NCBI GenBank assembly: GCA_963920665.1
Contig: OY987272.1
Span: 15,691,001-15,755,000 of the forward strand
From: Straminergon stramineum
Lineage: Eukaryota; Streptophyta; Bryopsida; Hypnales; Calliergonaceae
Reading direction: 5' to 3'
Length of the DNA: 64,000 bases
Numbering within the stretch: the first letter of the stretch is position 1; each line of letters starts with the position of its first letter. Below are positions 1 to 64,000 of this stretch, one piece after another. The notes below the pieces were generated by a model. The model had not been told where the DNA came from, did not search any database, and worked only from the letters and a program-made list of their open reading frames with translations. The position numbers and the translations under genes were made by a program.

Positions 1-673
1 ACATCGGCAACATAAATTAGGTAGGGCGACAGTATGTTCACAGAAATTCACGAAGTCTCGAACAGTCGGAGCAAAACACACCATTGCAACTTACTAAGCT
101 TAGACTGGAGTTAGAAGGCTGATCACCATTCCCAAATTCAATTACTCAAATGTACTTCTGGGTCAATGTTCTAATCAAGTACAATTGGAGCTCAACCATC
201 TCTTAGCTTCAATTCACCTAGTCTTCGTTTCGCAACCTAAATCAAAGCGTCCACGTTTGACACCGTCACTCTATGAAAGTCCCTGGAGGCACCAGGCAAC
301 CCAAACTTCGTTGCTGGAGGTTCGGACAAGAACAAAGTAATCTATAAAAGACAAATCCTCCAATCTATAAACCCTAAACCCTGTAGCCAAAAAAGCTCAA
401 TTGTTCATCATAATGCCAGATTCCATGCTGCCAAGACAATGATGCTGAGGTGCCCAAAGTCTTGAGAGCTAGGACGAGCATGGATTTAGGTTTTTAGTCA
501 TGTGTCGTAATGCCAACACACCGGAAGTGAGCATCTCGATCAGAATGATGACTTCAAGGATCTCGGCTTGGGGCTGGCGCTTCTTCGTGTCAGACAGGAA
601 TTTCAATGCCAAATGGAATGAATTATATACCAAGGAAGGTAATGCATTGGCCGTAATGAAATGAATGCTGTGA
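1..673. other. 3' flank of the xylosyltransferase gene, no gene seen
   Basis: This stretch lies downstream of the minus-strand xylosyltransferase stop codon and should contain its 3' UTR. A doubled telomere-type motif (aaaccctaaaccct) occurs near 369-382; such teloboxes are common in plant leaders and UTRs. The open frames here are short, overlap one another and show no recognisable protein. Confidence 0.5.
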
Positions 674-2745
674 CTACTCAGGTAAATCCAAATCATTCTC
701 AAGCTCACTGAGCTTTAAAGGCTCCTGATTGATATCTAGCTTGGACATGGCTTCCTCTGTGTCAACCTGGTCCAGCTCCTCCTTCAAAGTGGAGGAGTCA
801 GATTTCACCTGGTCATCTTGCTTCAAAGTGGAGGAGTCAGCTTTCACCTGCTCATCTTGCTTCAAAATGGAGGAGTCAGCTTTCACCTCCTCACCTTGCT
901 GTTGTATCACCCCAAGCGGATCAGCAGAGTCCTTGCGAATCTTCTGCGTCTTGAAGGAGCCCAGAGCTGCGTGGGTGAAACCGTATCTCTCCAAAACCTG
1001 ATTATCTGCAAAATTGAAGGCACGCTCCATCTGCTTGAAGCACTCGTCGTTCTCGGGAGTGGCTCCCAGCTTGCAAGGCTTGCACCCCACAAAGTGCGTC
1101 ACGAACGGCCAACGCTCATCTCCATAGCCCGGGTGGTTCTTCGCCATCAACTCCTCGTACGTGTACACGACGTACTTCCAGTATCCATGCAGTAGGAACT
1201 CCCACTCGATGTGCGTGAACTCTTTCCACTTGGGGTCGCCGTACAGGATGAGGTAGACAAGGGCAGACTGATCATCTGCTTCGAAAACTGGTCGGTCAAC
1301 AAGCTTCGCAGTCAACAATTTCCCTGCAACACGCATGATATGCCAGTGCACAGCGATTAGTCACCAATGACAATGTCAAATCTATGACATTGACTGGATT
1401 TAGCTCACTATAATTATGCTACATGTGCAGCGTAACCGGCCGCTACATTCAAGATCAACATGATAAATTCAGTCTGGTATAAATCAGCTCAGTAGCAATG
1501 GCGTACTGAATTAGTACCAAATTCGTACGCCATATTAACTCCCTAAAATTCGTTCCAAGTGAGCCCTCCATATTCAGAATAACATGCCGCAAGATAATAT
1601 GTTATCCTGGACTCTCGCAAATTAATATCACCCTATTCACACAATTTAGGTTAAGACAAAGAGGATGTAGCACTTCCAAAAACGATCTAACAAATGGAAC
1701 CACTTCCAAGCATAGGGCCAGAAATGAACAGAGCTAGCGCATTTCAGGTGAACAAACCGAGGCCGTCTCTTCCATAATATAAGGACGCTAGCATACCTGC
1801 TTCGACTCTGGCGTCGCCTTCAGGACCGAAGGGAGCCAATGCGTCCAGCAAGTCCAGAGACCACTGACAGTTCCTGATGAGGAAACTGCCCGTGTTCAAG
1901 CCAATCCAACGATGCTGCTCAAACAGAAGGTTGTGGAAACCGTGCACCACCAAGTTCATGTTCGCGTACTTCTCCATAGGCATCTCGAACGTCATGTCCG
2001 TGAAAATCGCGTCGCTGTCCATCCACCAAACCCACTCGATGTCCGGATGGTTCAGCATCACCTTGCGAAGAAGGGGAAGCTTCGCCCAGAAAGAGGTCAT
2101 CTCCTTCTCGAACGTCGCCATGTTGTAGAAAATCTCCAGACCGTGCAGACGCGCGTAGTCCACGCGATTCTTCAAGAACTTCAGGTGGTAGAAGTCGCCC
2201 AACGGGTTCGCGCAAGGGCCAGGTTGCGAACCGGACACCAGCAGCGTCTTGGGCGCGCCGCCCACCGTGGTGTTCCGACCCGGGTTGCGCGCGTTCCACG
2301 TCGCGCGCTGCGCGTCCCAGTCGGTGATCTTGGGGCCCAGAGTGTAGGGCGTGCTGGGGTCCCACTCCTCCTCCTCCACGAACTTGCTGGCGGTCACCTC
2401 GTCGGGGATGGCTTCGTCCACTTGCGAAAGCACGCGCGCACGCTGCGACATGATGATCTGCTCCCGAACCTCGGCTGACGTTTGCGCGGGGGTGCTGCCC
2501 CCAAACAACAGCCCGCCGGGACCCAGAGTGCCGCGCAGCACGAGAATCGTGATGAAGCCGCACAGGATGGTGATCTTGAATGTGTTCATGGTCTTCATCA
2601 CCTTGCGTCCCTTGGGCGTCGCCAGGAAGCGCGAAGGGTGGTACGTGTGGAGCGCCGCCTTCATCTGGTCCTGCGACAATTGCCGCAACATCGGATTCTC
2701 TTGTATCTGACGAAACATCGGGTTCTCTTGTATCTGGCGAAACAT
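674..2745 (-). CDS. XXT: Xyloglucan 6-xylosyltransferase-like GT34 glycosyltransferase
   Basis: Two exons: 2745-1797 and 1323-674, with a 473-bp intron (donor gtatgc, acceptor ttgcag) whose split Gly codon joins the frames; predicted 532 aa. GT34 enzymes of this type are Golgi type II membrane proteins that add xylose from UDP-xylose to the glucan backbone of xyloglucan. Visible features: a short cytosolic N-terminus, one membrane segment around residues 53-73 (FKITILCGFITILVLRG), a stem, the catalytic DxD motif in WVWWMDSDAIF, then NTGSFLIRNCQWS, FEADDQSALVYL, GYGDERWPFVTHFVGCKPC and MERAFNFADNQVL, all typical of the family. Oddities: the first residues duplicate a 9-residue unit (MFRQIQENP), and an acidic C-terminal tail beyond the usual family end carries about three 14-residue repeats (KADSSTLKQDDQV type). 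The family call is firm; the exact acceptor is inferred. Confidence 0.93.
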
Positions 2746-3900
2746 CGTGGTGGTGGGTTAAGTTCCCTCACCGAGCTCCAATTCACCAAGCAGAGTGCAT
2801 CGCAACCACCAAAGTCCGGCTGGCTGCCTTAAACCCCAGCAATCAACCCTGCATCGTTTCTTCCTACCCACAACCAAGTGCACCACGCCACTCAGCAGCC
2901 AATATGCAACGATATACCAGCAGCTGTTTCCTAATTAATCAAGTTTTTGAATCCCCCACAGCTACTGCATCATTTGTCGCTCCCCAACACGCGCGCGCCG
3001 GCCAGGTACCACGCCACTCTACAATGTGCAGCAATACACCAACACGTACTAATCGAGTAAGCTCAGTTTCTTTCCCACTCCGCAGTCCGCACCCTCACTG
3101 GCAACGTCACCATCAACAACGTACGACCGAGAAGTACGTTCAGGCCCGAGCTCGCAATTCAGCTGGAAACAGACCCCTCTATCGATCACCAGCCAGTACC
3201 TCTCCTCACTCAATCAAACCTTGAATCACACAACACATTACACACGTACGTACAACGATAATATCCGCCTCGATCTCCCAAACTCCCCTTCCGTTACATG
3301 CAGCATCCCGAATTCGAAGCCAAAATATATATGCCTCTATTCCGAAATCCTGCAACTCAATATGCTGCAGCAGCAGCAGCAACAGTAGTAGCACCACTTC
3401 TGCTGCGAAACGAGAGAACCTGCAACGCCCCTGAATTCGAAAATTAAACTGGTCCCCAAGCGTTGTGAGAAGACGCGCCTTCGTTGTGACTGTGATGGGT
3501 CCAATTGAAAGGATTTACAGCTAAGACAGCGCGCGAACATGATACAGTAAGTTAGTGGAACTGAATGATCGAGCTTCGTACCCAACATCAGGATCCTGTC
3601 ACGCAGAGAAATAATTCACAGATAAAGCGCGGCTGCCACAAGGGGACAGACAGGGACTGCCATGCCAGATGGAGGAGTGCGCGTCAGGAGTGGTACTCAC
3701 TTATTAAAACTCGTGAATGATGATGGGCGCGCGCGGGGACGGACCTGCAGGTGCGAACTCAGAAGCTCAGAACTCAGAACTCAGAAGGGTCGGTGCAAAC
3801 TGCAAACTGATTCGGAATGGGAATTTCAAAATTCATTTGCCCAGGGGAGAAGGAAATTGGTAATAAGTTATATAATAATGGTATGGGAGAGAAGAGGAAT
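2746..3900 (-). promoter_or_regulatory. Upstream region of the xylosyltransferase gene
   Basis: GC-moderate sequence upstream of the minus-strand ATG at 2745, presumably 5' UTR and promoter. On the minus strand a TATA-like tatatatttt occurs at about 3324-3335, and a CAG/CAA/TAG trinucleotide tract lies at about 3363-3392. Overlapping open frames on both strands are judged to be chance. Transcription start is not visible from sequence alone. Confidence 0.35.
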
Positions 3901-6900
3901 TGACTGACTTGCAAAAGTATTGGCCAGAGATTCTGGTATCATTCTGATGAAATTATTTTGGAGGAAAGAGAAGAAAGGTTTGGTGGACGGGTACTAGGAA
4001 GAGGTGTTGCTGACGCTAATACCCTTAACCCCTGAGCGTCACAGAGAGAACAACATAAGTGCTGAAGGAGCCTTTTTTTTGTTAAACCTAGAAAATCTAG
4101 AATAATTTGAGAACTATTCAGTTACTGAAGTTTTCAGGGTTGAGATTCGAAGCCAACTTAATGATGAGTACGGATCTGCAATTTAGAAGAGAATTCACCA
4201 TGTGGATTTTGAGATTATGATATTTGATGAACTTGGTATTTGACAAATCCTATTTTCTCAGCGTCCAAAGAATGTCCGCTTTGATACACAGGGATTAGCT
4301 TGGTTCCCAAAGGGCTCTAAAACTACACTGATTTGGATGGGTTGTGAGGGTGCAAAACTCTTGTCACTACAAAAAAATTTGGTGGTGGTGAGGAAATTGT
4401 TGTCCAATCAGTGCTTGGAAATTTTTTTAGTTTAACCAACTATTTTTCTTTAATTCATGCATATAATTGGTTTTTCAATTTCTAGGTCTAGTGATTTTTT
4501 CCATTTTCTACTCTGAAGAGAAATTTTATAGATTATTTTTTTGTTTTTTTTCAGATGTTTTTTTTTCCAGATGTTTTCAAATTGCAACTAGATTTTTTTC
4601 CTAATTCCACTGGATAACTTTGAACTAACCATTCATTTTTATCAAACATTGGGACAAATACAGTATTATTTAAGACATGTAGCTAGAATACTTCCAACTA
4701 CAATTCTCAAATTTGTATTCTAAAAATAAAGTAAATTTATCAAAACTTATAGGGGAACTTGGGCAATGGAGTTTAATTAAATGTTCTCAAAGAAATGAAA
4801 AAATATTCAATGATTTGTAGACCAAAATTCAAAAGTATTATTGGAATTTGATCTTGGATATTTTTTGGACACAAATGAAAGAGATTTCATTGCATGAGTA
4901 TAATACAACAACCCCAAACCAAATAGGGCTTGGAGAGGTTAGCAAGTAAAGTAACACAAACAAAAGTAAGGCGAGAACAAGGAGAAGTCACCACCAACTC
5001 TACTAGTGGTCTAAGTTTGTGTTTTGTTAAAATTTTGGCATAGTCAACATTAAAGCATCTATGTCTATGTTAAAGCAACATTACTACAAGTTTTGTCATT
5101 TCTCTTTTATGTATTTGCAAGAAAGTCAAGAGTGTTTCTAGATATGTGATTTTAATATCTAGAGTTATCCTTAAGTCATGAAATGTTGTGCTTCATTTCC
5201 TGTATAATTTTTGTTTTAGATTGTATATGAATTTTGATTCAATATTATCTCTTGGAAATGACAACGAGGCATGATTGTATGCACTCTAGTCACATTGAAT
5301 TGACTTTGTCCTACAAAAAGGTTTTAATGTCACTCTTACACTTCTAAGCTACAAAAGGGTTTCAAAAGTTAGAAATAGAGTATTAGAGTATGAGATTGAC
5401 ATTGATATATAAGTACAAAGTATATATTGATGTTCAAAGTTCAAGCATCATCCGAAGGTCTCTGATAGATTATTTGATTAGTACAAGCTTAGACCTTACA
5501 ACAAACTAATGCAAATGAGAATTCTAACTCACGTCTATATAAACTATTATCAATCTATGGGAAATTAAAGCTCTGAAGTTGTCCATTGAAGAATGACAAG
5601 GCCACAAACCTATAAAATTGCAATCATGTCCCTCCATGGCACATTGGCACCATCATTCTAGGAGACAAAGACAGAAAACCCTCCATCAATCACCAAGTCC
5701 AAACAAAAATAGCACTATAATGGTGTCATGGAATGCCTCAAAATTAAAACTTAAAAAAATCACAAAATTTCAAAGAAATCCAAACATCATGTTCAATTCA
5801 CGTATGGCTCTTAAACTCATGACTTCAAGAATAAAATCTTAGCTAAAACATACCAAAATTCTAATCTAATTAAATTAAAGACAAAATGTGCCAAAGAACA
5901 ATGCCTTGAAAGCAAAGTCTATCTTGATGCTAATTGAGTAAGTAATGGCTTGATGGGTTTGGCAAGACAAAACTTCCTAATGACAAAGTGGGGGAGCACA
6001 AAGAGCTAATGACAAGGAGACTAGCAAGGAGAGTCTTGGAATCAAATTAGGGCTTTGACATCTTGCTCCATTGCACTAGATAGAGAGAGAGCCCTTGTTT
6101 TATGTCTAGTCTAGAGGAAACCTGATGCTATATTTGAAAAAAGTACAAAACTACCCGGATATTTATGTTTTCCTAGATTTTTATTTTGATATTCCTTTGT
6201 CACAATTTGTTAAAACATCAAAAATCGTTATGTTTATCAAATTTTAATATAAGCAATCTACAAAAAAAGAAAATAGAATTGAATGTGCCTATTTTGATAA
6301 AAATTGTATGAAAATATATTCCTTGTAACACATTTTAATTTTTTAATAGATTTTAATAAAATTGAACTTGAAATATATCAAAAGGAAAATCCTAGGAAAT
6401 GCAACTAAGGACGTTGGTAGTCTTCTACTAGTGGTCTCAACTAGTGATTTGCCATCTTTTTAACAGTTCAACTACTGTAGTCACTTTACATGTGGAGTAT
6501 GGCTAAAAGGATGTGAATTTAATCCTTCAATTTTAGTGTGCAACTATATGAGGGATTTTGAAGTAAATTTTTTTTTGCCTAAAGCATGAATGTTGCTAAT
6601 AGCTTAGCTACTAGACACTTCAATTTTGCGTATCAATATTTTAGGGGACATCACTCCACAACTTTTCAAGCTTACAATATGTATGGTAATAGACTAGCAT
6701 CTTTAAATTGGAGAAACTTGGGGTGATTAATTAAGTAGTTGGAAATTTTACCAAGACAATGATTGTTGAATATATAAATTAAAATCATTGTGAAATTTGA
6801 ATCCTTAAAGTATTGATGATACTAGACTCTAAGTTTAAGTATAAGAATTTTCAAGTTTCAAAAGATCATGGTTTTGGAGTTTTTGCCATTCAAAAGAAAA

Positions 6901-7465
6901 ATCTTGTGCTATACTTAGATGAAGGTTGTCTAGTTGCCTATCTAAATTCCTTGCTTGCTTCCTAAACCATTGTCAATACTTACGCACTTATAAGTTTTGC
7001 ATTGAGATTTGTATGAGACATTTTTTAGTGTGTCATATTTGTCTTAAAAAATCTAATTTAATACATATATCAATAGAAATAAATAAGAATGCTCATAGTT
7101 TTTTCTAAAGAATCATGAAAGTTTTGTATTGTGCCCCTGAAATGCTCAATTACAATCAAACGTTGATTAGAACAAAGAAACCTTTTCAAAAGGCCCCACC
7201 TCTCATGTAATGAGGATTTTCTAGTTAGAGATAGTTTACATACAAAAATGTGATGAATTTCTATTGTACAAAGCATTGTCTTGATATTCTATCCTTTTGT
7301 GTAGGACTTGTTTTGAAGCAACTAACAACACTAGCCTATTAAGAAGTGGAGGTCAATTGGATCCTATAAATATAATAGAGTGATCAACAATTAAGTAGGT
7401 AGAGTATCTTGAAAAACAATGCATGTGGCACCAAAACCTATGTCAATGAAAATCTAATCTCATTA
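3901..7465. other. AT-rich intergenic spacer, no gene seen
   Basis: Long AT-rich sequence with only short chance ORFs. No transposase, reverse transcriptase or RNA gene recognised. An isolated cactacaaaaaaa near 4369 resembles a CACTA-type terminus, but no partner end was found. Confidence 0.6.
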
Positions 7466-8542
7466 GGGTCATTGCAAGAAACACCTATTGTTTTCTGTAG
7501 TGTTTTGAAAAACCGGATTGTATTCAACACTATAACTTTTGATTTATAAGCCCAATGCCCAAAACAAAATTTCTGGTCATAGAATTCTTGATTTCAATTG
7601 TACCCCTTATTTTTCAAAATTTTGAAAAAAGTATTTTATATTTAAAAATCAATTTCATTAATATGTCACACTTTCAGGTTTAGGGTTTTTTTATACTAAA
7701 TATTGATTCAAATCAATGATTTTTGCTGAAATTTCTATGGTATATTTCAATAGTAGGTAGACATGTTCCTACTAAAGGACATAAAAAAAAACATTATTTT
7801 ATATCCTCCACGTTTGTGCAAAGAGGCCTCCCTTATGAGTGCACTTATAAACATTAGAAATTTTTTTTACCTCATTTTTTTAACCAAATCTCATCACCAA
7901 GAAGTCTTTTCTAATGTCAAATTTTTAGTTTTTTTGAAAATTTATTTTCCTATTTTCTACAAATTAAAATGTCCCAATTGAATTTTCTTCACCAAAATTC
8001 TATGTCCAAAAAATTGTCCCAATAAATATAATTGGGACATTTTAATTTGTAGAAAATAGGAAAATAAATTTTCAAAAAAAAAAAGAATTGTCCCCTAGAA
8101 AAGACTTCATAGTGATGAGATTTGGTTTTAAAATTGAAGTCAAAACCATTTCTAATGTTTACAAATGCACGCGCAAGAGAGGCCTCTTTGGACAAATGTG
8201 GACGACATGAAATAATGTTTTTTTAGATGCCCTTTGGTAGGAACATGTCTACCTACTATAGAAATATACCATAGAAATTTCAACCCAAAATCATTAATTT
8301 AAACTGGTATTTAGTATAAAACCCCCTAAACCTGAAGTGTGACATATTAATGAAATTGACATTTAAATATAAAATAATTTCTAAAAATTTCTAAAAAATA
8401 AAAAATATGATGAAAATCAAGTTAACTAGAAATAGATTTTTCATTTTTGACATTGGGTTTTAAATTCATAAGTTATAGTGGATGACAAGAGAGTCATTCT
8501 AATTGTGATGAGAAAATAGGCAAGTGTTTCTTGCAATGACCC
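7466..8542. mobile_element. 1.08-kb fold-back (long inverted repeat) element
   Basis: The two halves are reverse complements over about 520 bp each, with a short loop around 7987-8025. Ends are GGGTCATTGCAAGAAACA and its complement TGTTTCTTGCAATGACCC. The tetranucleotide ATTA abuts both ends and may be the target duplication. There is no coding capacity: the short ORFs at 7763-7981 and 7989-8195 are mirror images of each other. A diverged single arm recurs at 49295-49834, and a matching terminus at about 52272, so this is a repeat family. I read it as a non-autonomous DNA transposon; the superfamily is not determined. Confidence 0.85.
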
Positions 8543-8811
8543 ATTACGATCTCTTTTTCTTGAACAAAGTCTTGTATAGTCCTCTCCTTGATTTGTTCTT
8601 CTTCATCTTATCAACTTTTAGTAGTTTCTTCTTATATTTTTTACATCGGTTTCACTATCCTTATCAAGACCTATTGGTTGTGGTACACATCAATTACTAG
8701 AAACTCACAAGTATCTATAGTGTCTATATATGATTGAAAATTTGTGTCCTACTATGGGCTTTTGAAACAACACAAGGTACACCCTTATCTACAAGTGGTG
8801 AACTTAAAGAT

Positions 8812-8960
8812 GTTGGCGCATTTCGCAATCGTAGGAATGCTCATTGACCTTTGCATTAAAGAAAACCTCCAAAAGGGGAGTAATTTGTTCATCGTCTAGG
8901 GAGACCCAAAGCTTGGATATTGCCTTAAAGGTCTCATCAATCGTGAAGGATTCAAAAACT
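8812..8960 (-). pseudogene. Possible protein-coding remnant, unknown family
   Basis: On the minus strand about 50 codons stay open and read like normal protein (ISKLWVSLDDEQITPLLEVF and onward), ending in a stop at about 8812, with another stop just upstream. There is no start codon, no extension and no recognised domain. It may be an old transposon or gene fragment, or chance. Confidence 0.2.
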
Positions 8961-11081
8961 ATTTAACAACAAGCAATACAAAATTATGGAAGAAATTAAG
9001 AATTGCTCCTACAAAGTTAGAAGAAATTTTGATTTGAAAATTTGAAGGAAATACTCATAATTTCTCCAAAACTTGTGTTGGTAAGATTGAAGAATCCCTA
9101 ATCCCCCCTCCTATATATACAAGTAGTCAAGGACCTTGAAAAACTTTTGGAAAACTACAAAAGATTCTAGAAGTATCTACAAGGTGCTAGAGGGTTATCA
9201 AGGTTACCATAAGGTCCTCGAATATTTTTGGCAATCAACGATGATTGACTAAAGGTTTGGGATTGTATAGACATTAGTGCTGGAAAATTTTTATATATTT
9301 TCATATGAAAATTGGAATCCAGAAATATTTCTAAATAATTTATTTTTATTTATAAAAAATACCCTTATAATTTTTTTTAATTATTAATATTTTATATTAT
9401 TTTAAAAATTTTCAAAAATTAATAATTTTTTGCCTCAAAAATATCTTCCATGACTTATTTCATGAGCCTCACAAGTAAACTCTTTATTTGCCAATATCAA
9501 AAAATGTTTTACCATACAAAAATTATTAGCTAAACTAAATTCAATGTAAAGGTCATGGCTAGAGTAAAAAATTTGTGTCTTAAGAAACTTTAGTAGGTGT
9601 TCTTGATCATGGTGTATAGGACTATTTAACACCCAAATGTAGATGTAAGCATAAACAACAAGTTGTATGAGCTCTACCCCCACTACTTGAGGGGGGTACC
9701 ACCTATCAATTAACTTTCACATATACATATGTCGAAGGAGATTTTATGGTGGATAATAGTTTTCCTTTCATGATTTAGGATGTCCTATTGTTACCTAGTT
9801 ATCTCATATCAAGCATTATATTTGAGGCTATCATTTGTTTATATTTTTTTCACTATCTTCCTTGTGTAGGCTATGTTTATTGAAAAGTTTAAGTTTACAA
9901 TTATTTTATCCTAACTTTGTAGCACATGACCAAAATATCCTAGAAACACATTGGATAGGCAAAATATTTTGAAAGCATTTTACGAAACAATGAAATAAAA
10001 ATCAAGATGTGGACGGACTCACTATAGCTATTGATGTTGCAAATTTTACAAAAAACTATTGGACATGTTTTCAAGAAAAATGATCCATTAAAAAGCATTC
10101 ATTATTCAGAAGAACAAGGACAACCATTCTATTAAAACCTCCAAGAAACCAACCTTTTTAGAAGTAAAATACATACACAACTACAAGTTTATGCAATTCA
10201 CATACATTTAGCAACAACAACAAATTGTTTTAGTGGATGGATACATACATGTTGTTGTCACATTTGGGGGAGAAAGTAAAACATCAAACCATCATAACTT
10301 TTGAGCTAGAATCTACATATGGGTGCAACTCGAGCTAGTTGCCGTATACCACATTTTCCATTCAACTTTTGATTCTAAACTGCTCCTTTGAATTCTATAA
10401 ATCAAATTCCCACTCAAATCATTTTGCAAACTTAAGCCTTGTCCTAAAATCATAGCAAGATTTCTCTAGTTGGCGCACCATGTTGGCAATATTCTCTCAA
10501 GTTAGGGAATGATACATCCTCCAACACATACAACTTTACCTTGTATGGCACAATTAATAGAAATCAGAAAGCAAATGCAAACCCTAAACCATGAAAAATT
10601 GAGGCTCAATGGATTTGCACTAGATAGTTATATACAATGAGTCAAAGCTCAAAATTGAGACATATGGTCATCCTAAAGTGTAGGTTCAAGCCATCAATAA
10701 ATAATTTTGTCATTCTTCTTAATAAAACACTATAAATATACAAAGTTTGTCACACAATGCTCATGGACTATTATTAAGCCACTTACAACTATGGCTCCAA
10801 TGCCTTGTCAAACTTTTAGCAAAAAAAGATCTACATGTTATGCTTAAGAGTTGTCAAGTGGATTTTTTTTATTGGAAAATCATGTATAAAAATCTCATAT
10901 TCAATCTAGAATATTAGGTGAAATTAGTACCCTAGTATGTTGGTTTACCCTCAAAATGAATGAATGAATGAAACCACACCCTATATTTCAAGTAAATAAA
11001 TTAAATAAATTCTTTGTTCAATTTTTCTCAAGGATCTCTATATTGGGACTCATGTATATTTTTAAGACTAATATCCAATTG

Positions 11082-11102
11082 CCCCCCCCCCCCCCCCCCC
11101 CC
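11082..11102 (+). repeat. 21-base C homopolymer
   Basis: An uninterrupted run of C in otherwise AT-rich DNA, preceded by aattg and followed by tagagtac. Length is likely polymorphic or affected by sequencing. Confidence 0.9.
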
Positions 11103-12619
11103 TAGAGTACACACGCCCATGAATTGGTTCTTTGTCAATATCTATGCATGAATTTAATTTTTTGATTGTCTTAGATTGTTGGTTCTTCACCTATCTCATG
11201 AAAACTTTTGAGTGTTTGTCCTTGAGGCAACAATAATACATCATTTAGATGTGAGTTTCCCCCAAACAACTTCTAGCAAGATTAGAATAGATTTTACAAC
11301 ATTAATAGAGCGGATTCAAAATGTACAAGTACAAATTGAGTTGATAGAAGGTTTGCTTTTCTTTGGTGAATTTAGCCTTGTAAAAATAATTAGATGAAGC
11401 CCATAGGTTCCATAATTTACACATTGTTTTCAATATATAAAATACTATCAGAGATTTATTGTTGTTTGTTAATCAAAGACACATTTTGCATCTTGTTATT
11501 GAAGTTGCAATTGTGCTAGATGAAATTGACTTCAATTATTTCTAGGTCTTGACAATCTAAAAATTGTTTTTTGATATGAAATCTCTAGCTTAATATGGGT
11601 GTACACTTGTTGTACTTATTTCAATTAATACATACGATATACCACCAAGTTTTCTTCTACAGATATGTTTATTGGGCCAACCAAATAGTTCTTTCTGGAG
11701 CTAGTACTTCCTGTAGAGTAGAAAATAAAGACTGCAAGAGTGCAAGACCATTTAATTTTATATTCAAGGTGAAGAAACATGTGTCTACTACCTCTTGTCC
11801 TGTTTGCAATTATTTTTGCAACATGGCCTTCTAATTTTTCATATTTGCGATCTTATGATTTCTTTAAAAAATTATATGCATATCCTAACTTGAAAGTATG
11901 AATGGCTTAAACATCCTTCGTACCTTGAATTGTGGCAATTTAGTCTAAATATTACATTGGCTAATGTAGACATAAAAAGCTAATTTATATTCAAAAGTTT
12001 TATAAGAATAGAAAAAATACAAACAACTTCAAGTGATTAATGACTAACAATCCATTTTCAACAACATGTACCATTTCCTTGTAGTCTATATAAGATAAAT
12101 CATCCCATGGATTTTTTATTTATTTATTTTGGGCAATGCAGAAAAGTGCTTCGTGTTGGAATGATGTAGTTGTTCACTTCTTGAAATGAAAAAATTGTGC
12201 AAAATATGGATGAAATTTATATTATTCATCCAAAAGAATGTGCATTCATCCCAAATAGAGAGATATTGTCTTTAGAATTTGTAGCTAATCAATGATTTCA
12301 TCCACCAAAAATGGATGAATATATAGCTAGATATTTCTTCTCCAAAAGTGTATTGCTTTTGAGAGCAAACTATCACTCAAAATCTCCCTATTGAGTCATC
12401 CTTTTGTAGCCACAATCTTTGTCTAATTCCTGAAAGTATTGAAGAAGTATTACTTTTTTTCTCACAATTGAAAAAATAGGATTTAGGATAATAGGAAGTA
12501 GAAAAACTACCAAAAATAATGCATATTCATTTTACGTAAAAAGTATTTAGTGGAAGGAGATATAAAATGAAAGGAAATATAAGATTAAATGTGGTTTCTA
12601 GCATCTTGAACCTATGAGC

Positions 12620-12770
12620 CTAGGTTGTTATGTAATAGGTACCTTCTATGCCTAAGTTATAGGTACCTATGTTATAAGTACCTTCTATGATGGTTATAGA
12701 ATATCTAGCTATTATATAGGTATGTATGTTATAGACACCTTCTATGGTTGTAAAGTACCCACTTACAAAG
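12620..12770 (+). repeat. Short degenerate repeats around GGTACCTTCTATG
   Basis: Variants of taggtaccttctatg, ataagtaccttctatg and atagacaccttctatgg recur with intervening atgttata at about 40-60 bp steps. This is a small decayed tandem repeat without coding capacity. Confidence 0.5.
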
Positions 12771-13433
12771 TTACATTTAGGTTCAAGGCTTGTAGGTTTA
12801 CATTTCTAGGCTTACATGTTGACTTCATTGTTTTTGAGCTAATTTTATATTTGACATGAATTTTTATTTATTTAATTTTTTAATATAACATTCTTCAATG
12901 GGAAGGTAGAGGTAGGACTCCTTCTATAATGAGCCATTGTTTCACTACATTAAGAATATATTTGTGTTATCATAATGTTCCACAGTATATAGGCAAGTTT
13001 GTATACAACATGTTCTACAATGAAAACAACCTCAATTTATAGAAACGAAAGGGATCCCTCTTTTGAAGTTCAAAAATGTTATGCAAGAAAGTCACAATAA
13101 TTTCAAATTTTCACTAAAATATCTAAAGTTTTATTACTAACATACGATGTGTGATTTCAATTCTAAAAAATAAATATAAAATAAATTACCCTAAGAAGCT
13201 AATAGATGACTTTCAAGATTACTATAGAAGTAATCAATGCACTTATAGGGCCCCAAATTCAATGATTTTTGGCAAAGGACCTTGGTTATAAATCTTGTCC
13301 TCACTAATAGAAATATGATTTATGTAGATTGAACTTTGAGACTCACATTCAATTTAACATGCCATTTTATGACAAATTAGACCAAGTGTGAGTTTTAACC
13401 CCAATGTGCTTTGAAATCCGTATTCTCAGTTAG

Positions 13434-14023
13434 GTGATGAACAAAGCGCTTCAAGCCAATGTTTTCATTCGGAGTTTCAGTTGTCCATATACATTCTCAT
13501 TCATCCATACCACATTCATCCACATCCACCCTACAACCCGTAGCCAACCACGGACCCCACCAACACCACGGTCCACGCACAAAACGCCGCGCAGCAACAC
13601 TTCCGCAGTACAAAACCTTGTGAACACGTTTGAAGCTGCATCAGCATCATCATCCGCAGGAACAGCACTTAAGTTCAGCTTACAAGTTCCAACAGGTGCA
13701 ACCTCCATCATCAAACAATTTGAAACAATCACTCTATCAATTGCAGGAGCCTTGCTTTGCACCCCACAATTCTTTTCTGTCAATCAGACGGACAACTAAT
13801 TGCTAGCTTTATTAGGGTTGTTGGGGGTTCTTCATACTCATGTTGCTCGTTGGGCGTTTGGTCTAAGTCGAAGGTATTGTAAGCTGCATTGCAGTGGATT
13901 GGATTGTTTTAATTGAATTGTTTTGATTCGATTGCCCTGGAGGTGATGGATTGCTGATTGTTTGGATTAGTGACCGGGGTTTTGGGTTTCTGAGAATTAG
14001 TGTGGAGCATATTGTGTGAAGTG
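13434..14023 (+). promoter_or_regulatory. Promoter/5' UTR of the HEAT-repeat gene
   Basis: A GC shift from the spacer begins near 13434 and runs into the first ATG of the HEAT gene at 14024. Overlapping ORFs on both strands (13434-13799 plus, 13451-13783 minus) have no recognisable domain and are probably leader or promoter sequence. Confidence 0.4.
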
Positions 14024-17000
14024 ATGGAGATGGAGGAGGCGATGGGGAAGCTCACGGATCGGATGCAGATCAAGCGAGAGCATGGCGTCACGCTCTTGCA
14101 GACGCTGCTAAATACTGCGGGTACTTCTATTTATAATCTCAAATTTCCTCTGTTTCATCTCGAATTTCCTCTGTTTGTACCATCGTGTCGTTCTTGTATG
14201 CAAGTAGGTTTCGAGGAATTCCTGATTTCTGCGTAGTGATCACCTTGTATTTCGTATGCATGTCTAGATTAGGGAATGATATGTGCAATTTGACTGCAGA
14301 ACCTTCTCAAAGGCAAGAGTTATGGACCATAGTCACAGAACGGGTGAAATTGCTAATCAATGCTCAGCAATGGGAAAGCCGTCATGGTGGCTTCGCTGCA
14401 TCCAAGGTGTTGTCCTCGATCCGTACGATGAACCTTAGATCATGAGGGCAATAATGTGTGCTAAACTTATAACTTTGTCTGTGCTGAACTTCGTAGTTTT
14501 AAAACGACAAAATTGGGCCTCATGTTTGTTTTTTTGGCACTTTTGAGTGGGTCATGTGAGGGCTTTCTTTTGTTCAATTGTTATGTATTTTTTTGGCCAA
14601 CACATGCAATGTTCACTCGTCCTGGTGATATAAAATTTAGCCCTATCCGAACTATAACTTTCTCAGTATAATCAACCATTTTGTTCATCTTAGAGCTATG
14701 AAATTTCGATCTTGTAGCTGTAAATAAAGCAATCACTAGTGCCGATTTTTGTGATATGAAGATCATTTGTTGGTCTCATTTCTTTCACGACCATTGTTAT
14801 ACGAGGCGGTTTTCGTAGTCCGTACGAGTTGTTTACACGGAATAGATCTGTTTAGGGTTTAAGAGAATGTTTTCTGAGATTTTCTTGTGGTTAGTTTCAC
14901 TCTGATGTATTTTCTGCTTGGGTCGTTCAGATACTCGTATTGAGTGATCAGCAAAGCACGTTTGCAGATGAACTTCTGCCAGTAGTCGCACTTCATCTCG
15001 AAGATTCAGAACCTGGAGTTCGGTGAGTTGAATTATAAAGCACATTGAAGGTTTTGAATTGATATTCTTACAGCGTGTCGAACATCATTATAATGTTCAC
15101 AGTACTGTTACACTCGTTTTGTTAGTAACATAGACAGATGTGTCGCGTCTTATCCGGATTATTTTCCCGACCATGATTTTGTTAGCTTAGTCAACGAAGA
15201 TTTGTATCCAATCCATCTGCGTTCAAAATCAATATGTACAGATGTGATGGTTGAGGGCAGTTCTAATCCAGATGTGTGGCTGTGTAATAAACAGATTAGC
15301 GGTCGGAGAGTGTCTATTTGCTTTGGGGAAAGTGCAGGGGATCCCTGTTTATAATAGTGTCAAAGAGTACGTGTTCTTACTTCCCAAAGAGAACCACCCT
15401 CTGCCTGCTTTTCTGTTGTCTGGTGCAGGTTTATGATTAATCAAACTAAGGCTTATGATATCGAACTGAAGAGGCGATACGATAGGTTGAAAGAATTGTC
15501 TCATGCGTTTTCTTGCATGATTCTTCATGAGTTCTGGACTAGAATTTTCTCCTGAGGAGCCTTTTACTTTACCCGATGTGTTGGGAGTTGTCTATGGGCT
15601 TCAAGAAGTCTTTGTGAGGTAACTTCTAACGATTTTTTGGTTGTTTTTGTTGGAACTGACAGCCGTCTATTTTTGAGTATTCAAAATGGTTTTGATGGTG
15701 AATTAGTCAGTGGTGATGAAAGCGACCAAGATGGTCTTGAAGAAAGCCCTGTGAAGAAGAAGGCCCCTGCGCAACAACTCAATCGGGTAGTAGCAAATTT
15801 CTCGAATCCTCTCTCTTTATATCATGATTGAACTCGACCAAGGTGGGTAAAGGGGTTTGACTTCTCGGCAGTTATCCACAGTCCTGGCAGGTTCATGTCT
15901 CTAGATTTTGTAAGTCAGAATTAATAGTTCTATGTATGTTCATTGAGATATTTCGTGTTTGAAAATGCAGAATGCTGCAATGGGCGGTAGATTCTTGGAA
16001 ACGTCCATTAAAGCCCTCCAGAGATTAATGGAGGGATGTGGGGAGAGTTTTCATGACCATGTGACATCCCAACTTTGGCAGCTGTTGTTGAAGGCTTTAT
16101 CACACACAAATCGTTTTGTGCGAGAAACTGGCTTCCTATGTGTTAACACTCTCTGCCAGCTCTCCCCCCTGGAGGTCTTGAAAGAGTACGTTTTCGTTAC
16201 TCCGGCTGCTCCCTTATGGTGCTCCTTTTTGTTATTTGTATCCCTGGACGAGAGGGTGATTCTACAAAGATGTTGGACTTGGATAGGATTTTCTTGGTAT
16301 GGACTCAATGTATGTCTTACCGAATATATATGAACAGATTGATTCTATTTTTATGGCAAGTATTGTAACTTTTTGAGAACAGCACCTGATAGATAGAACT
16401 GATTGAGAAGCGCAGCAACGGTGGATTGATAGCCTCATACTTGGCGCTTGGGCTAAGTGATAACTGGAGCCAAGTGCGATACGGTATGTAGTATCGTATG
16501 CCATACCTTACTATTCTTAATGCTGTGGGGAATATGCTTTGAAGTACTCTGTTGCGCTTCAAGTTGTAACTGTTGGATGTAGCACTGGATGCTTTACTTC
16601 GTTTTCATGCCCTGTACTTTTTAAGCAAAGGACACCATACGTTGGACAACAGAAGACCGAATGATACTGTAAGTATGGAAGTCCAAAACAGAATTCGGAG
16701 TAGTTCATTCTCTAAAGTTGGAACGAAAAGCATTTAGCCATGGAGAACAATTCAGAAGTTCCTTTTCCTGCTATCTGTGCAGCGGCATCCATTTCAACAA
16801 GGACTTTTTTACGAAGGACATCGGAGTTCAAGTCTGACTATTTTCCCAAAGTATTACCTGCCATGTATGTTCATCGTACTACTTACCTTATCTCATCATT
16901 GATGAACAAGCCGGTATAAGTTTTCTGCGAGAGCGACACGACTAAATCAGTGTGGCTGCCTTTGTCCGTCGATTCTAGTATAATTGTGTATATGTAGCTT

Positions 17001-20000
17001 GAGGAGATTCCAAGATTGGGGTTCTTCATCGGTGGGGATGGTTTTAGATGTTGACGACTACCATGATATTTCATCACCAGATGCAATAATACCTTTTGGT
17101 TGACTTTGTGGTTGCAGGTGCTTGAACAGATATTACGGAGCTGAAGGTTTGAGATTGTACTCTCAAGAAACTTGGCAGTTGGTAATGGGCTCCACGGGAA
17201 GGGAAGAAGTGGCAAAGTGTGTTGATGTTGTATTGGACTATTACATTGCACAGTCAGCTGCGCAAAATCACCTTGTGAAAGAGGTATTTAGTCACATTTC
17301 TGTCCGAAGCTCTGCAATACGCTGAAGGAAGCTCATGTCGATGGAATTTTATTTGGAAACTAGGCATTTCATATCAGATTCAGTCCTGCTTTGTTGATCA
17401 TATTTTTGAGAAATTGTTTTGCTCTGTTCCAGGCTGCATGCCATTGCTTGGCAGAATTGTTGGGTAAACTTGACCCTGAGGTATGTAGCTGGTTTTGCCT
17501 CTTATTTCACCTTTCTTTTGCGTTGTGGTCATACTTTGAGAAGCCATCTTATGTACAGACCTTCGGATGTATGGATGTTTTAGTGATATTTCTGATATGT
17601 GATTCAACGCTGTTTTCAGAGGATTGGATCCTTAGTACCACGAGTGCTCGTCACATTGATGAACTGTTTCAAGGATCCCAGTTGGTCAGTGCGGGATGCT
17701 GCTTGCTCGGGTAAGAAGTTGTTCCTACAGTTTACAACTGTCCTGATTGGGTTGAATTTTATAGATCTGATCCCAGTTAGTGCTTATTAATATCGATGTC
17801 AATCATGTATTGTGATCCAAACAAGTTCCGCTTTCAGTGTGCTGTGCAGAATTTGACAGTTTCGTTCGCCTGAGAATTTTTTAATGGGTTTTTGGCAGCT
17901 GCGTTGCCCTGCCTTGGCTGACTATTATTGGGTCGGAACCGCACTTGTTTAGGTCACGCTTTTCTCAATCTAAGGATTATCTTTGATGGAGCTACAATTA
18001 AGGTCTCATGGATGAGTAACAAAGAGCACTTCCATTGAAGCATATTTCTGCATCTTCTCTTCCTGATGATTATTGTCTGTGTGATTTTTAATGTGAAGCT
18101 ATGCGAAAAGCAATCACGGGTTACCCTGAAGAAGTGAAGAAGTTACTGCCACAGCTCTTTGACATGTGGTTCGCGCATTTGGCAGACAGTATCCGAAAGT
18201 CAAAATCATGATAGCCGAGGCACTCTAAATCTTCAAATAGGGGCGCTATTTTGAAGTGTTTTGAGAAAGGGGATATGCATTTGGATTGTTAATTACTCTC
18301 ATTTGTTGGAAAAATTTAGAACCGCTGAAATGGGCATGCGGCGCAGGGGTTTAGAATCTTGAGAATGCGAATCATAATTGTTCATTGAGGTTCGTGAGTC
18401 CTTAACGACAGACTTTTCAGATGTAAGAAGTGTTCGGGAGAATTCAGCATTTACTTTAGGAAGTGCCATGCGCAGTTTCCAGGAGGAGACGGTTGAAAAG
18501 GTAAGGTTTGCTTCTCCTTTTTGCTTTCATTTGCACCAAACTCTCTGGAAACAGACAGAAACACCGTTGATATTAGACAGTTAGAGGGAAAGAAAATTGC
18601 CACTCAGTTGTGAAACCGCCTGTCTGCTTGCGAAGGATAACACGATCGCTTTAAGCGGAAGTGAGATTGATGACAAGAAAAACCAATTGGAAAGGAGGGT
18701 TACAAATTCTCTTGATATGCGTGTGCAGTCAGTTACAGTGCTCCAAGAGATTTTGCCTCAGGCAAAGCAGCAAGTGGATAAACCCTGCTCCTGCCACGGT
18801 TCAAACCATATTACTCACTGCACTTCAGCTGAAGCAAGACTGTAAGTTCATCTCTCAGAAGAGTGAAGTATTCTTTAGATCCAGACTGTCGGTAGCAACA
18901 GACTTACGTGGAGTGTACATGCTGAAGAAGATGATTTAAGTGTTTTTGTTAAAGAATGTAACTTAATTTGCTATTAGTCGTCTGCCATGGCTTATGATAT
19001 TATTGTCTTCTTTATGATTGTGGATCTGGGTTGGATGATTGTGCTGGGGCTGCAGACAGCAAGGGCCTGTTGTTTCAGCAGAAGAAAACATGAATGTATG
19101 CGCCTCAGATTCTTTCACTTCGTACTTTCTCACTTAAGAATACTTGATGCTTATTTTTCAACCGTGGGCCTGATAACATGATTGAGAACGAATTTAATTC
19201 GAAGCTGTAATAAGCAATGTGCAAGATCTCTTCCTTTGACGGATGTCTCTTTGCTTTGTAGGGCGCATTATCTGCTGTCCCTCTGCCAAAGCCGAAAGAG
19301 TCTTGTGATGACTACGGATTTGCTAGAGAGAGCGAACCTTGGGAACAATCCGAAGGGGGGATTTATTTACTACGAGAGCTTTCTGCTGTGGCTCCAGATC
19401 GTGCGGCCAAGTTCTTACCAGTCCTTGTACAGCTGGTAGTATATCACTAATTCAACTCAGTTTTGATCATAGCTAACATGAACACCCTTTTTTGTATTTT
19501 GAAGAGGAGATAAGATTTTTTTGGTGTGCATTTTTTGGCTCTTAAGTGTGTTATCATATGCAGGCCCAGAGCTCGGGATATGTGCAATACCACAGCTTGA
19601 TGGAAACTCTTTATAGACTCTTGCCGTCCATTGCTCAGGTACGTGTTGGTATCCTTAACTGGGAATTTGTAGTACGGAGTATATCGTTTTGAGTGAAGAT
19701 TGAAGTGCAATTGCATTGGATACTATGATCAGAGTGTCACAATAACTCCCTGAGTGTTGCTCATTGCTCTCATGTTCGACTCACAGAATTTGGGGAAGAG
19801 AACATTCAAACCGTACTTGGAAATGTTTATCGACCCTCTTTTCTCTGCTTTGACTTGCGGTCAGGTATTCCGTTTTCTACCTTTCATGTTCTCTTCTCAA
19901 CTGAGCTGAATTTCAAAGTACATGGCCATCTGAACTGCTTCTGTAAACAGCCTCGGATATGAATCCTCTCGGCTATGGATGGATTAATGCTCTATGTTCA

Positions 20001-20243
20001 CCATGTGCAACTTAGAACAAATTGCTGATGGCCTTTTTTCAAATGATTTCTTTGGCATGTGTGCAGAGGCTGTCAGAGAATGCATCTGGCTTTTGTGTGT
20101 CCAAGCTGATTGATTTCATCGGGCCCAACATTTTTAAAGCTCGACTAGACAATAAGCAGCTGTCCATTCTTCAATCGAGCCCCCTGATTAGTACCAATTC
20201 CATTACTGGAGGTAATGCCATGGGGAGCCATGTGCATCCCTAG
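14024..20243 (+). CDS. HEAT/ARM-repeat superfamily protein (importin-beta-like fold)
   Basis: I could splice 20 exons in frame: 14024-14120, 14300-14406, 14931-15022, 15295-15366, 15532-15618, 15663-15786, 15971-16185, 16416-16483, 16783-16864, 17118-17283, 17433-17480, 17620-17710, 18099-18188, 18421-18500, 18729-18773, 19060-19095, 19262-19435, 19564-19638, 19787-19864, 20067-20243, giving 667 aa and no internal stop. HEAT-like helices recur: HTNRFVRETGFLCVNTL (exon 7), LSDNWSQVRYAAS (exons 8-9), DPSWSVRDAAC (exon 12), DNVRSVRENSAFTLG (exons 13-14), YLLRELSAVAPDRAAKFLP (exon 17). An acidic linker (SGDESDQDGLEESP, exon 6) interrupts the repeats. No signal peptide or membrane segment; probably a soluble scaffold. 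The short exons 15 and 16 and the 44-nt intron 15619-15662 are the least certain parts; an alternative acceptor gives 59 nt. I do not recognise a named gene and assign no specific function. Confidence 0.85.
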
Positions 20244-22570
20244 GTGAGGTAGTTCTCAGGCCTGCTCGTTTTGCCTGCCAAGTTGCAATTGTGCAGGCAC
20301 ACCCAGCTGAGGTCCGGCAAGAATTTTTTTCAGAAAATGTTTTGGAAGTCTGATCTATACTAGCTGCACATTAGATGTAGTGATGAGGTGAGACTGTGAC
20401 ACACAATTCCATCCACATCTATTGTGGCGATCAACGGAATAGAAATTAAGCAGAGCTAGCGAATTTAATTATCCTAGGCATACTTGTAGGAGGAAAGATG
20501 ACCTTTTTCACCTTAGTGCTGAGTATTAAGACGTTGCTGTCTCCATAACCTAAGTTTAAGGTCAGCTTTAAGAGGAGCTCGTAGTCACGAACCACGTGAA
20601 CTATGTTCCAGAAGAATTTGTCATCTTGATTTTTGGCTACTTTCATTTCTATTCCGGTTTTCCTTTTGAAATATAGATTCCAGATTCAGAAGGGGATTCT
20701 TTTGCTGTTCAAAAATTGAGTGTCAATATTTCGATGTAATCAATTTTAGAAGTATTTGGAATTCAGGTTTCGTTTCTGATGTATAATATTCGAGACAACA
20801 ATAGAAAATCTAACCGTTCACATGTAATTCAAAATTCAGAATCTTTTGTTTATACATAAGTACTAAATTGTTGTTATTATAAGGCTTTCCAGAATTTTAA
20901 ATCAAGAGAAATTAGGTTATTGGAGTCTTTTAAAAAGTTTTTGTGATTTATTATTACTCGCACAAACTTGTTGCAATGCTACATTAAATTGAAGAGAATA
21001 TAGTTTGGATAGCCCATTGAAGTCTTATAGAATTGGATGAAAAACATTCAGGATGACATGATGCAATATGTGATGAAAATGTGACCATTTTTGTGACAAT
21101 AAGTCTTGATAGGGTTGTGACAATGTGTATTTAATATAATAAATTGTGTGAGGTCATAGATATGGTAGAATATTGTTTTGAATTTAGCGAAAACTTGTAG
21201 ATTCTAGCAAAGCTTTAATCCTAAATGCCTAGTTCCATTGCCATGTGGTAAGACTGTGTTTTTGAGCTTAATTTAGTCTATTCAATCCTATTCAAGTTTC
21301 AATGTAATGTTTTTGTTACACAAGATTATGTGTTATCAAAAATTTCTATATTACTAGTTTTGGAACAAATTTTTAAACTAACAAGTGGAATAAATTAATA
21401 AATATAATACAAAAAATCCAATTAATTTGGGATTTTTTCCTAAGGTAAAAGTAGACATGAAGAATAGTAGGAAAGATTTTCAAGTAATTCTTTTCTTTTT
21501 TACACTCAAAGCACACATGGCAATGATCACCAAGCCAAATTGCCACTACAAAGATACATTTAGCATTCACATAATGGATTGGTAACATTTCGATGATTTG
21601 TGTATGAGATTAAACACTCTATGAGACTATTAGAATTATGTACATGTTTGTTTTCTTTACAATTTTTAGTTGACAAAATAAAATTACTGTGATTTTTGAA
21701 GTGAAATTTGTATATATTTTTTTCAATGGAAATAAGTATTAAAACAATGTGGAATTTTCACCAAAAATGAAGGTTAGAATGAAAAATAATAATTTGTAAT
21801 TTGAATTTGAAATTCTATCATAGACAAAAACTCAAAAGAAATACATGCAATGTCAATGGTGTTCTTTGGATTTGAACATGAAGAGCTTCCAATTGCAATA
21901 ACTCATTCAATTTTGGATTTTTTCAAATTTTTGATATGGAGTAGAAAGATATCTTATTAGGCTTCATTTTCTAAGTTTAAATCAAAATAAAAAATAGATA
22001 CTTTGAAAGTTAAAATCACTAAGGCACATGGACTTTGTAGATGCTAAGATCTAGAGGCATTATTTGATTTCTAGGCCAATGAATAGCCCATACCTTCTAA
22101 ACATCCATTTTGTTTTTATTCGTGTGGTACAAATCAATCTTATAAGACAAGTGCAACAATCTTAGATTTAGGTTCTAAAATAAAGATGGAATACATAATG
22201 ATGGAATTAAGTGTAGTCACCTTATGTTGCTAGAGCTATAGTTAAGTGAACAAATTTGTCTAGATAGGCATGATCGATGCATACCTGTTGAATACTCCTT
22301 TTGTCCCAAAATTATTTAAGTCTACTTTGAATGTTAGATTTTTTTAAGGTTGTTTTGAGTAGGTTATATGGAGACTTCCTTGTGGCTAATTTTATTTAGA
22401 TTGCAATGAACACATGCAATGCTCTTTATTGATTCTGGTGTTATAAAAATTGGAACCTTTCTTCATTATGATTTTCACAGTATGATCAATGAAATCAGCA
22501 TAAAAAATTTTTAACCAAATAGTGGATAATCATTTTGGGATGGAAGGAGTAATATGTTGAGTGGTCCAAG
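20244..22570. other. 3' UTR then AT-rich spacer, no gene seen
   Basis: The first few hundred bases after the stop are probably 3' UTR of the HEAT gene. Beyond that the sequence is AT-rich with only chance ORFs. Confidence 0.55.
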
Positions 22571-22793
22571 TACTACAAGAGAAAGGGGGGTTTTAAGTGA
22601 GTTTTAAAATATAGTCCTAGACATAAGATTATAAGCAATGACCTTTAAGGAGATTTTTAGTAAAACCATTTTTAGAAATACATTTGTTTCTAGTAAAATT
22701 TTACTAAAAATCTCCTTAAAGGTCATTGCTTATAATCTTATGTTTAAGACTATATTTTAAAACTCATTTAAAACACCCCTTTTTCTTGTAGTA
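22571..22793. mobile_element. 223-bp near-perfect hairpin MITE
   Basis: The sequence folds back on itself almost perfectly: tactacaagagaaagggg at the left end and cccctttttcttgtagta at the right, with a short loop around 22670-22690. CTACAAGAAAAAGGGG-type ends flanked by TA resemble those of plant miniature inverted-repeat elements. No ORF. Confidence 0.85.
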
Positions 22794-24400
22794 AAGAGTT
22801 GTTAATGTTCTTGTGAAATTAAATAATTTGAGTGTAAATTTTTCCATTCACTAGTACATTATCTATGTTACCCTTATGTGAGTTTTAAAAGTTTCCCAAA
22901 TGATTTTGCACTAGGGACAAGATAATTAGGGAAAAATAACAAATATGGAGAATCATAGGCATAAATTTTCCATGTTGGCAACACTATAATTAGACAAGGA
23001 TTAGCAACTATAGAGTTGAGATACAAAATCTCATTCTTTGCTTTACCATTCTCAAATCCATTAAAAAAGTAATGAGATTTTTTCTAATCTCTACAAAGTT
23101 CTAATTTAATATTTGAAGACAAATTTTTCTTTTGATGATTTGAATATTTAAGACGTATTAATACCATAATGATAGACTAAGATACTTTGATGAGCCCATT
23201 TTACCATAATTAAATCACAAATAAAGTATTATTCTTTTACTAAATCTTGATATTGAAATGCTTTTAAATTGATCTAGCCGAAACTTCTAAGATTGATTTT
23301 TTGCTTCAACTATACCAAAAATTCTAATAATTAGTCTTCATCCCAAAAATTTAACCCCCAAAATTTCACCACTATATTTTATCCAATATAGTACTCTACA
23401 ACTGTCATCTCGATTGCAAACAATAATTCTTGTAAAACATTTTTTTTCTATTCATATACAAACACAAGATCTTTCTCTAAAACTAGAATGAAAATAGGTA
23501 GAAGAAATATCAAAAACTTTAACATTGTAGTTTCTGAGATATTAGCATTTACAATGAAGAAAATCAATTTATTATTTATGCCTTCGTTTTAATATAAGAT
23601 TATAAGACTTTGAATTTTCTTAAATTGAAATTATGAATTATAGAATTTTGAGGTTAGGAAATCTTTATGGTGGAGGATTGCATTGGAAATCTATGATATA
23701 AAAATTTAAAAAAGAAACTTGATCTTCATTCTAATAAAATTATTTTAAAATAGAAGCAAGTGCAAGTTGTAAAGGAAATCCAAATTGTCAATAACTCTAT
23801 TGTAAGATTGAATTGAAGCACATCAATCCTAACACTGAGCCATTGCTCTAGCAAGCAATATTAACCATGTAACCTCCTTAATTATGAAAATAGAAAAAAT
23901 AGAATTAAAAGAAGAATCCTATAAGTTATCATTTGAAAAAAATTCATTCACTAGCCAAAAATGAAGACTCTTCATAACTTTCACATCAATAATCCAAATG
24001 TCATGAACTACCCTGAGGACAAAAACATACTCTATGAGAAACAAATATAAATTTACATTATTTCAAGTTCTTTCTTTATTCTTTGTTGCATGGATGGCTG
24101 GGTCCATTTTTACTTTTAGAGTTGATGTGGCATAGCTTTTTCTCCAAGGCACCAATTGAAATAAAAATGATATTTTAAAGTACTTTCCTATCTTAAAATC
24201 ATTCTAAATACAACAATACTTTACTATGTTAAATTAAGTTCCAAGAAAACATGCCATAATTTGAGATTTGAGATACCTATCAAAACTTTCATTTCTACTT
24301 TGAGGGACATTCATCTACGAGGATCAACATCATGAAACTCCAAAGTTCTAAAAATGTAATATGTTAGTTTTGAATTTTAATCTTTATATCTATAACTATA
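22794..24400. other. AT-rich spacer, no gene seen
   Basis: No long ORF, RNA gene or recognisable element on either strand. Confidence 0.6.
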
Positions 24401-25082
24401 GAAGTGCCACAAGTCCAGAACAGAGTATTTAGAGTACACCATTATGGTCTGGAAAAAGAGAACTCTACGACTTAGGAGGTGGTAATGGTTTAATTGAAGG
24501 TGTAAACTCCATTTCATTTTCCATGATCAGCTAAATTGTTTAAACCTACCTTGTATATGACCAACGCGGTATACTATCGATATATGTCGCCTGAGACTTG
24601 AACAAAATCTTGCAAACGAATGATTGGTAATGGCCAAATCAATGCTTCCGTGTCAGTATTGTTGCAATGGAACGGTCGAAGATTGACAATTTTCTTGAGA
24701 AATTCGTCGAACTGTGAAAATTTGTCCAATCACCTACAAGGAGTGAATTGAAGGATATATATTTTCCATGTTTCCCATCCGGAAGCTTCCGTCTGAAGCT
24801 AGTTTCCCAGATGATTGTGCACAGGGATCGGGGAAACCAGGGAAAAGCGTGATGCAAGCAGCGAGAAACAAACATTTCCCTGACTGTTGGCTTCACTCTA
24901 ATTAAACCGGGAGACGTACCACAACAACGCGATCTCCAGAATCCTTCAGAATTCCTTGTTATTCCATCCTCCACTCCCTCAGTAGTAGTCATTCCAATAG
25001 AAGGAAAGAAACGAAACGCACAGAACATCAAAGACACCCGGGATCACGACTTAGACCTTTAATTTGCCGTTTGAACAATCAT

Positions 25083-25088
25083 TTTATT
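25083..25088 (-). terminator. AATAAA polyadenylation signal of S1-type copy A
   Basis: On the minus strand AATAAA lies about 250 bp after the stop codon at 25340, in a segment conserved in copy B (61457-61462). Confidence 0.5.
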
Positions 25089-25339
25089 CACAAAGAGGCG
25101 AAGCTCTTTCACTTCAGAACATGCACGCAAAATGTTCATAGCACCACATGCTTACAAAAACTCGGTAGCTAACTCCGTCGGCCAGTCGAGGTAGCCTAGC
25201 TAGCCCTCGCGTCATCTAAAAGCTTAAAACCAAGGAATTTTCTGCGTGCATGCTGCCTTGATTTGATCTCTTCATACATAGATCGCAAGCCCATGCCAAC
25301 CACACTCCCATGCAGCCAACATCGTTCCTTAACGAACTT

Positions 25340-25882
25340 TTACTGTGGCCAGTGGTAGACGAGCTTTCCGTCCTGGGGCGTGATCCCCCTGTTTTCGTTG
25401 GGCACCATATACAAGCCATCCCTGTTGACCAGCCAGTACACAAAGTCGCCGGGGCTAAACAACGGATTCCTGGCCCATAAGGTGAACGTCCCCGACAAGG
25501 CCGGCCAACCAGGAATCGCAGGAGCGGACAGGGTGCACTTCCAGTAGTTCTGGTCCACAATCGGGAACTCAAAGCCGCCGTAGCCTGTGACCAGAATCGT
25601 GCCCACGTCTTGATGCCGGAAGCCGGAGTCGCACTGCACGTCGAGGATGACGTTGAGTTGGTCCTGGATCGAGATGGAGCCCATTTTCTTCTCGATGGGG
25701 CCCTCGGGGGGCGGGTGCGCCTCAACATGGACTGCAAGGAGGGAGGACAGTGCCAAGGCCAGCACCAACACGTAGAAAGCGCGATCTTGAAGAGACGCGG
25801 CAATGGTGAGAGCGAGATGGGGTCCCGCTGACTGTGAAGGCTCGACCAGCTGCACCTTGCATCGAAAACACACACACAGCAC
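25340..25882 (-). CDS. S1-type (SPH) secreted protein, copy A, natural start codon lost
   Basis: The reading frame matches the plant self-incompatibility S1-like family, small secreted beta-sandwich proteins. After a hydrophobic signal peptide (FYVLVLALALSSLLAVHVEA) come NVILDVQCDSGF, FEFPIVDQNYWKCTLS, FTLWARNP and VYWLVNRDGLYMVP. Copy B, which differs by two residues over 180 codons, has ATG where this copy has ATT (25804-25802). The only upstream ATG, at 25882, lies before a probable leader-intron acceptor (gtgcag, about 25850), so it would be removed by splicing. The copy is therefore either silent or starts at a near-cognate or alternative codon. Only two cysteines remain; the family's second pair, usually before the W...DG motif, is absent in both copies. 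Confidence 0.75.
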   Translation of the reverse strand: MLCVCFRCKVQLVEPSQSAGPHLALTIAASLQDRAFYVLVLALALSSLLAVHVEAHPPPEGPIEKKMGSISIQDQLNVILDVQCDSGFRHQDVGTILVTGYGGFEFPIVDQNYWKCTLSAPAIPGWPALSGTFTLWARNPLFSPGDFVYWLVNRDGLYMVPNENRGITPQDGKLVYHWPQ

Positions 25883-25989
25883 TTATTTAGAGTATGAAGT
25901 TGTTTGAAATTAATTAACTCTAGGTTTCCACAAATAAATTAGGGCTTTGCACTTGTAGCAACATGAAATGGAAACCTAGAACACAAAAA

Positions 25990-26340
25990 GTAATTAAAGC
26001 ATCTCTTGCTTCAAGTCTGAAAAGTGAAAAGTTGAAGTAGTATTGATGATTCGACTTCACAAGAACTATCTAGCTTGCTTGGAAGTCCAAACATCTACAG
26101 TGTTCTCCAAATTTATGTACCAATAAAATTGGACCACTGGACATCCTTCAAATTGAGCATGAAAAGAAATTAAAGAATCTACCTCTTCATGTATGAAAAG
26201 TGAAAAGCCAAACTAGTATAGATTGTGTTTTGACTTCACAAGGACTAGCTTGTTTGGAAGTCCAAACATCCACAATTCTCTCCAAATTCATGAAATTGGA
26301 TCGCCAAAGAACCTTGGAATCCAATTCTTCACAAGTAATT
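25990..26340. repeat. Tandem duplication in the leader intron, about 176-bp unit
   Basis: Two adjacent units each contain a ttaaag...gaaaagtgaaaag stretch, a gacttcacaag motif and ggaagtccaaacatc. Their starts are at about 25994 and 26170. The same pair is present in copy B and, decayed, in the inverted copy at 54.5-54.7 kb. Confidence 0.75.
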
Positions 26341-26538
26341 TGGAACAGGCACCCCCAAAACCTATTGTGCTAGACTTGAAGATCTATTAGTCAAGACATG
26401 CTTATAATGTCGTCCTCGACAATAGATACATCAATCATGCAAATGAATTGCTTGTTGACAAAACAAAGAACCAAGAAGGGAAAAGCCACAACAAGCACAA
26501 CCTCACAATAAGAGAAAGGAAAAGCAAATTGAAACAAT

Positions 26539-26652
26539 ACTCACAAAGTTGTCGATTAGCAACAAGCATGGATTGGAGGAAGGAAGGAGTCACAAGACAA
26601 AGAAGTTGAGAATGAGAGAGAGACAAATGAGTGGTAGGAACGAGTTTATATA
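26539..26652 (-). promoter_or_regulatory. TATA box and untranslated leader exon of S1-type copy A
   Basis: On the minus strand TATATAAA (26652-26645) is followed by a pyrimidine-rich leader (ctctctctcattctcaac) and a consensus splice donor GTGAGT at 26544-26539. The arrangement is conserved in copy B and in the 54-kb copy, which supports a functional promoter with a 5'-UTR intron. Chance ORFs (26435-26749) cross it. Confidence 0.65.
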
Positions 26653-28249
26653 GGCCATGGATCCTTTTGGTAGAGTGATTGTGAATTGTCCATCTGGATT
26701 CAATATAAGCCATCTCGTTGGTCAGTTTGAAACGGTTGAGCAATCTCATTAGGTTGTTTCACTTTGATTATATTTGTGTGTGTATTGTGTATTATTGTTT
26801 TTGTTCAATAGCAAATTTTGAGATAAAGATTGGAACTTGGTATCATTCTAATACTTAGATTTTATATATTGACAAATATTTTTTCTTAGAAAATTGCAAT
26901 TGCCATTTTCAATCTTTTTGTTACAATCTTGGCGGTCTATTGCCTTCTTGAATAGTTCCTTGCTTTTGACACACTTTTAGCATTGAGAAGTTTCTATTGA
27001 ACTTTCGAATGACTAATTTTCTGTAATGAAGGTAAGCTTGACGAAAACCTTTCAATGATTGTTAGTGAAACATACTTCTAAAGTGCATTTTTGCACAATG
27101 TGTCATTGTTGATGACAAGCTTTCATGCATGCCAAACCTACCTTGTGCCTCTAGCTTACGTCACTTGAGTTCTTTCTAGAAAATTGTTGAAAGTTTTTAT
27201 CCCTTAAATCACCAAGTTGCATTTTTTGCTACATAGCAAATTTGGGCACTCACCATGGAATCATGGATGGAATTTTTCTTTGTTTTTCTTTAAAATTTTC
27301 ACACAACATGGGGATTAGGTTTTTCCTTCAATGCCCAACAATATTTACAACTTTTGACTCCATGGTTAAAAATTATTATATGATGCATAGATTTTTTTCC
27401 TCCATTGGGCAATGTGGGTTGATTAGATAAAAATCACTTTTTTCACAAACAAAAATTTGAAATTGGTATTGTAGATTTTTATATATGGGGGAAGCTCTAA
27501 ATTATCCCATTTAGATTAATGAGGTGAAAGTTATGAGGAGTTTTAGTTTGCGGGTAGTTATGGATTCTCTACTCTAAAATAAACTTTAAAGTCCTTTATT
27601 TAACTCAATTTTCAATATTTTTTGAAAAAAATAAAATCATTGGATGCTTATTGTTTATTACATCATAACCATTGGAATTGGCATTTTTCAATTCCATAAC
27701 TAAATTCTTAACAATTTAGTAATTTTGAATCATTTTCTACTTCTTTCTATTTACTATTTGTTTCCTATATGAACATTGAACAATTCTAAATGATTTGAAA
27801 ATTTCGAGGGATGTAGCCAACTTGCTTTGAAGAATGAATCTAAAGAAGCTCCACCATTTTGAACATTTTTTCATACAAATGTGAACTTGTGAAGTGCAGC
27901 TGCCTGGTTTTTCTCAAGGAAAAAAACTGATTTTTGGCAATTCTAAAGCTCATATCTTGCAATCTACATGGTGGAAATTCTTGAAATTTTTTCCACATAT
28001 TCTCAAAATACTGTGCTCCAAGATCCTATAGTTATATGTATCCCAATTTTTTTTTTTCTAAAATTTGGTACTTGCACTAAAAATGGCACTTTTAGAGTGT
28101 TTTGGGTGAAAACATAGTTTAGGAACTTCAGGGGTTAAGACACTTCTAATTGTTCTTTGAAAACCTTTCACCACTTTCTATAATTTCTTTGAACAAAATT
28201 TATAGTGACATGTAGACAAGTCTTAGTGATCACCAAGACACATGAACTC

Positions 28250-28340
28250 TATGGATGTTCACCAACGACGCTAGCGTGCGAGCTTGGAGCGGTGAGCTTG
28301 CGAGCTGCGAGCGGGGAACTTGTGAGCGGTGAGCCCCTAA
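28250..28340. repeat. GC-rich GAGCTTGCGAGC-type repeat patch
   Basis: Iterated gcgagcttg / gtgagc units in AT-rich DNA. A reverse-complement relative lies at about 48255-48305 (cacaagctcacgctcacagg), and both patches contain gctagcgtgcgagc or its complement. Confidence 0.6.
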
Positions 28341-29550
28341 ACCCTATTTTTTGGAGATTTAAGGGTCAATTTTTTTTTTTCATTTTTTTTAGAAAAAATT
28401 GAGGAAAACTTACTATTTATAGTAAATTTAGTGACCTATGACCGTGGATCCTATGACCGTGGATTGTCATAAGATTTTACACTTTCTGGTTTAGGGTTCT
28501 AGGGAGCTATGCATCGGGCTTGCAAAATTTTGTGCATAGGGCGATGAATTTCTTTATTAACTACGGTAGAGAATATGTAAACCGCTTAATGTATAGGAAA
28601 CTCATGTCACTTTGGAAATAGTGAATTATAATTTTGTGATTCACTTTAGTTCATGCAGAGAATCCTATCTTCTAAGTAGTGCATATGTATAAGAATTTCC
28701 AGCATGCGCTAATACAAGAAGGCACGTGTAGGGTGAGTTGGCAATTGATGGGTTTAGGGTGATATAGGTAGGACATATCCTTGTGGTAGAAAGCTCACTC
28801 TCATTTGTAAGCGTGTTGCACTCAATATTTTTAAATTGTAAGAATTAATCTTAGGTAGAATCTAATTTGATGCCACTTGCTTACATGTGACTTGAATTTG
28901 TAGAAAATTATAGAAACAAGTCAGTTATAAAAGATAGAACATGTTCTACAAAGAAATGAAAAAAACAAGTCATGAAAGTGAGGACTCAAATGAATAGAAA
29001 GAGTGCCCAAAAAATTGGAAGCAAAGGAATAGAAAAGGAGAGTAAGTATAAAATGGGAAGTGAGGACATGAATGGGTAGTCAATCTAAAGAAAATGGAAG
29101 CAAAATTGGAAGTTTGGTAAAAAAGAATGGAAGAAGAAATGAAAATGAAACGAAAAACTTTCAAATTAGAAGTGCAGAGGATATAAAAAAAAGGTGAAGG
29201 ACAAGGAAATTAAGATGACAAAAAAATGGGAAGGGTAATCCAAGCGAAGTGCAGATTGAAAAGAATAAGAAAGACAACTGAGATAAACGAATCCAGAAAA
29301 AAATGAAGTACGGAGGCAAAATATAAAATGAATTGAATTAAACAGAATTTCATATCTGCGATAGTAAGTTACGATCACAAATTCTGATCATTCACGGGAA
29401 CATGCTTCAAAACACTTCATGAATGACATATATTCTAATACTTAGGAAATGCGGAGACCTTTTCCATTCCAAAATCGCTTAATCATTTGAATCATAACAT
29501 ATGTAAATGAATACAATACAAATGAAGTGTTCTTGAAAAGGAATCCATGC
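28341..29550. other. Spacer downstream of the transposase gene, purine-rich on +
   Basis: The part at about 28930-29330 is strongly A/G-rich on the plus strand (repeated gtgaggac, tgggaag, gaaaatg words), producing T/C-rich chance ORFs on the minus strand. No gene recognised. Confidence 0.5.
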
Positions 29551-32500
29551 CTATTCGGGAATTCTAATAATTCCAGCTCGAACTAGAAGGAGTTTCAATT
29601 CATTGAAGCTATAACTAGGTGCATGAATGAATTTGTCTTCATTGACATCCATCTTGCAAAAGTACCTGTACAAGTAGTAAGAGTGTTTGCAATTCACATA
29701 TTGTTGTCGACCTCCAATTGCAGAAACAACCATATTTGTGAAGTCAGGGCATGTGCACGTGGGGAACATGCCAATTGTAATTCGGTAGACGTTTTTGTGA
29801 GGGTCTATCCCTGTCTCTAGTGAGACTATTGCACCTAGGCCCGGTTGGGGGAGTAAGGTCACTTCTAGGATTTGCCCTCTAATATTTCCTGCACTCTCCC
29901 ACTTGTTCCGTTGCTCTGTAGTTGGTGCATTTGCAATCCTCTGAATAGTTCGGCTGTTCCTAGTTGTTGGATATGCATTTGCATTTGGGGGTGGTAGTTG
30001 GTCAAATAAGGCAGTCTTGAAAATCTTTGACATGTTGAAAAGTCGACGTGGCGACAACGTAGGGCGTTGTTGGAGTTGAAATCCCGCATGTTGCAAGAGT
30101 AGAGTTTCTTCCCAACTAAGGTGTGTCCTTGATAGAACTGGCCAAACCTCCGGCACAGCTGGCCAATCTATTATCCATTTCCGTTTCGACCCTTTCACAC
30201 AACGTTCAATGTCATCCAAACAAAACCAAAAGTCAACCACCACTTCTCGTTTAGTACCATAATCTATTTTTCTACCTCGATAAGTTGGAGTAGGGTTACC
30301 TTTCCTTCCCCTTGCAATTTTGGCAGAGCACTTGATATTTGACCCCTGTTGTTGAGCGTGACATTTTGCATTCGATTTGTGGATAATCCTCGCAATGTGC
30401 CACTTTGATGTATCACAATCACTTTCATATGCAACAGTGACATGTGGACAAATATTTGTATCCGCCTCTTTACCTTTCCCTCCCAACATCTCCGTAGAAT
30501 TTGTTGTGGACCTCGTACGCACACGCGGTTGAGAGAAATTCACTTTGTCTGGTCTATGTGAATCTCCAGCATCTCCTATGGGTACATCCAACTTCCTCTT
30601 TGTACTTCCAAAGATCTCTTCTCCTTCTAAATGTGGTAATCGATTTCGAAGACCCTCTGCTCCAGGTAAAGTGTTGAGTGCTTCAGCTATTTTCTTTGGA
30701 TCTCTACTTCGAGTGGCAACCCTCAACTTCAATTCGTTCTTCGATGGACCAGAGCCATGTGCATGACCTCTGAGGTATGCTCGATAATTTGTCATTTGCA
30801 TCCAAGCACGAATACTGTCGTCACAAGTCGCATCAAATAAGTTGTTTCCTCTTTTTCCGGACATTTGGAGCCACTTATTATGGACTGTTTCTGATAAATT
30901 ACACGATGGCAGGTCCAGCATTTCCTCCAAATTCAATTTCTAAAAATGAAGACAAGTTTAGCCAACAGTTAGTACTTCACTTTGAAAACTTCACAGATAT
31001 TTGTAATTATAGATAGTTTCGTGGTGACGTGGTCGAATGAACATGTCCTATCATAAAATGAACGATATTCAAAGACAATTTCAATTACACCTATATGACT
31101 ATATAAAAATACAGCAACACAATCTTCTTTCAACTTCTTGGGACAAGGAAGTACTCACATCTTACATGTGGACTCTCAAGAATTTCATGTTCCTTTAAAG
31201 ACACCCAAAAGAGGGGGTCTAGTAAACACCATGAAGAGTTTCATCGGACCTGACATATGCTCTTTTATTGTTTCGTAGACCCCCTCTTCTGGATACCGTT
31301 GAAGAATAGCTCAGAGAATTTCAAATTATAAAATGAAGTTCTTTTGGTATTCTACATCATTGGAAAACAAAATAAAATATATGTAGCAAGGTAAGTTTAT
31401 CTCTGCATTATATGGTGTGACACCATCAAAAACTGAAATCTCCTTATGCATAGAAATAAGTATTTTACTCATCATGTCCATGAAGCCTCCCCACTGTCGA
31501 TATCGAAAATGCTAGAATGCTAGCCAATGGTCTAAGTGATGAATTGCTTCTTCGTTTGCAGCTCCGGATGATAGCCACCATGATCAAATTGCTAGATAAC
31601 GTGTCTCTACTTGATCCATATTCTTGGAATCTTTGTATTGCTTACACAGAGAAATATGTTGTTGTTGAAGCGCTTCCTTGATGTACTTCTCGGAGTGTTT
31701 ATGAAGAGAACTACTCCAATTCAGCAAACAAGTCCTCTCACGATTCTCCATTTCCTCATTGGCAGATCCGCTGCCGTAGACAATCCGGACCGCATTCCAA
31801 TTGGCTATAGCACTGTCTGCCATAAATCCTTTAAAGTTTGGATTTGGTACTCCATGTTGTGCCATGACAGTGTTTAAGCTCCTCCAAAATTGTACTTGCA
31901 CCTCAGTATCTTTAGACTGCATATCACACACTGCAATAGTCATTACCTTCTTGTACTCAACATCATACACGTGGCAGGCCATTGTGGTCCACTCCTTCAC
32001 GCGCTTCACGTGGTCAAACATCAACCACGCATTCTATAGATTACCTCCGGCTTGCATGCGCCTTACAAAGTCCACTCCACTTCCGGGTCCTTCTGTGAGC
32101 ATTTTGAAGATATAAACCTTCTCCTTCCCTTGCCTAGGGAAGACGCTATCGTGTATGAATTCGAATTTGGACTCCTTCTTCATAGTCATAATGTTGTCAA
32201 TGATCCCCCCTCGATTGTTTGAGCGGAAAGAGGCGATCACGTTCCGTATATTTGGACTACTGAGATATTGGAAGCGGTCCATAACCTCCTCCATTTCCTC
32301 CCCCTTCAGTAACTCCTTCTTTCCATCTCCGTTGTGAAATAGATAGTTCGTTAAGAACTCTTTACTAGCGGATAGAGCAATTGCTGAGTTTGTAGCCGAT
32401 GGTGTTCTAGCCACCTGTTCTTCAATGAGTCCACAAATTTCCTCTGTAGAATCTCTATACATGCCCTTCGCCACCGGGTGGTTGTGCTCTCCGAAGTGAA

Positions 32501-33629
32501 TAGCGGCCCTACTCATTTCTAGGTTGTCACTAAAAGCATAGTATATCCTAGCATTGCAAGGGCTAAGACATGAAGGTGGTTTCCTACACACTTTGCAAAC
32601 TAGGGTACTGTCTTTGGGAGGTCCATCTCCAACTACAAAAGGAATCGATGTGAAGCCACTCCACTCAGTTTCATTCCTCTTTGAAGTTCTATTCAAATAA
32701 TCACAATTTGGGTTCACACAAGCAAGATGGCTTGCACAGTGGGACTTACGGAACTTGAGGTTGTCAGAGTTGTTGATGTTTGTGGTCATGAGCCTACACC
32801 ACGGGTGTCCATCATAGCGCTTGTCCATTCCTTCCAAGCTCCGCGCCAATGAAGACGAAGTGGAGCGACATGGTGGTATTTCAAAAATGATATCTCCATC
32901 AAATACTGCCGAAAGAAAAGAAACATGCTGGTGCTTCATGACGCTAAAATCCATTATAGACAATTCGTTTCGAGATCGATGCATGGTGGCTAGTCTCTTC
33001 AAACAATCTATTATACTTACTCTGTGGCTTGGATACGGATGCAATAGAGGGCGAGGCAATGAGGATTGCAATTGACTACTTGATGGACTCTCAAATGTAG
33101 AGTTCAATAGAGCCCTTCCACTGATTGTAGTTCCAATAGAACATCCTGAATTGTGGACAGTCAATTCAGGAGACTCTCCATCTGATTCACTAGATAGTTC
33201 TATAATTGGATCTAATTTCTCTATCTTTACGGCATGAAGTAATGAAGGCTTCAGAAGAACCTGAGGAATTTGATGACTTCCACTAGGTGAAACAACGTGT
33301 CCTATATATGGCATATTTACTATTGAATTGTCTGATTGCCGACTCAACATCTGAGTGGAACAATCTAGCATGGAAAGAGGGAGTCTATATGCCCTGTAGT
33401 TCCCGAGGGAGAGGTACCAACAATATCCTTCATCTTCTGCAGATTTGACAACAGGGACAAATTCTTTCACTTTGCCTGACTCCGACATCCTCTCTTCTTC
33501 AACATAGATGGAGGACTCTACAAATCTAAATCGGACGTGGAGAAGGTGACTAAGGACTCTAGCACGTCCTCCATTCTCTATGGGAAACATAAGAGGGACT
33601 TCATGACCGTCTACTCGAATGCAAGCCAT
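29551..33629 (-). pseudogene. Decayed Mutator-like (MULE-type) transposase gene
   Basis: The first exon runs from ATG 33629 to about 31400 in one frame, but is broken by in-frame stops at 32036-32034 (TAG), 31586-31584 (TGA) and 31514-31512 (TAG). The last exon, up to 30936, ends at 29551. Zinc-ligand clusters (CVNPNCDYLNR, CKVCRKPP) and IHFGEHNHPV resemble WRKY/GCM1/FLYWCH-type DNA-binding fingers. A MULE-like core follows (AVCDMQSKDTEVQVQFWRSL, FKGFMADSAIANWNAV), then WHFRYRQWGG-like residues with W replaced by a stop. The last exon has a SWIM finger (CTCPDF...CKHSYY). Three stops that each fit one C-to-T change, with the rest of the frame open, suggest recent inactivation by methyl-cytosine decay. 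An intron of several hundred bp containing a 70-bp palindromic element separates the exons; its donor is unclear. Whether these are terminal-repeat MULE remains is not visible. Confidence 0.75.
31214..31283. repeat. 70-bp palindromic element, copy 1
   Basis: Exactly 70 bp from GGGGTC to GACCCC, with core ATCGGACCTGAC at 31243-31254, centred in the element. The stem continues outward (agaggggg / cccccct). It lies in the intron of the transposase gene. The core is the most diverged of the stand-alone copies. Confidence 0.8.
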
Positions 33630-34390
33630 CTCAAGAACTAGTGCATAGAGTTGTGAAATGGAGACCCGTAATCCTTAGCATTGGATGAGGAAGAGAAGAA
33701 TTTGAAGGAGCTGAATGGGTTGATCACCGTCAATTGTATCAAACTGTGAAATAGTACTAGTACTCTATTCAACATTTAGGGTCATTACGAATAGATCTTC
33801 CAAATCCTTTTATTGCCAAGCCCTCCGCCACCATCCGCTTAAATTACAGTACGATCATGTGCCGCCATGTACATTGAATAGCTACTGACATGTACTGCAA
33901 TTGACTTGTACTAAATTACTGTCAGTACCCGACTAGCCATCATCTGCATTTAGTAAGTACTGACCCTCCAACCATTTAATCTTTTTTTACACTAACCACC
34001 ATCTACTACAAAGCCTGACCATGCCAACCCTTTCCTAAGCCGCCTTTAACACCCTTTACTGCACCCTTTTTCGAAAGATTCATAAATGCATGGTGGCCGC
34101 CCCTTGCATGTCATTGGAGTTCATGGAATTTGTCAGATTTTCATACGGATTAGCTGGCCTTGAACTATGATTGATTACGGCACAACAAGCTAGCTTTGAT
34201 GAAACACTTTGTCACTGCAAACAGAAGCCTCTGTCATCACTGCAATTTCATTGTGACATTGTATGCTTCTAGACCATTCCTTTGAACTTTACAAATAGAA
34301 ACCATTTCTGCTAGGTAGAGCCATTGCATACTTTCGTTTCTGAGCACTCATTGGATTTTAGAGTGTTAGATTCCATGTAGTCATGTTTTC

Positions 34391-34678
34391 ATGTTTGTAG
34401 AGAACTTGGGCATGTCCATTCCTAGTACATTGTTGAGGAGGAAAAATAGGCGTCGCTCTTTGTATTTCTCATCTCGTAAGGAACTGCAGAGATCTAGAAT
34501 GACTCAAGGGAAGAAAGTCATGTCGAAAACAGGTCAGGCTATAGCGGCCGACCTTCGCAAAGCACTTTGCTTTACCACCGGAGATGGGAGTGGGGAAGAC
34601 ACTGCTCGAGCGAAGGACTTGGAGGTATTGCAAGAGATGTCGGAGGATACGACAGGAGGACAAGATGAAGGATCGTAG
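34391..34678 (+). CDS. Unknown 95-aa ORF
   Basis: A basic N-terminus (LRRKNRRRSLYFSSRKELQR) is followed by an acidic, Gly/Thr-rich tail ending in GGQDEGS and a TAG stop. No domain recognised and no visible splice partners. It sits about 760 bp from the transposase start on the opposite strand. It could be an exon of the accessory element or chance. Confidence 0.3.
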   Translation: MFVENLGMSIPSTLLRRKNRRRSLYFSSRKELQRSRMTQGKKVMSKTGQAIAADLRKALCFTTGDGSGEDTARAKDLEVLQEMSEDTTGGQDEGS

Positions 34679-36952
34679 GAGGTCGCTGCTTCTGTAAGAA
34701 CCTAACAAAATCATTCCTCCTCTTTAGTTTGTTCACAATCATTGCATTTCATGGAAATTCGATAGCAAAGAACAAATGTGTTTTAAAACCCTTGAACTCT
34801 TGATGTCATTTTCTACTCCATTGTTCACATAAATTTTGTTCTCCATATTCAAATGACTATAGGCCTCTTGTAGTTCCTGCGTGCCTTAATTAAAGAATCT
34901 TTACATGAGTCATTTGTGGAAGTCACCTTAAAAAAAAATTGAGCTTCTCCTATTGCACTTATCCTATTTCATGTATGCCATCTTTCTGTAGTGAATATGT
35001 CAATGTGGGAAGTAGGTCTTTAAAGAAACACAAATTTTGGACAATGACAGCATAAATTTAGCCTTGCCTCTCTTTCGTTAGCCAACAAAAGTAGAATTTT
35101 GTATATGTTCAGGATATTTGAGGAACATAAAAAAAAGAAGTTTTCTACTTTGAATGGATTCAAATCAAATCAGCTAAGAATAGAGAAGATAAGGACTTCA
35201 AAGGCAGGGACTAAAAAAGATGCTTCGTCCTTCTGTTTCATTAGATTTATGGAGAATAAAAACATATGAGCACACCCTTACAAGAGCCTTCTTTGGCAAG
35301 TACACAATTTCATTGTGGTTGTATTCATATCTAATTCTTGCATTTTCTATGTATACTTCTATTTAGATTCAGAAATGCTCATTGTATGCTAATGAGCCAA
35401 ATTTAGAGAAAGGCATAATTGGTCCCTAAGTCCTCCAGAAAATGAAGGATGTGTTTGTTACAGAAGACCACAAACTGTAAGTCATTCTTAGAAAATGTAA
35501 TCTTCAAAATAAAGAATATTATGAATCCTAAAATAAAATAAAGGACAATTTCACTATCTGGTATAGAGAAAATTGAAAATAAAATAAAGTTTTCAAGGGA
35601 ATTGAAAATCCCATAGGTGTTCATTAATCAATTTTCAATTGTTAACTTTCGTGAAGGATTCCTTTAGAGCTCCTTATGCACACCATTCTCAAACCTTTTA
35701 AGCCCCCCTTGAAGATTGATGCCAGTAATTTGTAGACCATATTACATATGGAATTCTTTTAGATTTTAAAAGAATGCCTTCACAGTGAAATCATTCTTTG
35801 AAAGAATGATTCCAAGCATAGAATGTATGTTTTGAATGCCTTTTCCCCCAAAAGGACTAAGTTGCTCTAATTTCTTTTTGGTTAACTAATTACTAGTATA
35901 CTTTTAGAGAAGCTTTCTTTACCTTTCCATATTCAATAATTCTACCCTCTAACTTGAATTGACTTAGGGATAATAAAATCAAATTCTCATAAGTATCAAA
36001 GTTAATAAAATAAAATATTTATCAAAAAAGGACCCAATATTAAATAATTGAAAGATACACTATAGTCTTTTGGAATACAAAATCTTTCCTTTTAATCAAA
36101 ATGTAGAAATCAATTAAAGAACAAGGTCTATCCTAACCTTTGATATGGTACCAATTTGTAGAAGAATGTAATTAATGGATTTGAATAGTCTTAGAACTTA
36201 CATTAGAGCACATGGTGACCAATGTGTTCGGGCTTGGCAATATGTCGAGTAATTTCACCTCTAAGATCACCTTTCACTTGGGGGGTTTGATTAGCAAACA
36301 TTTTTTGCTAAGAAGCGACTAATCTTTTTAAAGGAAATATTTAGCTTAATATTCTTCCTTATAAGTGGATGACATCTCTAATTTGCTACCAATCTTGGGG
36401 TGGTTTTGATCAATTTGGATGAATAATCCTCCATTCATATGAATCAATTAAACTTCACATATAGATTGCAAATTCTATGAACTGCCAAGGTTGTAAATAC
36501 ATTCACCTACTACTGATTATCTCTTTAGACAATCCCTACATGGCTACAACAAATGGAAATAAAATCTCTACGTTTACCAACCTCATAGATAATAAATTAT
36601 AGTAAAATTTCCAATACACCTGCGTACAATGATTGAATGGTCTAAAACTCTATCTGAGCTTCTTTTGATAATAATGTACTCCCTATGTCACCATTCATAG
36701 CTATAGTAGTGCTTCAGATTTCGTCTGTATAGCAAGCTTACGTACTGAATGAGTCCTTCATCAAAATTTCAATGATTTCGAATAAATAATTCTTCGCCAA
36801 CAAAACTGATGGACGGCAATCGACCACACATCCAATTGAAAATAGTAACAACGGCAAAGGGAAATCGAAAGCATATCCTGTGAAAATTAGTAACAATGCT
36901 GGATAAGTACCATTCCAAATTCGACAGAACTCTAGGTGGCGTGGTAGTACCT

Positions 36953-37080
36953 GCATGGTCAACTAGATTACTGTATGGCCAACTGGATTACCGCATGGCC
37001 AACTAGATAACTGCATCGGCAGTCCTTGCATGGCCAACTTGATTACTGAATTAGCAGTCAGTGCATGGCCAAGTAGCCTA
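36953..37080 (+). repeat. Short tandem repeat, catggccaactagattactg units
   Basis: About five imperfect units of a 20-bp word (catggccaactagattactg), partly separated by 15-bp ggcagtc-containing words. Located about 130 bp upstream of the first candidate exon at 37206, so possibly in its promoter. Confidence 0.65.
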
Positions 37081-37205
37081 GCCGATTCTCAGTCTGTAGC
37101 ACTGCTCATCTTCTCCACCTCGATAGTTCTCTATAATCTCCTCAATCGATTTGAGGGTACTCCACGTTCTCATTACTTTGAAATCTTGCTGAGCAGGAAG
37201 GCAGG

Positions 37206-40200
37206 ATGACAAGGAATACGAGGCGGCGGTTTAGAGTTGATGCAAACTTGGAGGAAGCTCGTCGACAGGAGACGGAGACTCCAACTCCTCCTGTGCAGCA
37301 GGTTTGCATTTCCTTTGTAGTTAGATTTCACTTTGTGCACTCACTATTGATGAATGTGCAAGTTCTAATCATTCTTAATGAGATTGGAGTTCGTCGACCG
37401 GTTGTAGGGGATCGTTAGCAGTTTAGATTTTGTCTTCCGAAGGTCTGCTTTCCTGGTGCTTAGCACGTCCTTTTTCTGATTTCCATTTCAGCAATATGAT
37501 AAGAATCCTCAGTTTCCGTTTCAACACCAGTACCTCTGTTTCTAAAGGTCCCCTCCCACTGCTCCTCTTTGGACTTGCAATCTCGTTTGCTGTCCAATAA
37601 TTAGGGACCGAGCACTACTAGGATAAACCGACGAGATGCGAGCGTTCATGGTGTCCGCTTTTGATTCATTTTCTTTGAGTCCAAGCAGTTGGAACTTTAC
37701 TCAAATGTTTGGCGAGAAAGGGCTGGATGAAGATCCCGTAGGTCTAAGTAAATGGAATTTCGAGAATGTTGGATCCGACGCCATACCCAGCAGCTAGACG
37801 AGGACCCTGACGATGAATTCTCTTTTTGGTGCTCACGCCAGACTTGGCAGCATTCAGTGCTTTCAAATTTGGAACAGAACTGGGTGCCCTGTTGCTCAAC
37901 ACGTCCTTTTTCTAATTTCAATTTTTAAAAAATAGGATAGTCCTCCTCCTTTTCGATTTAAGCACTAGTAGCTCTGTTTGTAAAGGTCCCCTCCCGGTGC
38001 TCCTCTTCGGACTCGTAATCTCGTTTGCTGTCCAATAATTAGGGACCAAGTACTGCTAAGCTAAACCGAGGAGATGCAAGTGTTCATCATGTGCGTATTT
38101 GAGTCATTTTCTTCAAGTGTCGGTAGTTTGAACCTTTCTAAAATTTCTGGCTAGAAAGTGTTGGATGAAGTTCTTGTAGGTCTAGCTACGTGGAAATTCG
38201 AGACTGTCGGATCCGACGCCATACCCGACAGCATTAGAAGGACCCCCATGATGAATTCTCATTCTGGTGCTCACGCCAGACTTTGGCAGCATTCAATGCT
38301 TTCAAATTTTTTTAGAAGTCGGTGCCCTGGCATTGAGCACGTCCTTTTCCCATTTCGATTTTAGAAATAGGGTAAGCGTCCTTGGTTTTCGTTTCAACAC
38401 CAGTAGCCCTGTTTGTAAAGGTCCCCTCCTGGTGCTCCTCTTCGGACTCGGAATCTCGTTTGCTGTCCAATAATTAGGGACCGAGTACTGCTAGGCTAAA
38501 CCAACGAGATGCGATCGTTCATGGTGTCCGCATTTGATTCCTTTTCTTCGAGTCCAGGCAGTTGGATTTTAGTGAAATTTCTGGCTAGAAAGTGTAGGAT
38601 GTAGATCCCGTAGGTCTAGCTCTGTGAAATTTCGAGAGTGTCGGATCCGACGCCTTACTTGGGAGCATTACGAGGACCCCCACGATGAATTTTCACTTTG
38701 GTGCTCGCGCTAGAAATTGCAGCATTCAGTGCTTTCAAATTTCCTTTGGAACTAGGTGCCCTGTTGCTGAACATGTCCTTTTTCGATTTCGATTTAGAAA
38801 TAGGATAATCCTCCTCCTTTTCGATTTAAACACTAGTAGCTCTGTTTGTAAAGGTTCCCTCCCTAGGCTCCTCTTCGAACGAGCAATCTCGTTTGCTGCC
38901 CCAAAATTTGGGACTGAGTACGGCTAGGATTTACCGACGAGATGCGAGCGTTCATGATGTGCGTGTTTGAGTCATTTTCTTCGAGTCTCAGCAGTTGGAA
39001 CTTTACTCAAATTTTTTGGCGAGAAAGGGTTGGATGAAGGTCCCATAGGTCTAGCTACATGGAAATTCGAGACTGTCGGATCCGACGCCATACCCGACAG
39101 CATTAGAAGGACCCCCACGACGAATTCTCATGCTGGTGCTCACGCCAGGCTTTGGCAGCATTCAGTGCTTTCAAATTATATTAGAACTTGGTGCGCTGGC
39201 ACTCAGCACATCCTTTTTCGATTTTGATTTTAGAAATAGGGTAAGCGTCCTAGATTTTCTTTTAAACACTAGTAGCTCTGTTTGTAAAGGTCCCCTCCCG
39301 GGGATCCTCGTCTCATGAGCCATCTCGTTTGCTGTCCAATATTTTGGGACCCAATATTGGTACCCTAAACCGACGAGATGCAACCGTCCATGGTGTCCGT
39401 GTTTAAGCCATTTTCTTCGAGTCCAGGCAGTTGTAACTTTACTCACATTTTTGGCGAGAAAGGGCCGGATCACGATCCCGTAGGTCTACATAAATGGAGT
39501 TTCGAGAATGTCGGATTCGACGCCATACCTGGCAGCTAGACGAGGACCCCCACGATGAATTTTCACTTTGGTGCTCGCGCCAGAATTGGCACCATTCAGT
39601 GCTTTCAAATTTTCGGTGGAACTGGGTGCCCAGTTGCTCAGCACGCCCTTTTTCCGATTTCGATTTTAGAAATAGGATAATCCTCTTCCTTTTCGATTTA
39701 AACACTAGTAGCTCTGTTTGTAAAGGTCCCCTCCCTGGGCTCCTCTTCGAACGAGCAATCTCGTTTGCTGTCCAAAAACTTTACTCAAATGTTTGGCGAG
39801 AAAGGGCTGGATCAAGATCCCGTAGGTCTAGCTACGTGGAATTTCGAGAGTGTCGGATCCGACGCCATACCCGGCAGCTAGACGAGGACCCCCACGATGA
39901 ATTCTCACTCTGGTGCTCATGCCTGATTTTGGTAGCATTCAGTGATTTAAAAGCTTCTTTAGAACTAGCTACCAAGTACCAATTGATATTGTTTTCACTT
40001 CAGTACTCCACTTTATCCTAGCAGGGGACTTGAATGAAGTTCCTTATTTGACATTTCAAGAGTGAATTTCATGAATTCTCGACTCCACCTCGTCAATTTA
40101 TAAGGATTATTGACAACTTCATTATCTCAATTAATTTGGTCATTTTCCTTGTTCTAGTCAGATGTAATGAAAGATATTATTAGGTTTAAGAGAGAGAGAT

Positions 40201-43200
40201 TATTTTGGAAAACGAGAAGAAGAACCTGGGGTCTAAATAAGATACTTTGGACCACTGTCGGATCCGACAGTACTTCTAGAAGCCCTTCCTTGACCCCCCA
40301 AATGTGTTTTTATGTGATATATATTTACATTTTTTATGTCTTTAATGCAAAAGAGTGAAAATTAATATATTTTGTTAGCTTCAGTTATATAACGTAAAAA
40401 GATTTAGTGTAGCAATTTTCTAACGCCCTAAAACCCAAATCATAGTGTACTTGATGTCATGGATGTTAGGGGTCCAGCAGATGCTTGACACTGTAGTGTC
40501 GGATCCGACGGTCCAATGTCAAGCATTTGCTTGACCCCCAAGATCTGGGACTTGTTTTCTTTGTTATACAATATTGCCCTTGTGATCCCAAACACATGGA
40601 ATTTTCCATTCTTCATAATTAAATTTGAATTCTCCAATTCCCAAGATCTTAAGGTTTGATGTTTAAGATCTCTTACGTTTGTTTTGGTTATTTAATATTG
40701 ACTGTTAGATATTTTACTATTGAACCTGATTTTCTCTTCAATATGAGAAAACATATTGGGGTGGTTATAAAGTGTACATTTTAGGATGTTTCATGTTAGT
40801 AGAATCATATGCGTTGTTTTGAAAATTGTGAATGCTAGATCTTTCAAACCTGTACATGAGTGGTCATTTCATCTTACAACATGTTGACATCTTTGCATAT
40901 TGTACATTGTAAGATCTTTCAAATGATAAGAATGTTTGATGTTTCTATTTCTAAGAAATCCTCACGCAAAGACATGTTCATATTGAAGTTTGTGAATGTT
41001 TCAAATTCCAATGAGTACTTCTACAAGTACTCCACTTGGGCCATTTTTTAATCAGAATTTCATTAGTTTGTTGTATGCAGATGTTGAGGGTTCCATTTGG
41101 TAGATTTGAGATTGACTTTCTAATTTATGTTTTGACACATTATTTGTGTGAAATGTGTTGATTGAAAAATAGGGAGGATGTAGAGGGAGTACAACCCTAA
41201 ATGCTCTTCAACCTCAAACTCTCCCAGTTGCTCATGAAGCAGGACCATCTCAGCCTTTCACACCAGCAAACAGAGCCATGGAGGTCTCCAATGAATCCAA
41301 AGAAGAAGAAGCTGATGGGGAAGATGTGGTAAGTTTCCATGATATCATGGATGCTGCTCACCGTGCTGCAGATGCTTTCGAGGTCTCATGTATGAGTAGG
41401 GTGAGTGACCCTGATGCACGTAGACACCATGAACATCTTGCTAGAATGCTAGAGTTTGCCAGATGCAGGACAATCGTAATGTCTCCTGAGAGTTCTGAGA
41501 CAGAGTATAGCTCAGAGAGTCAAGTATCCATTACTGTGGATGGGCCAATGTGGGAAGACACATGTCAATGTCATCATAGCACGATTCAAGGTAGACAGGA
41601 GGTTGTCATCATTCACCTCAGTTCCGACTCAAAGGGTGATGTAGACATTGATTGATTCCATTCACTTGGAGTCATTTTGTAAACCTATTGATTCATGCCC
41701 TTGCATGTCTAATTCATATGCTTATTCTACCTATTCTGAATTTATTAATGGTTCAATTGTACTCTGTTATTGCATTTGTAATCCTTGAATACATGTTAGA
41801 AATTAGGAATGTGCATCTTTCATTGTCAAATGGATTTCTTTTCCTAAGTTTGTGAATGTTGATTATATTTTATTGTTATAACAGCAGATGGATGTGTCTC
41901 CGATATTGTTGTCACAAGATGAGACCGTCATGGAGACTCAAATCAACAATGACACCCCTCAGCCGGACATTGAAGGTGATGATGAAGGGGAGTTCATAGA
42001 AGAGGATGTGGTGGTAGATGTCTTGGAGGAAGAAGACAAAGACTTGGACGAGGACGACTTGCGTTCGTATCACAAGGTAGATTTCATGAAGACCATCGCT
42101 TCGCTGAGGATGAAGCCCGACTATATGTTTCGATTGCAAATCCCACTCTGTTGAATGGTGGCTATGCCTATAGTGAGGCCAACACTTGCATGTGATTTGA
42201 AGTTGCTTGAGCAAGAGTTCAATAAAGGATACCGTGATGGAGCCGCAGTTTTTTATGTCACCACCACAAACGAAGCCGGAGAGAGTTCTGAATTCACGGA
42301 GGAGGAGATGGAAGGGTGGAATCCATTGTGGAGAAAGAGGAATGCCATTTTCAACGCCCAACTTGAGGCCATTCCCGAGTTGAGATTTCTGCAAAATCTG
42401 AAGTTCTTCGTTTGTGATGGTAATCATAGGCTACTTTCATGGATGACTCATATCACCAGGAAACACTCGAAGGAATGGGATTGGCACTATGCCATGGACT
42501 CTATTATTTTAGATATGAAGGGGAAGACAGAGTTGGTCATGCATGTCATGCATGACATAAATAAGTAAGTAATATATGCCCGCTTTGTGAATTTGGCATT
42601 TAATTCAATTTAGAATGTCACGTGAAAATGATGCATATGACTTACAAAACCCTAACAAATATTATCTCTATAAATTGTAGGTCTACCGAAGAGTCCCATG
42701 TGAAGACCAATCTAGTCCATACTTTATACCGGGTTCAAAAGTATGGACTACTTCCCATCGAGCGCTTCAACAAGATGTTGAGGCCATCAGAGCTCAAACG
42801 ATGTGGAGCCCCCAAAACCAGAAAGACTTGGTACACTATGCCACTAGAGGTCTTCACAACATTTCTTTTTCGGGTGAGAATTTTTTGGATGAAGATCATC
42901 CTAATTTTTTGTGGCTTCTATATGAACATTGTTATTGTATTATATTTTGACATTGATTTGAATGTGCTTGGTGTATTTTATTTTGGCTTCTCTCTTCCTC
43001 AATTATTTGAATTTTTTTAATTTATTGGATGTGTGCAGCAAGAAATAGCTCAGGCAATGGATGCAGCACTACGAAAGTACAATGAGATCACCCCAGAGCA
43101 AGAGAAAACTCCCGAGGGACTCGCACATGCTATGAGAGGTGGAGCAAAAGAGAAAATAGGCAAACTTAATGTGAAGATGATGAAGTTGGTCGTAGTGGCT

Positions 43201-46200
43201 AATCCCGCACATAAGCCGGAATTTTTGGAAGAGGTAAGTTTCCTGCATGAATTATCAATATATGACAATAGTCTCATATGGAGTTCAACTTGTAATTGAC
43301 ATTGTATATCTCTTGAGAGCAGGTTGAGAAACATTGGAGTGCAAATGAGGTCCCTAAGATGACTCTTGAGAAACTTCAAATGGTGGCCACATGCAACACC
43401 ACTCCTTTTGACAAGACCGAGTTTCTAAAGTGGTGGAACTCCTCAATACCTTCACGTGATGCTAGACGATTTCCACCTCAGCCAGTATCTGAGACATTGC
43501 TAGGCCCTTTCTTAAATAGATGCGTTTGGTATGCCGGGGTAAGTATTTGATTTGTAATAATTTTGATTTTAAGAGCTTTAGAGTTTTCAATTAATGAAAT
43601 TCTGTATTTTTATAGTTTTTATTCAGCAATATGTATATTTTGAATGTTAAATGATTTAGGGTGTTTACAGATTGAAGATGCAGCTACAGAATACTTTGAG
43701 AACGTGGTGAGGCAAGACCAAATCAACATCAACATGAATGTTCCACTCCAACCTGAGACCTTGGCCGAATATATAGAAGGTTGGAGGAGGAAGATTTGGG
43801 ATCAAGGCTTCATGGCTCACCTCAGAGGAACAAACTACTTCAGAAAAAGTGACAATTTCATGACTTATGAGGGGTCAAAGCAAGCGGTGCGAAGGGTGCT
43901 TTTTCGGTATGCTCAACCCATTGTCTAATGATTTGATTTACAATATTTCAATACTTTCAATTCTATAATGTCTAGATTTCTCTTTACCCTAAAACCCTAA
44001 ACCAGAAAAAAGACAATGAAACCCTGAACCCGAAATGGGGGGTCCTTGAGGTACCTTCCAAACCACTGTCGGATCCAACAGTGGTTTGTGAAAGACTTAC
44101 TGGACCCCACATTCTTATTCCCTCCAAACTCTTCAATGTAATGTTTTGAGCTAAATTTCGCTTAAGTTAAAATTAATGTTCTCAGGTAGTATTGCATGAA
44201 GTTCAGAGGTTGAAATAGTAGTCTTGCCTTCCTTGATATTTTTCTATTGATCATCGATGTCATTCTTTCTTATTTTGCTGGTACTTCAAGCATGAGCTTG
44301 AGGCAAAAGGGGCAATTGCAAAAAAGGACTTGCCTCCATTCCTCTCGAATTTTCTCGACCGTAGTTCCGCAGATTGCATGTACACTGCGAATCAACTCCG
44401 AACATATACCACAGCTCACCTTAGTGGAGGTGGATGGTACATTGATTGTCTGATCTCGTACATGCATCTATTAGAGGTTGAATTGCGAAATTCTTTGGAG
44501 GGAATTGGAACTATTGACATGGACGTGGACGAGTTCGCAGGGTTGACTGATAAACAAAGGGAGAGGGCCATTGCGAGGAGGGAAACCAATGACAAGAGAA
44601 AAGCAGCTCGGATCCAAGTTGCTTTGGAAAACAAAGAGAAGAAGGAGGCAGAGCGTGTGGCCAAGTTAGCAGAGAAGGAGAAGGAAAAGGAAAAGAACGA
44701 GAAGGCCAAGACAAAAGGGAAGAAAAAAGAAGATGGAGAAGGTGTTGTCCCAGCATCATCGACGGTAGATCAAGGCTTACAAATGGAAGCTGGAGTACAT
44801 AGTGGGATGAAGAGGAAGGCCGTATTGCCAGAGTTCACCGAAGAAATGGTCACCCAAGGCACACAAGTGATTGCCATAGGTGATGATGATGACGTGACAT
44901 CAAAGGAATTAGTGCTCAATGTCTCTATTGTAGACGTCGTTGACAATGAAATCAATGAGGGTCCAAATTGCTACACCGAAGTCATGGACTTTCTCGAAAA
45001 GGTAAACGAACTGTATTTTTTTGTAATCTAAAGTTTCACTATATTAGTACATTATCACCCCTTCTACATGATAGGGACTCACGAGTTTGAATTTGTTATG
45101 GCAGATGGCGGTAGGAAAGGCTCGGGTGTACAACGGGGTGGTCAATCAATGGCCAGGATTTGACCTCATGCTATTCGATTGCCAAGAAAATTTTCCAGTG
45201 CCGGGGGTGTCCTTTCCAGAGAATCATGTGCCTTATTGGAACTCAGATCCAGAGTACAACATGATCTATCAAGCATTTTGCTTTGCACAAAAGCATTTGC
45301 AGGATCACGGTTGCATTGTGGTGTTCCATTCATGGAGCATGGATGCCAAAAGCACCATTGCCAGATTATGTCAAGAGTACCCCAACATGGTGAAAAAGAA
45401 AGAGTGGATGGGCATGAATCAAGTGCACTTGACATCCGCTATTGACCAAACTAGCACAGTTCGATTTTATACATTCTTCAAAATTTTGTTTCCATTTCTC
45501 ATTTCATAATTCTCTTGAAATTCTATTTTATATATGTCTTGTTTTATGCTTGCAGACTTTGAAGTTCGGCATCACCCTCTTAGTAAAAGATCTAGGTGCA
45601 AAAGGAAAGTCCAATTTTTTCTTCAAACGGTCAACAACAATGCTGAAGGCCAAAGTTGACCTCAAGCGTGATGACTTGTTGATGAATTATACCACTGAGG
45701 ACTCCATGTTGATGAACAACATGGATCAAATGCCATGGCGCGGGGCTCGAGAGAAGGACACACGATTCATCCAATTTTTAATTGAAGGAACTACTGACGA
45801 GGGAGACTTGGTCCTCGATTGCACAACATCTCCAGGTTAGTTTGGCTTTTCAAAAGGTGGTTTTCAATTTTTATGTCATACCCTAAATCATTGAGATATT
45901 GATTACTGGTTGTTTTTTCAGGCGCCTCCATTATAGCATGTCGTGCAACGGGACGCCACATTGTGGCGTTGAAGTCGGATCAGACAATTTTTTCATCTAT
46001 CCTGGAGCCCATGAAGAAGACCACTCCTCCTATTGCAATAGTTGCGACTACTGAAGCACCTACGGTAGTAGCATCACAGGATCTAGATGCCATGATTATA
46101 GTACCTCGCAAGTTCATTCACCGAGCTAGACCTAGTAAGTAAGTTTCTCCATTTCTTAATTATTGGTGAGCATGGTAATTGAAATGCTTCACGATTCTAG

Positions 46201-46485
46201 CATTCAATGATTTGTGTTTGCAGCAATGAGGGATTGATGTCCGCAAATGTAGTCAAGAAGAGACGAAGACTTCTCCTGAGTCCGGAGAAAACGTTCGATC
46301 TTCCTGTGTATGCAGAGCAACTAGCTTCAGCATTTGCGGAGTTTGGTACTTCAAAACCCAAACATCGTAACCCTTCATATGCTTTAAATGTCTTACAATT
46401 CATAGACAGATCAGCATCCGAGGGGAAAGAGACCACAGATTCTTCTAGTGACATGGATTCTACAACCGAGTCTACTGCGACTTAG
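37206..46485 (+). CDS. ParB-like domain fused to bacterial-type DNA amino-methyltransferase, multi-exon, one in-frame stop
   Basis: Exons splicing in frame: 41888-42564, 42681-42873, 43039-43233, 43323-43538, 43671-43895, 44291-45001, 45105-45458, 45556-45835, 45922-46138, 46224-46485 (1,110 codons). Candidate 5' exons 37206-37301 and 41173-41328 (or to 41400) also fit in phase 0. Order: acidic N-terminus; ParB/sulfiredoxin-like segment (GYRDGAAVFYV, then CDGNHRLLSW near 42413-42442); long helical middle; charged Lys/Glu coiled coil (44550-44730); then a beta-class methyltransferase layout: LMLFDCQENF near 45165 where DPPY is expected, EKDTRFIQFLIEG (motif X), DLVLDCTTSPGAS...GRHIVALKSD (motif I, AdoMet site). 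Such fusions are known from phages and bacteria. A TGA at 42152-42154 interrupts an otherwise open gene. The missing DPPY suggests altered or lost catalysis. Introns show it is not contamination. The domain reading is inference from motifs. Confidence 0.6.
37440..39960 (+). repeat. 435-bp tandem satellite array, six units
   Basis: Units begin with a cctctgtttctaaaggtcccctccc-like stretch and contain the core palindrome at 37768, 38206, 38640, 39075, 39510 and 39852, spacing 438, 434, 435, 435 and 342 (the last unit has about 95 bp deleted). Each unit embeds the 70-bp element: in unit 2 TAGGTC starts at 38177 and GACCCC ends at 38246. The array is clearly GC-richer than its surroundings. ORFs inside it (for example 39494-40021) change from unit to unit and are not considered genes. 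It lies in the presumed first intron, or upstream, of the methyltransferase-like gene. Confidence 0.92.
40228..40297. repeat. 70-bp palindromic element, copy 2
   Basis: GGGGTC at 40228, GACCCC ending at 40297, core GTCGGATCCGAC at 40257-40268 extended to ACTGTCGGATCCGACAGT. Located between the tandem array and the coding exons of the methyltransferase-like gene. Confidence 0.88.
40469..40538. repeat. 70-bp palindromic element, copy 3
   Basis: GGGGTC at 40469, GACCCC ending at 40538, core GTCGGATCCGAC at 40498-40509. The flanking arms pair well (atgcttgaca against tgtcaagcat), giving a nearly full-length hairpin. Confidence 0.9.
44039..44108. repeat. 70-bp palindromic element, copy 4
   Basis: GGGGTC at 44039, GACCCC ending at 44108, core GTCGGATCCAAC at 44068-44079 inside caaaccactgt / acagtggtttg arms. 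It sits in the intron 43896-44290 of the methyltransferase-like gene. Confidence 0.88.
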
Positions 46486-46779
46486 GCTCATGAGATTGAT
46501 GTATCTTATGAGTCAACCCATTATGTTTTGATTTTCTTTATGATCGGTTTTGTGTGTTTTATGGCTACATGTTGTGTGATTCGTTTTCCTTCATTCTCTT
46601 GCATTCTTGGTTTTCTCTTCTAGTCAAGTATCATCTACCATGTCAATAATTAAAGTATAGGGTTTGCAGAAGTGAAATAAATGTACCCTATTCCAAGTGC
46701 GAAGTGTTTGATGAAGTGTCTAAATAAAAATATATATTTTGAAAAAGAATTAGATATTCACTCCAAGCGAAGTGGGTTC
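46486..46779. other. 3' flank of the methyltransferase-like gene
   Basis: T-rich stretch after the stop codon, probably 3' UTR; no further gene seen. Confidence 0.4.
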
Positions 46780-48050
46780 ATCCTAGAAAATGGGGTGGAA
46801 CCAAAATTAGAATAAGTAATGAATCATATCTAATGAATAACCCTTAGATAAAGATTTAGTAGTTCACACCAATTATAGTGTTAAATTCCAAAACCCTATT
46901 AGATAAAATAAAATAAAAAATCACACCATCCAAAAAATCTTTTTTAAATGATCAGTTCTGGAAAATTAAAATAAATTTAGAGCACCCAAAATGTCTTATG
47001 AAGGACATTTGGGTGTAAAAAATGAAAAAAAGTATTCCCTTATACCAATCATAGATCTTGAGCCACAACTAATAGGTTCTATTAAAATAATTATACATAG
47101 TAACAAATGATTTATAATAAGAGGAAATTCAGTGTCAAAATCCTAAGCCCTAATTATGCTATCCTAGAATTCTTCCTGGAAAGAAATTGGGGGTCAAATA
47201 AAAAAATAATTCCAATATGAGAATCTTCCTAATCATAATAGGGTTTGGAACACAAAAACCATTTCACAACAATCATAATCTCTTATCCCAAAATAGATGG
47301 TAAATAAAAATGTCTATACACTTATCCCTAAACATTAAACCACCAAAAATGGATGTAAGGAAGAAAAATACATTCATGCCAAATGTCCAAAAAGGTTTTT
47401 TTGGAAAAAAAATTGGGAGTGAAAAAAAATTACCATCATAGAAGAGTCTCTATGAGAAAATCTTGTGTGTGATAAATTATGAACATAACAATAAGAGTAG
47501 AATCTTCATAAACAAAATAGGGTTTTCAAAAAAATAACAACAATCAAGCCTTCATGAAAGAAATAGGGTGTGACAAAATCATACCCTAGACACAATAATG
47601 TTCATGAAAAAAAATTGTGTCTCAAAATTACATTACAACGACACGAGAGTCTTCATGAGGAAAAAAGGGTGAGAAAAAACATTACAACAATAGAGAGTCT
47701 CCATAGAAATATATTGAGTGTGAACAAAATACATTACAACCACGTCTTTGACTATTCGTCTTCATGAACAAAAAGGAATTTCAACATTACAACACAAGTG
47801 TATTCATGTGTATTCAAAGAGAAAATCAAGTCAATCCCACCTCAACCTAGAACACCAAAAAAATGGTGAGAATGAAAAATATATCGACATCATGTAGAGA
47901 GCCTCCAAAAAAATAAAGAGTGTCAAAGGATAAATATATTCTCATGACACACAGACTCTTCATGACAAATAAAATGGTTCCATTTCAAAAGAATATTATA
48001 CCAAACAAAGTGTCTTTCCAAAAAAATTCCAAAGTGAGAAAGTGACAGAT
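46780..48050 (+). repeat. Degenerate tandem repeats, about 50-60 bp unit
   Basis: Recurring words are gtcttcatgaa, aaatagggtgtga and acattacaacaa, in the same order, many times (clearest at 47420-47800). Units are diverged and A-rich. The ORF at 47570-47767 is a product of the repeats. Confidence 0.65.
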
Positions 48051-48059
48051 GGGAGGGTT

Positions 48060-48310
48060 TTAACCCTAAACCCTAAACCCTCTACCGGATGGTAAATTAA
48101 TGTCAAAGTATTTTTTCCTTAAATTCAAAGATCACTCAGAAATTGAGAAAACAGTGAAATAACCTTTCAATAAATTCCATATTTAGTGGAGCCACGGTAA
48201 TAGGCACATCCACGGACATGGGTACCTCACTCTTTTTTTCCTCTTTTATTTTTCCCACTCACAAGCTCACGCTCACAGGCTCGCACGCTAGCAACCCTGG
48301 GATGTTCACA
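48060..48310. repeat. Telomere-type CCCTAAA triplet and GC-rich patch
   Basis: taaccctaaaccctaaaccct at about 48060-48080 contains the plant telomere repeat three times. It is followed 170 bp later by a cacaagctcacgctcacagg patch, a reverse-complement relative of 28250-28340. Confidence 0.55.
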
Positions 48311-49294
48311 AGCAAAAAAAGAAGATATGCAAAACTATCTATTGGTAATATATAGTAGAATGATTAGCTTGCTTATGTTAATGAAGAGGTCACAAGTTGT
48401 TGAAAGTATGTTCTAACCAAAAGGCCATATTCATTAAAATGAGAAAATGTGGAATCTCATTTAATTATGATCCTAGTACATTTAGAATGTAATAAGTGTT
48501 CATTTAATTGAGATACTTCAATAAATTGAGACTTTAATATGTCATTGCTCAAGATAGTTAATAATTTCTCTTGTTGTTATGAAAACTAGTAGCAACAATC
48601 TCCAATCTGCACAATTGTATATGTTCAATACCTTTAATTGTGTTTACATGGTCCCATTAAGAAGCAACTCCATATTTTTATGTCATCCTTTCCAAATTAG
48701 GGGATTTTAGGATCATCTATACAAATGAAATTTTAGTATCTAATTTGTTGGTGAAATGTGGGGGAACTGGACATATAATAGAGTTGTAGCTACTATTCAA
48801 AGGTATTTTTAAAATAACTAATTGTATATTTTGTAGAAATTCACAAAGGAGTTTTGTTTCCTCTTGCATTTTGAAAGATGCAAAATGTTATTTTGGTGTT
48901 TTTTTCGGTGAATGACCACCTCCATAGACTTGTTACAAAAGTCCAATTTTTGTTTCATGTATTAATGTTTTTCCTATTCTATACTAATGAAAACATTGTG
49001 GGATCTATTTTCTTGATATTTGGTACTTTTCAAGTTCTCCTATTAGGAGAATTCTCCTATAATTTTCCTTTGATGGTTACTTTCACCTTAAAGGTGCAAA
49101 CAATGGCCACATTTTTTAAATTAAAATCATTTTTATTCTAATTTGAAAGTACTCTAGAAAACTTAGCATGAGTATTGTGAAAACACAACTAAATTAGTAG
49201 ATGTTTTTTGCATTCACCCCTAATTAACATTGTATTGGGATTTTTGAATTGGAGATTGCCCTAATCTATTTGAGTGCATATGTATTTTCTTTGC
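48311..49294. other. AT-rich spacer, no gene seen
   Basis: T-rich sequence with only an 87-codon hydrophobic chance ORF (48878-49141) lacking any recognised domain. Confidence 0.55.
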
Positions 49295-49834
49295 TAGAAT
49301 TCTATGTCCCAAAATATGTCCTGGAAAATACATACTTTGACGTTTAAATTTGTAGAAAATAGAAAAAACAATTTTCAACAAAACTAAAAATTGTCCATTT
49401 GGGAGGACTTCTTGATGATGAGATTTGAGCAAAAAAATGAGTTCAAAACTATCTCTATTGTTTAGAATTGCGTGTGCAAGAGAGGCCTATTTGCACGAAC
49501 GTAGAAGATATAGAATAATGAATTTTTAGATTCCCTGTGGTAGACACATGTATGCCTACTAAACTAATATACCATTGAAATTTCAGTTGAGAATCACTAA
49601 TTTAAACCACTCAATAGTATAAAAAAAACCTAAACGTCAAAGTTTGACAAATTAACAAAATTGATTTTTAAATATAAAATGATTTAAATTTTTTTTTAAA
49701 AATAATGGATACAATAACAAGAAAGATATCTAGAAAAAGATTTTTTGGTTTTGGAATTGGATGCATAATTCAAAAGTTATAGAGTTCCAAAATCAAAACG
49801 CAACTAAACTTGCAGGTGTTTCTTGCAATCACCC
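49295..49834. mobile_element. Single arm of the fold-back element family
   Basis: Diverged copy of the right half of 7466-8542: aattctatgtcc, aatttgtagaaaata, gacttc...gatgatgagattt, gcaagagaggcct, and terminus gtttcttgcaatcaccc ending at 49834. No opposite arm is recognisable to the left, so the element is truncated. Confidence 0.75.
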
Positions 49835-52800
49835 AGTAGGTAAAACAAACCATGTGGGATATATAAATTAGGATTAGTAGGATCTTAATTGCTAATAGTT
49901 AACTTAAATGCATAAACTTTGTTCAATGTGGAATTTCATACTTCATTTAGGCATAGTAGAATAATTTTGTTTTCAAAAAATTTGAAGTAAGTAAAGTTAG
50001 TAAATCAATTTCATTTTCATTTCCAAAAATTTATTTGTGATCAATTTCAAGCTAACAATCAAAAGTTATGGACAAAATTTTTGAGAGAAGTTGGAAGGAA
50101 ACATTTTCTTTTGACATTTTGAAACATCTTCATTGAAGTTTCTCTAGAATTTCTTTTTGGGGGCCCAAAATCACAAATGGATTTTTAGAGATGAAATTTA
50201 AATTTATTTTTCAACTATCCTTTGTTCAAAATTTTTTTTTAAAATAATTATTCTACTATACCTAAATGAAGTCTAAAAGTCCTCTCTAAACAAAACTCCT
50301 ATGTTTTGACAATGAAAGGTCAAGCTCTCATCTTCAAATTCTCCCATAGCCTTTGAGGATTGATGATGGGCAATGCATTTCACTATAAAACCAACTTCTC
50401 CACTGTCTAATCACACAACCTCTCATTGAATTATTCCTTCATTTGGCCATCGAATAACACCTTTATGTTTTTATGGTAGATGGCCAAATGATAGATAGGG
50501 AACCAACACAATGGATTGTTAATGGATTTCCTATATTGTCCTCTATTTTAAAATAATTTATGTTGCCGTCGCTATTCATGTACAAATATTTTTTTGTTTG
50601 ATGTGGCACAGTCTTGAAATTATTGGATTTGTTCCCACAATAACCTCCAACAAAGGTAGGGTTACGAGAATGTTTTGGAAACTCATGGGCTTTTAATGCC
50701 CTCAAATTCCTTCTAATGAGACAGTTATTGAGATCTATTAAAGTGCGTGTGACAAACCATGGCTAAATGAGGATTTAGTAGTTCTTGATAGAGAATTCCT
50801 TTCAAGCTTGTATATATACATGTAGTTAGTGAAATTAGAAGTTATCATCCATTCTGAGAAATATGTAGAAAATGAGATGTTGGCCTTGCAAGTAAAAATT
50901 TAAGTGTACAAAAAACAATGCAACTATTGATTGAAAAAAATCTATAATTCCATGTGACTTACTAGAGATTGAAAAGAAGTGTTTTTGACATAAAAACACG
51001 CTAGGAGCTCAATGGCAAGATCAGCTCATCAAAATTCCCTTCTACTCAAAAGATTCTATATTCATTAGATTTAAAAGGAGTCATGAAATTAGACCTTTTA
51101 GGAATAGAAGTAGGATAGAAATATAATATTGCACTAAGTGTTTGATTGTTTGAGAACTTTTCAAAAATTTATTAAGAAAATTTTGAATTTTTTTGGAATA
51201 TATAAGATGAATTTCTAAAAAATCAATTCTTTAATAAACAATGGAAAATTTATAGAAATTACCTAGGTTGCAGTAAAATTCCACCTAATATTAGGATGGA
51301 ATTTTGTGATTGGAAAGTGCCCCTAAAAATTTCAAGGCATTTCCAATACTAAGAAGTACTTGAACTTGTGACTCCATTGAAGTTTGATAGAATTTAAACA
51401 AATGCAAGCCGTTGCTTAGCATATGGAGAGCCTATGACTGCCAAATAAGGTTGAAGAGGAGTCTTTTCACAATCTCTAAACCCCCACAAACGCTCCAGGC
51501 AAATCAAAATATTTGGAAAGTGAAAATTTCATCATCTAGAATTTTTCCATTCCTCGCCCTCACATTTATGTGCCTTCAGCGAACCAAATGACCTCTTAGT
51601 AGGAAAAAAAGGGTCACAAGGGCCAATTCGGACCTATCAAAAGCAATGGTGCACATTGATTGTCTTTTTGAGCTTTTCTCCAAAAGTTAGTTGTGGTCTA
51701 GCAATAACTTTGCCCTTTTTTTTGTTATTACAATATAGTTAGTGGTTAACTCTAGGAGCATCTCCAATAGAGGTTAAGCAAGGGCTTCCTTATTATGAAT
51801 GGCTCGAGCTAAAATCCCATTAGACTTGTTTGAGCATCCTTGACTTTAAAAGTGGCATGTCATTCTACATGGGGAGGCAATAAGGAAGTTATAGTACTTC
51901 ATAATAGACCCCCCTAAACCCAATTAAAGACATGGAACATATATTGTGCAAATTGGAGGTTGTTGCTCCTAGTTTTTATACTTAGAGAAATTAAGAACTA
52001 TTTCAATGACATATGAATTTTTCAATTTATTGAAGTGTCTTAATTTCATGAACACTTATTACATTCTAAATATAAGATAATAAATAAATGAGACTTAGTC
52101 CACATTTTCTCATTATAATAAATATGGACTTTTGGTTAGAACACTCTTCCAACAACTTTTGATTTCTTTATTGACATGGGTAAGCTACTTTATAAGATAT
52201 TGGCAATAGAGAGTTTTTCAAATCTTCCTTTCTTTCTTATGAGTGTATATGGAAATTGTATGTCTATATGAGGGTGATTGCAAGAAACACTTGTCCTTTT
52301 TTCTATTCCCTTAGCCTCAAACATGTGTTTTTTTGCTTACAATTTTTATGTCATAAGTCAATTATATATGAAATTTGAAATGAAGGTACACATAGTAGTT
52401 GTAGACATTGAGTAATTATTTTTCCAATTTTTTGGAATGAGTTTGCTAATTTTCAAACAATTCCAAATTTGATATCTGCCTTTGCCATTTAGCCATTTGT
52501 GGGGATGGGGTAGTACTATACTTGACCCAAAAATGAAAATTTGAAGGTCAAAAATGTAAAATAAGGAATTCTACTAAAGTTATACAAGTCCAAAAAAAAA
52601 ATTCTAATAATAATAAAGTATCCACCTTCCACATGTGTCCAAAGTGCACTAACTTTGCATCAATGCAAAGAATACAGATTTTTTTTATTGAAGATGAAAA
52701 TGGCTTAAAAAAAGTATCTTCAAATTATAAAAATGGTTCTTTTAGTTTATTATTTTGAATTTTCTTACTATTTTCTAAAAATCAAACATTAAACTATCTA

Positions 52801-53489
52801 TTTTCTTGGCTTTTTCCATCACTCTTTATCTTGCACAATTTTTAGAGAATCTTTTTTTGAGCTTTAATTTTCATGCATACATTATTTTAAATGATTTAGA
52901 AATTATCCATATTTTATTTTATTTAAAAAATATTATTTCTAAAATCACTATAATGAGGCTATTTTGAAACAAATACCTGTGATCACAAAGACTTCACTAT
53001 ATGTCACTACAAATTCCATTCAAAGCCTTTATAGAAAGTGCGGTGAAAGGTTTTTAAAGAAAAATTCAAACTATCTTTAAAAATTTCAAGCAATTTTGTG
53101 AAAACATTAGAGGAAGTTTGGACTCTTCGGAGGGCTACTAGGAAGTGCCGGTAGGGACTCTCATTGCATTATATTTAATTCGCTTGAGGAACTTTTCCCC
53201 TATTTCTGTACTTCATCACTTCCAAATGTCAGAGCATTCACTCTCAAGTACTATTAGTTAGGGTTGTGACAAGTGTTGTTTTGATATTTGAAAGCACCCC
53301 CAAAGCACCTCCCTTTGACAATTGTGGAATAGAAAATTGAAATATACTTTTGGAACTCCCGATATTCACATAAGGTGAATCTTTGTTTTGTCAGAAAATT
53401 CCCTCTTTTGAGTAGCTTCAATAGGCTCTAGAAATAGACTGGCTTGTCAAACCCTCGCAGCCCTCTAGACAGTCCAAAATTTCTCCATT
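49835..53489. other. AT-rich spacer, no gene seen
   Basis: A lone fold-back terminus (gggtgattgcaagaaacac) starts at about 52272 without a visible partner. Otherwise there are only short ORFs. Confidence 0.55.
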
Positions 53490-54780
53490 GGAACTCAAGG
53501 GACAAAAGCTTGAGGGACAAGGTAGGTTTTGCATATATGGAAGGTTGTTGTCAATAATGGCACTTTGGGCAAAAATGCACTTTAGAAGTATCTTTGATTA
53601 GTGATCGCTGAAAGGTTTTCAACAAGCTTATCTTGTTTACATTAAAAAAACCATTCGAAAGTTTGTTAGAAACTTCTCAACACTAAAAGTGTGTCAAAAG
53701 CGAGGAACTATTCAAGAAAGCATTAGAGCATCAAGATTGTAATAAAAAGGTTGAAAATAGAAATTTTCATTTTCTAAGAAAAAATATTTGTCAATATGTA
53801 AACTCTAAATAGAACGATGACAAATTCCAATCTTTATCCCAAAATTTGCTATTGAGCAAAAACAATAATACCCTCCATACATACAAGTATAATTAAAATG
53901 AAACAAACTAACGAGATTGTTGGACCATTTCAAACCAACCAATGAGACAACTCATATTTCATTGGGGGAGGTTAGGTCCAAGAGAAACACTCTTTGATAG
54001 CCATCAAGACCGAATAGATACTTTACAATCACTCTACCAAAATGATCCAAGGCCTATATAAACTCATCCCAACCATAGTCTCTCTCATCCTCAACTTCTT
54101 TGTTGTGTGACTCCTTCTTTCTTCCAATTCATCCTTGTTGCTAATCAACGACTTTGTGAGTTTTCTTTCAATTTGCTTTTCCTTTCTCTTGTTGTGAGGT
54201 TGTGCTTATTGTAGCTTTTCCCTTCATGGTTCTTTGTTTTGTTAGCTAGCAATTCATGTGTAATTGATGTATTTAGTATTGAGGAGGAGATTATAAGGAT
54301 GTCTTGACTAGGAGATCTTCAAGTATAGCACGATAGGTTTTCACATTGCATGTGGTGCCAAATTATTTGTGAAGAATTGGATTCCAAGGCTTTTCAATAG
54401 TCTAATTTAGTATGTACATGAATTCAATTGGATTATTGGAGAGAATTGTTGATGTTTGGACTTTCAAGCAAGCTAGTTATTGTGAAGTTAGAACATCTAT
54501 ATTGACTAGTTTGGCTTTTCACTTTTCATCTTAGAATGGAAGCGGTAGATGCTTTAATTTCTTTTCATGCTCAATTCCAAGTCTCCCTAAATGATGGTCA
54601 ATTTTAGTAAAAGAATTTGGAGAGAATTGTAGATGTTTGAACTTGGACCAAGCAAGATAGTTATTGTGAAGGAGTAAATGCTTTCATTTCTTTTCATGTT
54701 CTAGCTCTCTATTTCATGTTGCTCCAATTGCAAGGCCCTCATTGTAGCCCAGAAGTCCCTTCTCTTTTCAATATCCTATT
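53490..54780 (+). repeat. Inverted copy of the S1-gene leader/promoter segment
   Basis: Reverse complement of 25930-27170, moderately diverged. It is oriented so that its promoter fires toward the plus-strand S1-type gene at 57826. The block contains the TATA box, leader, donor and leader-intron repeats. Confidence 0.8.
54055..54160 (+). promoter_or_regulatory. Third copy of the S1-gene TATA box and leader exon
   Basis: TATATAAA at 54055-54062, then ctctctcatcctcaacttc and a donor-like ttgtgagttttc near 54150. It matches the promoters at 26.6 and 63.0 kb in sequence and spacing. If used, it would require an intron of several kb to reach the ATG at 57826. Confidence 0.5.
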
Positions 54781-55390
54781 TTCCATGCTTTTCAATAGGC
54801 TACAAAAAAGAGCTCCTAATTTCCTTTGAACTTATAGAAAATTTTGTTTGTTATGCTATTTTCTTATATGTACAGATCATTATCAGACCAGAGAAGTGAA
54901 TTTTCAAAAGTTTTTCACCATGGTGACAATCAGCCAGCGCACATGCCCAGGATTCTGACCTGCCAGCCACCAACCGCGTGGACACATGGTGGGGCGTGAT
55001 TGGTTGGGACGAAACTCTCACAGGCTAGCGGTCCTCCCCACGCACATGAACCAAACCCCCCACCATGCCCTGCCCCGCCACAAGTGAAATTGGGAAGCCC
55101 CATTTGTTCGAAGGCCAGTGTGACCTCAATGAAAATGTTCTTAACCTCTCAACGTCCAGATTCATCTCCAAAATTAACGATTTGAGAAAAACCATTATAA
55201 AGTGCTATTTGGAAGACTATTTTGGAATTTCTATACAAATAAAAGTTGTAGACTATGAGTTGTAGATTCCATCCATACGGTTAGATTCACCAATGCTATT
55301 ACCAATATCTTTTTTTATACATTTTGAGAGGAAATTTTCTAAATTCCTTCTAAATGCAATTTCAAGAAAAATATGATCATTTTGGGGTAA
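54781..55390. other. Spacer with a GC-rich island, no gene seen
   Basis: The part at about 54920-55120 is C-rich (ccaaaccccccaccatgccc) in AT-rich surroundings and gives two short overlapping ORFs without recognisable domains. Confidence 0.45.
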
Positions 55391-56505
55391 AATTTGTTGG
55401 AATGGATTTGGAATGAGATTATCTCCACATGGTGATTTCTTGAAATTTGTGTGTTCTTAAGCTCTATGATAATTTTGGCAATTTTAGTTTAGAACTAGAG
55501 TCAATGCAAATTTGGCTTGGTTAACCACTTGACATACTCCGACATTTGTAATTTTAGAAAAAAACATGTACTCTAGTAACACCAAATCCAACCCTTAGAT
55601 AGGACAACAACTTCATAATGTATTTCTACAAAATTAGGATAACTTTCATCCAAACAATAAGGAGGATGAAACTTGAGTTTTCATTTGTCTATTGTCCAGA
55701 AAATGGTCATTGGAGCACCTAGGGGTTAAACTTTTTAGTGCAAAACCCTAGCTCCTCCTCTATGTCTTAAGGAATTCTCAATAATTTCAAAGATATTTTT
55801 GTCAATTCAAACGCTAATACCTTGCAATTTTCATGGTGGAAATTTCTCATGTTTTTTCCTAAACTTCTAAAACTAGCTTACTACAAGATCCTACCATTCC
55901 ATGTATCCAATAAGTGTTTTTTTTCCCTAAAAGGGCACTTTTGGAGAGTTTTGGGGGAAAGCATAGTAAAGGAACTTTAGGAGTTAAGAATCCACTAAGA
56001 ACACTTGCAATTCAAAAGTCACCATGAACCCTAGTCATAATTGATTATCATTTCCCAATCCACTTCATTTTTTGAATGCTATAATAGAGTAAGAGTTAAA
56101 GAAAATTTTGAAGAATTAGTAAATTGTAAACATCAAATTAGTCAAGCATGCTTATCATGACCCATTTAACCCCTAAGTGCTCCAATGTCCATTTTATGGA
56201 TGATGAATAGATGGAAATTCAAGTTTCATCATCTATATTGCTTGGATGAAAGTTACCCTAAATTGTGGATATATTTTATTAAGTTGTTGTCCTATCTAAG
56301 GGTTGGATTTGTTATTTCTAGAGTACATATATTTTTCTAAAATTACAAATGTGCAAGGATGTCAAGTAGTTGACCAAGCCAAAATTGCATTGACTCTAGT
56401 TCAAAATCGGATTTGCCAAAATGAAGTCACAGATTTGGTGAACACAAAAATTTCAGAAAATTACCAAGTGAAGAGTACCTCATTTCAAATCCACTCCAAG
56501 TTTTA
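55391..56505. mobile_element. 1.1-kb inverted-repeat element
   Basis: The left arm 55391-55731 and right arm 56164-56505 are reverse complements with scattered mismatches (for example ccaacccttagataggacaa and ttgtcctatctaagggttgg). The spacer 55732-56163 resembles 27900-28140. It separates the third leader copy from the S1-type gene at 57826. Confidence 0.8.
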
Positions 56506-56935
56506 ATTAAAATTAAATTCTTAACAATTTTATATTATGAATCATTCTCTATTTTTTTCCTATATGTTGTAATGCCAAATGATTTGAAATTTTTCAAGCA
56601 TGTAGTCAACTTGCCTTGAAGAATGAATCCAAAGAAGCACCACCATTTTGGACATTTTTTCATACAAATGCAAGCTTGTGAAGTGTAGTTGCTTGATTTT
56701 TCATAGGGCCAAAAAAAAGATTTCTATGAATCTTAAAGCTTATATCTTGCAATCCATGTGGTGAAAATTTCTAAATTTTTTTCCAAATATTTTCAAACTA
56801 GCTTACTTCAAGATCCTACAATTACATGTGTCCTAAAATGTATTTTTTTCTAAAATTTGGTACTTGTACTAGAAATGACAATTTTGGATTATTTTTAGAG
56901 AAACATAGTCAAAGACCTTAAGGGGTTAAGATAAT
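56506..56935 (+). repeat. Direct copy of 27700-28140
   Basis: Shares taaattcttaacaattt, cttgaagaatgaatc, aagaagc.ccaccattttg, catacaaatg and a caagatcctac motif with 27700-28140 in the same order. Confidence 0.75.
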
Positions 56936-56999
56936 TTTTGTTTGTTTGTTTGTTTGATATGATGAGATCTAATAAATTGCGAGTCTTTTGCAACATTCT

Positions 57000-57480
57000 T
57001 AGTACCACTCAAAAGTTCTTGGCAAGGAGGGGTGCAAGAACTTTGTTTCATGGCGTTTGGGCCTACAATGTGAAAGTTATTGAATTTCCATGTCTTTTTG
57101 AATCAATAAATTTAATTGAATTATCTTTTATTTTGAAAAATTCATAACTTTTGCATTACATGTCCAAACACCACAAAACAAAGTCCTTTTGCTCCTTCGT
57201 GCTTAAGGCTTTCTATTAGTGCAAATGTCATGGCGTTCACACCTATGGTGTGCATTGTGAAAGGTATGAATTTTAAAATTTTTAAAAAGTGAATTGAATT
57301 ATATTTTATTTTGAAAAAACCATAACTTTCACATCACATGTCCAAACATTACAAAATAAAGCCTTGGCTTGCACTCTTTTATGCATAAAGCTTTCTATTT
57401 GTATGCAATCTCTCACACTATAATGTGAAAGTTATTAAATTTCAAATTTGAATTGAATTCAAAAATTACTTTTACTTTTA
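57000..57480 (+). repeat. Tandem repeat of about 176 bp, 2-3 units
   Basis: cataactttt...acatgtccaaaca occurs at about 57145 and 57321, followed each time by caaa...aaagcctt / ctttctatt words. Partial units extend the series on both sides. Confidence 0.65.
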
Positions 57481-57825
57481 TTTTTATTGTGAAAATGGCA
57501 CAAGGCACACTACTCTAGCTCCTATAAAAAATAACTAAAAATTGTTCAAAGGAGTTCATATTCTATGAAGAGGCAATCAACTCTTAAATGGTCACTTCCA
57601 AAAGCAAAGTATATTAACTTGGTCTTCAATTCGTTTCCCAACCCCTGTGAGAAATGTGAGAAAAGACCCAAATCACACTGAAAAGTTAAAATTTCACACC
57701 CTGACCCCACCCTCCGTCACTTGCGCGGACTTGTGACGGGATGGCGTTGCCGCTGGCGGGGCTCAGTTCCGCCAGGCTGAGTTCCCCCACCCCGCCAGGC
57801 GGAACAGGGCATGTGCGCGGGCTGA

Positions 57826-58242
57826 ATGCGACTTGCTTTCATCGTGATGGTGGCTGCCATGGCCACCTCCGTCGTCCTCGTCTCTGGCCAGGATACCCAA
57901 CCGCCTGGCCCCGTGGGTGTCTTGTCCGTCCAAAATGCCTTCCCCAATTCCAAGCTCTTTGTGCAATGCTCCTCTGATATCCAACAACAAAAAGTGGCCA
58001 TCTTTCCGCCTCTTGTAACCCACACTGACATCTTCTACCCGGACGCCAACGCCTACATGTTGTGCACCGTCTACACATCCGCACCCACCGTGTGGGGCAA
58101 ATTCAACTTGTACGTGAGGGACCCGACGTTTCGGGCATGTTACAAGAACTGCGCTTGGAAAGCCGATGAGAATGGCTTGACGTTGATGTCCGAGGGTGGA
58201 CTCACAAATCGAGTCTTCTATGCTTGGCAGAGACGGCATTAG
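57826..58242 (+). CDS. S1-type (SPH) secreted protein, diverged third paralogue
   Basis: Single coding exon of 138 aa. A signal peptide (MRLAFIVMVAAMATSVVLVSG) is followed by an S1-type core: VLSVQNAFPNSKLFVQCSSD, MLCTVYTSAPTVWGKFNLYV, then CYKNCAWKADENGL, the C...C.W...(D/E)G signature of the family. Four cysteines fit two disulfides, unlike copies A and B, which have two. Family members are small secreted proteins, in poppy a pollen-inhibiting stigma ligand; in mosses the role is unknown. The coding region is much GC-richer than its flanks. The ATG has in-frame codons upstream but follows a GC-rich hairpin-prone segment (57740-57810). A polyadenylation signal AATAAA lies at 58377-58382. Confidence 0.85.
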   Translation: MRLAFIVMVAAMATSVVLVSGQDTQPPGPVGVLSVQNAFPNSKLFVQCSSDIQQQKVAIFPPLVTHTDIFYPDANAYMLCTVYTSAPTVWGKFNLYVRDPTFRACYKNCAWKADENGLTLMSEGGLTNRVFYAWQRRH

Positions 58243-58376
58243 AGGGCCAGGTTGTCAAGAGGCGAATATGCAATTACCATGCTATCGTTTTAGCTTTTAA
58301 ATCTCTTTACGGTGATGTCAATGGTGTTGGCATTTCCTTGTTGCTGAACAGAGTGTGTTACTGATTCAGTGGGAAT

Positions 58377-58382
58377 AATAAA
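58377..58382 (+). terminator. AATAAA polyadenylation signal of the third S1-type gene
   Basis: AATAAA 135 bp downstream of the stop codon in AT-rich sequence. Confidence 0.45.
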
Positions 58383-60799
58383 TCGAAGGGAAGATTTCAG
58401 AGACTCTTGTGGTGTCCGTGTTTGCCAGGTTTCCATAGTTCTTGCTATTGGTAGATTCCAGCTCTAGACTTTGTGCAAGATTCGGTCTGAGTGTTGTTGT
58501 TGGTTTCCGTGCGGATAAATCCAAAGAGATCTTGAAATAGACATGAAAGCCATCATATGCTTCCAGGTGTTACATTCTCAGCATTCTCTCAAGTTCACGC
58601 ATTCTCTCTTGTTGCAATTGCTTCAGTTACGGCCTTTGAAATGGCCATTAGCTCGTATTTAATTACCGAAAGATAATGCAAATGACGTTATATAAATTTT
58701 ACAGTGTTTATCCTTTGACAGGAATTCTTTTACTGAAAACTGAGCCTGGAGGCTTCCTAACATCGTGCTTTAATGTGAATTTCGCTAAAGGACACTTGAT
58801 CAGTGCCAATTTGGATTCTGTCTGTTAACATGTGAAGCACCTCAGAAGAAGTGACATAGCTCCACTGTATCCCCAAAATGCTTGGATCCAATGATTATAG
58901 CACCTTGCAATTCCTTCATTGTTATCTTGAACCTCTGTCGGCACAGTTGGCACCACAACGCTTAGTTGCTGCTCGAATCACTTTCCCACATTTACCAATT
59001 GTACCTTCAAAGCGGGAATGGTATAACTTCAAATGGCAAACGGGTGGGTGGGGGATCGTTCTCAGTGAAGTATTACACATCTCAAATTGATTGAACGCAA
59101 ATCTCAAATGCCGCTCGCAACATATGCCTGTGCACTGACATCTTTTGAATGGTTTACAAAGGCAGGGAAGAAGGCGAATGATGGCAAGTGCTGGGGCGAG
59201 GTCGACAAAAGACGCTCCCTGAATCAGTGGCAACCTTGATCCAAAAGAAGTACGGACTGCAAAAGAGTGGACAGTCCTGATACCATAAGCATGCTTGACA
59301 CAACTTTGGCTGTGTCCTCCTGCCAACCATTGATACAACAAAAATCATTCCCAAAAATTCCCCAACCAACTGTTTCACAGAAAGCACAAAGGCGTGCCTG
59401 AAGAAATGCAAATCGATAAGTTACGCACAGACGTGCCACCCATTGCAGGTACCAGAATGAGAGGAATCAAGACGATCGAGCCAACTAAGGATAAATCATG
59501 CTGAATGGCGTAGAATATCAATGGAACTGCACAAATTTAAGGAAAGAAAATGAAAGTCAGAAAACAACACGAACAAGGAACAAATACACCATTGCTTCGT
59601 AGGCATCGCAACTCAGGATCGCCGTGCATAACATCCTTCACTAAGAAAACTGCCGTCCTTTTTGAGACCCGACGCACATGCGGCAATATATGTGAACAGA
59701 AACACTTTAAAAATCCATTTCCAAGATACCTTCCCTTTCAAGAATCCACCAAAGTTAAGTTGAGGGAAAGCTCCTAATATTAGTAAGAGGCAGGCATATT
59801 CACCACTCCAGATTCTTCAAACCATCTCAAGCCTGGTAAAGACTGAAATGTGGCCGAGTATCTAGGAAATAAATACTTCAACCAATTTGGCAATTTCTGA
59901 GAGAATGAAGTTGTTTATAATCCAAACCCGATTGTCTTGACACCCAGTTGTAGAGGAAAATTTTAAGAAAACAGCGATGTCCAATCAATGCGCCATTTTC
60001 TTCCTCGTTTCGAAGTTCACTCAAACCTCTTTAATCTTACCACCTAGGGTCCAACTATTTCATTGTGGCATAGTCTGAATGCGGGACACGTATGCAACAG
60101 TCAATGATGGTTTACCAATGAGATTCTACAAAACTGTCACGCAAAGGAACTAGAGAAGCTCACAAGAAAGAGGTTGGAGCGTTCTTCGTTTATTATTCTC
60201 ACGCTGCCCTTTGCATCTATGGCTACCAAGAAACTATTTGGACCCAGTTCCAAGCACCGTTCATTCAAAGCGTCTGATCGGAATCTCCATGCGATCCGTA
60301 AATGGGGCCTACAAAACTGGAAGGGATAATGCAAATGAACACTGCATTATCGATTCACAGAGATTAGTAAATCGAAGGAAAGAATTCAGAGACTCGGGTT
60401 TCGTATGGTGTATCGGTTTGCGAAGTTGTTCACTTGCTGAAAACCTAAACAATCCACCAAGTACTCCCATCGATCATGTACAAATTACCACATAATATTT
60501 TTACAAGCTCTCTGTTCTAGAATACCGCTTGTGCGAGTTACTGTGGACCGATTCAATCTCGACAGCCCGAGTCCCGTCCACTCGATTGATCAAATCGAAT
60601 GCTTCAGAAATCTACTTAATTATACGTATGGAGACTCGCACTGAAACCAATGCCAACCAGAACCTCTCTCATCGTGTCAAGTTTGACAATTGCAAGCTTC
60701 CTGCGGAGAATGCACTTCTATCGATCTTGCAAGCTATTGCGAATTGAACAGATCGGTCATATGTGTGTTCAGGCCCACTTCCCGGGTGCCGGATCGACA
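58383..60799. other. Intergenic region of moderate GC, no recognised gene
   Basis: Several overlapping ORFs of 60-140 codons occur on both strands (for example 58922-59341 minus, 60211-60495 plus), but none shows a domain, signal peptide or consistent splice partners. Composition is closer to transcribed DNA than the AT-rich spacers, so an unrecognised transcript is possible. Confidence 0.45.
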
Positions 60800-61456
60800 G
60801 CCAGCCAGAACAGAGTATTATTTTAGAGTACACCCTTATGGTATGGCACTGAAATAGTGAATTCTACGACTTAGGAGAGGGCACTGGTTCAATTGAAGGT
60901 GTAAACTACATTTCGTTTCTCATGATCAGCTAAACTCTTTAAACCTATCTAGTATAAGATCAACGGGGTGTACGATCAATACATGTCGACTGTCGCATGA
61001 GTGAACAAAATCTTGCAAACGAATGATCGGTATTGGCCAAATCAATGCTTCCGTGTCAATATTGTTGCAATGGAACGGTCGAAGATTGATAATTTTCTTG
61101 AGAAATTCGTCGAACTGTACATTGAAGGATATATATTTTCCATGTTTCCCATCCGGAAGCTTCCGTCTGAAGCTAGTTTCCCAGATGATTGTGCACAGGG
61201 ATCGGGGAAACCAGGGAAAAGCGTGATGCAAGCAGCGAGAAACGAACATTTCCCTGACTGTTGGCTTCACTCTAATTAAACCGGGAGACGTACCACAGCA
61301 ACGCGATCTCCAGAATCCTTCAGAATTCCTTGTTATTCCATCCTCCACTCCCTCAGTAGTAGTCATTCCAACAGAAGGAAAGAAACGAAACGCACAGAAC
61401 ATCAAAGACACCCGGGATCACGACTTAGACCTTTAATTTGCCGTTTGAACAATCAT

Positions 61457-61462
61457 TTTATT
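61457..61462 (-). terminator. AATAAA polyadenylation signal of S1-type copy B
   Basis: Conserved with copy A, about 255 bp beyond the stop codon on the minus strand. Confidence 0.5.
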
Positions 61463-61715
61463 CACAAAGAGGCGAAGCTCTTTCACTTCAGAACATGCAC
61501 GCAAAATGTTCATAGCACCACATGCTTACGAAAACTCGCTAGCTAACTGCGTCGGCCGGTCGAGGTAGCCCCTAGCCAGCCCTCGCGTCATCTAAAAGCT
61601 TAAAACCAAGGAATTTTATGCATGCATGCTGCATCGATTTGATCTCTTCATACATAGATCGTGAGCCCATGCCAGCCACACTCCCATGCAGCCAACATCG
61701 TTCCGTAACGAACTT

Positions 61716-62180
61716 TTACTGTGGCCAGTGGTAGACGAGCTTTCCGTCCTGGGGCGTGATCCCCCTGTTTTCGTTGGGCACCATATACAAGCCATCCCTG
61801 TTGACCAGCCAGTACACAAAGTCGCCGGGGCTAAACAACGGATTCCTGGCCCATAAGGTGAACGTCCCCGACAAGGCCGGCCAACCAGGAATCGCAGGAG
61901 CGGACAGGGTGCACTTCCAGTAGTTCTGGTCCACAATCGGGAACTCAAAGCCGCCGTAGCCTGTGACCAGAATCGTGCCCACGTCTTGATGCCGGAAGCC
62001 GGAGTCGCACTGCACGTCGAGGATGACGTTGAGTTGGTCCTGGATCGAGATGGAGCCCATTTTCTTCTCGATGGGGCCCTCGGGGGGCGGGCGCGCCTCA
62101 ACATGGACTGCAAGGAGGGAGGACAGCGCCAAGGCCAGCACCAGCACGTAGAAAGCGCGATCTTGAAGAGACGCGGCCAT
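61716..62180 (-). CDS. S1-type (SPH) secreted protein, copy B
   Basis: 154 aa from the ATG at 62180 (MAASLQDRAFY), with a clear signal peptide up to about residue 29 (VEA|RPPP). S1-type core: NVILDVQCDSGF, FEFPIVDQNYWKCTL, FTLWARNPLFSPGDFVYW and NRDGLYMVPNENRG. Two cysteines only; the usual second pair before the W is missing. I chose this ATG over the upstream one at 62258 because the latter lies before a probable 5'-UTR intron acceptor (gtgcag at 62231-62226), and because the signal peptide starts cleanly here. Promoter TATATAAA (63023-63016) and leader exon lie about 0.8 kb upstream. The product is probably secreted; ligand and receptor are unknown. Confidence 0.85.
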   Translation of the reverse strand: MAASLQDRAFYVLVLALALSSLLAVHVEARPPPEGPIEKKMGSISIQDQLNVILDVQCDSGFRHQDVGTILVTGYGGFEFPIVDQNYWKCTLSAPAIPGWPALSGTFTLWARNPLFSPGDFVYWLVNRDGLYMVPNENRGITPQDGKLVYHWPQ

Positions 62181-62909
62181 GGTGAGAGCGAGATGGGGTC
62201 CCGCTGACTGTGAAGGCTCGACCAGCTGCACCTTGCATCGAAAACACACACACAGCACTTATTTAGAGTATGAAGTTGTTTGAAATTAATTAACTCTAGG
62301 TTTCCACAAATAAATTAGGGCTTTGCACTTGTAGCAACATGAAATGGAAACCTAGAACACAAAAAGTAATTAAAGCATCTCTTGCTTCAAGTCTGAAAAG
62401 TGAAAAGCTGAAGTAGTATTGATGTTTCGACTTCACAAGAACTATCTAGCTTGCTTGGAAGTCCAAACATCCACAGTGTTCTCCAAATTCATGTACCAAT
62501 AAAATTGGACCACTGGACATCCTTCAAATCGAGCATGAAAAGAAATTAAAGAATCTACCTCTTCATGTATGAAAAGTGAAAAGCCAAACTAGTATAGATT
62601 GTGTTTTGACTTCACAAGGACTAGCTTGTTTGGAAGTCCAAACATCCACAATTCTCTCCAAATTCATGAAATCGGACTATCAAAAAGCCATGGAATTCTT
62701 TACAAGTAATTTAGAACAACAAGCACTACAAAACCTATTGTGCTAGACTTGAAGATCTATTAGTCAAGACATGCTCATAATGTCTTCCTTGACAATAGAT
62801 ATATCAATCACGCAAATGAATTGCTCGTTGACAAAACAAAGAACCATGAAGGGTAAAGCCACAACAAGCACAACCTCACAACAAGAGAAAGGACAAGCAA
62901 ATTGAAACA

Positions 62910-63023
62910 ATACTCACAAAGTTGTCGATTAGCAACAAGGATGGATTGAAAGAAGGAAGGAGTCACAAGACAAAGAAGTTGAGAATGAGAGAGACAAATG
63001 AATGGTTGGAATGAGTTTATATA
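62910..63023 (-). promoter_or_regulatory. TATA box and untranslated leader exon of S1-type copy B
   Basis: TATATAAA (63023-63016, minus strand) followed by a pyrimidine-rich leader and a GTGAGT donor (about 62917-62912). Same arrangement as in copy A and the 54-kb copy. Confidence 0.65.
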
Positions 63024-64000
63024 GGCCATGGATCCTTTTGGTAGAGTGATTGTGAATTGTCCATTTGGACTCAATATAAGCCATCTCGTTGGTCAGTTTG
63101 AAACGGTTGAGCAATCTCGTTAGGTTGTTTCACTTGAATTACATTTGTGTGTATTGTGTATTATTGTTTTTGTTCAATAGCAAATTTTGAGATAAAGATT
63201 GGAACTTGGTATCATTCTATTGCTTAGATTTCATATATTGACAAATATTTTTTTTTAGAAAATTACAATTGCCATTTTCAATCTTTTTGTTACAATCTTG
63301 GCGGTCTATTGCTTTCTTGAATAGTTCCTTGCTTTTGACACACTTTTAGTGTTGAGAAGTTTCTATTGAACTTCCGAATGACTAATTTTGTGTAATGAAG
63401 GTAAGCTTGACGAAAACCTTTCGGTGATTTTTAGACAAAGATACCTCTAAAGAGCATTTTTGCACGATGTGTCATTGTTGATGACAAGCTTCTATGGATG
63501 CAAACCTACCTTGTCCCTCTAGCTTCCGTCCCTTGATTTTTTTATTGAAAGTTGTTGAAAGTTTTTATCCCCTAAAGCACCAAGTTGCATTTTTTTCCAA
63601 TATAGTGAATTGGGGGGCACTCACTACAAATGGATTTTCTTTCTCTTGAAATTTTTACATAACATGGGGATTAGATTTTTCATTAAGGCTTAACAATTGT
63701 CAAAACTTTTGATGACTAGGTTGAAAAATTATTGTATGATATGCATAGTGTTTTTCCTCAATTTGGCAACCTGGGATGATTAGATAAATTAATTTTTTTT
63801 CACAAACCTATATTTGAAATTGATTTTGTAGATTTCTTTATGTACGGGAAGCTCTAAATTATCACAATTGGATTAATAAGTTGGAAGCTATGAGGAGTTT
63901 TAATTTGACGGTGGCTATGGATTCTCTACTCTAAAGTACACTTTAAAGTCCTTTATTTAACTCAATTTTCAATATTTTATGACAAAATTAAAATCATTGG

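Follow-up and report, generated by a model that had tools for sequence, protein, structure and literature searches.

70-bp sites as putative cis-acting elements of a large, probably Mutator-like transposon in Straminergon stramineum

Ten sites of one 70-bp geometry were found in the 64-kb window (the whole stretch of DNA that was analyzed, 64,000 nucleotides), all of them non-coding and all lying within a single transposon (Table 1). We interpret these palindromes as cis-acting sequences of a large two-gene transposon, probably Mutator-like, each forming a putative multi-part site for a protein that the element itself encodes and that would play a VANC-like role; we assign this reading a probability of roughly 0.6. 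Tandem arrays of the sites occupy the interval between the two divergent genes, and both genes also have sites within introns. In the mechanism envisaged, a DNA-binding protein encoded by the transposon would occupy each site as a symmetric oligomer, the candidates being the gene 1 transposase, with its predicted WRKY/GCM-like zinc domain, or the ParB/methyltransferase-like protein of gene 2. Many such sites would mark the non-coding DNA of the element, so that the protein could activate its genes or prevent silencing, a marking role that would parallel that of VANC on VANDAL elements. Sites and binder would change together by lineage.

Table 1. Features of the transposon and of its 70-bp sites (positions within the window)
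Feature	Positions	Strand	Basis
Left 10-bp target-site duplication, GGATGTTCAC	28253..28262	+	
Transposon, 20,037 bp	28263..48299		Terminal alignments to C1 copy; duplications
Left terminal inverted repeat, CAACGACGCTAGCGTGCGAGC	28263..28283	+	
Gene 1, transposase-like, several exons	29551..33674	-	ORFs, homologues
70-bp site, gene 1 intron, core with three mismatches	31214..31283		Core/frame scan, intron comparison, ends+centre score
435-bp tandem array between divergent genes, one site per unit, last partial unit to ~39975	37452..39775		
Array site 1	37739..37808		Frame scan, ends+centre score
Array site 2	38177..38246		Frame scan, ends+centre score
Array site 3	38611..38680		Frame scan, ends+centre score
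Array site 4	39046..39115		Frame scan, ends+centre score
Array site 5	39481..39550		Frame scan, ends+centre score
Array site 6	39823..39892		Frame scan, ends+centre score
Stand-alone intergenic site	40228..40297		Core/frame scan, ends+centre score
Stand-alone intergenic site, 29/35 complementary	40469..40538		Core/frame scan, ends+centre score
Gene 2, many exons	41173..46142	+	Exons read by eye
70-bp site, gene 2 intron (~43909-44265)	44039..44108		Scans; intron bounds by eye with homologues P0106-P0109
Right terminal inverted repeat, CAGGGTTGCTAGCGTGCGAGC (minus-strand letters)	48279..48299	-	
Right 10-bp target-site duplication, GGATGTTCAC	48300..48309	+	

Geometry, copies and conservation of the sites

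The site layout is GGGGTC, 23 bp, GTCGGATCCGAC, 23 bp and GACCCC, that is, two outer hexamers and a 12-bp core of two half-sites, separated by 23-bp spacers. The first-pass annotation had described a set of four palindromic units (31214, 40228, 40469 and 44039) sharing this frame and core. Each is exactly 70 bp long with the GGGGTC...GACCCC frame present; the set is real but incomplete, the array holding six more sites. The core is exact at 40228 and 40469 only, with one mismatch at 44039 (GTCGGATCCAAC) and three at 31214 (ATCGGACCTGAC). Self-complementary positions number 29 of 35 at 40469 and 25 of 35 at 44039; 31214 and 40228 both have fewer than 23, a count found as well at 53059, an AT-rich place unrelated to the sites. 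In the six array sites the left end is TAGGTC and the arms are non-complementary (7 to 9 of 29 positions).

When the window was scanned for ends and centre using a matrix derived in part from the ten sites themselves, these scored from 33 to 46.5 and the runner-up position scored −2.0. Cores with at most two mismatches number 10 in the window versus 0.43 expected, and the exact core has 388 copies in the 326-Mb genome versus 4 for the reversed control, so the stand-alone units are not chance occurrences. The half-frame with its 23-bp spacing has 467 copies genome-wide versus 4 for its control. Copies elsewhere are thus numerous and, as the idea of a defined unit anticipated, do not vary freely in length: the half-length is fixed in the examined loci, and the gap from core to end is rigid in loci picked by their core, a set chosen without regard to the frame. 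A core-like match at 45974 has no frame, lies inside coding sequence and was taken as chance. The viral-collection match L058 was taken likewise, being framed on one side only, by virtue of the search pattern itself, and having no transposon protein. Cores at L009, L019 and L022 are unframed and lie at an apparent transposon end of the CACTA type.

Arms vary between sites but remain self-complementary within a site, as judged by permutation. The first set tested required a core with at most two mismatches and at least four of the six letters of GGGGTC at one end, a selection that accounts in part for the high information content of core and ends; within-site arm pairing was 0.49 versus 0.33 permuted (0 of 10,000 permutations), with 11 of 88 sites dropped as unframed, including real-looking ones with GGGTAG or GAGTAC ends. 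For a second set of 140 framed sites, many from loci picked by GGGTC-N23-GTCGGAT and with L058 excluded, the values were 0.48 and 0.31 (again 0 of 10,000). Note that some of the 33 representatives of this set have the frame at just one side, and that one of them, L025 2285, falls outside the element and is probably a chance occurrence. Spacers drift and blocks are kept, such that the arms differ far more than the ends and centre.

Across 140 sites, array copies included, 113 of 126 core substitutions are C-to-T or G-to-A. Transposase introns of different lineages can be aligned, if at all, solely at the core (BLAST, E 0.001; intron bounds were the ends of BLAST alignments, plus strand, at E 0.001). 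Of the gene 1 introns included without reference to an intact core, those of the window (the original finding itself) and of L026 have the site, and that of L019 has none. End variants tend to agree within a transposon and to differ between lineages, which suggests that sites and binder change together; this partly biased comparison used the 34 sites having both ends in one class, grouped into clusters of sites within 12 kb that are not proven single transposons. A search for zinc-domain residues tracking the end class gave nothing usable. The fixed spacing, the arm covariation and the persistence of the core in introns that otherwise cannot be aligned together uphold the earlier suggestion of selection on a defined unit.

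The transposon and its two genes

The 20,037-bp element is probably a Mutator-like transposon. The alignments to the C1 copy were terminal, covering 28295-31718 at 97.7% and 45597-48299 at 98.0%, and stop at the element ends. The terminal inverted repeats are short (21 bp and imperfect; ~35 bp at 89% by BLAST), and those of Mutator-like elements are long in many groups. The C1 copy has its own, different 10-bp duplication (ATTTCTACAT), and a 10-bp duplication of differing sequence at two copies is within the range of ~8-10 bp given for Mutator-like elements in PMC5225508. The 70-bp sites recur at equivalent positions inside copies of this one large family, and among 50 loci that have framed sites and overlap in part, 37 contain transposon proteins; the other 13, pieces of 1.0-3.0 kb, allow no judgement. 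A xyloglucan xylosyltransferase gene was also identified, a sign of a land plant host.

Gene 1 has exons at 33674-32034, ~32033-31584 and 30939-29551, with a short piece at ~31511-31467; 102 homologues were found for the piece 32034-33629. Mutator-like transposases combine a WRKY/GCM-type zinc domain with a SWIM domain. The fold model of homologue P0004 predicts a WRKY/GCM-like zinc domain with middling confidence, and a SWIM-like C-terminus of gene 1 scores below the Pfam cut-off. As to the MULE-type DDE catalytic core, P0001, P0002 and P0004 had no Pfam match to a MULE model, and a D...D...C..H pattern was seen by eye only, in a region of low confidence in the fold model. Foldseek returned no match to the transposase model at E 0.001 or better, and no family in Pfam or NCBIfam scored above cut-off for gene 1 or gene 2.

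The gene 2 product looks, faintly and from its sequence, like a fusion of ParB with a degenerate DNA methyltransferase. A ParB-like DGNHR motif was recognized by eye only in exon 42155-42568, and a C-terminal region (~45104-46000) resembles N6/N4 DNA methyltransferases, with E 0.0076 and 16.7 bits against PF01555 (cut-off, 26.7) and E 0.048, far below cut-off, against CcrM. Motif IV reads FDC[QP]EN, not DPPY, in all four sequences aligned, so the protein is probably no active methylase. Homologue searches returned four proteins and one, all fragments without informative names, and searches of solved structures with the ParB-like exon and with a profile of the methyltransferase-like region gave nothing relevant. 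It is a tentative and rather doubtful proposal that a catalytically dead, bacterial-type ParB-methyltransferase fusion became a sequence-specific reader of the plant transposon's own symmetric 70-bp sites, as an independently evolved form of anti-silencing in which palindrome halves and reader co-change by lineage.

Alternative explanations and implications

A purely structural role, in which the palindrome is extruded as a DNA cruciform or forms an RNA hairpin in the transcribed introns and pairing itself is selected, is unlikely. It would account for the arm covariation, and RNA folding of the 70 nt gave energies down to −68.4 kcal/mol (z −15.2); but for 7 of the 22 framed sites folded, the z score versus shuffles does not improve on −2, and the frame is intact both in the six unpaired array sites and in some intron sites that pair at just 10-11 of 29 positions. 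Moreover, the core letters themselves are conserved, beyond pairing, and a scan of 28000-48500 brought no known RNA family in Rfam to its gathering score. Internal sites on which the transposase would depend, in the manner of subterminal repeats, for assembling the 20-kb element before it is excised are an improbable identity for the palindromes: the nearest lies at least 2.9 kb from the left end and at least 4.1 kb from the right, the motif is missing from the 21-bp terminal repeats, and introns of both genes are an odd location for such sites. This holds even though a transposase-like protein with a predicted WRKY/GCM-like domain is at hand and Muta1, a Mutator-like element, is described as having subterminal tandem repeats (PMC5225508).

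The binder itself is one that we infer, and the excess of C-to-T and G-to-A core changes is what would be expected of methylated, silenced copies; both points leave room for a host activator or silencer that recognizes the palindromes and that the transposon exploits or suffers. We nevertheless hold a host factor to be quite improbable, since the sites occur with the transposon at the loci that can be judged and the end variants, which in a partly biased sample tend to follow lineage, fit an element-encoded binder better. Mobility of the 70-bp unit itself, as in a MITE, had been offered beside selection on the strength of its fixed length, symmetric ends and, as it turns out, hundreds of copies. 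This was rejected as scarcely credible because the copies occupy equivalent places within one transposon family and none of the four stand-alone units is flanked by direct repeats of at least 5 bp; the arms also diverge far more than the ends and centre. Nor, in all probability, is the motif merely old, functionless transposon sequence. All judgeable sites do lie inside transposon copies related by descent, but between intron lineages only the core still aligns, and arrays of different period each carry it.

If binding by an element-encoded protein is the correct reading, this would be a transposon, non-VANDAL by the tests used here, whose own non-coding DNA is densely set with target sites specific to its lineage, and the fixed multi-block geometry makes the predicted binder and its silencing effect directly testable. 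Both halves of a binding site would co-change in hundreds of copies, a case relevant to the way in which selfish elements alter the address that is recognized. In the gene 2 protein, a bacterial methylase fold would have been put to a new use that is unusual for eukaryotes.

Comparison with known systems

In bacterial and phage ParB-methyltransferase fusions, a ParB-like motif is joined to an N6/N4 methyltransferase. Gene 2 shares this order of DGNHR motif and methyltransferase-like region but differs in its motif IV and in a similarity that stays below database cut-offs. Like MITEs, the 70-bp units are short, symmetric and repeated; unlike them, they have no duplications, and no independent placement was seen. 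VANDALs with VANC encode a protein that takes DNA methylation off the target motif. The sequence YAGTATTAY is the motif of VANDAL21, other VANDALs having others; in the 64-kb window it has 1 match versus 1.95 expected and does not form dense arrays. Literature searches with guessed words, which are not proof of absence, yielded nothing on point about ParB or methyltransferase genes in moss or bryophyte transposons, or about Mutator-like or VANDAL elements that contain palindromes, and the exact core entered as text retrieved only works unrelated by title.

Muta1 is a 3.2-kb element with 12-bp repeats inside 145-bp terminal inverted repeats (PMC5225508). As in Muta1 and other Mutator-like elements so described, target-site duplications of 8-10 bp and repeated short motifs inside the element are found; unlike those of Muta1, the sites here are internal and 70 bp long, and the terminal repeats are short. 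The VANDAL elements of Arabidopsis, as described in PMC5735166 and PMC10398659, carry extra genes beside the transposase and VANC target motifs within the element. By that description the present transposon resembles them in having a further gene beside the transposase, in dense target motifs that sit within introns and within the non-coding tandem repeats lying upstream of its genes, and in motif variants specific to groups of copies. It differs in having terminal inverted repeats, VANDALs being described as non-TIR in PMC6446971, and in a site that is 70 bp, symmetric and multi-block where the VANDAL21 motif is 9 bp.

Geometry and genomic occurrence of the sites

The four stand-alone units of the first-pass annotation were found where it had placed them, each exactly 70 bp long and framed by GGGGTC and GACCCC. 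The 12-bp palindrome that it had put at every centre is exact in two of the four; the unit at 44039 carries one mismatch and that at 31214 carries three. Six further units of the same geometry were located in a tandem array. Using a position-weight matrix covering both outer hexamers plus the core, derived partly from these same ten window sites, the sites scored 33.0 to 46.5; the next best place in the 64 kb scored -2.0, and the maximum in shuffled windows (n=5) was 13.5.

Copies beyond this locus and constant length had been named as what a defined element should show. The core occurs 388 times in the 326 Mb genome, in which the window lies on contig C10, versus 4 times for the reversed control, and GGGTC-N23-GTCGGAT gave 467 matches versus 4 (both strands summed). 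The 23-bp gap predominates in the loci examined. Among loci chosen by core alone, plus the window (24 non-redundant sites, or 48 half-sites), 22 of the 24 sites were framed on at least one side and 15 on both, and exact GGGTC or GGGTAC stood at the 23-bp gap in 24 half-sites. GGGTC was also found five times at gap 39, and once each at gaps 53, 65 and 70; the second peak, at 39, corresponds to an outward extension of the palindrome (GGGTCCCATTTTGAG...CTCAAAATGGGACCC). One of the two unframed cores lies within coding sequence (window 45974) and the other, at locus L009, at what we take to be a CACTA-like transposon end.

The 70-bp units are a real, selected, fixed-geometry site family of one transposon family, and a MITE identity is rejected. 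The transposon is probably Mutator-like, a label derived from its 10-bp duplications and terminal repeats; its transposase domains are putative.

Coordinates of sites and other features (window positions unless a locus, L, or a cluster on contig C1 is named)
Location	Feature	Details
31214	70-bp site	gene 1 intron
37452 to about 39975	435-bp tandem array	six sites; between the divergent genes
40228, 40469	70-bp sites	between the divergent genes
44039	70-bp site	gene 2 intron
42155-46142	gene 2	ParB-like motif; methyltransferase-like region, catalytic motif degenerate
7720-8289	inverted repeat, foldback-like	arms 266 nt, 86% complementary; loop 38 nt
22571-22793	inverted repeat, MITE-like	arms 95 nt, 95% complementary; loop 33 nt
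22293-22551	inverted repeats beginning TACTCCTTTTGTCCC	resemble a Stowaway-type MITE
L021 434-3549	tandem array, one site per unit	spacing ~344 bp
L012 1016-3006	tandem array, one site per unit	spacing ~481 bp
L024 1472-2759	tandem array, one site per unit	spacing ~429 bp
L013 1588-3870	tandem array, one site per unit	spacing ~690-830 bp
L027 1330-3011	distant relative of both genes, no 70-bp site	38-39% identity; ParB-like and SWIM-like parts near each other in L027
L005 6766-7121 and others	extended palindrome	up to 30 bp beyond frame
G000:C1:19094518-19099960 and 19175705-19181147	two clusters, equal core spacing	81 kb apart; probably a segmental duplication including the transposon

Placement and sequence drift

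Other transposon copies carry sites in the same introns. Nine gene-1 introns, grouping into five lineages, were compared, and between lineages alignment at E 0.001 recovered 18-29 bp at the core and nothing else. Eight introns have an intact core, in each case 241-318 bases in; its presence there is by choice, since their loci were picked by exact core, and the missing similarity elsewhere in these introns is not a product of that choice. The window intron, with three core mismatches, aligned to none of the other eight at E 0.001. Loci L019 and L027, which contain no 70-bp site, are counter-examples. Units of the window array share 97-100% identity in core and hexamers and average 82-84% over the remainder, where a few 10-bp blocks still reach 93-97%.

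Information was 1.1-1.9 bits per position in the outer hexamers and core and at most 0.51 in the 23 positions between, a contrast resulting in part from selection of sites by core and ends. Arms were not selected for pairing; they matched within sites at 0.492 of inner positions versus 0.331 when permuted among sites (28 representatives; 0/10,000), and at 0.481 versus 0.312 in a larger set (33 representatives; 0/10,000). End triplets were identical within a site at 0.667 versus 0.456 permuted. The window array sites are without arm symmetry (7-9 of 29 positions), so spacer symmetry is not required everywhere. Of 126 core substitutions over 140 sites, 113 were C-to-T or G-to-A, a bias that cytosine methylation of silenced copies would be expected to leave.

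Site ends were classed as GT or TA in 18 clusters, ten of them with at least two sites of dissimilar arms. Same-cluster pairs agreed in 31 of 33 cases, matched by 5 of 10,000 shuffles; note that the C1:11.27 Mb and C1:1.80 Mb clusters (13 pairs) include sites whose loci were picked by GGGTC, a choice that biases them towards one class. With these two removed, 20 of 20 pairs agreed, but the closely related copies of the window and C1:19.09 Mb account for 16 of them. At C1:1.80 Mb the intron site has a TA end and the remaining sites GT; in the clusters at C1:9.49 and 19.35 Mb, TAA/TTC in the intron sites stands against GTC in the arrays.

Proposed role and comparison with VANDAL21

The constant spacing, the symmetry of the blocks, the drift of the spacers and the recurrent non-coding placement in the element are consistent with occupation of the 70-bp site by a symmetric oligomer, possibly the product of gene 1 or gene 2. 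Residues 1-88 of P0004, a homologue of the gene-1 piece 32034-33629 on the minus strand, form an N-terminal ubiquitin-like domain matching the TDP-43 N-terminal and DIX domains, which undergo head-to-tail polymerisation; this domain could help a transposase to align on many sites.

Through these sites the transposon may activate itself or counter its own silencing, a VANC-like role proposed because VANC21 motifs are placed similarly in VANDAL21. By the tests applied, the present transposon falls outside VANDAL. VANC21 motifs of Arabidopsis VANDAL21 lie in introns and in upstream tandem repeats of that element's genes (PMC5735166; PMC10398659), and the 70-bp sites have a similar placement.
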